Shown here piece by piece: positions 1-64,000 of a stretch of DNA of 64,000 nt. The translations under genes and the position numbers were made by a program. The notes beneath the pieces are model-generated. The model did not search any database. It saw nothing but the letters and a program-made list of their open reading frames with translations, and was not told where the DNA came from. Numbering within the stretch: the first letter of the stretch is position 1; every line of letters starts with the position of its first letter. The DNA is from Deltaproteobacteria bacterium. Its GTDB lineage: Bacteria > Desulfobacterota > Deferrimicrobia > Deferrimicrobiales > Deferrimicrobiaceae. The stretch lies in contig JACRCO010000013.1 in the NCBI GenBank assembly GCA_016218975.1, forward strand, positions 1 to 64,000, written 5' to 3'.

Positions 1-1
1 T

Positions 2-184
2 GCTGCGGCGTACGCGATCGCCTCTTGCGTGGGCAAGGAGGAGCTTTCGGAGGACTACATCATTCCTTCGGTTTTCAACCGGAAGGTGGGTCCTGCGGTC
101 GCCCGTGAGGTATCCCGAGCGGCGCACCGGACGAAGGTCGCAAGGCGCACCTCCAGGACCTACTCGGAGATCAACCTGGAATAG
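2..184 (+). CDS. NAD(P)-dependent malic enzyme, C-terminal fragment
   Basis: The first 60 codons in the window are the end of a protein cut by the left edge. The visible stretch contains EELSEDYIIPSVFNRKV followed by a helix of the type AVAREVSRAAH and VARR. This is typical of the end of the NAD-binding domain of malic enzymes, which convert malate to pyruvate and CO2 in the cytoplasm. The reading frame ends in TAG just before the phosphohexomutase gene, 14 nt away, so the two may be co-transcribed. The catalytic domain lies outside the window, so cofactor preference cannot be judged. Confidence 0.72.
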   Translation, partial: AAAYAIASCVGKEELSEDYIIPSVFNRKVGPAVAREVSRAAHRTKVARRTSRTYSEINLE

Positions 185-198
185 GGGACGATGGGAAA

Positions 199-1557
199 AT
201 GATCAATCCGCTTATATTCCGGGAATACGATGTCCGCGGCCTCGTTGGGAAGGACCTCACGAGTGATACGGTTCTGGCTCTCGGAAAAGGATTCGGCACC
301 TATGCCGTCCGGAAAGGGGTCCGGAACGTCATGCTCGGAAGGGATTGCCGGCTTTCCTCCCCCGAATTCCGCGACGCGATGGCGGAGGGTCTCTCCTCCA
401 CGGGGCTGTCGGTCGTCGACGTCGGCGTCTGTCCGACTCCCGTCCTTTACTTTTCCATCATACGGTGTTCCGCCGACGGCGGCGTGATGATCACCGGTAG
501 CCACAATCCCCCCGAATTCAACGGTTTCAAACTTTGCGTGGGCCCGTCGACCCTTTACGGTGAGAAGATCCAGGATGTACGGCGGATCGTCGAATCGGGG
601 GATTTCGCCGAAGGCGCAGGCAAGGTGGCGGAACGGAGCGTTATCCCTGAATACCTGGAATACGTCCGGTCGATCATATCCATTCCGCGGAAACTCAAGG
701 TCGTGGTGGACGCCGGAAACGGGACCGCTTCGAGCATCGCTCCGGACCTGTTCCGAAGAATGGGTATGGAAGTAATCGAGCTGTTCTGCGAAATGGACGG
801 GCGGTTCCCGAACCATTTCCCCGACCCGACCGTGCCGGAGAATCTTCGGTTCCTCGTCGAGGCGGTACGGAAAAACGGCGCCGACGTGGGGGTCGGGTAC
901 GACGGCGACGCCGACCGGATCGGCGCGGTGGACGAAAAGGGGAACATAATCTACGGTGATTACCTCCTGCTCCTGTTTGCGAGGGAAATCCTTTCACGGA
1001 AGCCGGGGGCGGCTGTCATCTCGGAGGTCAAGGCCTCCCAGAACCTTTACGACGACATCGCGCGCCACGGCGGCAAGCCCGTCATGTGGAAGGCCGGACA
1101 CTCGCTTATCAAGCAGAAGATGAAGGAAGAATCCGCCGAGGTGGCGGGAGAGATGAGCGGGCACATCTTCTTTTCCGACAGGTACCTTGGGTTCGACGAC
1201 GCGATCTACGCTTCCGCGCGCCTGTTCGAGATACTGGCCCGTTCGGACCGCCCGTTGAGCGAAATGCTTTCGGGTCTTCCGCCCGTCGTGACGACTCCCG
1301 AGATCAGGGTGGATTGCCCCGACGAAAGGAAGTTCAGGGTGGTAGAGCGCGTCGCGGCGATCGTCCGGCCGAAAGCGAGGGAAGTGATCGACGTGGACGG
1401 CGTGCGGGCCATATTCGAAGGGGGATGGGGGCTTGTCCGCGCATCGAACACGCAGCCGGTCCTCGTGCTCAGGTTCGAAGGAAAGGACGAAGCCACCGTA
1501 GCCGGGATCCGCGCCCTCATGGAGGACGCGGTGCGGGAAGCGCGATCCGGGGAATGA
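199..1557 (+). CDS. Phosphomannomutase/phosphoglucomutase (AlgC/ManB type)
   Basis: This 452-residue cytoplasmic enzyme interconverts hexose-6-phosphate and hexose-1-phosphate, feeding NDP-sugar and envelope polysaccharide synthesis. All four family signatures are visible in order. They are the phosphoserine loop TGSHNPPEFNGFK near residue 100, the metal site DGDADRIG near 235, the sugar-recognition loop GEMSGHIFF near 320, and the phosphate-binding loop RASNTQPVLVLRFEG near the C-terminus. The length is normal for the alpha-D-phosphohexomutase superfamily. The ATG is preceded by a purine-rich stretch. UppP follows after 13 nt, so the two envelope-precursor genes probably share a transcript. 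Motifs alone do not separate mannose from glucose specificity. Confidence 0.93.
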   Translation: MINPLIFREYDVRGLVGKDLTSDTVLALGKGFGTYAVRKGVRNVMLGRDCRLSSPEFRDAMAEGLSSTGLSVVDVGVCPTPVLYFSIIRCSADGGVMITGSHNPPEFNGFKLCVGPSTLYGEKIQDVRRIVESGDFAEGAGKVAERSVIPEYLEYVRSIISIPRKLKVVVDAGNGTASSIAPDLFRRMGMEVIELFCEMDGRFPNHFPDPTVPENLRFLVEAVRKNGADVGVGYDGDADRIGAVDEKGNIIYGDYLLLLFAREILSRKPGAAVISEVKASQNLYDDIARHGGKPVMWKAGHSLIKQKMKEESAEVAGEMSGHIFFSDRYLGFDDAIYASARLFEILARSDRPLSEMLSGLPPVVTTPEIRVDCPDERKFRVVERVAAIVRPKAREVIDVDGVRAIFEGGWGLVRASNTQPVLVLRFEGKDEATVAGIRALMEDAVREARSGE

Positions 1558-1570
1558 CGGCGGCCAAAGG

Positions 1571-2365
1571 TTGAGCATTCTGCAGGCGATATTTCTCGGG
1601 ATCATCCAGGGTGCGACCGAGTTCCTGCCCGTAAGCAGCTCCGGCCATCTGTTTCTCGCGCAACGGCTTCTGGGAATCCGGGAGCCCGAGCTCGCTTTCG
1701 ACCTTCTTCTTCACCTGGGCACGCTCTTCGCCGTCCTGATCTTCCTGCACAGGGAAATCCTGGAGATGTCATCCTCCCTTTTCCGCAAGGATCGGGATGC
1801 TCAGGCAGGATGGGGGCGAAGGGAAGTATGGCTGATGATCCTATCGACGATCCCCACCGGAGCGATCGGTCTCGCCTTTCACCATACGGTGGAGACGGGG
1901 CTCACGGTATGGGGGATCGGGGCGCGCTACCTTGTCCTGACCTGTTTCCTCCTCATAAGCAATCTGCGCTTCCGGCACAAGTGGGACCCCGACCGGATCA
2001 TGGCGTGGGAAGCGATCGCCATCGGGATTATGCAGGGGCTCGCCGTGTTCCCGGGGCTTTCCCGTTCCGGATCGACCATCACGCTGGCGCTGGTTCTTGG
2101 AATTTCCCCTTCCCGAAGCGCGAAATATTCCTTCCTGATCTCCCTGCCTGCCATCCTTGGAGCCAGCGTGGTGGCCATGAAATCGGGGATATCGGTGCTG
2201 CCGGGGATCGGGCATTGCGCTGCCGGGTTCCTTTTCGCGTTCGTCACCGGCTACCTTTCCCTGCTGGTCGTCGAGCGGCTTGTGGTGCGCGGCCGGTTCA
2301 CGCGCTTCGCACCCTACACCTTCATTCTCGCCGCCCTCTGCTTCTACCTCAACTGGAAGGGATGA
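1571..2365 (+). CDS. uppP: Undecaprenyl-diphosphatase UppP/BacA
   Basis: This 264-residue integral membrane phosphatase recycles undecaprenyl diphosphate to the monophosphate lipid carrier for peptidoglycan and O-antigen synthesis. The two diagnostic motifs are present: GATEFLPVSSSGHL near residue 15 and PGLSRSGSTIT near residue 160, separated by hydrophobic helices. The start is a TTG codon; no better in-frame ATG exists before the conserved GATEFLPVSS motif. It closely follows the phosphohexomutase. Length and motif order are normal for the family, and loss of UppP-type activity is classically linked to bacitracin sensitivity. Confidence 0.95.
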   Translation: MSILQAIFLGIIQGATEFLPVSSSGHLFLAQRLLGIREPELAFDLLLHLGTLFAVLIFLHREILEMSSSLFRKDRDAQAGWGRREVWLMILSTIPTGAIGLAFHHTVETGLTVWGIGARYLVLTCFLLISNLRFRHKWDPDRIMAWEAIAIGIMQGLAVFPGLSRSGSTITLALVLGISPSRSAKYSFLISLPAILGASVVAMKSGISVLPGIGHCAAGFLFAFVTGYLSLLVVERLVVRGRFTRFAPYTFILAALCFYLNWKG

Positions 2366-2404
2366 ACCCGTAAGGCGCTGCGCCTTCCGGGCACATGTCC
2401 CACG

Positions 2405-2416
2405 GGAACCGGTTCC
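2405..2416. repeat. 12-bp perfect palindrome upstream of the DUF255 gene
   Basis: GGAACCGGTTCC is a perfect palindrome in the 88-bp gap between uppP and the DUF255 gene. A small hairpin, AAGGCG-CTG-CGCCTT at 2372-2386, lies just before it with no T-run. It could be an operator or chance; nothing else supports a role. Confidence 0.3.
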
Positions 2417-2453
2417 ACCGGCCCCTCATCTCATTTAAATGGGGGGGGGAGGC

Positions 2454-4076
2454 ATGGCGGAGCACGAAGCGGTTCGCTGGAGGGAGTGGGACGCGGGCAC
2501 GTTCGCGGAGGCGGAGGCGGAGGGGAAGCTGGTCTTCCTCGATATCTCGGCCAAGTGGTGCCACTGGTGCCACGTCCTGGACAGGACATCTCTGTCCGAC
2601 CCGCGGGTCGTGCGCCTGCTGAACGACTCCTTCGTTCCCGTCCGTGTTGATACCGACCGGCGCCCCGACATAAACGACAGGTACAACCAGGGCGGCTGGC
2701 CCACGACGGCTGTCCTGCTTCCGAACGGGCAACTGCTTACTGGAGCCACCTATCTTCCCCCCGACTCCCTGTTCGAAGTCCTCGGCAAGTGCGCGGAATT
2801 CTACCGCCATGACCGCGCCCGGATCGAGCGGTACATGCAGGAATCGGCAGGCAAGCCCGCCCCCGCGGGCGTAGGCGAAAACACCGAATCGCCGCCCTCC
2901 GAAGGACCGCACCCCGAAGATCTGGCTCTCGTGAAACATTCCGTTCTCGCCCATTACGATCCGCAATATCCGGGCTTCTTCCGGGAGCCGAAGTTCCTCG
3001 TTCCGGAAATCCTCGCCTTCCTTCGCGATTCCTGGACTGCCGAGGAGAACGGGGAGATGGGAGAGACGTTTCTAAAGGTGCTCCGCACCATGGGTTCCGG
3101 CGCCGTGTTCGACCCGGTGGAAGGGGGATTCTTCCGGTACGCCACGCTGCGCGACTGGACTGCGCCCCATTACGAAAAGCTTCTTGCCGACAACTCGGAG
3201 ATGCTTTCCCTTTACGCTTCTGCTTACGAACGGACCGGCGAGAAATATTTCGCCGCTGTGGCAGGGAAGATACTCAGGTTCCTGTTCGCTCGCCTGCGCG
3301 ATACCGGGACAGGCGCTTTCTATTCGAGCCAGGACGCGGACGAGGAATATTACCTGCGGGACGCGGAAGGTCGATCGGGATTGCCCGTTCCCTCGGTGGA
3401 CCGGACCGTAATATCCGAATATAACGGAAGGGCGGTGTCGGGCCTCGTTTCGGCTCACAGGGCTTTCGGCAGCGCACACGGAATCAAGGTGGAGGAGGAG
3501 ATGACGCTCCTGTCCATCGCGGGGAAATTGGGGAATTTCCTGCGCAACCGTCTATGGAGCGCCGAAGAAGGACAGATCAGGTTCCGGGATGACGGCGCCG
3601 TCGAATCCGGACTCCTTGCGGATAACGTTGCGGTAGCTGAAGCGTACCTGGATCTCTTCGATGCGGGGGCCGACGATAAATTCCTTGGCTGGTCGGGGGA
3701 GATCCTCGAGGGGGCGGTGCGGCGGCTCTTCTCGCCCGGCGCTTTCGGGTTCCTCGACCGGCGGCCACGGGAAGGGGATTCCGCCGCCCTCCAGGTGCAA
3801 CTGGTCCCGTTCTCCCTGAACGCCAGGATGGCATGCGCATTGATGCGGTATTCACGCGTTGCCGGGAGGACCGACCTGTTCGCCGTCGCCGGGATGACTC
3901 TCAAAGGGCTGTCGGCGGAGTTCGGCCCCCGGGCGGCATTCGGCGCCCCTTACGGGAGCGCTCTCCTGCAGCACCGGATAAGCGGGAGCAAAAGCGCCTG
4001 CCTTCCGGGGGACCCCTCCTGCACGGCCGGCGGAGAAGACGCGGACGCGCCTTCTACCGGCTTTCGAGCAGGGTAA
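2454..4076 (+). CDS. Thioredoxin-like DUF255 protein (YyaL/SPATA20 family)
   Basis: The N-terminal thioredoxin-like domain carries AKWCHWCHVLDR, the C-x-x-C signature of this family. It is followed by an alpha/alpha-barrel region with EPKFLVPEILAFL and the conserved SSQDADEEYY segment, as in glycoside-hydrolase-like DUF255 proteins. At about 540 residues it is somewhat shorter than the 600-700 residues usual for the family. The biochemical role of the family is not settled. I place the start at the ATG at 2454, which has a G-rich Shine-Dalgarno; an in-frame ATG at 2439 sits just before a run of nine Gs. The 3' end overlaps the convergent histidine kinase gene by 23 bp. Confidence 0.85.
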   Translation: MAEHEAVRWREWDAGTFAEAEAEGKLVFLDISAKWCHWCHVLDRTSLSDPRVVRLLNDSFVPVRVDTDRRPDINDRYNQGGWPTTAVLLPNGQLLTGATYLPPDSLFEVLGKCAEFYRHDRARIERYMQESAGKPAPAGVGENTESPPSEGPHPEDLALVKHSVLAHYDPQYPGFFREPKFLVPEILAFLRDSWTAEENGEMGETFLKVLRTMGSGAVFDPVEGGFFRYATLRDWTAPHYEKLLADNSEMLSLYASAYERTGEKYFAAVAGKILRFLFARLRDTGTGAFYSSQDADEEYYLRDAEGRSGLPVPSVDRTVISEYNGRAVSGLVSAHRAFGSAHGIKVEEEMTLLSIAGKLGNFLRNRLWSAEEGQIRFRDDGAVESGLLADNVAVAEAYLDLFDAGADDKFLGWSGEILEGAVRRLFSPGAFGFLDRRPREGDSAALQVQLVPFSLNARMACALMRYSRVAGRTDLFAVAGMTLKGLSAEFGPRAAFGAPYGSALLQHRISGSKSACLPGDPSCTAGGEDADAPSTGFRAG

Positions 4077-6279
4077 CGACGCTCGCCATCGTATTGTAGG
4101 AATAGGGTTTGGTAAGGATCGCGCTTGCGCCCATCTCCTTGAGATGGTCGACGTCCTCGCTGCCGCTGAATCCGGTCGAAATGATGATTCTTGCGTCCGG
4201 GTCGATCCTTCGGATCTCTTCGAACGCTCTCCTTCCGTCCATCACGGGCATGATCAGGTCAAGGATCACCATCGAAATCTTCTCCCGGTTGCTCAGGTAG
4301 GCTTCGACCCCTTCACGGCCGTTGCCTGCGGTGATGACCTCGTACCCCAGCGTATTGAGCATCGCATTCCCCACGTCGCGGACGAACTCCTCGTCGTCCA
4401 CGAGCAGCACCGTCCCTCCCAGGCCGTCGGCGCGGGCGGCGATCTGCGGCAGGCATTCCTGCTCGGCCGTCACGGGCCGTGTCGAGTCCGCGGCGGGGAA
4501 GAGGAGTTCAACGGAAGTTCCCTTCCCGAGTACGCTCTTCACTGTGATGAAGCCGCCGTGGTTCTTGACTATGCCGTATACCAGCGACATTCCCAGCCCG
4601 GTTCCCTTTTCCCGCTCCTTCGTGGTGAAAAAGGGATCGAAGATCCGCTGTTGCGTCTCTTCGTCCATCCCTTCACCCTCGTCGGCCACGGTCAATTCGG
4701 CATAGCCGCCGGCGGGGATGCAGTATAGTTTTTCCCGCCGCTCGCCGGCGAGCGATACGCCTCGCGTCGATATCGTGAGCGTTCCTCCATCGGGCATGGC
4801 GTCCCGCGCGTTGATGCACAGGTTCATCAGGCATTGATGAAGCTGCGTTCCGTCCCCGCGAACCAGGGGTAGCTCCGCGGCCTTGTCGATCCGGATCGCG
4901 ATGCTCCGGATGAACGTCTGCGCTATCATGCCGGCGATTTCGTCGACGATCCGGTTCATGTTCTGCTGGTGGAATTCATGCGTTCCCTTGCGCGCGAACC
5001 CGAGGAGCTGCCGTGTCAACTGCGTCCCCCGCTCGGCCGCGCGTTCGATGCTCTCGAGCGCCCTTGCCACGCTTTCGTCCGGGATGGGGCGGTCTTTCAT
5101 GAGCGAGGCGTATCCCAGGATTCCCGTCAGAAGGTTGTTGAAATCGTGGGCCACACCGCCGGCGATCCTCCCCAGTGTCTCCATCTTCTGCGCATGGAAG
5201 AGATGCTCTTCCATCCGCTTTCGCTCCGTGACGTCGACTCCGTGAAAAACGAAGGAATCCTCGTCGGGGAAACCGAAGACCGTATATTCGATAGTCCGGT
5301 CCTTGACCTGGCGGATAAGCTCCTTCTTGCGCTCCTCCGCAAGCGCAAGCTCCCGTGCGATCTGCCCGATGTCCTCGGGGAGAAGCAGGTCGGTGCGGTC
5401 CTCCTCCAGGCCAATCTCCGCCAGTTTTATCGAGACGGCCGGGTTGGAGTAGAGCACTTTTCCGTCGGGGGAAACCTTGATCATCAGGTTGGGGTTCGAT
5501 TCCGGGAACTTGGCAAGCGTGGCAAGGCGTTCTTCCCTGTCGCGGATGGCGGCTGCCAGCTTGTTGAAAGCCGCGGCAAGTTCCCCAACCTCGCCCTTCC
5601 CGGCATACGGCAGCTGTTCGTACCGGCCCTCCTCCATACGGCTCGCGTGCCGGATCAGTTTTTCCAGCGGCTCCTGTATCTGCTTTCTCAGGACGGAATA
5701 AAAGAGCGTGATCGACAGGAGAAACCCGAACGTGCCTGCGGCGTAGATCCAGATCTTGATCTGCCGCGTTTCCTTTCTCAGGCGCTCTTCGTACACCAGC
5801 GTGATCAACTGCCAATGCCAGGCGGGGAAGTACCTCAAGTATCCGATCAGCGCTTTTCCGTTCTTGTCGACGAGGCGGATCTCCTTTTCGGATGTACCCT
5901 CGGAGACGGGCGTGAGGACGGCACCGTCGAAAAGCTTCGCGGAATCCGCGAGGACCCGGCTTTCATTGTCCATGACGATGAAATGGTAGTGCACCGAGGA
6001 GATCGACGGCTTGAAATTGGCGATCCTTGCGAGCACATCCTGTTTCGCGATATCGACCTCCACCGGATCGTCCTCTTTCCTTTCGTCCAGAAGGTCGTGG
6101 AAGCCGTCCGATGCGATGCCGAAGATGTCGTCCGCGATGAGATGCAGGGAGCGTTCCTCTGCCTCGGTAAGCGTCTTCACAAGCGGCACCGAGATGATGT
6201 ATCCCGCCGCCGCGGCCAGGAGGGATCCCACCGTGGCGACGACGAGGATGAATTGAAAAAGCAGGCTGCCCTTTTTCAT
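4054..6279 (-). CDS. Hybrid histidine kinase with periplasmic Cache sensor
   Basis: This 741-residue inner-membrane kinase has a clear order. A TM segment lies at about 8-30, a periplasmic single-Cache-like domain at about 35-165, a second TM at about 175-196 and HAMP at about 197-250. A PAS domain spans about 260-350. HisKA follows, with phospho-acceptor His378 in GGVAHDFNN, then HATPase_c with N, G1 and G2 boxes (VADEGEGMD, GTGLGMSL). A C-terminal receiver has Asp674 in VILDLIMP and the TKP lysine. It lies 37 nt downstream of a LivJ-type binding-protein gene on the same strand, so the two are probably co-transcribed and the binding protein may present its ligand to the Cache domain. No separate response regulator or output gene is adjacent. 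Confidence 0.93.
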   Translation of the reverse strand: MKKGSLLFQFILVVATVGSLLAAAAGYIISVPLVKTLTEAEERSLHLIADDIFGIASDGFHDLLDERKEDDPVEVDIAKQDVLARIANFKPSISSVHYHFIVMDNESRVLADSAKLFDGAVLTPVSEGTSEKEIRLVDKNGKALIGYLRYFPAWHWQLITLVYEERLRKETRQIKIWIYAAGTFGFLLSITLFYSVLRKQIQEPLEKLIRHASRMEEGRYEQLPYAGKGEVGELAAAFNKLAAAIRDREERLATLAKFPESNPNLMIKVSPDGKVLYSNPAVSIKLAEIGLEEDRTDLLLPEDIGQIARELALAEERKKELIRQVKDRTIEYTVFGFPDEDSFVFHGVDVTERKRMEEHLFHAQKMETLGRIAGGVAHDFNNLLTGILGYASLMKDRPIPDESVARALESIERAAERGTQLTRQLLGFARKGTHEFHQQNMNRIVDEIAGMIAQTFIRSIAIRIDKAAELPLVRGDGTQLHQCLMNLCINARDAMPDGGTLTISTRGVSLAGERREKLYCIPAGGYAELTVADEGEGMDEETQQRIFDPFFTTKEREKGTGLGMSLVYGIVKNHGGFITVKSVLGKGTSVELLFPAADSTRPVTAEQECLPQIAARADGLGGTVLLVDDEEFVRDVGNAMLNTLGYEVITAGNGREGVEAYLSNREKISMVILDLIMPVMDGRRAFEEIRRIDPDARIIISTGFSGSEDVDHLKEMGASAILTKPYSYNTMASVVTLLESR

Positions 6280-6316
6280 CGACCGGGAGTTACCCCACCT
6301 TTCTCGTCATGTTTCC

Positions 6317-7504
6317 TCATTCCGGGAAGAGCGGCGCCGCCGTCCTCATGTTTTCGGGCCATATGATCTCCTTCTTCCCTTTTTGCCACTGGATGACAAG
6401 GCTCTTGTGACCGATTTGCGTGCCGTCCTTCCGGAGCTTGAACGGCCCCAGGATCGTCTTGTGGTCTCCTGTCACGAGATGCTGCCGGATCTTCTCTCGG
6501 TCGCAGGAACCGGTTTTTTCGACAGCCTCCGCCATGAGCTTCATGGAGGCGTAGGCTGTCGCGGCGTGGTAGGAGGGATCCTCCCCGTATGTCTTGCGGT
6601 AAAGATGAATGAATGCCCTCGAGCCCGCGTAGAGGATCCGCTCGTCGGGTTCCCACTGGGAAGCGCCGAAGGAGCCTTCCGCCAGGGGGCCGAGCTCCTT
6701 AAGGAACTCATGCATCGCCGGACCCACCGATCCCGCGAATACGACGTTCCCATGGTTCTTCCGGTCCAGCGCCTTCCGGATGATAATGCTCTCCCTGAGA
6801 AAGCCCGCGACAATGACTACGTCGGGCTTCGCCGAAATTATCCCTTCCGCCTCGGCGGCCAGGTTCTTTTCGTTTTTCCCGTCGATAATGCTGTACCGCG
6901 CCACCGCCAGCCCGAAATTTTCGGCCCATTTTTTTGCGCCCTTTGCCGTATACAGTGAGAAGGGGTCCGCGAACCCAGTGATGGAGACCGTTTTCCGCCG
7001 ATGGATGGCGCACATCTCCAGGAACCCTATGAAGTATCGGTCCGCAGTGCTGTAAAGGCCGATGGTGTACCTGCGTGGGGTTTCCCATATTTTTTCCGAA
7101 GCGGCGCCGGCGACAAGGACGGGATACCGGAACTTTTCCCAAAGGTTGGCCGCAACGAGGGTCAATTCGGAGGAGTACGGGCTGAACAACAGGTCGACGC
7201 CTTTTTTCTGTATCAGGTCCGAGTAGACCTCTGAAACCTTCGCCGGATTGCTTCCGTCATCCGTGATGAGGATTTTCACCGGCCTGCCGAGGACCCCTCC
7301 CTTTTTGTTTATCTCTTTTTCCCAAAGCCGGTATCCCTTCTCCTGGATGCGTCCCATCTCCGAAAACTTACCCGTCAGGGCAAGCGTGCCGCCGATGAGG
7401 AAGGGCTTCTTTTTGCCCTTTATTTCAGCCGATGCGATTTCCCCGCCGCATAGAACGGTTCCCAGTATTGCCAGGATGCACAAACCTGCGATTCGCCTGC
7501 ACAT
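6317..7504 (-). CDS. Branched-chain amino-acid-type periplasmic binding protein (LivJ-like), orphan
   Basis: This 395-residue exported protein begins with a signal sequence (positive MCRR, a hydrophobic core, and a likely cut after EIASA). The type-1 periplasmic-binding fold follows, with FLIGGTLALTGKFSEMG at the start and ITDDGSNPAKVSEVYSDLI as the second conserved block. Such proteins bind amino acids, amides or aromatic acids. No liv permease or ATPase genes flank it. Instead a membrane hybrid kinase with a periplasmic domain follows after 37 nt, which argues for sensing rather than transport. A good GGGAG ribosome site precedes the ATG. An 8-bp inverted repeat lies 23 bp upstream of the start codon. 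The ligand cannot be predicted. Confidence 0.88.
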   Translation of the reverse strand: MCRRIAGLCILAILGTVLCGGEIASAEIKGKKKPFLIGGTLALTGKFSEMGRIQEKGYRLWEKEINKKGGVLGRPVKILITDDGSNPAKVSEVYSDLIQKKGVDLLFSPYSSELTLVAANLWEKFRYPVLVAGAASEKIWETPRRYTIGLYSTADRYFIGFLEMCAIHRRKTVSITGFADPFSLYTAKGAKKWAENFGLAVARYSIIDGKNEKNLAAEAEGIISAKPDVVIVAGFLRESIIIRKALDRKNHGNVVFAGSVGPAMHEFLKELGPLAEGSFGASQWEPDERILYAGSRAFIHLYRKTYGEDPSYHAATAYASMKLMAEAVEKTGSCDREKIRQHLVTGDHKTILGPFKLRKDGTQIGHKSLVIQWQKGKKEIIWPENMRTAAPLFPE

Positions 7505-7526
7505 ATCTTCTCCCTTGAGGGGTAGT

Positions 7527-7549
7527 ACACCCTGCTTAAAACAGGGTGT
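7527..7549. promoter_or_regulatory. Inverted repeat upstream of the LivJ-like gene
   Basis: ACACCCTG and CAGGGTGT form a perfect 8-bp inverted repeat with a 7-nt AT-rich centre, 23 bp upstream of the start codon of the binding-protein gene on the minus strand. No T-run follows it on either strand, so an operator or a 5'-UTR hairpin is more likely than a terminator. The rest of the gap to the MFS gene is AT-rich. Confidence 0.45.
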
Positions 7550-7627
7550 TATATATTTCGGATATTCCGCCCGATTTTATTAGTGTTTTTAAGCGAAAAG
7601 ATGGGGTCTTTCGAAATATCGACAGGC

Positions 7628-8788
7628 CTACGGATGTTTTTTATCCCTCGTCTCTGCGATTCCGGTAACGAATGGGATCGTGAGGACCAGGATCCCCAGC
7701 GCCGCCACGCCATGCCATCCGGCAAATTGATAAGCGTATCCGCTGGCGGTGATCCCGACAGAGCCTCCGAGGTAATAGAAAAGTACGTACAGGGAATTCG
7801 CCCGTCCCCTGCCGGATGAGAGCCTCATGTTCAGCGAGCCCGCGGCGGCGGAGTGTATCGCGAAGAATCCGGCGCACACGCAGGCGAGGCTTGCGGCGAT
7901 GGCCGGCAGCGACGGGAGGAACGTCATGGCGATGGCCGCGGCGAACAACGCGGAGCCCATCGCCATGGTTGCGCCGTTCCCGATCCGGTTGCTCAGTTTC
8001 CCCGCGGCCGGCCCCGTGAAGGCGCCGACGAGGTAGGAAAGATACGTAAGCGTGATGACCTGCGTGGATGCGCGGAACGGCGGCGACGACAGGTAAAAAG
8101 GGATGTAATTGAACACCGAGGAGAAGACGAAAAACGAGCTGAAGGCCACGAAATATATGGGCAGCAGATCCGGACGGCGAAGAAGGACGGCGAACCGCGC
8201 CGTCTCGTCCGGCGCTTCCTTGCGTCCTTCGCTTTCCGGCAGCCACCGGGCGGCGGCCGCAGTCGCCGCGAGCAGAAGGAGTGAGGCGGTTACGAAGGCG
8301 TAGCGCCAGTGCAGCGGCTGGTGTATCCATCCGCCCAGCAGCCGTCCGCCGAGCCCGCCCACCACCGTGGCGGATACGTATGAGCCCGTCACCACGTTGA
8401 GCCGGTCCGGGGGGAGGCTTCGAACCAGGTGCACGACGAGGCACGTGGTAAGGGAAGGAACGAAAAGCCCCTGTATGAACCTTGCCGCGATGAGGAGCCG
8501 AAGGTCGGCGGATGCGGCGCAGAAGAGCCCGCAGGCGGAGATGGCCGAGCCTCCAAGGAGGATTATCGGGCGTATCGGATAGCGGTCCACAAGCATTCCG
8601 AACGGCAGGTTTGCCAGGGCGATCCCGAGGATCACCGCCGAAATCGTAAGTGAGGCCGTCGACGCACCTACCCCGAACTCGGCGCGGATCACCGGCAAAA
8701 CCGGTTGTGTGATGTAGATCGTGGAAAAAACGGACGCCACGAGCCAGAAGATCAGGGCCTGGAGGCCGAAATGCCTTGTTTCCTGCAT
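7628..8788 (-). CDS. MFS transporter
   Basis: This 386-residue inner-membrane carrier has about twelve hydrophobic segments. A motif A-like loop, GMLVDRYPIRP, lies between TM2 and TM3. A central cytoplasmic loop, rich in charged residues after RWLPESEGRKE, separates the two halves. The layout is that of drug:proton antiporter-type MFS permeases (YnfM-like). The substrate is unknown. It starts only 10 nt downstream of the nucleotidyltransferase stop and is likely the last gene of the isomerase - kinase - nucleotidyltransferase operon, so it might move a sugar or amino sugar, but this is inference. The gap after it leads to the LivJ-like gene. Confidence 0.87.
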   Translation of the reverse strand: MQETRHFGLQALIFWLVASVFSTIYITQPVLPVIRAEFGVGASTASLTISAVILGIALANLPFGMLVDRYPIRPIILLGGSAISACGLFCAASADLRLLIAARFIQGLFVPSLTTCLVVHLVRSLPPDRLNVVTGSYVSATVVGGLGGRLLGGWIHQPLHWRYAFVTASLLLLAATAAAARWLPESEGRKEAPDETARFAVLLRRPDLLPIYFVAFSSFFVFSSVFNYIPFYLSSPPFRASTQVITLTYLSYLVGAFTGPAAGKLSNRIGNGATMAMGSALFAAAIAMTFLPSLPAIAASLACVCAGFFAIHSAAAGSLNMRLSSGRGRANSLYVLFYYLGGSVGITASGYAYQFAGWHGVAALGILVLTIPFVTGIAETRDKKHP

Positions 8789-8798
8789 GGTCGTGCGT

Positions 8799-9746
8799 TC
8801 AGGAAATATCGACGCGGCGATTCGGTGTGAGGATGGCCCCGGAGATTTCGTCTCCAGCGCCGGCGATGGCGTTCGGCCAGAGTATGGCCCGGCGGACGGA
8901 AGCCCCTTCCTTCACGACGGCGCCGTCCTCGATCACGGCCTCGGGGCCGATGCGCGCGCCTGCCGCTATCTTCGCCCCCGAAGATATGTAGACGGGGGGG
9001 ACGATCGTGACGCCGTCCGGCGGGGAAGCGGGCTCTCCTTTCCGCGGCGATGATTCGGTGAGAAGCTCGAGCGTCCCTTCAAGATAGTCCGAGGGAGAGC
9101 CGAATTCCCTGAATGTCCCCGAGGTGAGGAATCCGAACAGGGGAGCGCCTTGCGAGACGAGCCGCAGGTAGGTTTCACGGATGATGCACGACGCCCTTCC
9201 GGGAGGGATTTCCTTCAGCAGCGCCGGTTCCACTATCTGGAATCCGGTGTAGAAGCCTGAGCGGACGCCCGCCGCGCCGGAGCCGATGCCGGCGATCCGC
9301 CCCGTTTCGTCGATCCAGACGGGGGTATACCTTCTTTCCGGATCGGGAAACAGCACAAGCGTGGCAACCGCCTTCCTGTCCCTGTGATACGCCAGCGCGT
9401 CGGCGAACCGGAAACGGGTAACCGTGTCGGAATTCGCAGTCACGAATGTTCCGCCCTCCAGGTATCTTCCCGCGTTTCCTATTCCTCCGCCGGTCCCGAG
9501 GATCTCCGGCTCCAGCGTGTAATCGACGCGGATTTTTCCGCCCGTCCAGCCGGCCACGCGCTGCTGGATCAGCTTCGGCCTCGCGTGCAGGTTCATGACG
9601 AAGGAGCGGACGCCCGACATGGAAAGGAACTCCATGTTGTAGGAACATAGCGGGCGCCCGAGCACCGGCACGATCGGCTTCGGGAGTTCGTAGGTAAGCG
9701 GGCGCAGCCGCGTTCCGAGTCCCGCGGCGAGGATCATGCCCTTCAC
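8799..9746 (-). CDS. NDP-sugar nucleotidyltransferase with left-handed helix tail (MurU/GMPP-like)
   Basis: The N-terminal nucleotidyltransferase domain begins MKGMILAAGLGTRLRPLT, followed by the PKPIVPVLGRP and GTGGGIGNAG loops that bind NTP and sugar-1-phosphate. The last 75 residues contain hexapeptide repeats (PPVYISSGAKIAAGARIG and following), giving a short left-handed beta-helix. It starts at GTG, overlapping the stop of the upstream AmgK-like kinase in GTGA. In pseudomonads the pair AmgK-MurU converts MurNAc to UDP-MurNAc. This protein is longer than MurU (about 315 against 225 residues), so another sugar-1-phosphate is possible. 'MurU-like' is an inference from the gene pairing. Confidence 0.85.
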   Translation of the reverse strand: MKGMILAAGLGTRLRPLTYELPKPIVPVLGRPLCSYNMEFLSMSGVRSFVMNLHARPKLIQQRVAGWTGGKIRVDYTLEPEILGTGGGIGNAGRYLEGGTFVTANSDTVTRFRFADALAYHRDRKAVATLVLFPDPERRYTPVWIDETGRIAGIGSGAAGVRSGFYTGFQIVEPALLKEIPPGRASCIIRETYLRLVSQGAPLFGFLTSGTFREFGSPSDYLEGTLELLTESSPRKGEPASPPDGVTIVPPVYISSGAKIAAGARIGPEAVIEDGAVVKEGASVRRAILWPNAIAGAGDEISGAILTPNRRVDIS

Positions 9747-10828
9747 GGCGGCGCCTCATCCGTCGCCTTGGCCGAAAGTGCTTCCAGGATGGGACGGAGT
9801 TTTTTCGCCAGCGGCCGCATCTTCGGATTCCTGTCGAAGTTCGCCGCAAGGTGCGAAACCGTTGGAGGTATGAACCGCAGATAGAAGGTTTTTCCCCGGT
9901 TGTGCGCCTGGTTTCCGAAGGTTCCTATGGCTTTCACGTTGCGCTGGAGAGCCGCCGCGTCGAGCAGGAATTCGAAGGCGGAGGGATCTCCCCACCTGGT
10001 TCGCAGGTCCGCGGTCGAGGCGTGCCGGTACGCATAACACAGGCTGTCGACCGACTTTTCGGACAGCTTTACGTAGGAATCGCGCAGCAGGGAGCAGATA
10101 TCGTAGTACACGTTCCCCATCCGGGCGTCCTGGAAGTCGAGGATCTTCAGCCCTCCGTACCCGCCGGCGCGGCGATCCGTGACCATGACGTTTCGGCTAT
10201 GGTAATCGCGATGGACGAGCACGCGGGGAAGCGCCGCCAGTACCTCCAAAAAGGGGAGAAAGCGGTCTTCGATCACCCGCTCGTCGGATTCCGACAGCCG
10301 GATCCCGCCGTATTCCCGGACGGCATGCTCGAAAAAGAAGTCGATCTCCTCGGCGAATTTCGCGACGTCGAAGGCAAGGCGGGACGGGACGGCGTTTCCG
10401 TCCAGGGCTTTTGTACCTTCACTCTGGATCCTGACGAGGATCTCCACGCAGCGTTCGTAGGCGGGAAGATGCTCCTCCTCCGATTTCGCCGCGTGCACCG
10501 CCATCTCGAGCGTCGTGTCCCCTGCGTCCTCGAGGAACAGCAGCCGGGCCTCCGGCACGGCAAGGTGGATTTCCGGTACGGGGACCCCCGCCGCTTTAAG
10601 GTAGCGGTGGACGTTCACGAACGGCAGTTCACCGCCCGGCGGGATCTCGTCGGGATATTGCATCATCACGAGCGATGAGAGAGGAAACCCTTCGGGCAGC
10701 GCTATCCGGAAGTACCGGCGCGTTGACGCGTCCCCTGCAAGCTCCGACACCCGGATCTCCGGCGCGGGCGCACGGAAAAGGCGCGCGATCGCCGCCATGA
10801 CGGTTCGTTCGTCCACCGGCGGGCTCAC
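9743..10828 (-). CDS. Aminoglycoside-phosphotransferase-fold sugar kinase (AmgK-like)
   Basis: A protein-kinase-like small-molecule kinase of about 350 residues. The N-lobe has ELAGDASTRRYFRI, matching the DAS-x-RRYFR segment of the cell-wall sugar kinase AmgK. The catalytic loop is VLVHRDYHSRNVMV and the metal-binding segment is KILDFQDARMG. AmgK phosphorylates the anomeric position of MurNAc or GlcNAc. The same frame stays open far upstream into the isomerase gene, but the homologous part begins near the GTG at 10828 (GGAG nine nt before it) or the ATG at 10798. Its TGA overlaps the GTG of the nucleotidyltransferase, so the two are translationally coupled and likely catalyse consecutive steps. 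Confidence 0.84.
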   Translation of the reverse strand: MSPPVDERTVMAAIARLFRAPAPEIRVSELAGDASTRRYFRIALPEGFPLSSLVMMQYPDEIPPGGELPFVNVHRYLKAAGVPVPEIHLAVPEARLLFLEDAGDTTLEMAVHAAKSEEEHLPAYERCVEILVRIQSEGTKALDGNAVPSRLAFDVAKFAEEIDFFFEHAVREYGGIRLSESDERVIEDRFLPFLEVLAALPRVLVHRDYHSRNVMVTDRRAGGYGGLKILDFQDARMGNVYYDICSLLRDSYVKLSEKSVDSLCYAYRHASTADLRTRWGDPSAFEFLLDAAALQRNVKAIGTFGNQAHNRGKTFYLRFIPPTVSHLAANFDRNPKMRPLAKKLRPILEALSAKATDEAPP

Positions 10829-10869
10829 GTCAAGGCGCTCCGATGTTTTCTTGCGTTTTCCCGCTGCAC

Positions 10870-11715
10870 TTACGGCTTCCCGCCGAGGATCAGGTCGAGC
10901 GCGCTGCGGCACTCGCCCAGGATCTCCTCGAAATTCCGGTAACGTGCGTTCTCTCCGCGGGTGTAATCGCGCAGTTCGATCGTGAAAGGTCCGCGAAAAT
11001 CCACCTCCCTGAGCGCGGCGATCGCACGTTCCCACGGGACCGAACCCCTCCCCGGCGCGAAGTGGTCGTCCTTGCTTCCGTGATTGTCGGATGCGTGCAC
11101 GTGTATCAGGCGGTCTGCGCAGGCGCGGATGGCGTTGAGGACGTTTTCCTGAATATGAGCGTGAGCCAGGTCCATGCAAATGCCTACGCGATCGGGGGGG
11201 TAGCGGTGCGCTATGGAGAGGACGATATCCGAGCGCCCCGAGGCAAGCGGGGTGTTCTCCACGGCGAACCGGATGTTCTCCGGGACAAGGTCGAGAAGCT
11301 CGTTCAGGGAGGAGAGGAATGCCCCCCATCTGTGCGGATACCATGATTCGGTGGGAAAGTTGGTGTGAACGACGATCGTCCCGCCCCCATGGCGTGCGAG
11401 CCAGCACGCCGCGCGGGCTGTGGCGGACACCGAAGCCTGCCGGTGGCCTTCCTCTTCCGAGGATAGCGAATACCATCGGTCTTCGCGATACGTCCGCACG
11501 TCCGGGTAGAGCGGAGCGTGCAGGCTGGCGATCCGTACACCGTTCGACTCCAGAAGGTCCGCGATCCCGTCGGCTGCTTCGGGATCGTCGTAAGGGAAGT
11601 GCGGGGGCATGGCCCAAAGCTCCGCGAGCCCGAACCCGAACCTGGGGAATAGGGAAGCGATGGCATCGTCCAGCGGATGGAAAGCGAACAAATGGGAGGA
11701 AAGCGACAGGTCCAT
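10870..11715 (-). CDS. Sugar phosphate isomerase/epimerase (xylose-isomerase-like TIM barrel)
   Basis: This 281-residue cytoplasmic protein has the AP-endonuclease-2/xylose-isomerase barrel fold. Visible strand-end motifs include IASLHAPLYPD, FAVENTPL, RVGICMDLAHAH and LIHVHASDN, with His, Glu and Asp residues placed for a divalent metal site, and GPFTIELRDY near the end. Substrates in this family range from hydroxypyruvate to inosose and sugar phosphates and cannot be assigned here. It is the first gene of a leftward operon with the AmgK-like kinase and the nucleotidyltransferase. It is divergent from the lytic transglycosylase gene, sharing an upstream region of about 80 bp. Confidence 0.83.
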   Translation of the reverse strand: MDLSLSSHLFAFHPLDDAIASLFPRFGFGLAELWAMPPHFPYDDPEAADGIADLLESNGVRIASLHAPLYPDVRTYREDRWYSLSSEEEGHRQASVSATARAACWLARHGGGTIVVHTNFPTESWYPHRWGAFLSSLNELLDLVPENIRFAVENTPLASGRSDIVLSIAHRYPPDRVGICMDLAHAHIQENVLNAIRACADRLIHVHASDNHGSKDDHFAPGRGSVPWERAIAALREVDFRGPFTIELRDYTRGENARYRNFEEILGECRSALDLILGGKP

Positions 11716-11729
11716 CAGGGCATCGATCC

Positions 11730-11760
11730 TTGTTTACGGCGCCGCATAGGGCGATACTAT
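11730..11760 (+). promoter_or_regulatory. Possible promoter for the lytic transglycosylase
   Basis: A TTGTTT -35-like box and a TACTAT -10-like box lie 19 bp apart, 37 bp before the GTG at 11797. The spacing is long and both boxes are imperfect, so this is a weak call. Confidence 0.3.
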
Positions 11761-11796
11761 CTTATTATCGACCTTTCCGGGAGGACCCTGTCGAGA

Positions 11797-14031
11797 GTGA
11801 TCCGAAACAAACGTTTCCTGTTTCTTGCGCTCCTGTTCCTGATACTTCCGCAGATCGCCGCCTCCGCTTCCCACGATGCAGCATTCCGCGAAGGATGGAT
11901 CAATCTCACGGAAGAAAAGTACGCTGAAGCGAGGAATTCGTTCCGGCGCATCCCCCCACTGGTATACGACCTCGGCGACTACGCGATTTACTTCACCGGC
12001 CTCTCCTTCGCGAGGGAGGGTTTGCGCGGCGAGGCCGCGTCGGCATTCGACGATCTGTCGAAAAAGTTCCCCGCGTCGCCGCTGCGGCCGTACCTCGCCC
12101 ACGCGCTCGCCTACGCTGCCGCGGTCGACAACGACCTTCCCGCTGCACGGATCTGGTTCGAGCGCTCGCAGGGATTCGCTTCCGGTAACGGCGGCAAGGC
12201 GGAGGAGGGATTCGTCGCCGCCTTTCTTCTCGAGGCGGACGGTCCCTCGGCGGCCGCAGCGGAAGCGCACCTCGAAAATTTCGCCGCGCACCCTGCCCAG
12301 GAGGCGGCTTCCCTCTCCATGGTGCGGCTGAAGTCCTGGCGGGCAAGCGGGAAGTGGGAAGGGTGGAGCCTGCCGGTATCCTTCTACGGAAAATACGCAA
12401 AAAGCCTTTCACGCGCAGTCGAGATCGAAGATGCGAAGTCGGTCTACGCGGACGCCCTTCGGAAATTCCCGCCGTCCGACGACTACTACACGGTGCTGCT
12501 CGATTATGCCGATCTTCTCCGAAAGGCGGGGGACACGGCGGGATCGAGGGCGCTGCTGGACAAGGCGGCCCCCGGGGCGCCGCCTGCTTTCCGGAACGAA
12601 GCGAGGTTTCTGCGGGCACGGGTCGACTGGAAGGCGGGAAAACTGGCGGAAGCGCGAGCCGGCTTCATGGCGATAGCGGGCGAGGGGAGCGTCCGGCCCG
12701 GAACCGCAGAGCGGGCGGGCTACTACGCGGCATGGCTCGCCGAAGAAGAGGGGGACGGGGCGGCGGCGAACGAAATCTACGGAGCGCTGCGGGAAGCGAA
12801 GGACGAGCCGATCCGCCAGGAGGCGATCTTCCGCTACGCTTTCGGACACTACCGGGGAAAACTGTACGATAACGCCGTCGCACTGTTCGCGGCGGGGGAG
12901 AAGACGGGCTTTTCCTCCGTGGAAAGGGCGAGGCATGCGTATTGGAGGGCGAAAGCGCTCCTCGATTCCGGGAGGAAGGACGAGGCGGAGAAGTCGTTCG
13001 CCTCGATCGCGGTCGACCCCGGTGCGGGGCCCTACGCGCTTTTCGCGGCGCGGTTTTCGGGGCGGGATCCTTTCGCCATGTTCAAGGCTCCGTCTTCCGG
13101 CGAGACGGGAAGGTGTTCCGAGGAAAAGGACCAGCTGTGGAAAAGGGTTCGGAAAGCCGATTGGTCGAAAGCGGACGCGGAGCATATCCGTCGGATGGAT
13201 CGGCTTGTCCATCTTGGAATAACGGAATACGCCATCCTCGAAGCGTGCTGCATCGACCGCAAGGCGATACGGAATGCGATAGGGCTTGCGGAAGGAGGGA
13301 CCGCGGGTCTGATCCGCTATCTGTCCGGAGATCTCCGGGGCGCCATCCGCGAGACCACGAACCTGCCGAACGACCCGTCGACCGTGGAACTGATCGACCG
13401 GATCCAGTTTCCGCTCGCGCCGGATGTCATAGGCGACTGCGACCGGAAACGCTCGGGAATGGATCCTCTGCTCCTTCATTCCATCGTGCGGCAGGAGTCC
13501 CAGTTCCAGCCCAATGCGCTTTCCCCGGCGGGGGCGATCGGCCTGATGCAGCTGATGCCTCGCACTGCCGCCGAAGTCGCACGCAAGGAGAAGATGAAGA
13601 AACCGAAGCGGAAGGACCTGCTGAAGCCGAAACTGAACGTCACGCTGGGTGCGGCGTACCTGTCGAGGCTGGTCCGCGAGTACGGCGGCGACTATTTTCG
13701 CGCGGTCGCCGCGTACAACGCAGGGGAGGCGGCGGTGGCCAAATGGTGGAGGAACTCCGGCGGAGACCCCGCGCTCTTCCTGGAAAACGTGACCTACCGC
13801 GAGACCCGCTTTTACCTTCGCAGGGTGTTCTTCAACGTTCTCCAATATTACTCGATATACAGGCCTCGGATGTTCGCACGTCACTTTCCCATCGTTCCCG
13901 AAGAAGGGCAGCCAACTCCCGGTGCCGCTTCGCCCCCACCGAACGAAGGGACGATCGTCGTACCCCAGGGGCGGCAGCCGATCCCCGAAAACGGGCAACC
14001 CGCCGTTCCGCCTGCCCGGCCGCCTTCCTGA
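11797..14031 (+). CDS. Soluble lytic murein transglycosylase (Slt-like)
   Basis: A periplasmic protein of about 744 residues that cleaves peptidoglycan to 1,6-anhydro-MurNAc products. A signal sequence (RNKRFLFLALLFLILPQ, with a likely cut after AASA) is followed by a long TPR-like alpha-helical superhelix, as in Slt70. The C-terminal SLT domain has SIVRQESQFQPNALSPAG (catalytic Glu in RQES), GLMQLMPRTA and AAYNAGE. I chose the GTG at 11797 because it directly precedes the signal peptide; the frame is open further upstream. The last ~55 residues after YYSIYRPR are Pro/Gly-rich, lie outside the SLT domain, and overlap the convergent nagZ gene by 200 bp. Confidence 0.92.
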   Translation: MIRNKRFLFLALLFLILPQIAASASHDAAFREGWINLTEEKYAEARNSFRRIPPLVYDLGDYAIYFTGLSFAREGLRGEAASAFDDLSKKFPASPLRPYLAHALAYAAAVDNDLPAARIWFERSQGFASGNGGKAEEGFVAAFLLEADGPSAAAAEAHLENFAAHPAQEAASLSMVRLKSWRASGKWEGWSLPVSFYGKYAKSLSRAVEIEDAKSVYADALRKFPPSDDYYTVLLDYADLLRKAGDTAGSRALLDKAAPGAPPAFRNEARFLRARVDWKAGKLAEARAGFMAIAGEGSVRPGTAERAGYYAAWLAEEEGDGAAANEIYGALREAKDEPIRQEAIFRYAFGHYRGKLYDNAVALFAAGEKTGFSSVERARHAYWRAKALLDSGRKDEAEKSFASIAVDPGAGPYALFAARFSGRDPFAMFKAPSSGETGRCSEEKDQLWKRVRKADWSKADAEHIRRMDRLVHLGITEYAILEACCIDRKAIRNAIGLAEGGTAGLIRYLSGDLRGAIRETTNLPNDPSTVELIDRIQFPLAPDVIGDCDRKRSGMDPLLLHSIVRQESQFQPNALSPAGAIGLMQLMPRTAAEVARKEKMKKPKRKDLLKPKLNVTLGAAYLSRLVREYGGDYFRAVAAYNAGEAAVAKWWRNSGGDPALFLENVTYRETRFYLRRVFFNVLQYYSIYRPRMFARHFPIVPEEGQPTPGAASPPPNEGTIVVPQGRQPIPENGQPAVPPARPPS

Positions 14032-14959
14032 AAGCGGCGCTGTCCCGGCATTCGCGGACCATCGCTTCCACCGCTTCGGTCTGCTCGTCCTCCCCCCGGC
14101 AAACCAGGACCATGTCGCACCCGGCGTAGATCGCCTGAACCGCCGCCGGCCCGATCCCGTAATTCGAGGAGATCGCCTTCATCTCAAGCGAATCCGAAAA
14201 CAGCGCCCCGCGGAACCGAAGCCGCTCACGCAGAAGCCCGGTGAGGATTTTCCGTGAGAGAGTGGCCGGATGCTCGGAGTCGAGCGCGGGGAAAAGGACA
14301 TGCGCCGTCATGATCGCGGGAATGCCTGAACGGATGGCTTGCCGGAATGGAAATATCTCCCTTTCGAGCAGCGTTCTTCGTGAGCTTCGCACGACGGGAA
14401 GTTCCTTGTGGGAGTCGGCATCCGTGTGGCCGTGCCCGGGAAAATGCTTCCCGACGGGAAGGACGCCCCGGGAGAGGGAGCCGCGGAAGAAGCTGATTCC
14501 GAGCTGCGCTACGCTTTCCGGGTCGCATCCGAGCGCCCGGTCCCCGATAACGGGATTGCGCGGGTTCGTGTTTATGTCCAGCACGGGTGCGAAGTTCACG
14601 TCGATCCCGACTGCCGAAAGCTCCGCGGCGATCGCAGCTCCCGCCGCTTCAGCCGCCATGTCCGCGCGGCAGCAGAACAGGGAGTAGCTTCGCGCGGGGG
14701 GAAACTGCGTGAAGCCGGGGTTCTTAAGCCTGGTGACCCGGCCTCCTTCCTGGTCGATCGCGATCAGCGGTGAGGGACGGCCCTTGCGGCCCGCGGAGCG
14801 GATCTCCCTGCACAGTTCCTTTACCTGTCTGGGTTCTTCGACGTTGCGCGTGAAGAGCACGACGCCGCTCGCCGTCCCGTCGCGCAGACGGGCGGCCAGC
14901 GAGGGGGGCAGCGATTTCCCCTCGAACCCCGCCATCAGGAGCGGTGAGGGCGAGTCCAT
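13832..14959 (-). CDS. nagZ: Beta-N-acetylhexosaminidase NagZ (GH3)
   Basis: This 375-residue enzyme removes GlcNAc from GlcNAc-anhydroMurNAc (muropeptides) during cell-wall recycling. GH3 signatures are present: LIAIDQEGGRVTRL, GKHFPGHGHTDADSHKE (the flexible loop carrying the catalytic Asp/His) and GALFSDSLEMKAIS (nucleophile Asp in the FSD segment). No signal peptide is seen, matching cytoplasmic NagZ. It starts 4 nt after the sugar ABC permease stop, so it is probably the last gene of that operon. The final ~60 residues are Arg-rich, lie beyond the conserved barrel, and are encoded antisense to the tail of the lytic transglycosylase. Confidence 0.92.
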   Translation of the reverse strand: MDSPSPLLMAGFEGKSLPPSLAARLRDGTASGVVLFTRNVEEPRQVKELCREIRSAGRKGRPSPLIAIDQEGGRVTRLKNPGFTQFPPARSYSLFCCRADMAAEAAGAAIAAELSAVGIDVNFAPVLDINTNPRNPVIGDRALGCDPESVAQLGISFFRGSLSRGVLPVGKHFPGHGHTDADSHKELPVVRSSRRTLLEREIFPFRQAIRSGIPAIMTAHVLFPALDSEHPATLSRKILTGLLRERLRFRGALFSDSLEMKAISSNYGIGPAAVQAIYAGCDMVLVCRGEDEQTEAVEAMVRECRDSAAFRKAAGQAERRVARFRGSAAAPGVRRSSLRSVGAKRHRELAALLRERWESDVRTSEACISSNIGER

Positions 14960-14963
14960 GTTC

Positions 14964-15809
14964 CTACTTCACGGCTCCCATGGTGAACCCTGCGATGAAC
15001 CTGTCGAGGAAGAAGGTGTAGACCACCGCGACCGGTATGCTTGCGATGAGCGCCCCGGCCATGAGCGGCCCCCACTGGAACACGTCTCCGCGCACCAATT
15101 CCGTCGGGACGCCTATGGAGACCGTTTTTTTCATCGATACGGAAATGAAGGTCAGTGCGTAGATGAACTCGTGCATGGAGAGCGTGAAGGCGAAGACGAC
15201 GACAGTCAGGATGCCCGAGATTCCAAGCGGCAGGACGACCCTCGCCATCGCCCCGAACCGGGATAGACCGTCGATCATCGCCTGTTCCTCGATATCCTTC
15301 GGAATCGTCTTGAAAAACCCCATGAGGAGCCAGGTGCAGAACGGGATCGTGAAGGTCGGGTAGATGAGTATGAGCGACCAGAGCGATTCCTGCAGCCCCA
15401 GGGCCGATGCGAACCGGGATAGGGGGATGAACAGGATCGTCGGGGGCACGAGGTAGGTGAGGAAGATCCCGATGCCCAGCGTTTCCCCCCAGCCCCTTGC
15501 CCATCTCGCCAGGCTGTACGCCGCCGGCACTGCCGCCGCAAGGGTGATCACGACGACCGCCGAGCCGACCAGGAAGGTGTTCCAGAGATACGTGATGAAG
15601 TGCGTATCGAACAGCAGGAGCTTCAGGTGGTCCAGCGTGGGGGGCTCGTTGAATATGAACGGATTGGCGACCGGGTTGAACAGGTCGTGGTCGCGCTTGA
15701 ACGTCGCGATGACCATCCAGTAGAACGGAAACGCGCCGAAAACCGCGAACGCGCCCACCAGAGTGTAGAGGCCTCCGCGGCCCATCAGCTTCCTTGCGCT
15801 CGCCATCAC
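14964..15809 (-). CDS. Carbohydrate ABC transporter permease (MalG/UgpE type)
   Basis: This 281-residue inner-membrane permease has six predicted TM segments. The EAA loop is EEQAMIDGLSRFGAMARVVLP, which couples to the ATPase. An N-terminal TM lies at about 13-35. The C-terminal FIAGFTMGAVK ending is typical of MalG-type subunits. Its ATG overlaps the stop of the MalF-type permease in ATGA, showing tight coupling. With the MalF-type permease, the MalK-type ATPase and the Tat-exported binding protein upstream, it completes a CUT1-type importer for a sugar, oligosaccharide or glycerol-phosphate-like substrate. Confidence 0.92.
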   Translation of the reverse strand: MMASARKLMGRGGLYTLVGAFAVFGAFPFYWMVIATFKRDHDLFNPVANPFIFNEPPTLDHLKLLLFDTHFITYLWNTFLVGSAVVVITLAAAVPAAYSLARWARGWGETLGIGIFLTYLVPPTILFIPLSRFASALGLQESLWSLILIYPTFTIPFCTWLLMGFFKTIPKDIEEQAMIDGLSRFGAMARVVLPLGISGILTVVVFAFTLSMHEFIYALTFISVSMKKTVSIGVPTELVRGDVFQWGPLMAGALIASIPVAVVYTFFLDRFIAGFTMGAVK

Positions 15810-16783
15810 ACCACCTCGCTCTTGCGGGCCATGCGGAGCATCAGCGCCGCGATTCCGGCGAGGACGGGGAAAAGGAACAGTGAAACGGCCGCACCCTGGG
15901 CAAGGTCCCCACCCTCGATCCCCTTGAAGAACGTCCAGGTCGAAAGGACCTGCGTGCTGTGCACCGGTCCGCCCCGTGTCATGACGTAAACGACGGTGAC
16001 GTCGGTGAATGTGAATACCAGTCCGAACAGGAACGCGATGCTGATGATGGGCATCGTCAGCGGAATCGTGATCTCAAGCGTCCTGCGCCACGGCGTCGCG
16101 CCGTCCACTTCCGCCGCCTCGAGCAGGTCCTTGGGAATGGAGCTCAGGCCCGCCAGCTGGATCACAGTCGCAAGCGGGAGGATCCTCCAGACGTGGACGG
16201 TGATCACCGAAAGCATGGCCAGCCACGGCACACCGAGCCAGTAGAGGTTGGTTTCCGGCCCCATCAGGGCGTCCGGTTTGCCGAGCAGGCCCACGGTTCG
16301 GAAAATCCAGTCGAAGGGGCTGAAGATCGAGTCGAACATCCAGAGCCACCCGATGGTTCCGAGCGAGATCGGCGCCGTCCACGGCAGCATGATAAGGAAG
16401 CGCATTAACCATTTGCCGCGGAACTCCTTCATCAGCGCGGTCGCTATGACTCGGGAGAGGACGATGACCAGTACCTGCGAAATGACGGCGAAGTAGAAGG
16501 TGTTCTTCATGGAGCGCAGGAAGATGGAGTCGGTCAGGATCTCGCGGAAATTTCTGAGGCCGACGATCCGGAGCGTGGGATCGCCCGTGGTGATGTCGCT
16601 CAGGCTGTACAGAATCGCGATGACGAAAGGAAGGCCGATCATCGCGACGACGTACAGGACGGCGGGCGCGATCATGAGCTTCGCGAGCGTACCCGACCGG
16701 TCCCGGATGCCGGGCTCCGCCCCTGCGGCCGCAAGAGCCATGGCCCGCCCGGCGGCGCCTTCTCCCGCCGCCGTCCCGCTCAT
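15806..16783 (-). CDS. Carbohydrate ABC transporter permease (MalF/UgpA type)
   Basis: A permease of about 325 residues that pairs with the downstream MalG-type subunit. TM segments begin at LMIAPAVLYVVAMIGLPFVI. The EAA loop is LLEAAEVDGATPWRRTLEITIP. The reading frame is open for another 67 codons upstream, but the ATG at 16783 overlaps the ATPase TGA in ATGA and gives a normal N-terminus, so I use that start. A mildly Ala/Gly-rich cytoplasmic tail precedes TM1. Confidence 0.91.
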   Translation of the reverse strand: MSGTAAGEGAAGRAMALAAAGAEPGIRDRSGTLAKLMIAPAVLYVVAMIGLPFVIAILYSLSDITTGDPTLRIVGLRNFREILTDSIFLRSMKNTFYFAVISQVLVIVLSRVIATALMKEFRGKWLMRFLIMLPWTAPISLGTIGWLWMFDSIFSPFDWIFRTVGLLGKPDALMGPETNLYWLGVPWLAMLSVITVHVWRILPLATVIQLAGLSSIPKDLLEAAEVDGATPWRRTLEITIPLTMPIISIAFLFGLVFTFTDVTVVYVMTRGGPVHSTQVLSTWTFFKGIEGGDLAQGAAVSLFLFPVLAGIAALMLRMARKSEVV

Positions 16784-17811
16784 GCCGGGCTCCTTTGGGT
16801 CCGCAGCCCGGTCTCCCGGTCGAAGAACCGGATGTGGTCGCGGGATACGGCGAAAGTGTATGTCCGTCCCGCTTCGATCGGTACGGCCATGCTGCCGGGA
16901 AGCCGTGATACGACATGGCGGGAATGGGATTTCTCGCCGACGTTTCCGTAGACGAGCCGTTCGGCTCCAAGGTACTCCAGCCACGTAACCGCGAAGGAGT
17001 AGGTGACGACATCCGTTTTTGCCGGCACAAGCTCAGCCGGCACGAACGTTTCCGGGCGGAACCCCGTCAATATGTGGTCTTCACCGATGAGATTCATGGG
17101 CGGCGAACCCACGAATGTCGCCACGAAGGTGTCGGCGGGCCAATGGTATATATCCATGGGAGTCCCCACCTGCCGGATCCTCCCCTTGTTCATCACGACG
17201 ATCCGGTCCCCGAGGCCCATCGCCTCCACCTGGTCGTGCGTAACGTAAATGGTCGTGACCCCGACCCGCTTCTGGAACTGCCGCAGCTCCTCCCGCGCGG
17301 ATGCCCGCAGTATGGCGTCAAGGTTGGAAAGGGGCTCGTCGAGGAGGAACACGCTCGGCTCCCGCACCATCGCCCGCGCGAGGGCTACGCGCTGGCGCTC
17401 TCCGCCGGACAGTTCCCGGGGTTTCCGCTCGAGCAGGCGCTCGATCCCGAACATCCCCGCCGCCCATTCGACCTTCTTCCGAATTGCCGCCTTTTCCACG
17501 CCGCGCGTGCGCAAGGGGAATGCGATGTTCCTGTAGACGGACATGTGGGGATAGAGTGCGTAGCTCTGGAACACCATGGCTATGTTCCGCAGCCTCGGGG
17601 GGAGGTTCGTGACCACCTTTTCGTCGATGAGGATGTCACCCGCGGTGGGCTCCTCGATCCCCGCGATCATGCGGAGCAGCGTGGTCTTGCCGCATCCCGA
17701 AGGTCCCAGGAGGACCAGGAATTCGCCCTCCACCGTATCGAGATCAACGCTGTCCACCGCGCGGACCTCTCCGAACGTTTTCAGGACGCTCCGGATTTCC
17801 ACCCTTGCCAT
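16780..17811 (-). CDS. Carbohydrate ABC transporter ATPase (MalK/UgpC type)
   Basis: This 343-residue ATPase has Walker A (LLGPSGCGKTTLLRM), the signature LSGGERQRVALARAM, Walker B (VFLLDEPLSNLD) and the switch His in VTHD. A C-terminal TOBE-like regulatory domain (LTGFRPETFVPAEL onward) marks it as MalK/UgpC class. It energises the two permeases encoded directly downstream. A strong hairpin separates it from the upstream binding-protein gene, so its level is probably set below that of the binding protein. Such ATPases are sometimes shared by several importers. Confidence 0.94.
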   Translation of the reverse strand: MARVEIRSVLKTFGEVRAVDSVDLDTVEGEFLVLLGPSGCGKTTLLRMIAGIEEPTAGDILIDEKVVTNLPPRLRNIAMVFQSYALYPHMSVYRNIAFPLRTRGVEKAAIRKKVEWAAGMFGIERLLERKPRELSGGERQRVALARAMVREPSVFLLDEPLSNLDAILRASAREELRQFQKRVGVTTIYVTHDQVEAMGLGDRIVVMNKGRIRQVGTPMDIYHWPADTFVATFVGSPPMNLIGEDHILTGFRPETFVPAELVPAKTDVVTYSFAVTWLEYLGAERLVYGNVGEKSHSRHVVSRLPGSMAVPIEAGRTYTFAVSRDHIRFFDRETGLRTQRSPA

Positions 17812-17852
17812 GGCGCAGCATGCCTCCGGTACGTTGTCGTTATTGTTCCATC

Positions 17853-17890
17853 AAAAAATGCCGCGGGGGCGGGGAAATTCCCCGCCCCCG
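17853..17890 (-). terminator. Intercistronic hairpin/partial terminator in the sugar ABC operon
   Basis: On the minus strand, two perfect 11-bp GC arms (17880-17890 and 17864-17874) with a 5-nt loop are followed after a few bases by a run of six Ts. It sits between the binding-protein gene and the ATPase gene. Either an attenuating terminator or a mRNA-protecting hairpin, as in malE-malF, would leave the binding protein in excess. Confidence 0.72.
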
Positions 17891-17910
17891 ACGGATCGCC
17901 TGCCCGACGT

Positions 17911-19338
17911 TCAGGACTTCCCGCCGACGAGGCCCTTTTCCCGCCATTTCGCGAAGATCTTCTTCACCTGTTTTTCGGCTTCCGCCACCGCATCGGCGGG
18001 TTTCGTCCCGCGCACCGCGGTCGCCAGCATGTTCGGAAGGATGAAGGTGGCGAAGACCTCGCCTTCCGCCGGGCTTGCGGGACCCGGATGCCCCATGTTG
18101 GTGCTCCACTTCTCCGCGTCCTTGAGCACCGCGAGCTTTCCCTTCTCCTCGCCTGGGAGCGCGAAGGGATCGTTGCTGAACCAGGAGTTGTGAAGGTCAC
18201 GGAACTTCTTCGCGCCCTTGACCGCGGCGTACCCCCGGTTTCCGGACCGGATCGGCGTATCGAAGAAGGCGGGCGAGTTGTAGAGCTCGCTCGCGTACAT
18301 GGCCTGGTCGTAGTTCGACACCAGGTCGAGGAGGAACTGCTTCGCAAGGTCGACGTTCGAGGAATACTTGGGGACTATGTAGTTATAGATCACGTGCTCG
18401 CAGCTGAAACCCGTGCCCCTCGGGCCCTTGAGCGCAGGAGTGAAGTAGATGTCCTTCGCGATCTCGGGAACTTCCTTCTGCGCGGAGCGGTAGGCGGAGA
18501 TGGAATTGAGGATGTACGCCGCCCTTCCGGCGATCAGGGCCTGGTTGTTGGAGACTGCGGTCCACGAGAAGACCTCGGGGACCATGGCCTCCTTGTACAA
18601 CCGCGCCATGTATGCCGTTGCCTCGACCGTCTTCGGATTGTTGATGATGACGTTTTCGTTCGCGTCCTGGGTCCCGGTGTCGTAGGACCACAGGAGCGCC
18701 CTGGCCGCCATGTTCGAGTCGAGTTCCTGGGAAAGGCCGATCCCGAGCTGGATCCCCTGTTCCTTCTTGATCTTGCCGCCGTACGTGATCAGGTCTTCCC
18801 ACTTCACCGGTCCGTTCGGCTTTCCGGCCTTGGCCCACAGGCTTTTCCGGTAGCAGCCCGGGTCGATCGTCCAGCCGGGGACGAAGCTGTAGAATTTTTT
18901 CGTGTTCGGGTTGTAGGAGCTCCGCTTGCACAGCGGATGCATCTTTCCGAACCGCTTTTCCGCTTCCTTGACGATATCCCCGAGGTCGTGCACGCTCGGC
19001 TCGAACTGGGACGGGGGAGAGATCCACTCGATCAGGTCGTGTCCCTTGCCGGCGGAGACTTCGGCGGCGGTGCGCGAGGGGATCTCGGCGAGGCCGATGT
19101 GGTCCAGTGTCACGTTCACGCCGTTCGCCTGCCCCCAGACCTTGACGTAGTTGTCGAACCATTGGGTATCGAACCGGGGGACGAAGTGGGACCAGACGAG
19201 GATCTTCAGCTCTTTCCCGGCGGCGTGGCTGCGGCCGGGGATGATGATCGACGGCGCAACACCCATCGCGATGGTCCCGATGCCGGCGGCCTTGACGAAC
19301 TCCCTGCGGGTCATGCCTTTCCTGCCCGATTTAGCCAT
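17911..19338 (-). CDS. Sugar ABC extracellular binding protein with Tat signal
   Basis: This 475-residue family-1 extracellular solute-binding protein has a twin-arginine leader (MTRREFVKAAGIGTIAMG; RREFVK fits the Tat consensus, likely cut after SHA). It therefore appears to be exported folded. The mature part starts KELKILVWSHFVPRFDTQW and contains the family features of polyol and oligosaccharide binders. The frame is open far upstream, but the ATG at 19338 has a strong AAGGAGG ribosome site and gives the signal peptide directly. It heads the operon continuing through the ATPase, two permeases and nagZ. The ligand is unknown; the nagZ link makes a glycan or amino sugar worth testing. Confidence 0.92.
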   Translation of the reverse strand: MAKSGRKGMTRREFVKAAGIGTIAMGVAPSIIIPGRSHAAGKELKILVWSHFVPRFDTQWFDNYVKVWGQANGVNVTLDHIGLAEIPSRTAAEVSAGKGHDLIEWISPPSQFEPSVHDLGDIVKEAEKRFGKMHPLCKRSSYNPNTKKFYSFVPGWTIDPGCYRKSLWAKAGKPNGPVKWEDLITYGGKIKKEQGIQLGIGLSQELDSNMAARALLWSYDTGTQDANENVIINNPKTVEATAYMARLYKEAMVPEVFSWTAVSNNQALIAGRAAYILNSISAYRSAQKEVPEIAKDIYFTPALKGPRGTGFSCEHVIYNYIVPKYSSNVDLAKQFLLDLVSNYDQAMYASELYNSPAFFDTPIRSGNRGYAAVKGAKKFRDLHNSWFSNDPFALPGEEKGKLAVLKDAEKWSTNMGHPGPASPAEGEVFATFILPNMLATAVRGTKPADAVAEAEKQVKKIFAKWREKGLVGGKS

Positions 19339-19396
19339 TCCGAATCCTCCTTCCTCGGTCGTTTGGCGCCTGTTAGATATCAAGTGAAGTATCGCT

Positions 19397-19427
19397 ATCA
19401 TATCACCCGCCGGCGGTGCGAGGTCAA
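19397..19427 (-). promoter_or_regulatory. Probable promoter for the sugar ABC operon
   Basis: On the minus strand TTGACC (19422-19427) and TATGAT (19397-19402) match the sigma-70 boxes at 5 of 6 positions each. The spacer is 19 bp, longer than ideal, and contains a near-palindromic CACCGCCGGCGGGTG that could be an operator. It lies about 60 bp before the binding-protein ATG. Confidence 0.5.
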
Positions 19428-19442
19428 TTCGGCATTCGCCGG

Positions 19443-20300
19443 TCAGCGAATTTCCTCGCGCACGTCGAATGCGTCCCGCAGTCCGTCGCCGACGAGATTG
19501 AACGCCATCACCGCGACCATGATGGCGACGCCGGGGACTGCGGCGATGTGAGGGGCGACGAAGAGGAAGTGCCTCCCCTCCGCGATCATGGCCCCCCAGG
19601 AAGGAGCCGGCGGCGCGACGCCGAGCCCCAGGAAGCTCAATCCCGCTTCCGCCACTATGGCCCTTGATATGCCGAACGTCGCTTCCACGAGGATCGGGGA
19701 GAACGCGTTGGGAAGAACATGGAACAGCAGGATACGGGCCGGAGGGCTCCCGGCCGCGCGTGCAGACTCCACGAATTCCATCTCCTTGACCTTCATGACC
19801 TGCGCGCGGATGAGCCTTGCGTAACCGACCCATCCGAGGAGCGACAGCGCGATCAGCACGTTCCGCAGGGAGGGGCCCATGGCCGCGGTCATCCCGATCG
19901 CGAGCAGGATTCCGGGGAACGCCATCAGCACGTCGCAGATCCTCATGAACAGGTGGTCCGTGCGGCCGCCGAAGAAACCGGACGCGGAGCCGGCGAGGAG
20001 TCCGATCGAAAGGGAGACGGCGACCGTACCGAGACCGACGGCGACCGAGATGCGCGAGCCGTGAAGAAGCCGCGAGAGCAGGTCCCTGCCCAGTTTGTCC
20101 TGGCCCAGCCAGTGGGCGGCGGAGGCGCCCGACAGCCCCGACTCGAGGTCCTGGGCGTTGGGGTCGAACGGGGAGAGCCAGGGCGCTAACAGGGCGGCGA
20201 GGAGAAACGCGGCCGTGACGACAAGGCCGGCCGCCGCCCCCCGGTGCCGCAGGAACCGCGCTATTACCCTTCCGTTCGAAGCGGCGCCGGGGTCACTCAT
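19443..20300 (-). CDS. Peptide/nickel-type ABC permease (DppC-like)
   Basis: This 285-residue inner-membrane subunit shows HWLGQDKLGRDLLSRLLHG and the EAA loop EFVESARAAGSPPARILLFHVLPN, both hallmarks of DppC/OppC. The ending GDGLRDAFD is also typical. It overlaps the DppB-like gene by 8 bp. No DppD/DppF ATPases follow; the next gene downstream is the separately promoted sugar binding protein. The ATPases must be encoded elsewhere. Confidence 0.93.
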   Translation of the reverse strand: MSDPGAASNGRVIARFLRHRGAAAGLVVTAAFLLAALLAPWLSPFDPNAQDLESGLSGASAAHWLGQDKLGRDLLSRLLHGSRISVAVGLGTVAVSLSIGLLAGSASGFFGGRTDHLFMRICDVLMAFPGILLAIGMTAAMGPSLRNVLIALSLLGWVGYARLIRAQVMKVKEMEFVESARAAGSPPARILLFHVLPNAFSPILVEATFGISRAIVAEAGLSFLGLGVAPPAPSWGAMIAEGRHFLFVAPHIAAVPGVAIMVAVMAFNLVGDGLRDAFDVREEIR

Positions 20301-21213
20301 ACCGGATCCGGGGGTCCAGCCGCGAGTAGAGGAGGTCGGTCACAAGGTTCACGAACACGGTGCACAGCGCGATGAAGAGGACGCATCCCTGGACGAGCGG
20401 GTAATCGCGCGCGTCGATGGCCTGGACGGTAAGACGCCCGATTCCCGGCCAGGAGAAGATCGTCTCGGTGATTATGCTGCCTGCGAGCAAGGCTCCGAAC
20501 TGGAGACCGAGAACCGTGATCACCGGAATCGACGAGTTCTTGAGAGCATGGCGCAATACCGCGCCCCTCAAGGAAAGTCCCTTCGCGGCGGCTGTGCGGA
20601 CGTACTCCCGGCGTATCTCTTCAAGGAGCGAGGAACGCATCAGGCGCATGAGGATCGCGGCCATCCCCGATCCCATCGTGAGCGCGGGAAGGACCAGGTG
20701 CAACGCGGTGCCGAAGCCCGAGACCGGGAGGAGCCCCAACTGAATGGAAAAGACGAGGATCAGCAGCGGTCCGAGCCAGAAGTTGGGCATCGATAGCCCC
20801 AGCATGGCGAGGAGCGCCGAAATATGGTCCACCCACGAACGGGGGCGCAAGGCCGAGAGGACGCCCAGCGGAAAGGCGACTAGTATCGCCACGAGGAGCG
20901 ACGCCGCCGCCAGTAGCAGGGTGGCGGGGAAGCGGGAGAGAATTTCGCGGGCCACAGGCTCGCGGCTCCGGAAGGACAGGCCCAGGTCTCCCCTTGCCAA
21001 ACCTTTCAGGAATTCCGCGTATTGCTCGGCAATGGGCAGATCGAGCTTCAGGTCCCTGCGCAATTCTTCCTTCTGCGCGGCGACGGCGCTTTCCCCGAGC
21101 ATGATCTCCACGGGATCCCCGGGGATGAGGTGTATGAGGAGGAAGACTATCGTCACGACCCCGAAAACGACAGGCACGAGCTGTGCCGTGCGCGCAAGGA
21201 TATAGCGTCTCAC
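20293..21213 (-). CDS. Peptide/nickel-type ABC permease (DppB-like)
   Basis: A DppB/OppB-type permease of about 306 residues, starting RRYILARTAQLVPVVFGV, with LIHLIPGDPVEIMLG after TM1. The EAA-loop segment is EEIRREYVRTAAAKGLS, and the C-terminal part reads ARDYPLVQGCVLFIALCTVFVN. The GTG at 21213 overlaps the binding-protein TGA in GTGA and matches the family N-terminus; the frame is open further upstream but that part does not resemble DppB. It forms the channel together with the DppC-like subunit. Confidence 0.93.
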   Translation of the reverse strand: MRRYILARTAQLVPVVFGVVTIVFLLIHLIPGDPVEIMLGESAVAAQKEELRRDLKLDLPIAEQYAEFLKGLARGDLGLSFRSREPVAREILSRFPATLLLAAASLLVAILVAFPLGVLSALRPRSWVDHISALLAMLGLSMPNFWLGPLLILVFSIQLGLLPVSGFGTALHLVLPALTMGSGMAAILMRLMRSSLLEEIRREYVRTAAAKGLSLRGAVLRHALKNSSIPVITVLGLQFGALLAGSIITETIFSWPGIGRLTVQAIDARDYPLVQGCVLFIALCTVFVNLVTDLLYSRLDPRIRYE

Positions 21214-22805
21214 GGCGCAGCTTTTCCGGACGCGGGGCGTCCCCGCCCCTCGATATGCATGTCCTTCACCGACGAGTAGTCTTCGTCGGGCGTGAGGGTG
21301 AAGCCTGAAAGGCGTCGATCCCGAACCAGGATGTTGCGGTTTGCCCAGAGGGGGAACACCGGCAGGTCGCGGGAAAGGATTTCCTGGACTCCGCGGTAGA
21401 TCGCCTTTCTTTTTGCCCGCGACTGCTCCCGGCGCCCCGCCATGAGCAGGCGGTCGATTTCGGGGTTCGCATACCGGCCGCGGTTCGCGCCATCGGGAGG
21501 CGTCTGCGAGGAATGGAAGGCGTAATGGAAAATGTCGGGATCTGAAATCCCCACCCACGTAAGGCTGTAGAGCTGGAAGTTTCCTTTTTTGATGTCGGAG
21601 AAGAAGGCCCCCCACTCGAGGGACTGAACCTCCACCGAGATGCCCACCTGCCGCAGCTGCTCCTGGATGACGGCGGCGATCCTGCGGCGAAGCTCGTTTT
21701 GCGAGGTTTTATAGGCCAGTGCGAACCGCCGCTTCGGCCCGGGCCCGTCCGGGTCGCGGTACCCGGCGGAATCAAGGAGCCGTTTGGCCTCCGCAGGGTC
21801 GTATCGCAGACGCGGGAGGTCATCCGCGCGGGCCCAGAAGCCCGGTGCGAGAATCGAGTCGGCCATGTCGGCATGTCCCTTCAAGATCGCTCGCACGATC
21901 GACTCACGGTCTATTGAAAGAGCTATGGCGCGGCGCACCCGGACGTCCGACAGGACAGGGTCCGCCAGGTTGAACCCGAGATAGGAGACGTTGCTCCCTG
22001 CTGTTTCTTCCATCGCCAGGTTAGGGGATTTCAGGGCGGACGGGAGCAGGTCCGGGTCCACTCCGTTCAGTACGAAGTTGACGCTACCTTTTTTCAATTC
22101 CAGGAACCGGACGTTGCTGTCGGGCAGGAACTTCACGACGACCTTCGGGATAGCGGGAGGGCGGCCGTAATACCCCTCGTGCCGGGAGAGGGAAATCGCC
22201 TCGTCCGGGCGGAAGTCGTCTACTTTATACGGCCCGGCGCCGGGGACCGGGTTGTATCCTCGCGCCCCGAATCCGACCGGGACGATCCCGCGCGCCATCC
22301 CGGCGAGAAACGGGGCGAACGGCTCCTTCAGGCGGAAGACGACGGTCCGGGAATCCGGTGTATCGATTCCGGAGATCATGCCGTAAGTCGATCTGTGCGG
22401 AGACAGGTTTTTCGGGTCGAGAATCCACTCGTACGTGTAACGGACGTCCGCTGAATTGACTTCCCTGCCGCCGTGGAAGCGCGCTCCCTTGCGCAGCCTG
22501 AAGACGATTTCCAGGGGGGATTTCTCCTCCCATTCTTCCGCAAGGTCGGGGACGGGGTTCCCGGCCGCATCCCGCCGTACGAGGTATGCGTGCGTCATCT
22601 GCAGGATCTGCTCGCCGTAGGCGTCCGTGGCAAGGCGCGGGTCGATGCTCACCGGCGCCCCGGGAAGGGCGATGACCAGCGTTCCTTCGTCCATGGGAAG
22701 CTTCGGCGCGCAGCGGGCGAAGAGGAGACATGCGGCCAGGACAGCGGCTGCCGCCGCGGGCAGGTATCGTGGGGAAAAGTTTTTCCCGGCGCCTTTCACG
22801 CGCAC
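21210..22805 (-). CDS. Peptide/oligopeptide ABC binding protein (DppA/OppA family)
   Basis: This 531-residue family-5 solute-binding protein has an N-terminal hydrophobic export segment ending in a cysteine (LLFARCAPK), a loose lipobox with Arg at -1, so lipidation is uncertain. The mature part has TLVIALPGAPVSIDPRLATD, LAEEWEEKSPLEIVFRLRKG and VRRAIALSIDRESIVRA, all standard SBP_bac_5 blocks. The substrate may be peptides, nickel or glycans. It begins at GTG, 51 bp after the stop of a hybrid kinase on the same strand, so kinase and transporter genes may form one transcript. Confidence 0.92.
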   Translation of the reverse strand: MRVKGAGKNFSPRYLPAAAAAVLAACLLFARCAPKLPMDEGTLVIALPGAPVSIDPRLATDAYGEQILQMTHAYLVRRDAAGNPVPDLAEEWEEKSPLEIVFRLRKGARFHGGREVNSADVRYTYEWILDPKNLSPHRSTYGMISGIDTPDSRTVVFRLKEPFAPFLAGMARGIVPVGFGARGYNPVPGAGPYKVDDFRPDEAISLSRHEGYYGRPPAIPKVVVKFLPDSNVRFLELKKGSVNFVLNGVDPDLLPSALKSPNLAMEETAGSNVSYLGFNLADPVLSDVRVRRAIALSIDRESIVRAILKGHADMADSILAPGFWARADDLPRLRYDPAEAKRLLDSAGYRDPDGPGPKRRFALAYKTSQNELRRRIAAVIQEQLRQVGISVEVQSLEWGAFFSDIKKGNFQLYSLTWVGISDPDIFHYAFHSSQTPPDGANRGRYANPEIDRLLMAGRREQSRAKRKAIYRGVQEILSRDLPVFPLWANRNILVRDRRLSGFTLTPDEDYSSVKDMHIEGRGRPASGKAAP

Positions 22806-22856
22806 ATCGTAACACGCGGGCTCGGTGGACGCGCCGTGCGGATCGGGTTTGGGCCG

Positions 22857-24803
22857 TCAGTCCCCGTCCAGCACTTCCCGCACCTTTTTCGCCAGAACGA
22901 AGGGGCCGAAAGGTTTCTGAAGAAAAGGAACCCCGCTCTTCAAGTCGTACAAATCACGGATCGCATCGCCGGAATAACCGCTCATGAAGATCGCCTTCAG
23001 GTCCGGCCGCCGCTTCTTCAATGCGTCGAACGCCTCCTTGCCGCTCATCCTCGGCATGACCAGGTCCAGGATCGCCAGGGAAAAATCCTTTTCTTCCTTC
23101 GCCGCTTCCACGGCTTTCCTGCCGTCGGATGCCGTGACCACCGTATATCCGAACTCCTGGAGGATCCGCTCGAAAAGCGTGCGGAGGGATTCCTCGTCCT
23201 CGGCGAGCAGTATCGCCTCCGTCCCTCCCCGAATGGGCGATTCCTGGATGAAAGCCGGACCGTCCGGTTCGGCGCCGGCGGCCGGGAAATAAATCCGGAT
23301 GACCGTTCCCTTTCCGGGCTCGCTGGAGAGGTTTATGAAGCCGTTGTGTTGCCGGACGATGCCGTATGCCACCGGCAGGCCGAGGCCGGATCCCTTTTCC
23401 GGGTCCTTCGTGGTGAAGAAGGGCTCGAAGGCGCGTTTCCGCACGTCCTCGTCCATACCCGTCCCGGTGTCCGAAATCGAGAGAACCGCATAGCGGCCGT
23501 GGACGGCTTCCGGGTTTTTATCCAAGTGTTCGTCTCCCGGAACCGCTTCGGACGTTTCGATGAGAAGCCGGCCTCCGTGAGGCATCGCGTCCCGGGAGTT
23601 GATGCACAGGTTCATCAGGACCTGCTCCAGCTGTCCCCGGTCCGCTTTTATGGCAGGGAGTCCGGCCGCCAGGCTGTCCCGCACCTCGATGTTCGCTCCG
23701 ACCAGCTTGCGGATGAGGCTTATCGAATCCCTTATCGCCATGTTGAGATCCAGGTTCGCCGGCTTCATTTCCTGGCGGCGGGCGAACATAAGCAATTGCC
23801 GCGTCAACGTGGCCGCATGCTCCGCGCAACTTCGTATCCGATCCAGCTCCTCCGTGGCCTCCTCGTTTCCGTCGACATGTTTTTTAAGCACCTCGCTGAA
23901 TCCGAGGATTCCGGTGAGGGCATTGTTGAAGTCGTGCGCGATTCCACCCGCGAGCATGCCGGCGGCCTCCATCTTCTGCGCCTGCCGCAGCTGCGTCTCC
24001 AGTTTTTTTCGCTCGGTGATGTCGTGCAGCGTTACCGCCACCTGGAAGGGGGCGCTTTCTTCCGGCCTGAATTCCGGAATGGCGCTGATCTCCATCCAGG
24101 TGCGGGTCCCGGTCAGGGGGTTCGGGACTCCCGCCACGACGCCTCCGACGGGTTTGCCTGCGGCAAGTGCCGCGAACGGCGGAAGTTCACCGTCGCGGAA
24201 CGGGGAGCCGTTTTCGTGCACCGCTTCCCAGGACGATGGACGCGACACGATTTCCGTAAATTCTTCCCGCGGCAGTCCGAACATGCGGAGAGCCGAAGGG
24301 TTGACGTCGACGATATATCCGTCCGCCCGCTGGTGGAACGCCCCCTGGGTCATGTTTTCGAACAGCAGCCGGTACTTCGTTTCGCTCTCGCGGAGCGCTT
24401 CTTCGGACTGGACGCGGGCCGCCCTTTCCGCCGCCTCGTCCAGGGCGCGCAGCACCGCCGGCACGAGCCGCGACATCCGGTCCTTCAGGACGTAGTCCGT
24501 CACCCCGCTCCAGAGACATTCGATCGCCGGTTCCTCACCCGGTGTTCCTGAAACGATGATGAAAGGGATATAGAGGCGTCTTTGCTTCAGGATGTCGAAC
24601 GCGGACAGCCCGTCGAAGGAGGGAAGCATGTAGTCGGCAAGAATCAGGTCGAATTTCTCCAGGTCGATCGCGGCCAGAAAGTCATTGCGCGTTTCCACGC
24701 ACACGAACGTGCACCTGAGCCCTTCCGATTCGAGGCTCTTCCGCACGCGTTCCCGGTCATCGGCATTGCCCTCAAGATGCAGTATCGCAATCGGTTTCCG
24801 CAT
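22857..24803 (-). CDS. Soluble REC-PAS-HisKA-HATPase-REC hybrid kinase
   Basis: A 648-residue cytoplasmic kinase with no TM segments. An N-terminal receiver (1-120) has Asp57 in LILADYMLPSFDG. PAS follows at about 135-265. HisKA carries the phospho-His290 in GGIAHDFNN, and HATPase_c has SISDTGTGMDE and GSGLGLPVAYG. A C-terminal receiver has Asp580 in LAILDLVMPRMSG. I use the ATG at 24803, which has GGAGG nine nt upstream, rather than a longer in-frame extension. Receivers at both ends suggest input from another phosphorelay protein and internal phosphotransfer. The peptide ABC genes follow closely and may be controlled by or linked to this kinase. No DNA-binding output is present. Confidence 0.93.
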   Translation of the reverse strand: MRKPIAILHLEGNADDRERVRKSLESEGLRCTFVCVETRNDFLAAIDLEKFDLILADYMLPSFDGLSAFDILKQRRLYIPFIIVSGTPGEEPAIECLWSGVTDYVLKDRMSRLVPAVLRALDEAAERAARVQSEEALRESETKYRLLFENMTQGAFHQRADGYIVDVNPSALRMFGLPREEFTEIVSRPSSWEAVHENGSPFRDGELPPFAALAAGKPVGGVVAGVPNPLTGTRTWMEISAIPEFRPEESAPFQVAVTLHDITERKKLETQLRQAQKMEAAGMLAGGIAHDFNNALTGILGFSEVLKKHVDGNEEATEELDRIRSCAEHAATLTRQLLMFARRQEMKPANLDLNMAIRDSISLIRKLVGANIEVRDSLAAGLPAIKADRGQLEQVLMNLCINSRDAMPHGGRLLIETSEAVPGDEHLDKNPEAVHGRYAVLSISDTGTGMDEDVRKRAFEPFFTTKDPEKGSGLGLPVAYGIVRQHNGFINLSSEPGKGTVIRIYFPAAGAEPDGPAFIQESPIRGGTEAILLAEDEESLRTLFERILQEFGYTVVTASDGRKAVEAAKEEKDFSLAILDLVMPRMSGKEAFDALKKRRPDLKAIFMSGYSGDAIRDLYDLKSGVPFLQKPFGPFVLAKKVREVLDGD

Positions 24804-24880
24804 TGTCCCACCTCCTGCATCGCCCCGATTCCTGCATTGCCGCGCCTCCCTGGTATTGTGCGCAAAAAACATAACATACA

Positions 24881-24896
24881 TTGCATTTAATTGCAA
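24881..24896. promoter_or_regulatory. Palindromic operator-like site in a divergent promoter region
   Basis: TTGCA-TTTAAT-TGCAA is an inverted repeat in a conspicuously AT-rich island between the divergent hybrid kinase (start 24803) and double-HD gene (start 25015). The gap is about 210 bp. No convincing -35/-10 pair was identified, so the regulator is unknown. Confidence 0.4.
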
Positions 24897-25014
24897 AGAA
24901 TATAAATGCGTGATAAGTATTCTTCCCGGGAGAGTACGGTATTTTGCCTGAATTTTCGCCGGGTATTACGCGAAAAGATAAACGCAGACATTGAATGTAA
25001 AGGAGATGTGAAGC

Positions 25015-26283
25015 ATGATACGCGACCCGATCGTGATGCTGGACAACCTGGTTCTTTCCCTTTCCGATTCCCTGGACCTGATCCATCCGAAAGTAGTGGC
25101 CCACCAGCAGCGAGTCGCTTATATCGCGTTGCGGCTGGGGCGCGAAATGGGATTCCGCCCCCAGGATCTGTCCGACCTGATGTACGCCGGGGTGCTTCAC
25201 GACATAGGCGCCCTCTCCGTCGAGGAGAAGGTCAACATGATGATGAAAGCGGATTTCGAGAGGTTTGGAAACCATACGGTGCTCGGAGCTGGCCTTCTGG
25301 CCGGCTGCACGCATTTCACCAGGGCATCGGAGTATGTAAGGTACCATCACTATTCATGGGGGGAAGAAGAGAACTGGGAAGACGCCGACGAGCGGACCCG
25401 GTTATCCGCCAACGCGATCCATCTTGCCGATTACGTCGATCGCTTCGTTAAAAGGGACCGGAGCATACTGGAACAGGTCAATGCGGTGCGCGGCGAAATA
25501 TCCCGGCTAAAAGGGACGTGGTTCTCCCCGGACCTGGTGGAATGTTTCGGGAAGCTGTCCGCACAGGAATCGTTCTGGCTCGATTTTACCTCCACCAGGA
25601 TCTATCGGGTGCTGATGGACATAATCGCGTGGCCTCGAGTGGAGCTTCAACTCTGGGAGCTTGAAAACATCGGGAAGATCTTCGCCAGGATCGTCGATTA
25701 CCGCAGCCCTTTTACGGCTACCCATTCCTCCGGCGTCGCCGTGGTCGCAAGGGAACTCGCACGGAAAATGTATTTTTCCGAAAAAAGCTGCCGATTGATG
25801 CATGTGGCGGGTTTCCTGCACGATCTCGGAAAGGTTGCGGTGCCGAATTCGATCCTGGACAAACCGGGGAAGCTCGACCCGGCGGAATTCGACATCGTAC
25901 GGGCGCACACCTACCATACTTACCAGATCCTCTCGACGATCGGTGGATTCGAGGATATCGCCGGTTGGGCGTCCTTCCATCATGAAAGGCTCGACGGAAA
26001 AGGATACCCGTTCCACCTCGGCGGCAGCGAGCTTTCGCTCGGCTCACGGATCATGTGCGTGGCCGACGTTTTTACCGCCGTTACCGAAAACCGTCCGTAT
26101 CGCACCGGGACGAGGCGGGACGATACCATGCCGATCCTCCTCAATCTCGTGAAATCCGGCGCGCTGGACGGAAACATAGTCAGGATCATGGAGGGGAATT
26201 ACGAGGAAATGGACGGGATCCGGGCGCGCGAGCAGAATGCCCACCTTTCGGATTACAAGCGCATGGTTGCCGGACCCCGGTAG
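25015..26283 (+). CDS. Double HD-domain protein with HD-GYP phosphodiesterase module
   Basis: This 422-residue cytoplasmic protein carries two HD modules. The first (about 20-145) has VLHDIGALSVEE (HD 62-63) and a later HHYSWGEEENW segment. The second (about 225-400) is a canonical HD-GYP with FLHDLGKVAVPNSILDKPG (HD 269-270), HHERLDGKGYP (HHE 322-324, GYP 330-332) and DVFTAVTENRPYR. HD-GYP domains hydrolyse c-di-GMP. A strong AAAGGAG ribosome site precedes the ATG. A GGDEF cyclase gene lies 124 bp downstream on the same strand, so synthesis and breakdown of the same messenger are encoded side by side. Confidence 0.92.
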   Translation: MIRDPIVMLDNLVLSLSDSLDLIHPKVVAHQQRVAYIALRLGREMGFRPQDLSDLMYAGVLHDIGALSVEEKVNMMMKADFERFGNHTVLGAGLLAGCTHFTRASEYVRYHHYSWGEEENWEDADERTRLSANAIHLADYVDRFVKRDRSILEQVNAVRGEISRLKGTWFSPDLVECFGKLSAQESFWLDFTSTRIYRVLMDIIAWPRVELQLWELENIGKIFARIVDYRSPFTATHSSGVAVVARELARKMYFSEKSCRLMHVAGFLHDLGKVAVPNSILDKPGKLDPAEFDIVRAHTYHTYQILSTIGGFEDIAGWASFHHERLDGKGYPFHLGGSELSLGSRIMCVADVFTAVTENRPYRTGTRRDDTMPILLNLVKSGALDGNIVRIMEGNYEEMDGIRAREQNAHLSDYKRMVAGPR

Positions 26284-26345
26284 GAATTCCCTCATTTCCC
26301 ATCGGAAAATCTCCGGGAAAAAGCTCATAATTCATAAAGTATTCC

Positions 26346-26403
26346 GATGTCTCCTCCGATAAGTCATCCGACGATACGCGTATCGCCGCATAGGGGAGAC
26401 ATC
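26346..26403 (+). promoter_or_regulatory. Two-tier RNA hairpin covering the ribosome site of the GGDEF gene
   Basis: GATGTCTCCTC (26346-26356) pairs with GGGGAGACATC (26393-26403), 10 Watson-Crick pairs plus one G-U. Inside lies a perfect 14-bp palindrome CGATACGCGTATCG (26372-26385). The right arm contains the GGGGAG Shine-Dalgarno, nine nt before the ATG at 26408. When folded, this RNA would hide the ribosome site, suggesting translational control by temperature, ligand or an antisense partner. I see no GEMM c-di-GMP riboswitch core. Confidence 0.6.
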
Positions 26404-26407
26404 ATCG

Positions 26408-27769
26408 ATGACATCCACATCTTCGGCATGGGACTCCGTCCGCTCCTTGCTGCTTTTCCGCAGGCCGATCCGGCAGAGGTTCTGGGTGTTCTGCATATCT
26501 GTCGCGGCATGGTACCTGTTTCTTGGCATTCTCGGCGCGTTGGGGGCGCGCGATACGGTCTACCGGGATACCGTGATCGCGGCGACGATCGTCGCCATTC
26601 CTCCCCTCGTTCTTTTCACCGTCCTCATCACGCGTTCGCTGGTCCGCCCTCTTGCGGAACTGACGCGCCGCATCAGCGCACTCGCGGAGGGCCGGGTGGA
26701 CCTGAACACACCGATCGCCGTCCGCTCGCAGGACGAGGTGGGCACCCTTTCCGAACAGGTGAACCGCCTGCTCCGCTCACTCCTCGAGATCAACACGTTC
26801 AAAAAGGTGATCGAGGAGGACGACACGGTCGACGACGTCTACCTGCGGCTCGGACACGAATTCGCCCAGCACGGGCTCGACAGCTACAACATCTACGACG
26901 TCGACGCCCAGAAGAACCGCATCCGGTGCGCCCTGACCTCCGGCGGGGACGTGGAACGCGCATGCAAGGAGGATATCTTCGTGAACGCGGGCCTCTGCCG
27001 CGCAAGGAAGACCGGCGAGACGGTCGCATCTGCGGAGTTCCCCGACGTGTGCCGTCACTTCAACATCGAGGGGGCGCATCACGTTTGCGTGCCGATGATA
27101 ATAGGAGGGGCGACGGGCGGCGTGGTCCAGTTCGTGTTCCGCGGGGGAAACGGCGGTGGAAGCGCCACGAAGATTTCCCAATCCCGCCGGTTCATCCATG
27201 AAACCTTTCCGGTCATCCAGGCGAAGCGGCTGACGGAAACACTCCGGGAATCGTCGCTGAGGGACGCGCTCACGGGCCTCCACAACCGCCGCTTCCTCGA
27301 GGAGTACACCGATATCCTGATCGCAATGTCGGAGAGGCATGGATCCACGATCGGACTGCTGATGGGGGACCTCGACTTCTTCAAGCAGGTCAACGACACC
27401 CTGGGGCACGACGCGGGTGACGCCGTCTTGCGGGAGACCGCGGGAGTCATCGCACGGAGCGTCCGCGCGAGCGACCTCGTAATCCGCTTCGGCGGCGAGG
27501 AGTTCCTCGTGGTCATGCCCGACTGCAAGGACGCCGCAATGGAAATCGCCGAGAGGATCCGCACTTCCGTCGGTGAGCACAAGGTGAAAACCGCAAAGGG
27601 AATCGTGCAGAAGACGATAAGTTTCGGCGTGGCGGAGTTTCCGGTGGATGCGACGACCTTCTGGCAGGCTATAAAGTTCGCCGACGTGGCCCTTTACAGT
27701 GCGAAGGAAACGGGCCGTAACCGTGTCGTCAGGTTCGCGAAGGAGATGTGGAAAGACGAGCAGTACTGA
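26408..27769 (+). CDS. Membrane diguanylate cyclase (HAMP-GAF-like-GGDEF)
   Basis: This 453-residue protein makes c-di-GMP from two GTP. Two TM segments (about 25-45 and 55-75) are followed directly by HAMP (about 75-125). A cysteine-containing GAF-like sensor follows at about 130-270. The GGDEF domain has the active-site GGEEF at 362-366 and an inhibitory I-site RASD at 353-356, so product feedback is expected. DALTGLHNRR marks the GGDEF start. The gap between the TMs is very short, so sensing is probably cytoplasmic. The ribosome site lies in a hairpin. ccsB follows after 14 nt, which may be read-through rather than functional linkage. Confidence 0.93.
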   Translation: MTSTSSAWDSVRSLLLFRRPIRQRFWVFCISVAAWYLFLGILGALGARDTVYRDTVIAATIVAIPPLVLFTVLITRSLVRPLAELTRRISALAEGRVDLNTPIAVRSQDEVGTLSEQVNRLLRSLLEINTFKKVIEEDDTVDDVYLRLGHEFAQHGLDSYNIYDVDAQKNRIRCALTSGGDVERACKEDIFVNAGLCRARKTGETVASAEFPDVCRHFNIEGAHHVCVPMIIGGATGGVVQFVFRGGNGGGSATKISQSRRFIHETFPVIQAKRLTETLRESSLRDALTGLHNRRFLEEYTDILIAMSERHGSTIGLLMGDLDFFKQVNDTLGHDAGDAVLRETAGVIARSVRASDLVIRFGGEEFLVVMPDCKDAAMEIAERIRTSVGEHKVKTAKGIVQKTISFGVAEFPVDATTFWQAIKFADVALYSAKETGRNRVVRFAKEMWKDEQY

Positions 27770-27783
27770 ATTAGAATAACGAA

Positions 27784-28611
27784 ATGCACATCGCGCTGCT
27801 GAAGGCCACGACCGCCTTCTACCTGGTCGGCGCTCTCCTGTACCTGTATTTCATCATCACTCTCAAGGAGAGGGGAGCGAAGCTCGGGAGGATGTTCCTC
27901 CTGATCGGGGTCATACTGCACTTTGCCGGATTCGTCTCGAGATATTTCGCGGCCGGTTACACCCCCATCACGAACCTGTTCGAGTCCCTGTCGTTCTTCG
28001 CGCTGTCCATCGTCACCGTCTTCCTGGTCATCGAGGTGCGCTACAACCTTCGCATTCTCGGCTCCTTCATCGCGCCGCTCGGATTCGCCTTCAGCATATC
28101 CGCCGCTTTCCAGTCCGGGGAAGTCGCGCGGCTCGCCCCGGCGCTGAACTCGTACTGGCTTCCGATCCACGTCATGCTCCTGTTCATAGGCGACGCGGTT
28201 TTCGCCATAGCATTCGGCGCGGGAATCATGTACCTGCTTCAGGAAAAGGAGGTAAAGCGCAAGCGGCTGGGGGCGATCTTCAAGCGCCTGCCTTCGCTGG
28301 ACGTGCTCGACGAGATCAATTACAAGTGCCTGACCGTCGGGTTCCCGCTTCTGACGCTGGGGATCATCACCGGCTCCATCTGGGCGGAATACGCCTGGGG
28401 CTCCTACTGGAGCTGGGACCCCAAGGAGACGTGGTCCCTGATCACCTGGCTGCTGTACGCTGCTCTCCTCCACGGCCGCCTGACGGTCGGATGGCGGGGA
28501 AGAAAGGCGGCGATCCTGGCCATAGTGGGTTTCTGCGCGGTCCTGTTCACGTTCCTGGGGGTCAACCTCCTGCTGCCCGGACTACATACATACTCCAGTC
28601 TCTCCGGGTGA
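27784..28611 (+). CDS. ccsB: Cytochrome c biogenesis protein CcsB/CcsA family (HemX-like)
   Basis: This 275-residue polytopic protein has about eight TM helices and the tryptophan-rich WWD haem-binding signature WGSYWSWDPKETWSLITW near residue 205, flanked by conserved histidines. Proteins of this type carry haem across or within the membrane for cytochrome c assembly, or act as HemX next to hemA. Its position just upstream of hemA (13 nt) is the classic arrangement in delta lineages. No ResB partner is adjacent, so the HemX-like role is also possible. Confidence 0.9.
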   Translation: MHIALLKATTAFYLVGALLYLYFIITLKERGAKLGRMFLLIGVILHFAGFVSRYFAAGYTPITNLFESLSFFALSIVTVFLVIEVRYNLRILGSFIAPLGFAFSISAAFQSGEVARLAPALNSYWLPIHVMLLFIGDAVFAIAFGAGIMYLLQEKEVKRKRLGAIFKRLPSLDVLDEINYKCLTVGFPLLTLGIITGSIWAEYAWGSYWSWDPKETWSLITWLLYAALLHGRLTVGWRGRKAAILAIVGFCAVLFTFLGVNLLLPGLHTYSSLSG

Positions 28612-28624
28612 TCTCGGCCTTCCG

Positions 28625-29935
28625 ATGAGCGACATCGTCATAGTCGGATTGAATCACCGCACGGCGCCGGTGGAGGTACGCGAGCGTCTCGCCTTTCCTG
28701 CGGAAACGGTGGGGCGGGCGCTGCGCGGACTGGTGGAGCGGGGAGGCGTTGTCGAAGGGGTGATCCTGTCAACCTGCAACAGGGTCGAAGTGTGCGTACT
28801 GGCCGACGAGTCCTTCAAGGGTACCGAAGCCGTGAAGGAGTTTCTCGCCTCCCATCACGGTATACCGCGGAACGAGTTGAACGGTTACCTCTACCACCAC
28901 GGCGGGGGGGAGGCGGTGAAGCACCTCTTCCGGGTGTCGAGCAGCCTCGACTCGATGGTGCTGGGAGAGCCGCAGATCCTGGGGCAGGTAAAGGACGCCT
29001 ACGGGTACGCCGCCGAGTTCCGTACGATCGGCCCTATCCTCGACAAGTTCTACAACAAGGCTTTTTCCGTTGCCAAGCGGGTGCGCACGGAGACGAAAGT
29101 GGCGAGCTCCGCCGTCTCGGTTTCCTTCGCCGCCGTGGAACTGGCGAGAAAGATTTTCGGAACGCTGAAGGACAAGACGGTCATGCTGATCGGTGCCGGG
29201 GAGATGTGCGAGCTGGCGGCTCGCCACCTTCTCTCCGCGGGCGTCAAGGGGATCATGGTGACGAACCGGACCTTCGAGCGTGCCGTCAAGCTTGCCGAAG
29301 AGTTCGACGGCAGGCCGGTTCGGTTCGAAGAACTGACGACGCATCTCAAGCTGGCCGACATCGTCCTCTCGTCGACGGGGGCGCCCCACTTCATATTGAA
29401 AAGGCAGGACGTGGAGGAAGTCATCCGTATCCGGAAATACCGGCCGATGTTCTTCATCGACATGGCCGTGCCACGGGACATCGATCCGGACGCAAACCAG
29501 ATAGACAACGTTTACGTGTATGACATAGACGATCTGAACAACGTGATAGAAACGAATATGGAAGAGCGGCAAAAGGAAGCCATGCGGGCGGAGGAAATCG
29601 TGGCGGGGGAGGTGAGGGGGTTCCTCCGCTGGCTCGAGGCTCAGCAGATCACTCCCACGATAGTCATGCTGCGGAAGAAGTTCGAGGAGATAAAGAACGC
29701 GGAAGTGGCCAAGGCGGTCTCGATGTTGGGCTCGGAGGATCCGAGGACGCGCAAGGTGGTGGAGTCGCTTGCGTCCGCCATCCTCAACAAGGTCCTTCAT
29801 CCGCCGATCTCGGCGCTCAAGAAGGACGTGGAAGGCCGCGACGTGACGGAACTTGTCGCGACCGTCCGCGAACTGTTCGACCTCCCGGAGGACGGGGCCC
29901 AGCCGCCTCCGCAGGAGGAAACGCCGAAAGAATAA
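28625..29935 (+). CDS. hemA: Glutamyl-tRNA reductase
   Basis: This 436-residue enzyme catalyses the NADPH-dependent reduction of Glu-tRNA to glutamate-1-semialdehyde, the first committed step of C5-pathway tetrapyrrole synthesis. Key features are VGLNHRTAPVEVRERL at the N-terminus, STCNRVEV with catalytic Cys51, and the ASSAVSVSFAAVELA linker. The Rossmann NADP site is MLIGAGEMCELAARHL, and the C-terminal dimerisation region is helical. Length and start are normal. It is encoded with hemC, hemD and hemB in one direction, giving a near-complete route to uroporphyrinogen III except for hemL. Confidence 0.97.
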   Translation: MSDIVIVGLNHRTAPVEVRERLAFPAETVGRALRGLVERGGVVEGVILSTCNRVEVCVLADESFKGTEAVKEFLASHHGIPRNELNGYLYHHGGGEAVKHLFRVSSSLDSMVLGEPQILGQVKDAYGYAAEFRTIGPILDKFYNKAFSVAKRVRTETKVASSAVSVSFAAVELARKIFGTLKDKTVMLIGAGEMCELAARHLLSAGVKGIMVTNRTFERAVKLAEEFDGRPVRFEELTTHLKLADIVLSSTGAPHFILKRQDVEEVIRIRKYRPMFFIDMAVPRDIDPDANQIDNVYVYDIDDLNNVIETNMEERQKEAMRAEEIVAGEVRGFLRWLEAQQITPTIVMLRKKFEEIKNAEVAKAVSMLGSEDPRTRKVVESLASAILNKVLHPPISALKKDVEGRDVTELVATVRELFDLPEDGAQPPPQEETPKE

Positions 29936-30007
29936 ACTTCCGGCTGGAGCCGGCGGCCCGCAACTTTCTCGCTGGGCGCCCGCAGTTCGGCCGGATTGGA
30001 GGAAAAA

Positions 30008-30949
30008 GTGGGAAGTGGCGATGGAGTAATCCTTCTCGGCAGCCGGGGCAGCAAGCTCGCCCTGTGGCAGGCCGGGTTCATCCAGTTCGAGGTGGAGCGG
30101 AAGACCGGGCGGAAGCCGGAAATCGTGAAGATCAAGACGACGGGCGACATGATCCTGGACGTCCCGCTGGCGCGCGTGGGAGGGAAGGGGCTCTTCGTGA
30201 AGGAGATCGAGGAGGCGCTTCTCGCGGGAAATATCGATCTCGCCGTACACTCGATGAAGGACGTGCCGACCGACCTTCCCCGGGAACTCGAGATCGCAGC
30301 GATCACGAAGCGCGAGGATCCGCGGGACGCGTTCCTTTCCAACAAGGTGAAGCGGTTCGATGACCTTCCGCAAGGGGCGACCGTCGGAACGAGTTCGCTG
30401 CGCCGCCAGACCCAGCTCCTTGGCCTTCGCCCGGACCTGGTCGTCGCCGACAACCGCGGGAACCTGGACACCCGCATCCGGAAGATGGAGGAAGGAAGGT
30501 TCGACGCGATCATCCTGGCGGCGGCGGGCTTGCGGCGGCTGGGATGGGAAGGGAAGATCACGCAGGTGCTGCCCGTCGACGTGTCTCTCCCCGCGATCGG
30601 GCAGGGGGCGCTCGGCATAGAGATCCGGCGGGACGACGCGGCGACCCGCGAAGCCGTCGCGTTCCTGAACGACCGCGAAACGGCTTTCGCCGTGCGGGCG
30701 GAGCGCGGGTTCCTCAAGCGCCTGGAGGGCGGCTGTCAAGTGCCCATCGCCGCCTACGGCCGGACGGAGGGCGACTCCATCCTGCTCGATGGGCTCGTGG
30801 GGCGGCCCGACGGGTCGGAGATTCTCCGCGAAAGCGCCCGGGGATCTGTTGAAGATCCCGAAGCGTTGGGAGTGGAGCTGGCAGAGCGGCTTCTCGGGCG
30901 CGGGGCGAAACGGATCCTGGACGAGGTCTACCGGGCCGCGGGGAAATAA
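30008..30949 (+). CDS. hemC: Hydroxymethylbilane synthase (porphobilinogen deaminase)
   Basis: A cytoplasmic enzyme of about 313 residues that joins four porphobilinogens into hydroxymethylbilane. Visible signatures are LLGSRGSKLALWQ, VGGKGLFVKEIEEALL, AVHSMKDVPTDLP and GTSSLRRQTQL. The dipyrromethane cofactor cysteine sits in LEGGCQVPIAAYG. I place the start at the GTG at 30008, which has GGAGG five nt upstream; an in-frame TTG four codons earlier is less likely. It lies 72 nt after hemA and 8 nt before hemD. Confidence 0.97.
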   Translation: MGSGDGVILLGSRGSKLALWQAGFIQFEVERKTGRKPEIVKIKTTGDMILDVPLARVGGKGLFVKEIEEALLAGNIDLAVHSMKDVPTDLPRELEIAAITKREDPRDAFLSNKVKRFDDLPQGATVGTSSLRRQTQLLGLRPDLVVADNRGNLDTRIRKMEEGRFDAIILAAAGLRRLGWEGKITQVLPVDVSLPAIGQGALGIEIRRDDAATREAVAFLNDRETAFAVRAERGFLKRLEGGCQVPIAAYGRTEGDSILLDGLVGRPDGSEILRESARGSVEDPEALGVELAERLLGRGAKRILDEVYRAAGK

Positions 30950-30957
30950 CGGGGGCA

Positions 30958-31752
30958 ATGCCGCTATCGGGGGAAAGAATCCTCGTCACCCGGGGAGAGG
31001 GCCAGGCGGGGGAATTCGCGGGCTTGATCCGGAAGCGGGGCGGCGTTCCGGTGCTATTCCCCACGATCCGGCTTGTTCCTCCGGAAGATACCGCGCCGCT
31101 CGATGGATCGATCGCACGCCTTTCCGAATTCGACTGGGTCCTGTTCGCGAGCGCCAATGCGGCGAAGTTCTTCTGCGCCCGCGCGTCGCTGCTCGGGGTT
31201 GCGCGGAAGCCCGAAGGCGTCCGCGTTGCGAGCGTGGGGCCCGGCACGAGCCGGGAGTTGGAACGCCTCGGATTCCCCGCCGACCTTACCGCAGGCAAAC
31301 ACACCGGGGAGGGGCTCGCGGATGCATTGCGGGGCGAAGGTGTGGCGGGGAAGAGGTTTCTGCTTCCGCGTGCGCTCGAAGGACGCGACGTGATTTCGGC
31401 GGAGATCCGCCGGCATGGCGGCGCAGTCGAATCGGTGGTGGCTTACCGGAACGGCCTGCCGGAAAGGAACGAGGGGGCCGCGCGGGAGATGGAGGCCGAT
31501 CCGCCCGACGTCTGCACCTTCGCGTCGCCCTCCGCGTTTCGCAACTTCTTCCTCCTGATGGGGGAACGTGCGGCGGCGGAAGTGCTTATGCGGAGCCGTA
31601 TAGCGGCGATCGGGGAAGTGACCGCCCGTGCGGTCGCCGAGAGGAAATTTGAGGTGGACATCATGCCCGAAAAATATACGCTGAAGGGATTGATGGACGC
31701 GATCGAAGTGCGCCTTGCGTCCCTCCCGCGCGATGGAGGACCGAACAGATGA
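30958..31752 (+). CDS. hemD: Uroporphyrinogen-III synthase
   Basis: This 264-residue protein closes and inverts hydroxymethylbilane to uroporphyrinogen III. HemD sequences are poorly conserved. Recognisable parts are the [19 protein letters not shown] start, [10 protein letters not shown] (the usual TS-N-V-type block), [27 protein letters not shown] and [13 protein letters not shown]. Operon position between hemC and hemB supports the call strongly. Unlike many Geobacter relatives it is not fused to a CobA-type methyltransferase. Its TGA overlaps the hemB ATG. Confidence 0.93.
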
Positions 31753-32726
31753 ACTTCCCCGAATACCGCCCGCGGCGCCTGCGGAAAAACGAACTGTTCC
31801 GGCGGATGGTGAGGGAGACGAAGCTCTCCGTGGACGACCTGATCTACCCCCTGTTCGCCGCCGCCGGCAAGGGGATCCGCAAGGAAGTGTCCTCCATGCC
31901 GGGAGTATTCCAGCTTAGCGTCGAGAACCTTGTAAAGGAAGTGAAGGATGTGAAATCCCTCGGAATCCCCGCGGTGCTGCTCTTCGGCATCCCGGCGAAG
32001 AAGGACTCCCTGGGATCGGACGCGTATTCCGACAAGGGCATCGTGCAGACGGCCGTCCGGGCGATCAAGGACGCCGTACCGGGAATACTGGTCATCACCG
32101 ACGTGTGCTTCTGCGAGTATACGGACCACGGCCATTGCGGGATCCTGACGAAGGACGGCGACGTGGACAACGACGCCACGCTGGCGATACTGGCGCAGAG
32201 CGCGGTCACGCACGCGCGGGCGGGGGCCGACGTCGTCGCCCCATCCGACATGATGGACGGCCGGGTCGGCGCAATCCGCGAGGCGCTCGACAAGGAGGGG
32301 TACCCGGGGCTCCCCATCATGTCGTACGCCGCGAAGTACGCATCCGGTTTTTACGGCCCGTTCCGCGACGCCGCCGAAAGCACGCCGAAATCCGGCGACC
32401 GCCGCTCGTACCAGATGGATCCGCCGAACGCGAGGGAGGCCTTGCGGGAAGTGGCCCTCGACGTGCAGGAAGGCGCCGACATGGTGATGGTCAAGCCCGC
32501 GCTCGCGTATCTCGACATCATCTACAGGGTGCGCGAGGCGTTCGATCTTCCGGTGGCGGCATACAATGTGAGCGGAGAATACTCCATCGTCAAGGCGGCC
32601 GCGAAGCTGGACTGGGTGGACGGGGAAAGAATGACCATGGAGATCCTCACCGCCATCAAGCGGGCGGGCGCCGACCTGATCCTCACCTATTCCGCGAAGG
32701 AAGCGGCCAGGTTCCTGGCGCGGTGA
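31749..32726 (+). CDS. hemB: Delta-aminolevulinic acid dehydratase (porphobilinogen synthase)
   Basis: This 325-residue enzyme condenses two 5-aminolevulinate molecules to porphobilinogen. The active-site lysines are in [14 protein letters not shown] and [13 protein letters not shown]. The metal loop [13 protein letters not shown] keeps the three cysteines of the Zn-dependent class, rather than the Asp-rich Mg/K type. The [15 protein letters not shown] block is typical. Start and stop overlap hemD and the next small gene, so the whole group is translationally coupled. Confidence 0.97.
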
Positions 32727-32929
32727 CGGCGTTGGCGGAGCCCATGACGGAATACAAGGTGGTGGAGATCACCGACGTGACCGACCAGGCCGTCGAAACG
32801 GCCTTGAACCGTTGGACGTCGGAAGGCTACCGGTTCGAATCGATCCATTTCGCGGCGCAGCCTGGCAGCCGCCGCCCGTCTATGGCGTTCCTCTTCTTCA
32901 CGCGCGGCCCGGCAGCGGAAGGGATTTGA
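32723..32929 (+). CDS. Small DUF4177-like protein
   Basis: A 62-69 residue protein with [12 protein letters not shown] followed by a helix and [17 protein letters not shown], the pattern of the short DUF4177 family (a lysine-valine-valine strand, then a 'GW/GY' turn). Function is unknown. Either the GTG at 32723, overlapping the hemB stop in GTGA, or the ATG at 32744 could be the start. It is embedded in the hem-polA transcript, 4 nt before the RDD gene. Confidence 0.68.
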
Positions 32930-32933
32930 TCCG

Positions 32934-33422
32934 ATGGGGATACGCTGGCAGGACCGCAGGGAGTTCATGAAGGATGCGCGGCGGGCGCGGTATCTCTCGC
33001 GCCTGGTGGCCAAGGCCGCGGACTTCATAATCGCCATGTCCCTGTGGCACATCCCCGGCGCCGCAGGCGCCTTCGCTTCCCTCTTCTACATCCTGATGTG
33101 CGACGGATTCCCGGGCGGGCGCAGCGCGGGGAAATGGTTGACCGGCCTCAAGGTCGTCCGGGTCGACCGCGAGGCGATGGATTTCCCTTCGTCGCTCCTG
33201 CGCAACCTGACCGTTGCGGCCCCGTTCCTGTTCCACCTTATTCCCGTCGCGGGCCCCTTCCTCGCGTACACAGTCGGCCTGGCCGTCCTCCTCATCGAGA
33301 CCTACCTCGGCTTCTACGACGCCGACGGGCAGCGGGCGGGAGACACACTCGCCGAGACGTTAGTCGTGGAATACCGGCAGGAGACGACGGATGTCGTCCC
33401 TCTTCCTGATCGACGGGCATAA
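32934..33422 (+). CDS. RDD-family membrane protein
   Basis: This 162-residue protein has the RDD signature. An early RLVAKAADFIIAM supplies the Arg-Asp pattern, LMCDGFPGGRSAGKWLTGLKVVRVD follows TM2, and a late QRAGDTLAETLVV closes it. About three TM segments are predicted. The family is of uncertain function, often linked to transport or ion exchange. It overlaps polA by 32 bp. Confidence 0.83.
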   Translation: MGIRWQDRREFMKDARRARYLSRLVAKAADFIIAMSLWHIPGAAGAFASLFYILMCDGFPGGRSAGKWLTGLKVVRVDREAMDFPSSLLRNLTVAAPFLFHLIPVAGPFLAYTVGLAVLLIETYLGFYDADGQRAGDTLAETLVVEYRQETTDVVPLPDRRA

Positions 33423-35961
33423 CGTCCTTTACCGCACGTTTTTCGGAGTGCCGCGCCTTTCCTCGCCCGACGGCACGCCGACCAACGTGGTCCTGGGAGT
33501 GGCCAGGATACTTCTCCGGATTCTCAAGGAGGACCGGCCCGCGGCGATCGCGGCTGCGTTCGATACGCCCCAGCCCACGCCGCGCCACGAGATTTTCCCC
33601 GAATACAAGGCGAACCGTCTCAAGATCCCCGAAGACCTCCTCGTCCAGATTCCGCTCGTCAAGGAAGTCATCGACGCGCTCGGGGTTCGCCGGATAGAAC
33701 ACCCCGGCGCCGAGGCGGACGATATCATCGGCACGCTGGCGCGCGAGGCGGAAGAAAATGGGATGGATGTCGTCATCGTTTCCTCCGACAAGGATCTCTA
33801 TCAGCTGGTCTCGCCGCGAGTCCGTGTGCGGGACGGGCTGAAGGAGCGGACGGTCGGGGAAAAGGAGGTCCGCGAAGTCTTCGGGGTGGGTCCGGATCGG
33901 GTGGCAGACCTCCTGGCGCTCGCCGGAGATCCTTCGGATAACGTCCCGGGAATCCCCGGGATCGGAGAGAAAACGGCCGCCGAACTGATCCGTGAATTCG
34001 GGACGCTCGAGGAACTGCTTGCGCATGCGGACAGGCTGAAGGGCAGCCGGAGGGAGAAGATCGAGAAGAACGCCGATACTGCCAGGCTGTGCAAGAAGCT
34101 GATGACGATCGACCGCCGTCTCCCTCTCGAAGAGAGCATGGATAGCCTGGCTCCCCGGCCGATGGATGGCGGCCGTGTCGCGCACCTGTTTCGCAAGCTG
34201 GGTTTCCGCAAGCTTCTCGAAGACCTATCACTGGCGGCGGAACCCATGCTTCCGCTTCAGGGGGCCGCTCCTTCGCCGAAAAGTGCCTGGCGGATAATCG
34301 GGAAGTCGGCGGACCTGTTCCCCGGCCGCGCGGACGGCGGGCTGGAATCGGCATCCATCGCCCCCGGCAAGGAGGGGTTTTGCGGGGTTTCGGCTCGCAA
34401 TGCGGGCACGTTCGTGATCCCGGACGCCGAAGTGCCGGGAGCCGTTCGGAGGCTCGGCAGGCTCTGCCCGAAGACGTATATCTTCGACGGGAAATCCCTC
34501 CTCCGCGGTTTCGGAGCGCCTCCCGGGGAAGTTTCGCCGCGGATGTTCGATCTTCAGGTTGCGGGATATCTGCTGTCGCCCGATGAAGGGACGCCCACGC
34601 TCTCCAAGCTTTTCGCCCGCCACCTGCCGGAAGCCGCCGGGGCGGGGGGAGGGGAGACCCCGGAAGACCGGGCGGCGGAGAGCGCGGAAGCGCTGCTTTC
34701 ATTGGGCGAAGTACTCCAGGGGAAACTCGACGAAGCCGAGCTGACCCGGATCTTCCTCGACGTCGATATGCCGCTCCTGCCGGTGCTATGCCGGATGGAA
34801 GACGCAGGCATAAGGATAGCCCCGGAAATATTCGGCGCGCTCTCCGGGGAGCTTGCCGCGGGGACGCGGGAGATCGAGCGGAAAGTGGCGGGCATCGCGG
34901 GCACGGACTTCAACATAAATTCCCCCAGGCAGCTCGCTTTCCTTCTGTTCGAGAAGCTTGGGCTTCCTCCCGTGAAGAAAACGAAGACCGGCTACTCCAC
35001 CGATGTGGAGGTGCTCGAACATCTGAAGAATGCGCACGAGATCCCGGCTCTCGTGCTGGACTACAGGACGCTCGCGAAAATCAAATCCACCTACGTGGAC
35101 GTCCTCCCGGGCATGGTAGACCCCGCCGACGGCCGCATCCACACGACGTTAAACCAGACCCAGGCGGCCACGGGGCGCCTGTCGTCGTCCGATCCGAACC
35201 TCCAGAACATCCCGATCCGCACCGAATTGGGGATGCGTATCCGTACGGGATTCGTGGCGGAACCGGGTTGGAGCTTCGTCGGCGCCGACTATTCCCAGGT
35301 AGAGCTGCGGTTGCTGGCCCACTTGAGCGGAGACGCGGAATTGACAAGGGGGTTCCTGGCGGGCGAGGACATCCACACCGCAACTGCATGCGGCGTCTTC
35401 GGGGTTTCCCCCTCGGGGGTAACGCCGGATCTGCGCCGGCGGGCGAAGGTGATCAATTTCGGGATACTTTACGGAATGAGCGCGTTCGGCCTGTCCCGGG
35501 AATTGGGAATCGGCGGGAAGGAAGCGAAACAGTACATCGACCAGTACTTCCGGCGATTCCCCGGGGTCCTCGGATACATCGAGGAAGTCAAGGAGCGGGC
35601 GAGAAAGGACGGTTTCGTAAGGACCATCCTGGGCCGCCGCCGGTACATACGCGACATAAATTCCCAGAACAAGGTGCTTCGGGAGGCCGCCGAGCGGATG
35701 GCGGTAAACGCCCCGATCCAGGGGAGCGCCGCCGATATCATCAAGCTTGCAATGATCCGCATAGACCGGGAGTTCCGGGAAGGCGGGATGCGCGCGCGGC
35801 TTGTCCTGCAGGTGCACGACGAGTTGATCGCCGAGGCCCCGGACAAGGAAGCGGAAGCTGCGGGAAATATCGTCCGGGATGCGATGGTGGGCGCGGCATC
35901 CCTTTCCGTCCCTCTGACGGTTACCTTGAGCCGGGGGAAAAACTGGGGGGAAATCCATTGA
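33391..35961 (+). CDS. polA: DNA polymerase I
   Basis: An 856-residue repair and Okazaki-fragment polymerase. The 5'-3' exonuclease/FEN domain (1-290) starts SLFLIDGHNVLYRTFFG and has the metal-site EADDIIGTLAR and SSDKDLYQLV. The polymerase domain has motif A (DYSQVELRLLAHLS), motif B (RRRAKVINFGILYGMSAFG) and motif C (LQVHDELIAEAP). The middle 3'-5' exonuclease region (about 300-460) lacks the usual DTE metal motif, so proofreading is probably absent, as in many Bacillus- and Thermus-type enzymes. Start ATG at 33391 lies inside the RDD gene. Confidence 0.97.
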   Translation: MSSLFLIDGHNVLYRTFFGVPRLSSPDGTPTNVVLGVARILLRILKEDRPAAIAAAFDTPQPTPRHEIFPEYKANRLKIPEDLLVQIPLVKEVIDALGVRRIEHPGAEADDIIGTLAREAEENGMDVVIVSSDKDLYQLVSPRVRVRDGLKERTVGEKEVREVFGVGPDRVADLLALAGDPSDNVPGIPGIGEKTAAELIREFGTLEELLAHADRLKGSRREKIEKNADTARLCKKLMTIDRRLPLEESMDSLAPRPMDGGRVAHLFRKLGFRKLLEDLSLAAEPMLPLQGAAPSPKSAWRIIGKSADLFPGRADGGLESASIAPGKEGFCGVSARNAGTFVIPDAEVPGAVRRLGRLCPKTYIFDGKSLLRGFGAPPGEVSPRMFDLQVAGYLLSPDEGTPTLSKLFARHLPEAAGAGGGETPEDRAAESAEALLSLGEVLQGKLDEAELTRIFLDVDMPLLPVLCRMEDAGIRIAPEIFGALSGELAAGTREIERKVAGIAGTDFNINSPRQLAFLLFEKLGLPPVKKTKTGYSTDVEVLEHLKNAHEIPALVLDYRTLAKIKSTYVDVLPGMVDPADGRIHTTLNQTQAATGRLSSSDPNLQNIPIRTELGMRIRTGFVAEPGWSFVGADYSQVELRLLAHLSGDAELTRGFLAGEDIHTATACGVFGVSPSGVTPDLRRRAKVINFGILYGMSAFGLSRELGIGGKEAKQYIDQYFRRFPGVLGYIEEVKERARKDGFVRTILGRRRYIRDINSQNKVLREAAERMAVNAPIQGSAADIIKLAMIRIDREFREGGMRARLVLQVHDELIAEAPDKEAEAAGNIVRDAMVGAASLSVPLTVTLSRGKNWGEIH

Positions 35962-36007
35962 TTTCCATCTACGCGGCGATGAATAGATCGGCGTATAGCC
36001 GCGTCCT

Positions 36008-36595
36008 ATGAATGAAAAGGGGAAGGCGCCCCCATCGGACGAGGATCTGATACGCGCCGCGCTGGGCGGCGATGAAGGCGCTTTCCGGGAACTGATGGAA
36101 CGGTACAAGAACCGGGCTTTCGGCGTGGCGGTCGGGATAACGGGGGATGCCGACGAAGCGATGGATGTGGTCCAGGATTCCTTCGTGAAAGCGTACTACA
36201 ACCTGAAGGAGTTCCGGTTCGGCGCGAATTTCTACACCTGGTTCTACCGCCTCCTGGTCAACCAGGCGATCGACAGGTGGCGGAAGGCGTCGAGGTCGCG
36301 CACCGTTCCGCTCGACGACAGGTGGCTCTCCGGGGAAGCGACCTCCCCTGAGGCGGCGCACCCCAGGACCCCCGAAGAACTGGCTCGGAACCGGGAGCTG
36401 TCGGAGGCCCTGACGCGGGCGGTGGCCGCTCTTCCGGAGTATCACCGGGCGGTCATCCTGCTGCGGGAGGTGGAGGGGCTCGCATACGAAGAGATCGCCG
36501 AGGTTTTGAATTGCTCGGTCGGGACCGTCATGTCGCGTCTTCATTACGCGCGGGCGAAACTGAAAGAGGCGCTCAAGGAATTCAAGGAAGGTTAG
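36008..36595 (+). CDS. ECF (RpoE-type) RNA polymerase sigma factor
   Basis: This 195-residue sigma-70-family group-4 factor has region 2 features: GAFRELMERYKNRAFGVAVG, the DEAMDVVQDSFVKAY helix and TWFYRLLVNQAIDRWRK. Region 4 is ALPEYHRAVILLREVEGLAYEEIAEVL with helix-turn-helix CSVGTVMSRLHYAR. A zinc-finger anti-sigma gene follows after 11 nt. About 1 kb downstream, a GGAACTT-N17-TTAAAA promoter fits the RpoE-type consensus and may be its target. Confidence 0.95.
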   Translation: MNEKGKAPPSDEDLIRAALGGDEGAFRELMERYKNRAFGVAVGITGDADEAMDVVQDSFVKAYYNLKEFRFGANFYTWFYRLLVNQAIDRWRKASRSRTVPLDDRWLSGEATSPEAAHPRTPEELARNRELSEALTRAVAALPEYHRAVILLREVEGLAYEEIAEVLNCSVGTVMSRLHYARAKLKEALKEFKEG

Positions 36596-36606
36596 GAATC
36601 AGGAAT

Positions 36607-37083
36607 ATGGATTGCGGCAAGGTTTTGAAAGCGCTCCAGGACGATATCGACGGCAGGCTTCCTCTTATCGAAGCCGCGGATGTGCGGAAGCACCTCGAAT
36701 CCTGCGTCTCGTGCGCCGCGGAAGCCGCTTCGTTGCGCAGGGTGGGGGAGTTGCTCAGGTTATGGTCGGCGGCCCGGGCCTCGGAAAAATCCCCGCAGCT
36801 CGACGTGCTTTGGACCCGCGTGCACGCGGGGATCGTGGAGAAAAAAAGCCGCGTTAACGCCGCCGCACGTTTGCGGAAATGGCTCTGGGTGCCCGCGGCT
36901 GCGGCGCTTGTGGTTTTGGCGTTGCTGTTCTATCCTTCGGGGGTGAGCAGGGCGCCGTTTCATCCGAGCAGCTTCGACGTCGCCGTCGAGGAGCTCGACT
37001 CGGACGCCGCTACCGTGGCCCTTGTCGACCGAGGCGAGGACCTCCCCCGGGTGATCTGGATCATGGAAAATGACAGGACGTGA
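36607..37083 (+). CDS. Zinc-finger membrane anti-sigma factor
   Basis: This 158-residue protein starts MDCGKVLKALQDDIDG. The ZAS-type motif H-L-E-S-C-V-S-C (H-x3-C-x2-C) lies near residue 34. One TM segment (WLWVPAAAALVVLALLFY, about 98-115) is followed by a short periplasmic tail. It would hold the ECF sigma at the membrane until stress. Gene order and spacing (11 nt after the sigma gene) support the pairing. It overlaps the next gene by 14 bp. Confidence 0.9.
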   Translation: MDCGKVLKALQDDIDGRLPLIEAADVRKHLESCVSCAAEAASLRRVGELLRLWSAARASEKSPQLDVLWTRVHAGIVEKKSRVNAAARLRKWLWVPAAAALVVLALLFYPSGVSRAPFHPSSFDVAVEELDSDAATVALVDRGEDLPRVIWIMENDRT

Positions 37084-37531
37084 CCCCCGGGGATTGCTTC
37101 CCCCGCTGATCGCCTTTCTCTTATTCCTCGCCGCCGCCGGTCCAGCCGCCGCAGCCCGGTCCGACTCCGTGTCCGTCGAAATCGGCGTTGTGGTGGCTTC
37201 CAACAAGGGAAGTTCGATCGACCCGTCCCTTTCCTCGCTGCGCGCCAAGCTTCAGTCGATGTTCACCTACACTTCCTACACACTGCTCGACAGGAAGAGG
37301 CGCTCCCTGGCTGTGGGCGAGACCGGGGATTTCTCCCTGCCGGGAGGACGCTCGATTCGGGTGACCCCGGCCCCCGCATCCGGGAGCAAGGTCCGTCTTG
37401 CCGTGCAGATCATGGATGGGGGAAGAAACCTCCTGACGACGACGCTTGGCCTGAGCAGGGGCGGTATGGTTCTCGTCGGCGGCCCGCCGCACCAATCCGG
37501 CGTCCTCATCCTGCTCATCTCCGCCGAGTGA
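37070..37531 (+). CDS. Exported protein of unknown function in the ECF operon
   Basis: A 153-residue protein with a signal peptide (LLPPLIAFLLFLAAAGPAAAA), then a single compact domain with SVEIGVVVASNKGSSIDPSL, LRAKLQSMFTYTSYTLLDRK and LLTTTLGLSRGGMVLVGGPP. It looks periplasmic and beta-rich. I do not recognise a named family. Its start lies inside the anti-sigma gene, so it is co-translated and likely part of the same envelope-stress function. Confidence 0.75.
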   Translation: MTGRDPRGLLPPLIAFLLFLAAAGPAAAARSDSVSVEIGVVVASNKGSSIDPSLSSLRAKLQSMFTYTSYTLLDRKRRSLAVGETGDFSLPGGRSIRVTPAPASGSKVRLAVQIMDGGRNLLTTTLGLSRGGMVLVGGPPHQSGVLILLISAE

Positions 37532-37636
37532 TCCTCGCCCGGTTGCGCCGTAATTCCCCAGGCGCATCGTTTTCCTGCGGTATGAATGTTTCGTTTGAAT
37601 ATTCCCCCGACTTCGCTCGTCCGATGATTGACCTGG

Positions 37637-37666
37637 GGAACTTTACAGGGGTCGCCGGGGTTAAAA
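37637..37666 (+). promoter_or_regulatory. RpoE-like ECF promoter
   Basis: GGAACTT (perfect sigma-E -35) is separated by 17 bp from TTAAAA, close to the sigma-E -10. It lies 38 bp before the ATG of the W-P-G-H repeat protein and about 1 kb downstream of the ECF sigma gene, suggesting this gene belongs to that sigma's regulon. Confidence 0.6.
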
Positions 37667-37703
37667 TGAACATGAGAGGATGATTCGGAAGGAGAGTGGA
37701 GAA

Positions 37704-38114
37704 ATGAAAAAAATCGCGGCCATTATCGTTGCGGCAGTCTTGCTGGGGACCATGGTTGTTGCGCCTGCCTTCGCCGGGGAACCGGGCTGGTCGGTTGCCG
37801 GAAAGATCCTGACCGGGGTCATCGGGCTGCACATCCTGGGGAATGCCCTGCATCCGCATTACGCGCATCCGGCTCCGGTATACGCCCCTCCTCCCGGGGC
37901 CTACTATCCTCCCGAACAGTTCTGGGTACCGGGACATTACGAGTCGCGGCTCGAGCGCCGCTGGATCCCGGGGCATTGGGAATACGAGAGGATAGAGCGG
38001 TATCGCTATGAAGACGATGACGATTTCGACGGCGGCGCAAGAAGGTATTGGGTCCCGGGCCACTACAGCAATGTGGAAGTAAGGCTCTGGATCCCCGGCC
38101 ACTGGGAGGGTTAA
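37704..38114 (+). CDS. Exported W-x-P-G-H repeat protein
   Basis: This 136-residue protein starts MKKIAAIIVAAVLLGTMVV, a signal peptide likely cut after AFA. The mature part is Pro/Tyr-rich, then has four short repeats (FWVPGHYES, RWIPGHWEY, YWVPGHYSN, LWIPGHWEG) around an acidic DDDD stretch. Such aromatic-Pro-Gly-His repeats occur in small outer-surface or periplasmic proteins of unknown role, sometimes annotated with YXWGXW motifs. The ATG at 37704 follows a GGAG-like site; an earlier in-frame ATG at 37680 gives a worse signal peptide. A sigma-E-like promoter precedes it and a strong terminator follows. Confidence 0.82.
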   Translation: MKKIAAIIVAAVLLGTMVVAPAFAGEPGWSVAGKILTGVIGLHILGNALHPHYAHPAPVYAPPPGAYYPPEQFWVPGHYESRLERRWIPGHWEYERIERYRYEDDDDFDGGARRYWVPGHYSNVEVRLWIPGHWEG

Positions 38115-38179
38115 CCCACGACATCTCATGATCGGCCGGCGAGACCCGTCGTCCGTCAACCCAAACCGACCATCAAAAA

Positions 38180-38206
38180 CCCCGGACACGATCCGGGGTT
38201 TTTTTT
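38180..38206 (+). terminator. Rho-independent terminator
   Basis: A perfect CCCCGGA/TCCGGGG stem with a 5-nt loop is followed by eight Ts, 65 bp after the W-P-G-H repeat gene. This is a textbook intrinsic terminator for the plus strand, ending that transcript. Confidence 0.92.
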
Positions 38207-38239
38207 GGGACGGTCCTGAGTTGGGACGCCGGTTTTCAA

Positions 38240-38269
38240 TTGTCCTGAATTCTGCGAGAATTCTACAAC
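38240..38269 (+). promoter_or_regulatory. Promoter with embedded palindromic operator before the AbiJ-like gene
   Basis: TTGTCC and TACAAC (4 of 6 each) lie 18 bp apart. A perfect 7-bp inverted repeat GAATTCT-GCG-AGAATTC (38247-38263) fills the spacer between them. Its placement is what a repressor site would have. The boxes are weak, so the promoter itself is tentative. Confidence 0.45.
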
Positions 38270-38290
38270 AACATTGCTTGGGGGTTTCGC

Positions 38291-39085
38291 GTGATGGAGG
38301 GCCGTACTTCACCATCAGGCTCCACGCTGGCGAATTCGCTCTGGAACCTCCTGTTCCGGGTCGTCACTGCGGCTGACCATTCCAGGACGGCCTGGACGGC
38401 GGTGCTTAGGGGGGCAAGCCTTTCGTTTTTCAAGGAGCCGATAGACGAACTGCCTTCGGCCGACAACGAGGCGTCGCGGCTTCTGTTCAAGGAACGTTTC
38501 TTCGCGCTTCCCGAGCACCGGTTATACGACCTGTTCGAGTTCCTTCTCGCGGACGACCGGGCGGGCATGAAGGAGATGGACCGGAAACTGATCCGCCGGA
38601 AATTGAACGAGGTGCTGGACCAGGAAGGCGCACCGGTCCGTTTGCTCAGGGACAGGTTCGTGCCGCTGCCGGATTCCCTCGGATTCGATGCCGCGGCGAC
38701 GGCGGAAGAAAAGTTGAACATGTTCGATCTGCCGGCTGCGAAAAGGCATCTCGAGTCCGCGCTGGCCTTTCTTTCGCGCCGGCCGGATCCGGCGGGGATG
38801 GAGGCGGTACGCGAGGCGGTACTGGCGGTGGCGGCTGTAGTGCGTACCCTGAGCGGCGAGACCGGAAAGGTATCGTTGGGGACCGTGGCCCCATTGGCGG
38901 GCAATATCGCGATTCCAGCGGATCTGCTGGAGGGGATGGAGGCGACGCTTCACCGCTGCCATGAAGTGAGCGGACTTCCAGGCGCGTCTTCCCCCGGCGA
39001 GCGGATAGACTCGCCGGAGGCGGCCTTTCTCGTCGTCTACTGCTCTTCGGTGGTCAACTACCTTCTGGAGATGCGAAAACTGTAA
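38291..39085 (+). CDS. AbiJ-NTD4-like protein (possible phage-defence/HEPN-type)
   Basis: This 264-residue soluble protein resembles the AbiJ_NTD4/abortive-infection family as I know it. It has LANSLWNLLFRVV near the N-terminus, FFKEPIDELPS, LYDLFEFL, KRHLESALAFLSRR, and the C-terminal hallmark AAFLVVYCSSVVNYLLEM. Family members are thought to act in abortive phage infection; the mechanism is poorly known. The extreme N-terminus usual in the family (an F-S-E-R motif) is not obvious here, so it may be divergent. It has its own promoter region with a palindrome, after a strong terminator. Its stop abuts that of the convergent LOG gene with no gap. Confidence 0.6.
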   Translation: MMEGRTSPSGSTLANSLWNLLFRVVTAADHSRTAWTAVLRGASLSFFKEPIDELPSADNEASRLLFKERFFALPEHRLYDLFEFLLADDRAGMKEMDRKLIRRKLNEVLDQEGAPVRLLRDRFVPLPDSLGFDAAATAEEKLNMFDLPAAKRHLESALAFLSRRPDPAGMEAVREAVLAVAAVVRTLSGETGKVSLGTVAPLAGNIAIPADLLEGMEATLHRCHEVSGLPGASSPGERIDSPEAAFLVVYCSSVVNYLLEMRKL

Positions 39086-39670
39086 TCATGTTCTTGCCAG
39101 CCGGCCTGCGACATGGAGCGGTGCGCGATGCCGAAGTAGCGCGTCCACCGCATGTGCGGCGGAGGGAACGACCTCGAACAGGTCGAGATTCCGGGGAGAG
39201 ACCGTGCGGACCTTCACCGAGCTGCGGCAGAAAGAAAGGATGGGATCGAACCAGCCGAGCGTATTGGCGATCACGATCGGCCTGGAATGAAGTCCCAGCT
39301 GCTTCCACGTCAGGATTTCGAAGAATTCGTCCATGGTGCCGAACCCGCCGGGGAGAACCGCGAATGCATCGGCGCGGCGGCTCATTTCCATCTTCCTTTC
39401 GTGCATCGATTTCGTAATGATCATCCGCGTGAGGCCTTCGTGTGCGAGTTCCCTGGTGCATAAAAACGTCGGGATGACGCCGATGACGGTTCCTCCACCC
39501 GCAAGAATACGGTCGGCCAGGACGCCCATCAACCCCACGGATCCGCCTCCGTAAACCATGGTGATCTTTTCATCGACCATGCGTTCCGCGAGAGCGAGCG
39601 CGTCCTGCCGGAATTCCTCGGGCAAATGATTGCTTGAAGAGCTGAATATGCAGAGGCGCCTGATTTTCAT
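39086..39670 (-). CDS. LOG-family Rossmann protein (TIGR00730, nucleotide 5'-monophosphate phosphoribohydrolase type)
   Basis: This 194-residue protein has the nucleotide-binding loop VYGGGSVGLMGVLADRIL and the catalytic signature LPGGFGTMDEFFEIL (PGG-x-GT-x3-E). Family enzymes split the N-glycosidic bond of AMP-like nucleotides; plant and bacterial members activate cytokinins. I chose the ATG at 39670 (MKIRRLCIFSSSS) because the conserved domain starts there; the frame is open 66 nt further. It is convergent with the AbiJ-like gene and divergent from cysK. Confidence 0.9.
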   Translation of the reverse strand: MKIRRLCIFSSSSNHLPEEFRQDALALAERMVDEKITMVYGGGSVGLMGVLADRILAGGGTVIGVIPTFLCTRELAHEGLTRMIITKSMHERKMEMSRRADAFAVLPGGFGTMDEFFEILTWKQLGLHSRPIVIANTLGWFDPILSFCRSSVKVRTVSPRNLDLFEVVPSAAHAVDALLRHRAPLHVAGRLART

Positions 39671-39729
39671 CCTTGCAACCATACGGCGATTCGAACGGAA
39701 ATGGAAGCGAAGAAAAACGCAGAAAATGA

Positions 39730-39759
39730 TTGACATATGGACGAAAGGTTAAATACTAT
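39730..39759 (+). promoter_or_regulatory. Sigma-70 promoter for cysK
   Basis: A perfect TTGACA -35 (39730-39735) and TACTAT -10 (39754-39759) are 18 bp apart. The cysK ATG is 33 bp beyond the -10, with GGGAGG just before the start codon. Confidence 0.68.
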
Positions 39760-39791
39760 ATACACGATAGACATAATGTGGGAGGCGCGAA

Positions 39792-40775
39792 ATGACTAAC
39801 TGGTTCCGGGACAATTCGCTTTCGATCGGGCGGACGCCGTTGGTGAAACTGGGCAGGGTGGTTGATGACGGAGGCGCTACGGTTTTCGGCAAAATCGAAG
39901 GTCGAAACCCGTCCTATTCCGTGAAGTGCAGGATCGGCGCCTCGATGGTTTGGGACGCCGAAACGAAAGGGCTGCTCGGCCCGGGCAAGGTGATCGTCGA
40001 GCCTACATCGGGCAACACGGGCATTGCTCTCGCGTTCGTCGCCGCCGCTCGCGGATACGGTATCATCCTGACGATGCCGGAGACGATGAGCATCGAACGG
40101 CGGATGGTTCTCAAGGCGTTCGGGGCGAAGCTGGTCCTGACGGAAGGCGCCAAGGGTATGAAGGGAGCGATAGAGAAGGCGGAGGAGATCGTCGCATCGG
40201 ATCCGGCAAAGCATTACATGCCGCAGCAGTTCAAGAATCCCGCGAATCCGAAGATCCACGAGGAAACAACCGGGCCGGAAATCTGGGATGACACGGAAGG
40301 AAAGATCGACGTGCTGGTTTCCGGAGTCGGCACCGGCGGAACGATCACGGGCGTGTCGCGCTACATAAAAAACGCAAAAGGGAAGAAAATCGTTTCCGTC
40401 GCGGTGGAGCCGGTCCACAGCCCCGTGATTACCCAGAAGATGCGCGGAGAGCCTCTGAAACCCGGACCCCACAAGATCCAGGGGATCGGCGCCGGGTTCA
40501 TCCCCGACGTTCTGGATCTTTCGCTGGTCGACCGTGTGGAGCAGGTGACCAACGACGAGTCCATCGAATATGCGCGCAGGCTCGCGAGGGAGGAAGGGAT
40601 GCTTTCCGGGATTTCCGCCGGAGCCGCCGCCGCCGTGGCCGCCCGGCTTGCGAAGCTTCCCGAATTCGCGGGAAAGACGATCGTGGCGATCCTGCCGGAT
40701 GCGGGAGAGCGCTACCTGACGACAGCGCTGTTCGAGGGGTGGTTCGACAACGAGGCGACCGCTACCACGATTTGA
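39792..40775 (+). CDS. cysK: Cysteine synthase A (O-acetylserine sulfhydrylase)
   Basis: This 327-residue PLP enzyme makes cysteine from O-acetylserine and sulfide. The start has [10 protein letters not shown]. The PLP lysine is in [17 protein letters not shown]. The substrate loop [11 protein letters not shown] and the phosphate-binding [14 protein letters not shown] are intact. The C-terminal [12 protein letters not shown] and [11 protein letters not shown] are typical of CysK rather than CBS. It is monocistronic with its own TTGACA promoter. Confidence 0.96.
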
Positions 40776-40815
40776 TCGAGGCCGGATGCGTATGCGTGCC
40801 TGACGCCGTGCGCCG

Positions 40816-41514
40816 TCATTTCACGCCGACGTACAGGGTGACGATGCCGAATGTGAGCGGGCGGTAGTCGACATCCGCGCAACCGGCCTTGCGCATCATC
40901 TCCGCGAAATCCGGTGGAGACGGGAATGCCTGCACCGACTCGGGCAGATACGTGTAGGCGCTCCGCTTCGATACGAGGCCGGCGACCCTCGGCAGCACTT
41001 TCGTGAAATAGCAGTTGTACAGGGCTCCGAAGATCGTCCCCTCGGGCCGCGAAAACTCAAGGACGACGATTCGCCCGTCTGTGCGGACCACCCTGCACAT
41101 TTCCGAGAGTCCGCGGGCGCGGTCCACGACGTTGCGGATGCCGAAGGCGACCGATGCGGAATCGAAAACACCGTCGCGGAAAGGAAGCGCCTCGCCTGGA
41201 GAACGCACGAAGGCAATGCGCCCCTTTTTCCCGGCGCGCGCGGCCTTTTCCACGCCTAAACGCATCATCTCCGTAGAAATATCCGATCCCACCACGAACG
41301 CCTCGCTCCCTTTTTGCCGCAGGATCTCAAGAGCCACGTCGGCGGTGCCCGTGGCCATGTCGAGGTGCCTGCCCCCGTGACCCGGCCGGATCTGCGCCAC
41401 CGCCTCGCGTCTCCAAAAGCGGTCCCGTCCCGCAGACAGCAGCTTGTTCAGCAGGTCGTAGCGCGGCGCGATCGCGGAAAACATGTCGCCGATGCTGCGG
41501 TTTCGTTCGTCCAT
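40816..41514 (-). CDS. ubiE: Ubiquinone/menaquinone C-methyltransferase UbiE/MenG
   Basis: This SAM-dependent methyltransferase of about 232 residues has FSAIAPRYDLLNKLLSAGRD, motif I LDMATGTADVALEIL, SFGIRN-type block VAFGIRNVVDRARGL, and the terminal GIVTLYVGVK. It methylates demethylmenaquinone (and its ubiquinol counterpart where present). In delta-type lineages menaquinone is the usual quinone, so the MenG reaction is most likely. The ATG at 41514 matches the family start; a TTG three codons earlier is in frame. Confidence 0.95.
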   Translation of the reverse strand: MDERNRSIGDMFSAIAPRYDLLNKLLSAGRDRFWRREAVAQIRPGHGGRHLDMATGTADVALEILRQKGSEAFVVGSDISTEMMRLGVEKAARAGKKGRIAFVRSPGEALPFRDGVFDSASVAFGIRNVVDRARGLSEMCRVVRTDGRIVVLEFSRPEGTIFGALYNCYFTKVLPRVAGLVSKRSAYTYLPESVQAFPSPPDFAEMMRKAGCADVDYRPLTFGIVTLYVGVK

Positions 41515-41572
41515 CCGGTACAAGGGAATTTCCCCGCAGTTGAATTTAAGACGTCCCAGTATACCAGCCTAT

Positions 41573-41758
41573 CCTGGCCCGCATTTCTCACCATGCTTCG
41601 TAGCGAGGCGGTGGAGACGGGTATGGCTACAAGGCGTCGCGACCGAGGGCGACGCAGGCGTAGTTTACACTACGTCGAGGAGCCCGACCGAGTGCAACGC
41701 AGTAGACATGGCCGTATCCGCCGCCGCAGCAGAAGCATGGTGAGAAATGCGGGCCAGG
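41573..41758. repeat. 186-bp MITE-like palindromic element
   Basis: Terminal 27-bp arms (41573-41599 and 41732-41758) are perfect inverted repeats, beginning CCTGGCCCGCATTTCTCACC. The inner halves are also partly complementary (about 22 of the next 30 bp) around a central CGTAGT-TTAC-ACTACG. No intact ORF with known homology lies inside, and no clear target-site duplication is seen. It occupies most of the gap between ubiE and the FecR gene. A non-autonomous mobile or REP-like dispersed repeat, or a very long hairpin RNA, are the main options. Confidence 0.72.
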
Positions 41759-41891
41759 CTGAAAACGTTGAAACAATCCGTCACGGCAAGTGTTTAAATA
41801 CATATGTTATGTAACGCGAGGGAATGAATATTCCGACCGCAGCACCCCGTCTAATTCATACGTGATTCCGGGGGAAGGGAGCGGGGAGATC

Positions 41892-43697
41892 ATGAAACGC
41901 AAATCCTTGCTGTTCGCCGCAATACTGATGGCCCTTTGGGCCGCGGGGTGGCCGAACCCGGCGGTGTCCGCCGAAAAAGACGCCGAAGAAGAGGGATTTT
42001 CGGCATATTCGGTGGCCCGGCTGAAAGTCTTCGAAGGGACGGCTTGGGTGCGCATGCCCGATTCCGGAGAGTGGGAGGAGTACACCACCAACACGCCGGT
42101 GCCTGAACGCGCACGCGTCAGCGTCCCCGGGAAATCCGAAGCCGAGCTCCAGTTCCACGGGGGCCAGTACGTGCTTCTGACGGGCGGCACGGAGGTGGAC
42201 GTCAAGAAGTTCGATGAAGGCGGAACCTCGTTCCGTCTCCGCTCCGGAGAGATCCGGTTCGACCTTCCCGCCGAGGATTTTTCGCCCGTTAACGTGGCAT
42301 TGCACGGAGGAAAGACGAGTTTCAACGTGCCGGGGCGCTACTGGCTTAGTGTGGGCGAGGACGGAGAGACGCGCCTCGTGGTTCGCGCAGGCGAAGGCGA
42401 AGTTACGGCAGAACACGGCAGTTACCGGGTGAGGGCCGGGGAGGAGGCCGCGATCGGGAAGGATGTTCGGATTTCCGCCTACCGGGGAGACGAAGAGGAC
42501 AAGTACGAAGCTCCTCCTCCGATGACGGAAGAGGAACGGAAGGCCGAAGTTCCCCCCGCTGCCGCCTACGAACTGAGGGACTACGGCGAATGGGTGTACG
42601 CCGACGATTACGGGTACGTTTGGCGCCCCAGGGTCGTGGCGGGATGGTCACCGTATTTTTACGGCCGGTGGGTTTGGATATCCCCCTACGGCTGGACATG
42701 GGTTTCCTACGAACCGTGGGGCTGGTACCCGTATCACTTCGGCTGGTGGGTGAACGACCCGATCATCGGCTGGTGCTGGTCGCCGTACCGCTCGTTCGTT
42801 TCCGTGAGCTTCGGCTTCGGATCGTTCCGTTTCCGGCATTTCCACGGAAGGGCGTTCTTCTTCCCGGCTACGGTTCGCTTTGTGCGGGACGGAGGGTTCG
42901 TGCGCTGGGTGCCGCTTCGGCCTGGCGAGCGATTTGTCCGCCCGGGGTTCACCAGGAGCAACGCAAGGCTTGCGAGTTGGGAGCGGCCGATCCCCCGGGG
43001 GACTGTCTTTGTCCGAAACGCCAGGGACGGAAAGGGCCGGGAATGGAAGGGTTGGTCAGAAACCAGGAAGGGTCGCCATAAGGTCGTCGTTAGGGAAACC
43101 GATGCGCGGTCGCGCGGCGATGCCGTTCGCCGCGAAACCCCGCAGGTTCGCGACGAGCGGCGGGATGTAAAGACGCGATCGGAAAGGGGACGCCCGGAAG
43201 TGCAGGAGAGGCGGGAGCGTATGCAGCGCCGGGACATCGAAAGGAGGGAACGGCCGCCGCAGCGGGAATTCCGTGGCCGCGAAGGGCGTATTCCGGACGG
43301 CGGGATATCGCCGCGAAAGGATAGACCGGATACGGGCGCGTCTTTCCGAACGGACGGAGCGCGGGGACGTCGCGAGGGGACGGAAAACCGGATACGCTAT
43401 CGGGAGATGAGGCCTCCCGCCCGTTTCGACACGCCTGCGCGGGAGGCTAAGCCGAAGGTGGTGGAGCCTCCCCCGTACCGTGGTGAGTTTCGGGATATCG
43501 CCCCTGGGCGTGACCCTGCGGCACGGCCTCAGATGCGGGAAATGGATGCCGGAAGAGGGCGCATGGACGGAGGGCACCCCGGAAGAGGGCAAGTCGAAAG
43601 AGGGCAAATGGAAAGAAGAAACATGGATCGAGGGAATGCCGATAGAGGAAGCCCCGCAAGGGAAGGCCCGGGAAGGGGAGGCGGCGGTCGTCGCTGA
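41892..43697 (+). CDS. Exported FecR/DUF6600 protein with Arg-rich tail
   Basis: This 601-residue protein has a signal peptide (KRKSLLFAAILMALWAAG, likely cut after AVSA). A FecR-like beta-domain spans about 40-200 (SVARLKVFEGTAWVRMP, then FRLRSGEIRFDLPAE). A Trp/Tyr-rich DUF6600-like block lies at about 230-310 (WVYADDYGYVWRPRV, GWYPYHFGWWVNDPIIGW). The last ~270 residues are low-complexity, rich in Arg, Glu and Gly, with RGQ/RGN-type repeats. It is predicted periplasmic or surface-exposed. Unlike FecR regulators there is no sigma gene beside it. The ATG at 41892 follows GGGGAG. Confidence 0.82.
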   Translation: MKRKSLLFAAILMALWAAGWPNPAVSAEKDAEEEGFSAYSVARLKVFEGTAWVRMPDSGEWEEYTTNTPVPERARVSVPGKSEAELQFHGGQYVLLTGGTEVDVKKFDEGGTSFRLRSGEIRFDLPAEDFSPVNVALHGGKTSFNVPGRYWLSVGEDGETRLVVRAGEGEVTAEHGSYRVRAGEEAAIGKDVRISAYRGDEEDKYEAPPPMTEEERKAEVPPAAAYELRDYGEWVYADDYGYVWRPRVVAGWSPYFYGRWVWISPYGWTWVSYEPWGWYPYHFGWWVNDPIIGWCWSPYRSFVSVSFGFGSFRFRHFHGRAFFFPATVRFVRDGGFVRWVPLRPGERFVRPGFTRSNARLASWERPIPRGTVFVRNARDGKGREWKGWSETRKGRHKVVVRETDARSRGDAVRRETPQVRDERRDVKTRSERGRPEVQERRERMQRRDIERRERPPQREFRGREGRIPDGGISPRKDRPDTGASFRTDGARGRREGTENRIRYREMRPPARFDTPAREAKPKVVEPPPYRGEFRDIAPGRDPAARPQMREMDAGRGRMDGGHPGRGQVERGQMERRNMDRGNADRGSPAREGPGRGGGGRR

Positions 43698-43734
43698 TAA
43701 ACGAACGTGTCCCGCAAAGTCCCATATTCAATGA

Positions 43735-44037
43735 TTACTGCGTAGCCTCCCCTTGCTCCACGGGTTTTTCGGATTCCTTCGGCGTCACTTCCACTTCGAT
43801 CACTTTGAGCCAGGGCCTTTTGGTGTCGTCGGTGAGGACCGTCGGGTCACCCGGCGTATTCCGTTGTTCCTCCGCCTTCAGGCTCACATCCGGAGGATCC
43901 TTTGCCGGGAACCGGACCGAAATTTCCGGCGGAGGCTCGGCGCGCCCCGCCTGCCGCGACTGCGTGCAGCCCGCCGTCATAAATATCGCAACGAGACATG
44001 ACACCCCGGCAAGGACGATAGCCGCAATCCGTTTCAT
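43735..44037 (-). CDS. Small predicted lipoprotein
   Basis: A 100-residue protein with signal core AAIVLAGVSCLVAIFM and lipobox MTAGC, so the mature protein would start at Cys24. The rest is Pro/Glu-rich and probably disordered (DPPDVSLKAEEQRN, VTPKESEKPVEQGEATQ). No family recognised. Its ATG overlaps the stop of the upstream nucleotidyltransferase gene in ATGA, so the two are coupled. Confidence 0.75.
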   Translation of the reverse strand: MKRIAAIVLAGVSCLVAIFMTAGCTQSRQAGRAEPPPEISVRFPAKDPPDVSLKAEEQRNTPGDPTVLTDDTKRPWLKVIEVEVTPKESEKPVEQGEATQ

Positions 44038-45419
44038 GGCCTCACCTCCCTTGCGGCAGCCGGCACGACGGGCCGCCGCCGATCGGCGGATTTGCGCCGG
44101 TGGATTTCCATGGCGAATCTTTCCGCTTCCTCAGCCGTGACGACGTCTCCCGCAATCGTCGCTTCCCGGACCTTCTTGAGGACCGCATCCATGCCAGGGC
44201 CTTCCGGTATCCCGATTTCCTTCAATCGCCGCCCCGACAGAAGCGCCGGCCGCCGGTCGGCCTCCCGCAGTACGAGATGGAAATCTCCCGTCTTGCGCCC
44301 TGCCGCCAGCGAAGCAGCTTCATATAGATGCAAAAGCTGCTCACGCATTTTCCACTTCGCGAAAACGGTTTCGATTCCGGCAAGGCGATTTTTCTCCCGG
44401 CGTATGCGGCGAAGCCGCTCCAGGTCCTCGAGAATCCGCGCTACGTTTCGCACTCCCGGGAAGTGAAGCCGCCTGGCGATCGCTTCCGTCCTGGGGAGGC
44501 GGAAGGAATGGGCCTTCCTCGCTTCGTGTTCGGCGATGTCCACGAGCAGATTGGCGAGCAGGACGGTTTCCGGCAGGGAGGGACCGACGCGTTCCCCAAG
44601 CAATGCGTACCTCCGCTTCATGCGTGCGAAGAGCCCGCGGCGAAGCAAGCGCGTTTCCGGCATAAGGATCTTGAAGATCCCCGAGCGGCGAAGATCCTCC
44701 ACCGTGCCGGCCGGATCGGCGGAGAGGGATCGCAGGATCTCGTCGATAACGCGCACCCCGGGAATCGCGGGAAGCAGCTCCGGCGACGCGCGGCGTATGG
44801 CCGTCCAGGTTTTCCTCTCGATGGAGTATGCGGCCCGCTCGTTCTTCTGCCGGATGGCTCGCAAAATGCGAAGCGGATCCTCCCGGAACCTCGCTTCCGC
44901 TTCCCCCACGCTGCGGATAAGTTTGTTCCGCAGGTCCGCGATACCGCCGAAATAGTCCAGGACCGTTCCGTGCAGCCTTTCCCGTTCCGTCCTGAACGCG
45001 AAAAAAAGGCTGTTGATCGTGAAATCCCGCCGTGCGGCGTCCTCCCTGGCGCCGGCGCCTCTTGTGCGAGCCACGTCGATTTCTGCGACCGCCCATTCGG
45101 TCCATATCTTGTAAACGGGGAACGTCTTGCCGACGGGCATGATTCTTCGGATCCCGAGCGGACGGCGGGGAAGGGACTGCAGGAGAGCGCCAAGTTTCCC
45201 GAAGGAGAGGCCGGAGACCATCAGGTCGATGTCCTTCCCGGCGCGCCCCGCAATCATGTCGCGCACGATCCCGCCCGCGAGGTACGATTTCCCGCCCTCG
45301 TTTTCGACGGAGCGGCAGAAGGCCACAAGGAACCGCCGGAGAGGTTTGTTGCTCCGAATCCGGTTCAGCACCCGGACGGAAATCCGCTTCGATACCTGTA
45401 TGGGATCAAGGGATTGCAA
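44034..45419 (-). CDS. CCA-adding/poly(A) polymerase-family nucleotidyltransferase
   Basis: A 461-residue class II tRNA nucleotidyltransferase/poly(A) polymerase-type enzyme. The head domain has SYLAGGIVRDMIAGRAGKDIDLMV (catalytic D-x-D) and AARRDFTINSLFF. The neck motif is EARFREDPLRILRAIRQ. The sequence after the neck is more divergent than usual (KNERAAYSIERKTW). It may add CCA or only part of it to tRNA 3' ends, or add A tails. The start is TTG at 45419 with AGGA adjacent. The 133-bp gap before it, to the cysC stop, shows nothing notable. Confidence 0.88.
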   Translation of the reverse strand: MQSLDPIQVSKRISVRVLNRIRSNKPLRRFLVAFCRSVENEGGKSYLAGGIVRDMIAGRAGKDIDLMVSGLSFGKLGALLQSLPRRPLGIRRIMPVGKTFPVYKIWTEWAVAEIDVARTRGAGAREDAARRDFTINSLFFAFRTERERLHGTVLDYFGGIADLRNKLIRSVGEAEARFREDPLRILRAIRQKNERAAYSIERKTWTAIRRASPELLPAIPGVRVIDEILRSLSADPAGTVEDLRRSGIFKILMPETRLLRRGLFARMKRRYALLGERVGPSLPETVLLANLLVDIAEHEARKAHSFRLPRTEAIARRLHFPGVRNVARILEDLERLRRIRREKNRLAGIETVFAKWKMREQLLHLYEAASLAAGRKTGDFHLVLREADRRPALLSGRRLKEIGIPEGPGMDAVLKKVREATIAGDVVTAEEAERFAMEIHRRKSADRRRPVVPAAAREVRP

Positions 45420-45552
45420 TCCTGCGACCTCCGGACGCGGCGGACAATCGACGCGCCGCGTCAGCTCGACAATTCCTCGATTACCCGGTCCCCGGATTTA
45501 TTCCTCGGCTATGAGAGCGAGAACGTTCATATGCATTCAGGATACCACCTGG

Positions 45553-46092
45553 TCACAGGAGTTTCTTCTCTTCCAGGTGCGCAACGATCCTGCGCGCCGC
45601 CTCGCCGGGATCTTCCGTGTCTCCCCGCACGACGAGTTCCGGCCGCAGCGGCGGCTCGTAACCGGCCTGGACCCCGGGTACGTTGAGCGCCTTTCCTTCG
45701 CGCGCCCTTCTGTAAATCCCCTTGGGGTCCCTTGCTTCGCACACCGAAAGGGGACAATCCACGTGCACTTCTATGAACCCGGGAATCTCGTTCCGCGCCC
45801 TGTCGCGGTATGCCCGCAGGTTGGCCGTCGCATCGAAGATCACGGATACTCCGTGCCCGACGAGAAGTCCGCCGATGTACGCCATCCCCGCATAAAACGC
45901 ATCGCGCTCGGCATCGCCGTACCCGGGATTCGGGGTGAAGATCTTCCGCAGGGCGTCGGACTCGAGGACCGCGACGTTCACTCCGCGGGCGGCCAGTTCC
46001 ACTTCCAGTTTTTCGGCAACGGTCGATTTGCCGGAGGAGGGCAGCCCCGTCAGCCACACGGCGAATGCTTTTCCCCCCGGCCGGTCACGCAT
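45553..46092 (-). CDS. cysC: Adenylylsulfate kinase-like protein
   Basis: This 179-residue P-loop kinase has Walker A GLPSSGKST, LESDALRKIFTPNPGYGDAERDAF in place of the usual LDGDNVR segment, and the APS kinase signature DPKGIYRRAREG. It would phosphorylate APS to PAPS; because the substrate loop differs slightly, another nucleoside or sugar substrate is possible. The ATG at 46092 overlaps the end of the APH-fold kinase gene by 8 bp. No sat/cysD-N genes are nearby, which argues against a simple sulfate-assimilation operon. Confidence 0.83.
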   Translation of the reverse strand: MRDRPGGKAFAVWLTGLPSSGKSTVAEKLEVELAARGVNVAVLESDALRKIFTPNPGYGDAERDAFYAGMAYIGGLLVGHGVSVIFDATANLRAYRDRARNEIPGFIEVHVDCPLSVCEARDPKGIYRRAREGKALNVPGVQAGYEPPLRPELVVRGDTEDPGEAARRIVAHLEEKKLL

Positions 46093-47173
46093 TGCAGTAG
46101 GAATCGACGAGCGCCGGATCGAACGATCCGGCATCGAGGACCGCCTGCAGGAATGTGAACAGTTTCTTGCGGACGTCGTCGGAGAGGGTCGGATACCAAA
46201 GCGGGCTGGCCATGACAAGACACCGGAAGGCGTAAAAGGGCGCCGCCACTTCGAGGATTTCGACGTCGCCGCTTTTGCGGAGATAGCGATCCCAGAAACG
46301 GTTGAAAAGGGTCTCGAATGCTCCTTCGAGCCTGCCCGCCCGCTGCAGCGAGTAGAACAGGTAATTTCCCGTCAGGGAAGTGACGTCGTCGGCGGGGTCG
46401 CCCCATTCCCCGCGGGAGCGGTCCAGTACGCTGAAGTCGGTCCCTTCCCGGAAAAGAATGTTGAAGGGATGGAAATCTCCGTGGACGCGGCGCAGCCGGT
46501 GGGTGCGGCCTTTCAGGCGCCAACGCCAGTCGACGCAGCGGTGCTCGATCGACCGTAGAAGATCCGGCGTTATGAACCCGAGCCGCGGCGGGTAGCTGTC
46601 CACAAGTCCCATGATGCATTCGCCGTGGCCCAGGAGTTCCCTGATTCTCCGGGTGTACAGGCCCGGGTCAGGTCCCCGCACGCTGTGTACATCCACCAGG
46701 TAATCGCACAGGGCATCGGCCCTCGACAGGTCGAGGTCCGAAAGTCGTCCGCCGGATTGCAGACGAGCAAGGTCGTAAATGTATCCCTTCCCTTCGACGT
46801 ACTCGTTGAGAAGGAAGAATTCTTTCGCATTCCCGAGGGAGAGCAGTGAACCTTCGGACAGGAAGGCCCCCACGTCGATCGACCGTGTATGGCGGGGTAG
46901 GCGCTTGAAGGCATCGTAGTCCCAAAGGAGCATCTGCGCGCGGTCGGACATGTGCTCGTGTCCGAAGGGTCCCTCGGAAACCGTCTCGAGCACGGCGTTG
47001 TACCGTTGCCCGCCCGTTTCGTACTCCACGAGGACCGGCGTCCCGTAACCGAAACCCTTGATGGCGCCCGTGGGGATCTGTTCGCCGAGGTGGGAAAGGC
47101 CCAGCACCTTCACCGGGGTTCCCAGAAGGTTCGAAAGGTAGCTTTCCAGCTTCTCCCGCGAGAGGTCGGGCAT
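46085..47173 (-). CDS. APH-fold small-molecule kinase
   Basis: A 362-residue aminoglycoside-phosphotransferase-fold protein. The catalytic loop is RRVHGDFHPFNILF and the metal segment reads SVLDRSRGEWGDPADDV, where the usual D-x-D is D-R-S-R-G-E-W-G-D. The N-lobe contains KGFGYGTPVLVEYE. The frame is open upstream, but the ATG at 47173 with GGAGG is the proper start. It is coupled to the APS-kinase-like gene; fused versions of APH-fold and AAA_33/APS-kinase-type domains are known, so they may act together. Substrate unknown; resistance function not implied. Confidence 0.82.
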   Translation of the reverse strand: MPDLSREKLESYLSNLLGTPVKVLGLSHLGEQIPTGAIKGFGYGTPVLVEYETGGQRYNAVLETVSEGPFGHEHMSDRAQMLLWDYDAFKRLPRHTRSIDVGAFLSEGSLLSLGNAKEFFLLNEYVEGKGYIYDLARLQSGGRLSDLDLSRADALCDYLVDVHSVRGPDPGLYTRRIRELLGHGECIMGLVDSYPPRLGFITPDLLRSIEHRCVDWRWRLKGRTHRLRRVHGDFHPFNILFREGTDFSVLDRSRGEWGDPADDVTSLTGNYLFYSLQRAGRLEGAFETLFNRFWDRYLRKSGDVEILEVAAPFYAFRCLVMASPLWYPTLSDDVRKKLFTFLQAVLDAGSFDPALVDSYCNA

Positions 47174-47196
47174 GCCGCCTCCTGGCCCTGTCTTAA

Positions 47197-47541
47197 CTAA
47201 CGGCGGCCGGGCTTGCTTTCCGTGGGCCCCGGGGGGATGGGGAAGGGCATGACGTTCGCCGTGGATGCGGCGAGGGCGACGATCTTGTTCACCCCCTCCT
47301 TTTCCACCTCGTCGATCCGCACAACCGCGGGGAGCGGAATGTAGGTGCGCTTGACGCCGGCGAATTCGGACTTGAGCTTTTCCTCCGAAGGGTCGACGAG
47401 AAGCCCTCCGCGGCTGCCGAATATGATGTCCTCCACCTCTACGAAGGCGAACAGCTCGCCCTGGCTTACCTTTCGCGCATACAGCTCGTAAAGGTTGTCC
47501 TGGTTCCGGAACAGGACGCGATAAATGGGTTTGGCTTTCAT
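47197..47541 (-). CDS. DUF1820 family protein
   Basis: A 114-residue cytoplasmic protein matching DUF1820 closely: KPIYRVLFRNQDNLYELYAR, FVEVEDIIFG, VDPSEEKLKSEFAGVKRTYI and VVRIDEVEKEG. The function of the family is unknown; it is common in proteobacteria. A short Pro-rich tail follows. It starts a leftward operon with the APH-fold and APS-kinase-like genes (23 nt to the next). Confidence 0.9.
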   Translation of the reverse strand: MKAKPIYRVLFRNQDNLYELYARKVSQGELFAFVEVEDIIFGSRGGLLVDPSEEKLKSEFAGVKRTYIPLPAVVRIDEVEKEGVNKIVALAASTANVMPFPIPPGPTESKPGRR

Positions 47542-47629
47542 AGCGTTGGTCCCCGCAATTTTGTCGACAGGTAAAGTATATCAATCATTGCGTGCAATAA
47601 TGAACAGAAAGGGGATGAGGTAGAGTTGC

Positions 47630-47707
47630 ATGTACGGATGCATCCGCGAAGCGGCGGCCGGTTCATTCCTGATATTGCTGATGCTGGCGACGCTCCTGTT
47701 CGTCTGA
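47630..47707 (+). CDS. Possible 25-residue membrane peptide
   Basis: In the 237-bp gap between the DUF1820 and PEP-CTERM genes, a short plus-strand frame reads a charged start (MYGCIREAAAG) and one hydrophobic helix (SFLILLMLATLLFV) before TGA. GAGG lies about nine nt before the ATG. Size and layout fit a small membrane protein, but nothing else supports expression. The rest of the gap shows no clear feature. Confidence 0.28.
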   Translation: MYGCIREAAAGSFLILLMLATLLFV

Positions 47708-47778
47708 ATCACCGAGGAGGCGTGGCCGGCCGTGCCGCCGGCACAGGGATATTCACAAGTCACGAAATCGGAGTTCTT

Positions 47779-49266
47779 TTACCTGCCGAGCCGTTTCCTC
47801 CCGTAACCGATCAGTCCCGCCAGCCCGCTTCCAAACAGCATCAGGGTGCCGGGCTCGGGGACCGGGGCGGCTTCCGGCCAGGGATGCGCGAGATTGGTGG
47901 AGCGAAATTCCATACCGTCTCCAAGGTTGCCCACCAGCGACGCGAGACCGGAATCGATGTCGAGGAGGAACAGCCGGTATGAATCCCTGACGGTATACAG
48001 ATTTCCTGCCTGGTCGAACTCTGCGCCGTAATCGAAGTAATCGCCGCCCAACTCGCCGACGATCTGCGCGACGCCCGGCTCGATCTCGATCGATTTCCAG
48101 TCGGCCACGAAACGGTATGAGGTAATGGAGAACCTGGTGGGGTCTATGATGGAAGTGTTCGCGGTGGAATAATATATCGACTCGATCCCATTAACCTTCA
48201 TTTTCATGTACGTGGTGTCCCACCAGAACTCCAGCGTCACGTTTCCCGTGGAGAGCGATCCCGCGACGGAGGCGCTGCCGCCGGCCAGGACTCCGTTGAC
48301 GTATTTCTCCACCCTTTGCGTATACCCGGAAGAACCGTACGTGGCATCCGTGACGTAGAATTTATACGAACTGCCGGAGTCGTTTTTTATTTCGAAGATG
48401 ATCCTGCTTTGCCCGTCCCCGTTCTGGCTTATGTTGAAATTCAGTTTCGCGTATCCGCTCCTGGGGATTTCCATGGTCCTCTCGGCGGTCACGCTGGCGG
48501 GCTGCCAGGGAGAATCGTATCCATCCATCCTGATATAGCCGTTTCCGCCGTTGCTCACGTACGAATAGCCGGTGTTCCCGGATACCGTGGACCAGCCGTA
48601 GCTGCCTGCCGTATTCGCTGCCGCATGGGATTCGTTGACCACCGGCGTCGGGTTCGGATTTATTTTCAGAAGGTAATCGGGCATCGAATCGTTCGCCCAA
48701 CCGGTCGTGGCGTAAAGCTTGTTATTTCCGAAATTCACGCCCATTCCGACGTGTTTGATGTTGACGTAGGAATCGCCGGCGGCCGCCGCAATCCCCGTGG
48801 CGGTATCGATCGTGTACAACTTGTCCGTAGCTCCCGTTATTCCGTACAGCATCGCAGTATCGGGCCCGTTCTTAACGAACGACATGCCGTTGATCAGGTT
48901 CGTATCCAGGCTGCTGTTCACACCCGCCGGTCCGATGTAATTTATCTGGCCGCCGGACAGATCTACGTTGTAAAGCCGTTTGTTCGCGGTGTCCCATCCG
49001 TACAGTTTGTTGTCCGGCCCGAATGCGATGGTATTCGTCATGAAACCGGGCGCCGCAGTGATGCCGGGGAGATGGAGGTCGAGCACTTTATCCTTTGCGA
49101 CCTGGCCGGCGACGACGGAATTAGGGTCTATAGTCCACAATGACGTGCTGTAAACGGAATTCGATATCGAATAGAACTTCGTGGGGTTAATTTCAATTGC
49201 GTTGGAGATTCCCGCAAGGACCGACAGGATTGCCGCAATCAGTAATGCAACCCGTATTATCTTCAT
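47779..49266 (-). CDS. PEP-CTERM exoprotein with split beta-propeller
   Basis: This protein of about 495 residues has a signal peptide (KIIRVALLIAAILSVLAG) and ends with VPEPGTLMLFGSGLAGLIG-YGRKR, the PEP-CTERM sorting tag cut by exosortase. The N-terminal half has propeller-like repeats (FGPDNKLYGWDTANKRLYNV, DKLYTIDTATG, NNKLYATTGW). A laminin/concanavalin-like beta domain of about 190 residues (around 210-398) then interrupts the repeats, which resume with AQIVGELGG, DQAGNLYTV and LFLLDIDSGLASLVGNLG. It is exported, probably to the cell surface or extracellular matrix. I use ATG 49266; a GTG four codons upstream is also possible. No exosortase is in this window. Confidence 0.86.
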   Translation of the reverse strand: MKIIRVALLIAAILSVLAGISNAIEINPTKFYSISNSVYSTSLWTIDPNSVVAGQVAKDKVLDLHLPGITAAPGFMTNTIAFGPDNKLYGWDTANKRLYNVDLSGGQINYIGPAGVNSSLDTNLINGMSFVKNGPDTAMLYGITGATDKLYTIDTATGIAAAAGDSYVNIKHVGMGVNFGNNKLYATTGWANDSMPDYLLKINPNPTPVVNESHAAANTAGSYGWSTVSGNTGYSYVSNGGNGYIRMDGYDSPWQPASVTAERTMEIPRSGYAKLNFNISQNGDGQSRIIFEIKNDSGSSYKFYVTDATYGSSGYTQRVEKYVNGVLAGGSASVAGSLSTGNVTLEFWWDTTYMKMKVNGIESIYYSTANTSIIDPTRFSITSYRFVADWKSIEIEPGVAQIVGELGGDYFDYGAEFDQAGNLYTVRDSYRLFLLDIDSGLASLVGNLGDGMEFRSTNLAHPWPEAAPVPEPGTLMLFGSGLAGLIGYGRKRLGR

Positions 49267-49326
49267 CGCTTGTCCCACCCCCCGGCGGTATTGTCATTGA
49301 TGGATAAATGCATCATTGTGAAAATC

Positions 49327-49342
49327 TTCAATTATCGTGCCC
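49327..49342 (-). promoter_or_regulatory. Sigma-54-like promoter before the PEP-CTERM gene
   Basis: On the minus strand GGGCACGATAATTGAA resembles the -24/-12 consensus TGGCACG-N4-TTGCA, with correct spacing but GA instead of GC at -12. It is about 60 bp before the ATG. PEP-CTERM genes in other bacteria are often sigma-54/PrsR regulated, so the match is suggestive only. Confidence 0.33.
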
Positions 49343-49468
49343 ATGACTGACGGATTTTATTTTTGCCAAGTATTTAAATATATTGATGTAATTGTAATCC
49401 TTACGGATTGGACACAAGGCGGGTGGGAAAAATTTCAGGAAAAATTATAACGCGTGGAAAATATTTTC

Positions 49469-50302
49469 CTATGCGGGCGAAGGCCTCGCGATCTTGAGTA
49501 TCATCATGGGGCCGTCCGGCACAACCGCCCAGCGGGCGTGCGAACCGTGCTTTTCGATCAACCGCCGAACGCAGGAAACGATATCATTCACCGGCAGGAA
49601 ATGGTATCTGCGCAGTTCTTCGGGATTGACGCCTTCCGAGTAGATCCAGACATTCCGGACCATCATCACCTGGTAGGTCTCCTGGGCGCACCACTGGTCA
49701 GGGATGAAGAATTCCTTCCGCATGAGCCTGCCCAGAAACGCTGCCGGTGAATCCACGCGCTCCAGAATCTCGCGGTACTCCGGGTTCCCGGCACCCTCCG
49801 CGCATCGGCTGGCTATCAGTATGTCGCCCCCGGTCTTCACGGCGGGGGCCGCGCCGGTGATCCCCTTTACGGTCTGGTATAGGTTGCAGTCCAGCGGCGC
49901 CCCGGCGTTGGTGGTGACGATGAAATCGAGAGGGGCATCCAGTTCCTTTACGCAGTGGCGCGCCAGGAATCGGCACCCCTCGATGTGCGCCTCCACCGGG
50001 TCGCCGGAGAAGACCCCGGTGACCCGCTTCGACGTGTCCAGCGTGACGTTGACGATGAAATCAGCCCCCGCCATTGCAAGAACTTCGAGCCCGGCTTCGT
50101 GGAAGGGGTTTCCATCGAGCTGCCCGTATTCGCATCCCGGGTGGGAGACCATTTCCGGCCCGTGCATGTATTGGACGGTGTCGAGCGCGGATATACCGGG
50201 GAGGATTGCCATCCTGCCCCCCGAATAGCCTGCCCACATATGCGGCTCGGGGGCGCGTTTTATAGTTGCGCTGTCATTGTTCAGCCGCCATGGAAGGGTC
50301 AT
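49469..50302 (-). pseudogene. 5'-truncated LarA-family (lactate racemase-like) protein
   Basis: The 277-residue product matches the middle and C-terminal part of the LarA/DUF2088 family: EPHMWAGYSGGRMAILPGI, VTTNAGAPLDCNLYQTVKGI and KTGGDILIASRCAEG. The N-terminal ~160 residues normally present are missing, and an in-frame stop lies two codons before the ATG; no remnant is visible upstream. The lysine usual after GGR is Met here. LarA enzymes carry the nickel-pincer cofactor and racemise lactate or other 2-hydroxy acids. A truncated, probably inactive relic is most likely; a stand-alone C-domain protein is the alternative. Confidence 0.68.
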
Positions 50303-50350
50303 GTTTTATTCCATTTTAATTATCGTGGCGGGCGATGGAAGAATACTGAA

Positions 50351-50443
50351 CGGCGATCAATCGCCGAGTCCTGGGATTTGTGGAAAACATCGTCGAATTA
50401 TGATATTGATTTATAGCGTCAAGGAATCCTTATCGATAGACGC
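50351..50443 (+). promoter_or_regulatory. Structured leader upstream of the TonB receptor
   Basis: The 195-bp gap before the TonB gene holds two hairpin-forming pieces: CGGCGAT-CA-ATCGCCG (50351-50366), and GCGTC (50416-50420) pairing with GACGC (50439-50443) around a nested AAGGAATCCTT (50421-50431). No cobalamin B12-box or other riboswitch core that I recognise is present. It could be a cis-regulatory RNA or operator DNA. Confidence 0.38.
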
Positions 50444-50497
50444 AAGGAAAATCCGTTGAGGACATGCAGCAAAAAGTGAATTCCTGTTGATGGATGG

Positions 50498-52510
50498 ATG
50501 AAGATGCGGAACGCGTCTTGCCGCATCCGTCACCATGTGCAGGGATCGCTGCGAAAAGCGGTGCTTCCCTTATCGGCTCTCCTCCTCATCATTATCCCCG
50601 TATGCGTCGATTCCGCGGACCATGCCGTCAAACCGGCCATGCAGGATATCCAGCTTGCGGCCGCGACCACGAAGGAAGAGCTCTTGCTCTTCTGGGAAGA
50701 GAAGGATTTGTACGTACAGTCCGCGACAAGGCACCCGAAACCGATTTCACGGGCCGCGGAGAATATAGCCGTCGTCACGGCGAAAGAGATAGAGGAGATG
50801 AACGCCCACTCCGTGGAAGAAATCCTGAACCGGGTCCCGGGTGTTTATGTCGATTTTCAGGGGCAGGATTTCAGCCCCGTGGGGCTGATACATATACAGG
50901 GGTCGATCCAGAGTGCGGAAGACCGGCATGTCGCCGTGTACCTGGACGGCGTACCGATGAACAATCTTTCCGGGGGCACCGCCGTCACCACGATGATTCC
51001 GGTCCGGATAATCGATCGGATCGAGATCGTAAAAGGCCCCGCTTCGTCGACATGGGGTTCCGCCCTGGGGGGCGTCGTAAATATCATCACGAAGGACCAG
51101 GGCGTCACCCGAACGCCGAAAGCGACGGTCAGCGCGTCCTACGGGGAAAAAAACTCGCAGGACTATAACGGGGAACTCTTCGGCCGGCCAGGCAGCGCCG
51201 GTTACTACCTGTTCGCGGGCTGGCAGGATTCGGACGGGCTGCGCGACCACCGGGCGACCGAGAAAAACAGGGCCTACGCCAAGGTCGGCGTTACCCCCTC
51301 ACGTGATCTGGATCTTCTCTTCTCCGCGGGATACGGCGATCACTTCAGCGATAGCGGCGACAATCCGGTAATGCCGACACGTTCCGGCATAGACCTTTCC
51401 GTCCTTTTCGCGACCGGCTCCTTCAATTACCGCGTGTCCCCCCGAATGAGCCTGAAAGGCGCTCTCCATTATATTCGCCAGAAGTTCGACTCGTCGAGCT
51501 TCGTTCCCGCCACCGACCAGCTTCGGCGGGAGACGATCACCGACGACAGGACTTCGGGCGGTAATCTGAAACTCGTTCATGCAGGCGACAGGCACACGGT
51601 GGTGGCGGGAGCGGAATTCGGGCACGGAACGCTTCAGCAGACAATCCGTTACGGGCCCCAGTATCAATCGCCCCCCTACAATCAACCGTCATCGACCTTC
51701 GTCGAGCCCCGCGTCGATAAATGGGCGCTGTTCGTAAACGACACAATTGTCGCCGGCAGGCTTGCCGTCACTCCCGGCGTCCGGCTCGACCGCAACAACG
51801 TCAGCGGCACATTCCTGAGTCCAAGCATGGGCGCCACATTCTCCCTCGGCGAGCACACCGTGGCCCGCGCTTCCGTCGCCCGGGGGTTCACAGCGCCTCC
51901 ACTGGTTTTTATCCTGGGCGGAGGGTTCTTCATCGAGCCTAACCCCGCGCTGGAACCGGAGCGGGTCTGGTCCTACCAGGCGGGGCTGGAATCGGCCGTC
52001 ACGGAGCATGCGAACGTAAAGGTAACCCTTTTCCGGCATGAATCCACGAAGGAAATCGTAACGGAACGGGTCGCGTCCAGGCCGCCGTTCAAGGTCGCCG
52101 TGAACAGCGGCGAAGTCACGCGAAACGGCTATGAGATCGAGACGGAAACAGCGCCTTTCTACAATATTTCCCTTAAAGCAGCCCATGCCTACGTACGCGT
52201 CGAGTCGGATTCCACGCGGGATCCGAGGACCATTTACTCGTTTCACGCGGGCGTGATGTACGATGACAGGAAGCATCGAACGGCGCAGCTTGCAGGCACC
52301 TACGTCAATTGGGACGAACCGGCGGATTCAAGGGCGGTCTATGCGTTCCTGTGGGACTTCAACTTCATCGAAAGGATACGCGCGGCGGAAAGGACGAACA
52401 TGGACCTTTTCCTGACCGTCCACAACGTGACCAACTCCGACGCATATTCTTTATACGTTTTTCCGAACCCGGGAAGGTGGGTCGAGGCCGGTTTGCGGCT
52501 CCGGTTCTGA
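50498..52510 (+). CDS. TonB-dependent outer-membrane receptor
   Basis: A 670-residue protein with an N-terminal export segment (AVLPLSALLLIIIPVCVDS). The plug domain at about 90-205 has ENIAVVTAKEIEEMNAHSVE, RVPGVYVDF, VAVYLDGVPMNN and DRIEIVKGPASSTWGSAL. A 22-strand-type barrel follows and ends in Phe (VEAGLRLRF). A TonB box could be in the ELLLFWEEKDLYV region, but this is uncertain. The substrate is unknown. The binding-protein gene follows after 9 nt and a hybrid kinase after that, so the receptor probably imports or senses the ligand of this trio. Structured DNA/RNA lies upstream. Confidence 0.94.
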   Translation: MKMRNASCRIRHHVQGSLRKAVLPLSALLLIIIPVCVDSADHAVKPAMQDIQLAAATTKEELLLFWEEKDLYVQSATRHPKPISRAAENIAVVTAKEIEEMNAHSVEEILNRVPGVYVDFQGQDFSPVGLIHIQGSIQSAEDRHVAVYLDGVPMNNLSGGTAVTTMIPVRIIDRIEIVKGPASSTWGSALGGVVNIITKDQGVTRTPKATVSASYGEKNSQDYNGELFGRPGSAGYYLFAGWQDSDGLRDHRATEKNRAYAKVGVTPSRDLDLLFSAGYGDHFSDSGDNPVMPTRSGIDLSVLFATGSFNYRVSPRMSLKGALHYIRQKFDSSSFVPATDQLRRETITDDRTSGGNLKLVHAGDRHTVVAGAEFGHGTLQQTIRYGPQYQSPPYNQPSSTFVEPRVDKWALFVNDTIVAGRLAVTPGVRLDRNNVSGTFLSPSMGATFSLGEHTVARASVARGFTAPPLVFILGGGFFIEPNPALEPERVWSYQAGLESAVTEHANVKVTLFRHESTKEIVTERVASRPPFKVAVNSGEVTRNGYEIETETAPFYNISLKAAHAYVRVESDSTRDPRTIYSFHAGVMYDDRKHRTAQLAGTYVNWDEPADSRAVYAFLWDFNFIERIRAAERTNMDLFLTVHNVTNSDAYSLYVFPNPGRWVEAGLRLRF

Positions 52511-52519
52511 CGATATCCC

Positions 52520-53401
52520 ATGATCGATCGTTATTCGATAATTGCCCTGGCGATCGCCTTTTTTCTGATTGGTCCGTTTGCCCTCGCGCCCGAGGCGGCG
52601 GATGTGATCGTCGTCGGCGATACGCAGTTGAAGCCGGTCGTGGAGATGATCGCGGGGATCCGTCAGACGTACGATTCTTCCTTCACGACGTATTCTCCCT
52701 CCGAAGTCCGGGGAAGGCTGCGGTCGATAACGGAGAAGGAGAAGGCGAAAGTAATCGTCGCGCTCGGAAAGGATGCGCTGGCGGACGCCCTGGGCCTGCC
52801 GTCCTCCACTCTCGTCATATATGACCTGGTCGTTACTCCGCCCGCCGTCAGCAGGCCGAACACCACGGGTTTTTACATGGGGACCCCCGTCAAGGAATAC
52901 GTTGATCTCATCAACGAGCACCTTCACTCCATCAGGAAGATGGCGGTCGTCGGAACACGGGACCAGTTGAGCGTGCTCGACCGGGAGGAAAACCGAAAGG
53001 TCGTTTCCTACCGGGTGAAAAACGCGGGCGAATTCGTGGATACGCTGCGGCGGCTGGATTCCGCGGACGCCATACTGCTCCCTCCCGACATCTCCCTGTT
53101 GACGGCCACGGCGCTGGAGGAAGCGTATCTCCTTTCGTTCCGAAAGAAGATCCCTTTGCTGGGAATTTCGGAAAAGAACGTGCGGCAGGGGGCGCTGCTT
53201 GCCCTTGTGTTCGATCCCGCCAACGTCGGCCGCCGGATCGGCGAGTATGCCGCCAAGGCGGTCAAGGGAACGAATGTCGGGCAGGTTCCGCCGTCCCCGC
53301 CGCAGCGGTTCGACCTTTACCTGAACAGCGAAACCGCCAGGAAAATGGGAATTCAGCTCCCGATCGAGATCGTCCGGAAGGCGAAAAAAATATACCCGTG
53401 A
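52520..53401 (+). CDS. ABC_sub_bind family periplasmic protein (TrpX-like), orphan
   Basis: This 293-residue exported protein (signal core SIIALAIAFFLIGPFAL, likely cut near APEA) belongs to the PF04392-type substrate-binding family. Typical blocks are VIVALGKDALADAL, FYMGTPVKEYVDLI, DSADAILLPPDISLLT, KIPLLGISEKNVRQGALLAL and FDLYLNSETARKMGI. No ABC permease or ATPase lies nearby. It sits between a TonB receptor and a hybrid kinase, with a GTGA overlap to the latter, which points to ligand sensing. Ligands in the family include aromatic amino acids, but this one is unassigned. Confidence 0.86.
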   Translation: MIDRYSIIALAIAFFLIGPFALAPEAADVIVVGDTQLKPVVEMIAGIRQTYDSSFTTYSPSEVRGRLRSITEKEKAKVIVALGKDALADALGLPSSTLVIYDLVVTPPAVSRPNTTGFYMGTPVKEYVDLINEHLHSIRKMAVVGTRDQLSVLDREENRKVVSYRVKNAGEFVDTLRRLDSADAILLPPDISLLTATALEEAYLLSFRKKIPLLGISEKNVRQGALLALVFDPANVGRRIGEYAAKAVKGTNVGQVPPSPPQRFDLYLNSETARKMGIQLPIEIVRKAKKIYP

Positions 53402-55857
53402 ACCTTACGTTCAAAATGAAGTCGATGGCGTTCGTGATGGCGATCCTCGTGGTCGTGTCGCTCGTCTACACCTACGAAACCATCAAGAACGAGAAGGAGA
53501 TAACGAGGAACGAGATCATCAAGAGGGCGGAAACGATAACGACGCTGGCTACGAAAACCGGAGAGCTGCCGATACTTTCCGGGAATGCCGAGCTGCTGAA
53601 AAACACGCTGTCCTTCCTGCGAAGCGGTTCCGAAGTTTCCTCCTTCACCTTCTACGACAGCTCAATGAAAATGCTGGTCCATGACGGTCCGCCGCTTTTG
53701 CGCCCCGAACCCGACCCTTCCACGGACACCCCCGTTTCCATGATGGAAAACGAGGACGCTTTCGTCTTTTACGCTCCGATCTTCACCGAAAGGGAAGTGT
53801 CGGAAATCGACATGTTCCGGAAGGGCGATTCCACCGGCAAGGTGAAGGAAAAAATCGGATGGGTCCGCCTGGGATTTTCGAAGTCTTCCATGAAGGAAAA
53901 CGAGCGGCGGATCGTCGCGAGAGGGCTGCTTCTTGCCGTCGCTTTCACTTCGGTCGGCTGCATCCTCGTGTACTTCCTTATAAGCATGGCCATGCGGCCG
54001 CTCGACAGGATCGTGAGCGTGGCGCACGGCATAGCGAAAGGGGACCTGAGCCAGGAAATCGACGTCGGGCGGCAGGACGAGATAGGGGCGCTGGCAGACG
54101 CTTTCCAGTCCATGAAAAACTCCATCCGCCGGGTATTGTGGGAAACGCACGGGCTCATCGGGTCGGTCCAGGCGGGACGCCTTGACCGGCGCGGCGAATC
54201 CGGGACCTTCGCGGGAGCATGGCGCGACCTCGTGGAGGGGATGAACAACCTTGCGGATACGTTTTCCGGTATCCATGCGGAGCTTAAGGAAGCCAAGGTG
54301 ACCCTGGAGAATCGGGTCGAGGAGAGGACGGCGGAGCTTTTGGAATCGGAGTCGAAGTACCGCCACCTGATCGAAAACGCCGACGAGGCCATCTGCATCG
54401 TTCAGGATGAACGGATCAAGTTTCCGAACCCGGCCGCTGCGCGGATCTCCGGGTATTCGCCTGAAGAGCTGGGACGCATGCCGTTCACCGGCCTGGTCCA
54501 CCCGGACGACAGGGAGATGGTCCGGGAAATGTACAGAAAGCGCCTGCGAGGGGAGGAAACCCCGGGCATCTTTTCCATTCGGGTGCGGAACAAGTCCGGA
54601 GAAGACCTGTGGGTGCAGGTCAACGCGGCGCCTATCGACTGGGAAGGGCGGGCGGCGGCGCTGACGTTCATAAGCGACATCACACGACAGAAGAAACTCG
54701 AATCCCAGCTTTTCTCGGCCCAGAAGATGGAATCGATCGGCAAGCTTGCGGGGGGGATCGCGCATGATTTCAACAACCTCCTTACCGCCATCATCGGCTA
54801 TTGCGACCTGGCCTTGTTGCGGTTTACGGGGATAGAACCGCTGAGACACGATATCGAAGGAATCAGGAAGGCTTCCGAGCGTTGCGCCACGCTGACGCAG
54901 CAGCTTCTGGCCTTCAGCAGGAAGCAGATCCTCGTTCCGAAGGTCATCAACCTGAACACGGTCGTTGATGAGATGGACAAGATGCTGCGGAGGCTTATCG
55001 GCGAGGATATCGACCTGGTGACCCATCGGGACGAGAAGCTCGGCAATGTGAAGGCCGATCCGGGACAGATCGAACAGGTCATCGTTAATCTGACGGTCAA
55101 TTCCCGCGACGCGATGCCCCGCGGCGGAAAGCTTACCGTCGAAACCGCGAACGTCGAGCTGGACGAAGCGTATACGGCGCTTCATGAAGGAATATCTCCG
55201 GGACCGTACGTCATGCTGGCCGTGAGCGACAACGGTGCGGGGATGGACGAAAAGACCCTGTCTCACATCTTCGAACCTTTCTTTACGACGAAGGAGACAG
55301 GTACCGGGCTTGGATTATCGACGGTCTACGGCATCGTCCGGCAGAGCGGCGGCAATATCTTCGTTTACAGCGAACCGGGGCTGGGGACGACCTTCAAGAT
55401 CTACCTTCCCCGCGTGGATGAAAACGTATCCCCGGCGTTGCAGGCGGCGCAGGCGCCCGGGGAGCGGCGGGGAAGCGAAACCGTCCTGGTCGTGGAGGAC
55501 GAGGAAATCGTCCGGCAGCTGGTGCAGGAGATCCTGGGAAAGAACGGCTACAAGGTGCTGACGGCCGGGAACGGGGAGGAAGCCCTGCGGGTCTGCGAGC
55601 GGCATCACGGGATCATCCACCTCATTCTGACCGACGTGGTGATGCTCGGGATGAGCGGAATGGAGGTCTCACGCCGGGTGGCGCACCGGAGGCCGGGCGT
55701 AAAGGCGCTGTACATGTCGGGTTATACGGACGACGCGATAGTGCAATACGGGGTGCTGGAGCCGGGGATCGATTTCGTCCAGAAACCGTTCACGGCCGAC
55801 GCGCTGGCCCTCAAGGTCCGCGAAGTGCTGGACCGCCCGGCCGTCAGGTCCCGCTGA
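53398..55857 (+). CDS. Membrane hybrid histidine kinase coupled to an orphan binding protein
   Basis: An 819-residue kinase. TM1 lies at about 8-28, with a periplasmic sensor at about 30-170 of no clear family. TM2 lies at about 175-198. HAMP follows at about 198-252, with a HAMP-like/coiled-coil repeat to about 310 and PAS at about 315-430. HisKA carries His456 in GGIAHDFNN, and HATPase_c has VSDNGAGMDE and GTGLGLSTVYG. A C-terminal receiver has Asp746 in LILTDVVMLGMSG and the QKP lysine. It starts with GTG overlapping the binding-protein stop, so stoichiometric synthesis is expected. The binding protein is the obvious candidate for presenting a ligand to the periplasmic domain. No dedicated output protein is adjacent. 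Confidence 0.93.
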   Translation: MNLTFKMKSMAFVMAILVVVSLVYTYETIKNEKEITRNEIIKRAETITTLATKTGELPILSGNAELLKNTLSFLRSGSEVSSFTFYDSSMKMLVHDGPPLLRPEPDPSTDTPVSMMENEDAFVFYAPIFTEREVSEIDMFRKGDSTGKVKEKIGWVRLGFSKSSMKENERRIVARGLLLAVAFTSVGCILVYFLISMAMRPLDRIVSVAHGIAKGDLSQEIDVGRQDEIGALADAFQSMKNSIRRVLWETHGLIGSVQAGRLDRRGESGTFAGAWRDLVEGMNNLADTFSGIHAELKEAKVTLENRVEERTAELLESESKYRHLIENADEAICIVQDERIKFPNPAAARISGYSPEELGRMPFTGLVHPDDREMVREMYRKRLRGEETPGIFSIRVRNKSGEDLWVQVNAAPIDWEGRAAALTFISDITRQKKLESQLFSAQKMESIGKLAGGIAHDFNNLLTAIIGYCDLALLRFTGIEPLRHDIEGIRKASERCATLTQQLLAFSRKQILVPKVINLNTVVDEMDKMLRRLIGEDIDLVTHRDEKLGNVKADPGQIEQVIVNLTVNSRDAMPRGGKLTVETANVELDEAYTALHEGISPGPYVMLAVSDNGAGMDEKTLSHIFEPFFTTKETGTGLGLSTVYGIVRQSGGNIFVYSEPGLGTTFKIYLPRVDENVSPALQAAQAPGERRGSETVLVVEDEEIVRQLVQEILGKNGYKVLTAGNGEEALRVCERHHGIIHLILTDVVMLGMSGMEVSRRVAHRRPGVKALYMSGYTDDAIVQYGVLEPGIDFVQKPFTADALALKVREVLDRPAVRSR

Positions 55858-55894
55858 ACCCTATCGGTGCAAATTTCTATCGAAGGAGGATTGG

Positions 55895-55966
55895 AGCCGA
55901 CGGCCGGGATTGAACCGGCAACCTGCTGATTACGAATCAGCTGCTCTACCGTTGAGCTACGTCGGC
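55895..55966 (-). tRNA. tRNA-Thr (anticodon CGU)
   Basis: On the minus strand the 72-nt sequence folds into a full cloverleaf. The acceptor GCCGACG pairs with CGTCGGC, the D arm is TAGCTCAACGGTAGAGC, and the anticodon stem GCTGA/TCAGC has loop TTCGTAA. The T arm is CCGGTTCAATCCCGG. The anticodon CGT reads ACG threonine codons. No CCA is encoded. It lies between the kinase gene and RNase G in an otherwise featureless gap. Confidence 0.96.
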
Positions 55967-56025
55967 CCGATTCGGGCAGGCTGCGAAAACGCAGCCCCAT
56001 AGAGTATGGACTGCGCGTCCCGAAG

Positions 56026-57555
56026 TCAAGCGTGCTCGATCTGGTACTGCTCGATGTGCAGCTTGTCGGACGCGGAGATGTTCACCTTCATCCCGAAACG
56101 CGTCTCCAGCTTTTCGAGGAACTTGCGCTCCTCGCCGAACAGCTCCTCCGCAAGCCCCGGGTGCACGTGCAGAGATACCTGCTTCCCGGCGAGCAGAGAG
56201 CCCTGGCGCTCCAGCGCCCGGAAAATCTCGTAGCAGATCGTCTTCTTCGACTTGATCACGCCTTCCCCGGAGCAGTAGGGGCACGCCTCCGACAGCGACC
56301 GGGCCAGGCTCTCGCGCACGCGCTTCCGGGTCATTTCCACCAGCCCAAGCTCCGATATCTTGCAGATGGTCGTCTTGCTCCTGTCGGCCCGCAGCGTTTC
56401 CACCAGCGCCTGGTACACCTTTTCCCGGTTCTCCTCGCTTTTCATGTCGATGAAATCGATGATGATGATACCGCCGATGTTCCGCAGGCGGAGCTGGTAG
56501 ACGATCTCCTTTACCGCCTCAAGGTTGATCTTTACCGTCGTTTCCTCGAGCGAGGTACGGCCGACGTACTTCCCCGTGTTGACGTCGATCACGGTCAGCG
56601 CCTCGGTCTGTTCGATGACGATGTATCCGCCGCTCTTGAGCCAAACCTTCTTGTCGAGCGCCCGCGCCAGTTCGATCTCTATTCCGTAATGCTCGAATAC
56701 CGGCTGCGGCCCGTCGTACAGCTCGATGCGGTCCTGGATGCGTGGGAAGAACTGGGCGGCGAACCCGCGGATCCGGGAGTGTTCCTCCTCGGAATCGACG
56801 ACGATCCGGTCCATGTCCGCGGAGAACAGGTCCCTCACGGCGCGCAGCGAAAGGGATAACTCCCTGTGGACCGGCGCCGGGGCGTTGGACGCCTCGTTTT
56901 TTTTCCGGATCGATTCCCAGAGGCGGACGAGATAGTCGATATCCGCCTTGAGCTCTCCCTCCGTTTTACCTTCGGCGGCCGTGCGCACGATGGCGCCCAT
57001 GCCCTCCGGGCGGACCTTTTCCACGAGCTTCGTGAGCCGTTCACGCTCTTCGGGGTCGTCGATACGGCGTGAAACACCGATGTGCGTCGACCAGGTCAGC
57101 AGCACGAGGTAGCGGCCGGGCAGCGTTATGTGGCTTGTGATCCGCGCCCCCTTGGTGCCGAGCGGCTCCTTCGCGACCTGTACAAGGATATGCTGCCCCT
57201 CGCGGATCAGCCCTTCGATGGGAGGGAGGAAGTGCTCCTGCGGATAGCGGGCTTCCCTGATGCCTATGTCTTCCGCCAGGGACGTCTCGTCGCTCCCGTC
57301 GGAATCGAATTCGAGCTGCGGCGTCACGAAGTCTCCGGCGAACAGGAAGCCCGCCTTGTCCATGCCGATGTCGACGAATGCGGCCTGCATCCCGGGAAGG
57401 ACGCGGATGACCTTGCCCTTGTAGATGTTCCCCACGATGTTCTGGTCGCTCTTGCGCTCGACGAGGAGCTCGACGAGGATACCGGATTCCAGGGTCGCCA
57501 CCCGCGTCTCGTACGGGGCTGCGTTCACCACGATTAGCTTGTTTGCCTTCTGCAC
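56026..57555 (-). CDS. rng: Ribonuclease G/E family endoribonuclease
   Basis: This 509-residue Rne/Rng-family enzyme processes rRNA 5' ends and decays mRNA. An S1 domain at about 35-130 contains VGNIYKGKVIRVLPGMQAAF. The catalytic DNase-I-like core has ALTVIDVNTGKYVG and IIIIDFIDMKSEENRE, holding the two metal-binding aspartates. A Zn-link cysteine pair in ACPYCSGEGVIKS allows dimer formation. The short length without a C-terminal scaffold fits RNase G rather than RNase E. The start is GTG, 1 nt after the TAA of the radical SAM gene; the pair is conserved in many delta-type genomes. Confidence 0.96.
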   Translation of the reverse strand: MQKANKLIVVNAAPYETRVATLESGILVELLVERKSDQNIVGNIYKGKVIRVLPGMQAAFVDIGMDKAGFLFAGDFVTPQLEFDSDGSDETSLAEDIGIREARYPQEHFLPPIEGLIREGQHILVQVAKEPLGTKGARITSHITLPGRYLVLLTWSTHIGVSRRIDDPEERERLTKLVEKVRPEGMGAIVRTAAEGKTEGELKADIDYLVRLWESIRKKNEASNAPAPVHRELSLSLRAVRDLFSADMDRIVVDSEEEHSRIRGFAAQFFPRIQDRIELYDGPQPVFEHYGIEIELARALDKKVWLKSGGYIVIEQTEALTVIDVNTGKYVGRTSLEETTVKINLEAVKEIVYQLRLRNIGGIIIIDFIDMKSEENREKVYQALVETLRADRSKTTICKISELGLVEMTRKRVRESLARSLSEACPYCSGEGVIKSKKTICYEIFRALERQGSLLAGKQVSLHVHPGLAEELFGEERKFLEKLETRFGMKVNISASDKLHIEQYQIEHA

Positions 57556-57556
57556 C

Positions 57557-60055
57557 TTACTTCTTCTTTCGCGGAACGGGTTCCGCGGATATTTTCCTGG
57601 AGACGAACCGGTCGGGAGGAAGCGCCGTCTTCAGGATCGCCGAAGCGGCGTCGAGCGGCCGCACGCCTCTCCCCGTACCATGGATGATTGTAATGGAGAG
57701 TTGCTTTCCGTTCATCCCAAAATTCCCGACGAGGGGCTTGAGGTCGATTTCCCGCCGGGATTCCTCGCGGAACACGGCGATCGGGAATGTGGGGGAAGAC
57801 ATGAACTCCCGCCACGCCGCCGCCGCCGTTTCCGGCGACACGCCTTCAGGGAAACTCCCTTGCGGCACCGGTTCGATCCTGTAGGTGCAGGAGATGTCGA
57901 AATCCGACAGCCGCGGCGTCCCCGGCGGAAGGTAGCGGGCGGACACGACCCGGATCCCCTCCGGAAGGAACGGCGGGAGTTTCCGTTCGATTTCGGGCGC
58001 GGTCACCGGCAGGTGGAACTCCGCTTCCAGAAACTCGGCTTCGCTCTCCGTCCCAACCGGCAGGGCAGGCGAGAAGGAGAGCCTCGGGGCGGGGTTGAAC
58101 CCCTGGCTGTAGGCGACCGGAAAGCCCGCGCGCCTCAAGACCCGCCCCCACAGGGATTGGATCTCCAGGCCCGAGAGGTAGCGGGCGGCCCCCTCCTTCG
58201 CATACCGGATTCTCGCGAAATAGCGCCCAGCGGGGGATTGTGCGCATTCGGATGAGGCCGAATTCCCGGCGTCGGACGGAATGGCCTCTTCCCCGCCCAT
58301 GGAGGTGTATACGATGTTGGAAAGGCCCGGGGGGCAGGCCCCGCACGCCGAGCATGTCCCCGCGCGGCAGTCGGGTGTCGCTTCCCCGGAGCGGGCTTTC
58401 TCACGCTCGCGGAGCAGGAAAGCGCGGTCGATCCCGGCGTCGACGAATTCCCACGGGAGAGAGATCGAGGGGTCCCTTTCATTCAGAAACTCGCGCCGGT
58501 CGATCCCCGCCTCTTCGAATGCCCGCCGCCAGACGTGGGGGCGGAACTCCTCCGTCCACGCGTCGAAGCGCGCCCCAAGCCGCCAGGCCCGCAGCAGCAC
58601 GCCGGCAAGCCGCCCGTCCCCTCGGGAAAACGCTCCTTCCAGCTCGGAAACCGCGGGGGAGTGGAACTTCACCTCGATGTTCCTGTCCCGGCCGACTTCC
58701 GCGCGGACGATCGCCAAACGCTCCTCGATCTCCTCCTTCCCGATCTGGCGTTCCCATTGGAACGGCGTGTGCGGCTTGGGTACGAAAGCGGAAATGCTCG
58801 CCGTAACCGAGTTCCGTTTTCCGTGGCGGCGGGCCACGGCGGCAACCCGTTTTACAAGCCGCCCTATCGCGGCGACGTCCGCAGCCGTCTCGCCCGGCAG
58901 CCCCACCATGAAATAGAGCTTAAGCGTCTGCCATCCGTTGGAGAATATCCACTCGGCGGAACGCAGCAGGTCCTCGTCGGGGATCTCCTTGTTGATCGAC
59001 CGGCGAAGGCTTTCCGTCCCCGCCTCGGGCGCCAGAGTGAATCCCGTCTTGCGCACCTTGCGGATCTGGCGCACGGTGTTCTCCTTCAGCGCGTCGAGCC
59101 GGAGCGAAGGGAGGGAAACGGAGATCCTCTCGGGCGAGAGCGTCTCCATCGCTTCCGTGATCAGCCGGTCGATGCAGCCGTAATCGGCGGCAGACAGTGA
59201 CAGGAGCCCCACCTCGTCGAATCCCGTCCGTGGCGCTGTCTCCTGGAGATACCGCAGCAGAAGCAGGGGGTCTCGCTCCCTCAGCGGGCGATAGACGTAT
59301 CCGGCCTGGCAGAACCTGCACCCCCTTGTGCATCCGCGCGAGATCTCGATGCTCAGCCGGTCGTGGACGATGCGCATCGCGGGGAGAATCGGATCCGGAA
59401 GCAGGGGAGAGGCGGCAAGGTCGGGCAGAACTCTCCGGGAAACTCCCGTGGAAATGCCGGGCACGTACACTCCGGGGATCCCGGACAACTCCGCCAGAAG
59501 CTCGCCCCGGGTCCCCTTCCTTTCCTTCCGCGCTTCGACGCGGGAGACGATTTCAAGCGCCGCCTCTTCGCCGTCGCCCACGAGAAGCGCATCGAAGAAG
59601 GGCATTATGGGGGCGGGATTGAGCGTGCACACTCCTCCGCCGAGCACCAGCGGGTCCGTTTCCCGGCGCGCCTCGCGGAGCGGCGGAATGCCTGCGAGGT
59701 CGAGCATGGTCAGGACGTTGGTGTAGGTAAGTTCATAGCAGAGTGAAAATCCAAGGACGTCGAATTCCCGCGCGGGGCGCTCCGATTCAAGCGAGGACAG
59801 CGGCGTTCCGGTGGAACGCAGGTGCTCCTCCATGTCCGTCCACGGAGCGAAGACCCTCTCGCAAAGGGTTCCGGGGCGTGCATTCAGGATTTCATGCAGG
59901 ATAAGGATGCCAAGGTGCGACATCCCGATTTCATAGACGTCCGGAAATGCGATCAGCACCCGGACCCTTGCGTCATCCCGGGAACGGAGCCGGCGCCGTA
60001 CCTCGGCGCCCCCGTAACGGGACGGTTTCTGTATGGAGGGAGGGATGATTTTCAT
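57557..60055 (-). CDS. TIGR03960-type radical SAM protein fused to a DUF2344 domain
   Basis: An 832-residue protein. An N-terminal B12-binding-like domain (about 40-200) precedes a radical SAM core with the cluster motif CTRGCRFCQAG (C-x3-C-x2-C) and YMVG-type LYFMVGLPGETAAD. A Cys-rich CRAGTCSACGACPPG segment lies near residue 600. The C-terminal DUF2344/TIGR03936 domain has RIRYAKEGAARYLSGLEI and QGFNPAPRLSFSPALPVG. The function is unproven; its constant link to RNase E/G suggests RNA modification. It starts at ATG 60055 and precedes rng by 1 nt. Confidence 0.93.
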   Translation of the reverse strand: MKIIPPSIQKPSRYGGAEVRRRLRSRDDARVRVLIAFPDVYEIGMSHLGILILHEILNARPGTLCERVFAPWTDMEEHLRSTGTPLSSLESERPAREFDVLGFSLCYELTYTNVLTMLDLAGIPPLREARRETDPLVLGGGVCTLNPAPIMPFFDALLVGDGEEAALEIVSRVEARKERKGTRGELLAELSGIPGVYVPGISTGVSRRVLPDLAASPLLPDPILPAMRIVHDRLSIEISRGCTRGCRFCQAGYVYRPLRERDPLLLLRYLQETAPRTGFDEVGLLSLSAADYGCIDRLITEAMETLSPERISVSLPSLRLDALKENTVRQIRKVRKTGFTLAPEAGTESLRRSINKEIPDEDLLRSAEWIFSNGWQTLKLYFMVGLPGETAADVAAIGRLVKRVAAVARRHGKRNSVTASISAFVPKPHTPFQWERQIGKEEIEERLAIVRAEVGRDRNIEVKFHSPAVSELEGAFSRGDGRLAGVLLRAWRLGARFDAWTEEFRPHVWRRAFEEAGIDRREFLNERDPSISLPWEFVDAGIDRAFLLREREKARSGEATPDCRAGTCSACGACPPGLSNIVYTSMGGEEAIPSDAGNSASSECAQSPAGRYFARIRYAKEGAARYLSGLEIQSLWGRVLRRAGFPVAYSQGFNPAPRLSFSPALPVGTESEAEFLEAEFHLPVTAPEIERKLPPFLPEGIRVVSARYLPPGTPRLSDFDISCTYRIEPVPQGSFPEGVSPETAAAAWREFMSSPTFPIAVFREESRREIDLKPLVGNFGMNGKQLSITIIHGTGRGVRPLDAASAILKTALPPDRFVSRKISAEPVPRKKK

Positions 60056-60081
60056 GGTTTCCCTACAATCCCAACTTATTT

Positions 60082-60110
60082 TTGAAAAATCAATTCATTC
60101 AAGTTACATT
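60082..60110 (+). promoter_or_regulatory. Promoter for the AAA-RsbW module
   Basis: TTGAAA (5 of 6) and TACATT (4 of 6) are 17 bp apart in the AT-rich 89-bp gap between the divergent radical SAM and ATPase genes. A GGGGGAG ribosome site follows before the GTG at 60145. Confidence 0.48.
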
Positions 60111-60144
60111 ACCCTGATGGTCGCGAGAGGGGGAGATTGAGGCG

Positions 60145-62436
60145 GTGCGACTGATCTGGAACCAGGGAGCCGGTTTTTCGTTCCGGCCGGACGAGTTCTA
60201 CGGTCGCGAAGAGGAGCTGGCCACCCTCTTGCGCGTATGCAGGGACGGGAAGTCCGGCGTCGGGGCGTCCGTTATGATTTACGGACCTCCCAACGTGGGA
60301 AAGACTTCCCTTCTCCTGAAGCTCAAACACGAGCTTCAGTCGCTCCCTGAGGAAACGGCCTCGCCCCGGCCGTTCCCGTTCTATTTCTCCTTCAGCAAGA
60401 TCCTTTCCCATCCTTTGGCGCTCTCCCAGCATTTCCTCCAGGAGTTCCTTTGGCAGGCCCTGGTCTTTCTCGGGGATTCCCCCCCCGCCGCGTTCGACGC
60501 CGATGCGATGTGCGAAAGGCTCGTGTCCTTCGGCCTCTCCGATTGCCGCGAGCTCCTTCTCGCGCACCGCCGTTTCACGGAGCGCGGCGACGGCCTGTCC
60601 GCACTGGTCAGCGCGGTTTCCTTCCCGTTCTCGACCGGGGGAGATCTCTTTCATCCGGTGTTTCTCTTCGACGATTTCCAGTATACGACCAAACTCCAGG
60701 GCATTCCCGACGGGGCGATGCTTTCCATTCTGCGCCCGTACATAAAATCGGGCCATTTCCCCATGATCGTGTCCGGCTCGTCTCCGGGGCACGTGACTTC
60801 CTGCCTCAAGCGGGAAGGGTTGTTCGGCACTTTCCAGATGATGGAGATCGCGGGTCTTTCCCCCGCAGCGTCGGAATCGCTCTGGACCTCCCTTCTGGAT
60901 CGGCGGAAGATCGGAATGCCCGTCCCCATACAGGCACGAGCGGCCGCAAGGCTGGGGCACGTGCCGGTATACCAGCGTATGTTCGCCGAGGAAGTGTCCT
61001 TCCGGTGCGAAGCCGTGACCGACGAGATTTCCTTCGAGAATATCTACGCCCAGTCGGTGACCGAAGGGCAGCTCAACCGGTACTGGCGGGAGTTCTTCGA
61101 AAACGCCTTTCCCGACCGGGTCGACCGGGCGCGGGCGGTGAAGTTCCTGAAGCGCATCCTCTGCGACCGCTTTCCGCTCGACACTTTCGACGGGGCTCTT
61201 TCCCTCCTCGGGACTTCCTCGGAAGACGGCGGGAGAATCCTCTCGACGCTGGAGTTCAAGGGGCTTGCGAAGTCCGATTTCGACCAGATCAGGTTTTCCG
61301 AGGACCCGGTGCTCGCGGACTTTCTCTACTGGGCGTTCGAGAGAGGCGTCGCAGGGATGAACAGTTCCCAGGTCGCCGCCGCGATCGTGCAGGCGAAACT
61401 GTTCCTGGCCGCGGCGGAACCCGCCGAGGGAGAGCGTGATAAGTGGATCGGCACGACCAAGGAGCTCATGCGCCGTTGGGACTGCCGCGAAGTCCCGATG
61501 CTCCTCTTCCGGTTCGGGCTTTTCCGGGACCGGTTCGGGGGAAAAGGGCTTCTCGAGGTTGTCATGGGAATGGAGAAGGAACCGCAGAAGATGCGGCTTC
61601 CCAAGATCAGCTCCGTTTCCACCGGCTACCGGACCCGCCGTCGCGGCCCGAGGCTGGATTTCGACATGGTGGCCTACGGGTTCCTCGACGCGGAATTCTC
61701 CGAGGAGAACCTCGTGATCTGGGCGGTGGACGTGAACGCCGGGAAGACGCTCAGCGCCATGGCGGTGGAACATTTCGAGAACCGGTGCCGGTTGCTGATC
61801 CTCGAAAAGGGCCTGAAGGAGCATCAGCTCCGGAAATGGATCCTCTTCGAGGGGGGGGTGGACCCCGTCGCGATCGAACTGGCGGGCAGGTACGGCATCC
61901 TCCTGACCCACCGTTCCCAGATGCTCATCTTCCTGAACCTGTTCGGGCTGGAGGAGATCGAGCTCCAGGCCGAATCACGCAAGCCGGCGGACCCGCCGCC
62001 GGGGCCCGAGCCGCTTGAATTCGAGCTGGTCCTTCCCATGAAGGCGGACACGGAAGTGGTGGCGGCGCGGGTGGCGGAGGAGGTGGCGGCCTACGCCTCC
62101 CTCGATGCGGATTCCGTGGACCGGATCAAGATGGCCTTGATAGAGGCATGCATCAACGCGTTCGAACACAGCGGCGCGGAGTCGGGAAAGGTCAGGCTCC
62201 GGTATGTGCTTTCACCCACGAAAATCGAGCTTTTCGTGCAGGACGAGGGAAAGGGGTTCCGCGGAGGCAGGACCGACGAGTCCCGCCGCAACCGCGGATG
62301 GGGGCTCAAGCTGATCCGTGAACTGGTGGACGACGTGGAGATCAGGACCGGGGACGGGGGAACCGTCGTGCGAATGGTGAAGTACCTTGAACCCGGAACT
62401 GAAAAGGAAGGAGCGGGATCTCCGGATCCCGAATAG
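60145..62436 (+). CDS. AAA/STAND-type ATPase fused to an RsbW-like anti-sigma kinase
   Basis: A 763-residue cytoplasmic protein. The N-terminal archaeal-ATPase-like P-loop domain has FYGREEELATLLR, Walker A IYGPPNVGKTSLLLKL (45-60) and Walker B VFLFDD (172-177). A helical winged-helix region follows. Around 500-600 lies a segment resembling the PD-(D/E)xK fold seen in such ATPases (DFDMVAY... WAVDVNAG), but without the E-x-K, so likely inactive. The last ~125 residues are an HATPase_c_2 domain with N-box MALIEACINAFEHSG, QDEGKGF and GWGLKLIRELVDDVEI, as in RsbW/SpoIIAB. A STAS antagonist gene follows after 9 nt. ATP-driven sensing coupled to partner switching is inferred. Confidence 0.86.
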   Translation: MRLIWNQGAGFSFRPDEFYGREEELATLLRVCRDGKSGVGASVMIYGPPNVGKTSLLLKLKHELQSLPEETASPRPFPFYFSFSKILSHPLALSQHFLQEFLWQALVFLGDSPPAAFDADAMCERLVSFGLSDCRELLLAHRRFTERGDGLSALVSAVSFPFSTGGDLFHPVFLFDDFQYTTKLQGIPDGAMLSILRPYIKSGHFPMIVSGSSPGHVTSCLKREGLFGTFQMMEIAGLSPAASESLWTSLLDRRKIGMPVPIQARAAARLGHVPVYQRMFAEEVSFRCEAVTDEISFENIYAQSVTEGQLNRYWREFFENAFPDRVDRARAVKFLKRILCDRFPLDTFDGALSLLGTSSEDGGRILSTLEFKGLAKSDFDQIRFSEDPVLADFLYWAFERGVAGMNSSQVAAAIVQAKLFLAAAEPAEGERDKWIGTTKELMRRWDCREVPMLLFRFGLFRDRFGGKGLLEVVMGMEKEPQKMRLPKISSVSTGYRTRRRGPRLDFDMVAYGFLDAEFSEENLVIWAVDVNAGKTLSAMAVEHFENRCRLLILEKGLKEHQLRKWILFEGGVDPVAIELAGRYGILLTHRSQMLIFLNLFGLEEIELQAESRKPADPPPGPEPLEFELVLPMKADTEVVAARVAEEVAAYASLDADSVDRIKMALIEACINAFEHSGAESGKVRLRYVLSPTKIELFVQDEGKGFRGGRTDESRRNRGWGLKLIRELVDDVEIRTGDGGTVVRMVKYLEPGTEKEGAGSPDPE

Positions 62437-62445
62437 AGCCCGCAC

Positions 62446-62799
62446 ATGACATATCTTACGGTGAGGACGCGCCTAACGGAAAATGCGCTTGTAGTGTACA
62501 TAGACGGCTACCTGAACAGCCTCCTGGGCGAGGAAGTGGAGCGCGTCGTGCAGGAAACCCTCGATTCCGGGGTCAGAAATTTCCTCCTGAATTTCGAAGG
62601 AACGCGCCTGATCAACAGCATCGGCATTTCAATCATCATCGACATCGTGGAAAAGATAATGGAACGTAACGGCTCGCTGGCCTTCTGCGCGTTGAGCCGC
62701 ATCAATCGCGAACTCTTCCATATGACGGGCGTGGCCCGTTACGTCCGCGTATTCGAACGTGAGGAGGATGCTCTTGGGCATTTCGGTTCTTCCGCCTGA
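62446..62799 (+). CDS. STAS-domain anti-anti-sigma factor
   Basis: A 117-residue single STAS domain: VVYIDGYLNSLLGEEVERVV, FLLNFEGTRLINSIGISIII with the phosphorylatable Ser in N-S-I-G, and ARYVRVFEREEDAL. This is the RsbV/SpoIIAA type, whose phosphorylation by an RsbW-like kinase switches partner binding. The kinase is encoded just upstream as part of the AAA fusion. No sigma factor is present in the module, so the real target may be the GAF/HD-GYP protein that overlaps its 3' end by 32 bp. Confidence 0.92.
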   Translation: MTYLTVRTRLTENALVVYIDGYLNSLLGEEVERVVQETLDSGVRNFLLNFEGTRLINSIGISIIIDIVEKIMERNGSLAFCALSRINRELFHMTGVARYVRVFEREEDALGHFGSSA

Positions 62800-64000
62800 A
62801 AGGGACCTGTTCGGCGAAGAGCGATTGCCCGCGGGGCGGCGGGAGGCTTTCAAGCTAAGGGCTCTCCGTGACTTCACGCTTTGCATATCCCGCGCGCGAA
62901 ACTTCGAGGAGGCCCTTCACCTTTCCCTGATGGTAATACTCGGAACGTTCTCGATCGTGAAAGGAGCCCTGTTCCTCGAGGAGCACGGGGAATTCCGTGT
63001 AAAGGTCTCCCGTGGACTCCCCCCCGGAATCCCGCCAATCGAGAAAACGCGGGACCTCGTTACGGCGCTCCGCCGCTCGAGCCGTCCGATCGTCATGGGG
63101 CGCAAGGAGATTTCCGCGCCGGTCCGCAAGGCGGCGGATGAAATGGAAAAGGCGGTTCCGTCGTTCAGGGTGGACTTTCTATGTTCTCTCGGGGCATGGA
63201 ACGGATCTTCAGGCCTGCTGGCACTGGGAGAAACGCTTACGGGATCGCCCCTGACGGTCCGGCAGCGTGAAACCCTGAGCGTGATGACTTCCGTCCTGTC
63301 CTCTCACATCGCCAACCACCGGGTCCTCGAGGACATTTCCCGCCTGAACGAAGCGCTCCGGAGCAAGGTGACGGAAAACGAGCGGCTGCTCGACGGGATG
63401 CAGGAGATCTTCCTGGATACGATCCGCGCCCTGGCTGCGGCGATCGAAGCGAAGGATCCTTACACGCGCGGCCATTCGGAACGGGTGGCGAAGATTTCGG
63501 TATCGATAGCTAAGGGGCTGGGCCTTCCGGAGGACGAGGTGCAGGCCATCCACATCGCCTCCATACTTCACGACGTGGGGAAGATCGGAACTTCGCGGTC
63601 GATCCTTTCCAAGCGCTCCCCGCTTTCCGAGGAGGAGCTTCTCGAGATCCGCAGGCATCCCCTGACGAGTTTCGACATCCTTTCCGAAATCCGTTTTCCC
63701 TATCCCGACGTCGCGGCCCTCGCGAGGGACCATCACGAACACATCGACGGATCGGGATATCCCGTAGGGAAGAGGGATCGTCAGATTTCGATGGGGGCGA
63801 AGATCATTGCGCTTGCCGACGCGTTCGACGCCATGACTTCCGACCGGCCGTACAGGAGCGGCTTGCCGCTCCGGGAAGCATTGGGGGAGCTGCGGTCGTC
63901 GCTTCGCCGCCAGTACGACCCGGTTGCGGGACGGATGTTTTTCCGGGTGCTGCGCGATGAAATCGCGGGGGAGCACGGCGGCTCTCCGGTATTTGCGGAG
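62768..64000 (+). CDS. GAF-HD-GYP phosphodiesterase, cut by the window end
   Basis: At least 411 codons, open at the right edge. After a short leader comes a GAF-like domain (about 30-200). A coiled-coil linker follows (LNEALRSKVTENERLLDGMQ). The HD-GYP domain is canonical: DPYTRGHSERVAKIS, ILHDVGKIGTSRSILSK, DHHEHIDGSGYP and LADAFDAMTSDRPYRSG. It should hydrolyse c-di-GMP. The start overlaps the STAS gene; ATG 62768 sits too close to its GAGGAGG, and TTG 62774 has better spacing. Coupling to the AAA-RsbW and STAS genes suggests its activity is the output of that switch. Confidence 0.9.
   Translation, partial: MLLGISVLPPERDLFGEERLPAGRREAFKLRALRDFTLCISRARNFEEALHLSLMVILGTFSIVKGALFLEEHGEFRVKVSRGLPPGIPPIEKTRDLVTALRRSSRPIVMGRKEISAPVRKAADEMEKAVPSFRVDFLCSLGAWNGSSGLLALGETLTGSPLTVRQRETLSVMTSVLSSHIANHRVLEDISRLNEALRSKVTENERLLDGMQEIFLDTIRALAAAIEAKDPYTRGHSERVAKISVSIAKGLGLPEDEVQAIHIASILHDVGKIGTSRSILSKRSPLSEEELLEIRRHPLTSFDILSEIRFPYPDVAALARDHHEHIDGSGYPVGKRDRQISMGAKIIALADAFDAMTSDRPYRSGLPLREALGELRSSLRRQYDPVAGRMFFRVLRDEIAGEHGGSPVFAE

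Follow-up and report, generated by a model that had tools for sequence, protein, structure and literature searches.

The window, by which we mean the whole stretch of 64,000 nucleotides that was analysed, contains three consecutive genes on the forward strand that encode a TonB-dependent outer-membrane receptor, a soluble periplasmic binding protein of the PF04392 type and a membrane hybrid histidine kinase, in that order and spaced by 9 and -4 nt (Table 1). This is the operon proposed in the preliminary description, which had also stated that ABC transporter components are lacking; indeed, neither a permease nor an ATPase adjoins the trio among the open reading frames and Pfam matches around positions 50498-55857. 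Promoter and terminator scans gave signals scarcely above those of shuffled sequence.

Table 1. Coordinates of the trio, of the insertion that carries it and of other loci mentioned in the text
Feature	Location	Coordinates	Strand	Remarks
larA remnant	window	49469..50302	-	277 aa vs 429 in sister genome G003; left edge of insertion; alignment with G003
Inserted segment with trio	window	50250..55891		missing in G003 (same genus); flanking homology ends at 50249 and resumes at 55892
TonB-dependent outer-membrane receptor	window	50498..52510	+	670 aa; Plug PF07715, barrel PF00593 (Pfam)
Soluble periplasmic binding protein, PF04392 type	window	52520..53401	+	293 aa; divergent N-terminal lobe
Membrane hybrid histidine kinase	window	53398..55857	+	GTG start, 819 aa; sCache_4, HAMP, PAS, HisKA, HATPase_c, Response_reg (Pfam)
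tRNA-Thr (CGT)	window	55892..55966	-	ARAGORN; right edge of insertion; same tRNA at matching place in G003
Peripla_BP_6 binding protein and hybrid kinase	window	4054-7504	-	binding protein 6317-7504, kinase 4054-6279
AAA_16/HATPase_c_2 protein	window	60145-62436	+	763 aa
Second trio	contig C36 (L181)	7316-12768		same genome
PF04392 protein and dCache kinase	contig C71 (L180)	8252-11893		same genome
Half-size MFS protein	L041	7290-7847		Nitrospirota locus
Half-size MFS protein	L043	7272-7832		Nitrospirota locus
Half-size MFS protein	L040	7335-7889		Nitrospirota locus
Half-size MFS protein	L037	927-1460		Nitrospirota locus

The receptor consists of plug and barrel only, with a conserved N-terminal motif, ELLLFWEEKDLYVQSATR, immediately ahead of the plug, and it scores under the cut-off of each substrate-specific NCBIfam TonB model among the matches listed. 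Neither an STN domain nor any other N-terminal signalling domain of the Fec type was found in it by Pfam and no sigma/anti-sigma pair lies beside the trio, which bears out the proposed distinction from Fec-type TonB transducers; the trio resembles these in that a TonB receptor is tied to regulation, but signalling of the Fec type was rejected for it on the grounds of the missing STN domain. The binding protein carries a signal peptide but neither a lipobox nor any cysteine, and it matches PF04392 with 54.8 bits (cut-off 25.9) over residues 112-290 only, the C-terminal two thirds. Its predicted structure (pLDDT 83.5) appears to adopt the type-I periplasmic-binding fold, with 3lkv, TrpX (3lft) and CD0873 (6hni/6hnj) as closest neighbours, followed by TorT (from its complex with TorS) and LuxP (from its complex with LuxQ). 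In the kinase, the periplasmic domain claimed earlier is a sCache_4 domain of ~150 aa between two transmembrane segments, the model of which is of low confidence (pLDDT 69), and the catalytic motifs are all intact (H456, N-box, G1, F and G2, together with D746 and K796 of the receiver). Two other loci in the window were noted: one encodes a protein that begins with an AAA_16 ATPase and ends with a HATPase_c_2 domain, and the other a further pair in which a hybrid kinase follows, 37 nt later, a binding protein of the Peripla_BP_6 family, which differs from the PF04392 family of the trio.

Comparison with a sister genome of the same genus (G003) suggests how the trio came to lie here. The flanks are syntenic between the two genomes, RNase G being 94% identical, and the same place in G003 is occupied by the 5' part of larA, a FAD-linked oxidase that is absent from the window and a partial tRNA copy of 25 bp. 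The left homology break falls inside larA, the remnant of which has Pfam and NCBIfam matches on its C-terminal part only, and homology restarts on the right exactly at the 3' end of tRNA-Thr. Since these flanks match and the trio is missing in G003, the trio is best read as an insertion with a local deletion. A chimeric assembly joined at the tRNA is unlikely, given that a single sister genome shows synteny on either side and that the left break lies inside larA. The trio was not found in three genomes of the same genus, two of which are incomplete.

A transporter partner for the binding protein was sought in the whole genome. No dedicated permease was found; the best permease-like matches are Liv-type, the top one having its own Peripla_BP_6 protein, and an ABC importer with a distant permease was consequently rejected. 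The window protein shares family and fold with the binding proteins of TrpXYZ-type ABC importers (PF04392), but differs from them in its divergent N-terminal lobe and in the lack of a linked permease or ATPase.

The trio is conserved well beyond this genome. A scan of species genomes identified ten closest relatives, from Geobacter kin and Nitrospirota, whose binding proteins are 56-66% identical to that of the window. In all ten, the binding protein is followed by a kinase whose sensor half is the same, and nine also encode a related TonB receptor, the contig of the tenth (L037) starting too near the binding protein. The receptors share 43-52% identity with the window receptor over the length of the latter and the kinases 42-62% over the first 300 aa; across the relatives the sensor half of the kinase is conserved while its output half varies, and some clusters contain two binding proteins. 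Such conservation of order and content implies more than a chance neighbourhood. The co-occurrence that the preliminary description proposed to look for is therefore found, and the two observations that it had named as refuting, an unconserved neighbourhood or a functional transporter for the binding protein elsewhere, were both sought without success. Its reading of the genes as a trans-envelope sensor gains support from the conserved arrangement and the missing permease, but overlooked the link to RiPP biosynthesis that the relatives reveal.

In the clusters of these relatives, a radical-SAM/SPASM enzyme of the TIGR04280 family (geopeptide maturase) is encoded between the receptor and kinase genes, and four of these enzymes scored 549-641 bits when tested (cut-off 400). 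The maturase is present in nine of the ten clusters, once as a fragment at a contig end and once split over two reading frames, and eight of the ten have an intact Cys-Cys precursor open reading frame; in L039 both are absent beside the trio. The precursor frames encode 31-34 aa with an invariant Cys-Cys and are preceded by good ribosome sites. The precursor model TIGR04229 is passed by two precursors, both from other loci, with several more under its cut-off. At 20 further maturase loci elsewhere in Geobacterales, chosen across genera but not strictly random, every one adjoins a TonB receptor, while 18 have a PF04392-like protein and about 17 a kinase. Maturase, receptor and binding protein also occur together in a further three families within the phylum. 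Among 60 PF04392 loci surveyed in the phylum, high-scoring members stand by ABC permeases (24) and divergent ones often by kinases (about 15), a few loci having a receptor and maturase.

Within Geobacterales, the association differs between two clades of binding proteins. Across 141 Geobacterales genomes, TIGR04280 exceeds its cut-off in 101 and the binding-protein family of the window occurs in 29; a maturase lies within 5 kb of 14 of 20 clade-1 binding-protein loci, as against none of 19 clade-2 loci (Fisher test, 3e-6; hand counts from two lists, leaving out clade-1 loci cut by contig ends). The second clade (L160-L174, L177 and L178) comprises receptor - binding protein - kinase trios that occur widely in Geobacterales and have another type of receptor, binding-protein scores of about 300-360 bits and no adjoining maturase there; trio and peptide are therefore separable. 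In trees of the receptor, the binding protein and the kinase sensor, the window protein falls within the maturase-linked clade in all three. Elsewhere in the same genome there are a second trio of TonB receptor, PF04392 protein and hybrid kinase and a pair of a PF04392 protein with a dCache kinase (Table 1).

Because maturase and precursor cluster with the trio in its relatives, and the maturase mostly does so at the 20 further loci, the trio appears to be the receiving arm of geopeptide RiPP systems, an assignment from gene context that would provide a candidate ligand class. Homologues of all three window proteins are found in geopeptide clusters of Geobacterales and Nitrospirota, the difference being that the window has neither a maturase nor a detectable precursor. 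The NCBIfam models TIGR04280 and TIGR04229 cover the maturase and the precursor only, and within open-licence papers we found no account of a receptor, a binding protein or a kinase in geopeptide clusters, the term 'geopeptide' itself returning only lipopeptide or 'oligopeptide' matches. Between maturase and binding protein, the Nitrospirota loci also share a half-size MFS protein of 185 aa (73-77% identity), which is a candidate geopeptide exporter.

No maturase was detected in the genome of the window, a draft that is 97.6% complete, the best TIGR04280 match reaching 83 bits against the cut-off of 400. A profile of TIGR04229-like Cys-Cys precursors likewise gave no match in this genome; in control searches it recovered precursors in four genomes, of which three belong to its training set, and missed diverged ones, so that the absence of a precursor is weak evidence. 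Remnants of either gene were looked for in the window and rejected, none being found. The window copy thus appears to be a receptor-only insertion at tRNA-Thr and no isolated oddity. Given that the maturase link is known from the relatives and that the window copy lacks a maturase, its ligand may have changed.

Characterized systems offer partial parallels. Most characterized couples of binding protein and kinase are encoded by neighbouring genes (PMC11113362), and LuxP-LuxQ, TorT-TorS and AgtS/AruS (PMC11113362) share with the trio a type-I fold, a hybrid-kinase neighbour and the lack of a permease. As in such sensor pairs, the binding protein of the trio adjoins a kinase with a periplasmic sensor in the absence of a permease, the difference being that the sensor of the window kinase is sCache_4-like. 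To our knowledge, LuxP-LuxQ, TorT-TorS and AgtS/AruS use other binding-protein families and are linked neither to a TonB receptor nor to RiPP genes. The closest analogue of the trio as a whole is methanobactin uptake. Methanobactin, also a modified peptide, has operons with a TonB receptor (MbnT) and in some cases a binding protein downstream (PMC3621798), and foreign methanobactin is taken up via a second receptor (PMC9601215), which provides a precedent for a modified peptide served by a receptor and a binding protein and for uptake of a foreign product. In contrast to the trio, which has a hybrid kinase and a receptor lacking the corresponding domain, the methanobactin signal is carried by the sigma/anti-sigma pair MbnI/MbnR and an N-terminal receptor domain (PMC3621798, PMC9601215).

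On balance, we favour the view that the trio is probably a module of a geopeptide-type RiPP system that comprises the receptor side only and was acquired horizontally at tRNA-Thr. The TonB receptor would bind and import a modified Cys-Cys peptide that other bacteria make and secrete, either as such or complexed with metal. The PF04392 protein would then bind the peptide in the periplasm and, there being no permease, dock on the sCache domain; the complex with its ligand may modulate the kinase by analogy with LuxP-LuxQ and TorT-TorS. Autophosphorylation of the kinase, whose domains are observed and whose signalling is presumed, would change in response, with phosphate passing to its own receiver and on to a response regulator or HPt protein encoded elsewhere. 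Direct signalling between receptor, binding protein and kinase is what we infer from this arrangement.

It is conceivable, if rather unlikely, that the trio was once linked to geopeptides and now senses an unrelated nutrient or metal chelate across the envelope, as the second clade might. Existence of that conserved, maturase-free clade is consistent with such a change, as is a genome that has no maturase and encodes, besides this trio, a second one and a pair of binding protein and kinase; the window proteins, however, group with the maturase-linked clade and away from the second one in all three trees. Uptake of a peptide metallophore, with the metal as its purpose and the kinase merely tuning expression to the imported complex, is improbable. 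The invariant Cys-Cys of the precursors would suit this role and the receptor, occasional binding protein and foreign-product uptake of methanobactin systems provide precedent (PMC3621798, PMC9601215), but the binding protein has no linked inner-membrane importer, so that the cargo would remain in the periplasm, and no metal enzyme was recognized among the loci read. That the trio is a non-functional or chance island, its genes having arrived jointly without serving one pathway, is the explanation to which we give very little credence: its patchy presence, with no copy detected in the three genomes of the same genus (two being incomplete), would agree with it, but the reading frames and catalytic motifs are intact, the genes nearly overlap and their order is conserved over two phyla.

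If the trio is indeed a receptor-only geopeptide module, an uncharacterized RiPP family gains a candidate receptor and signalling route. More tentatively, geopeptides may be RiPP signals that Gram-negative bacteria exchange across phyla and sense with a receptor - binder - kinase relay, and this bacterium would eavesdrop on the producers via its transferred, receptor-only copy. Peptides would then be sensed across both Gram-negative membranes independently of a sigma/anti-sigma pair, and receptor-only copies would serve as markers of eavesdroppers in Geobacter-rich sediments.
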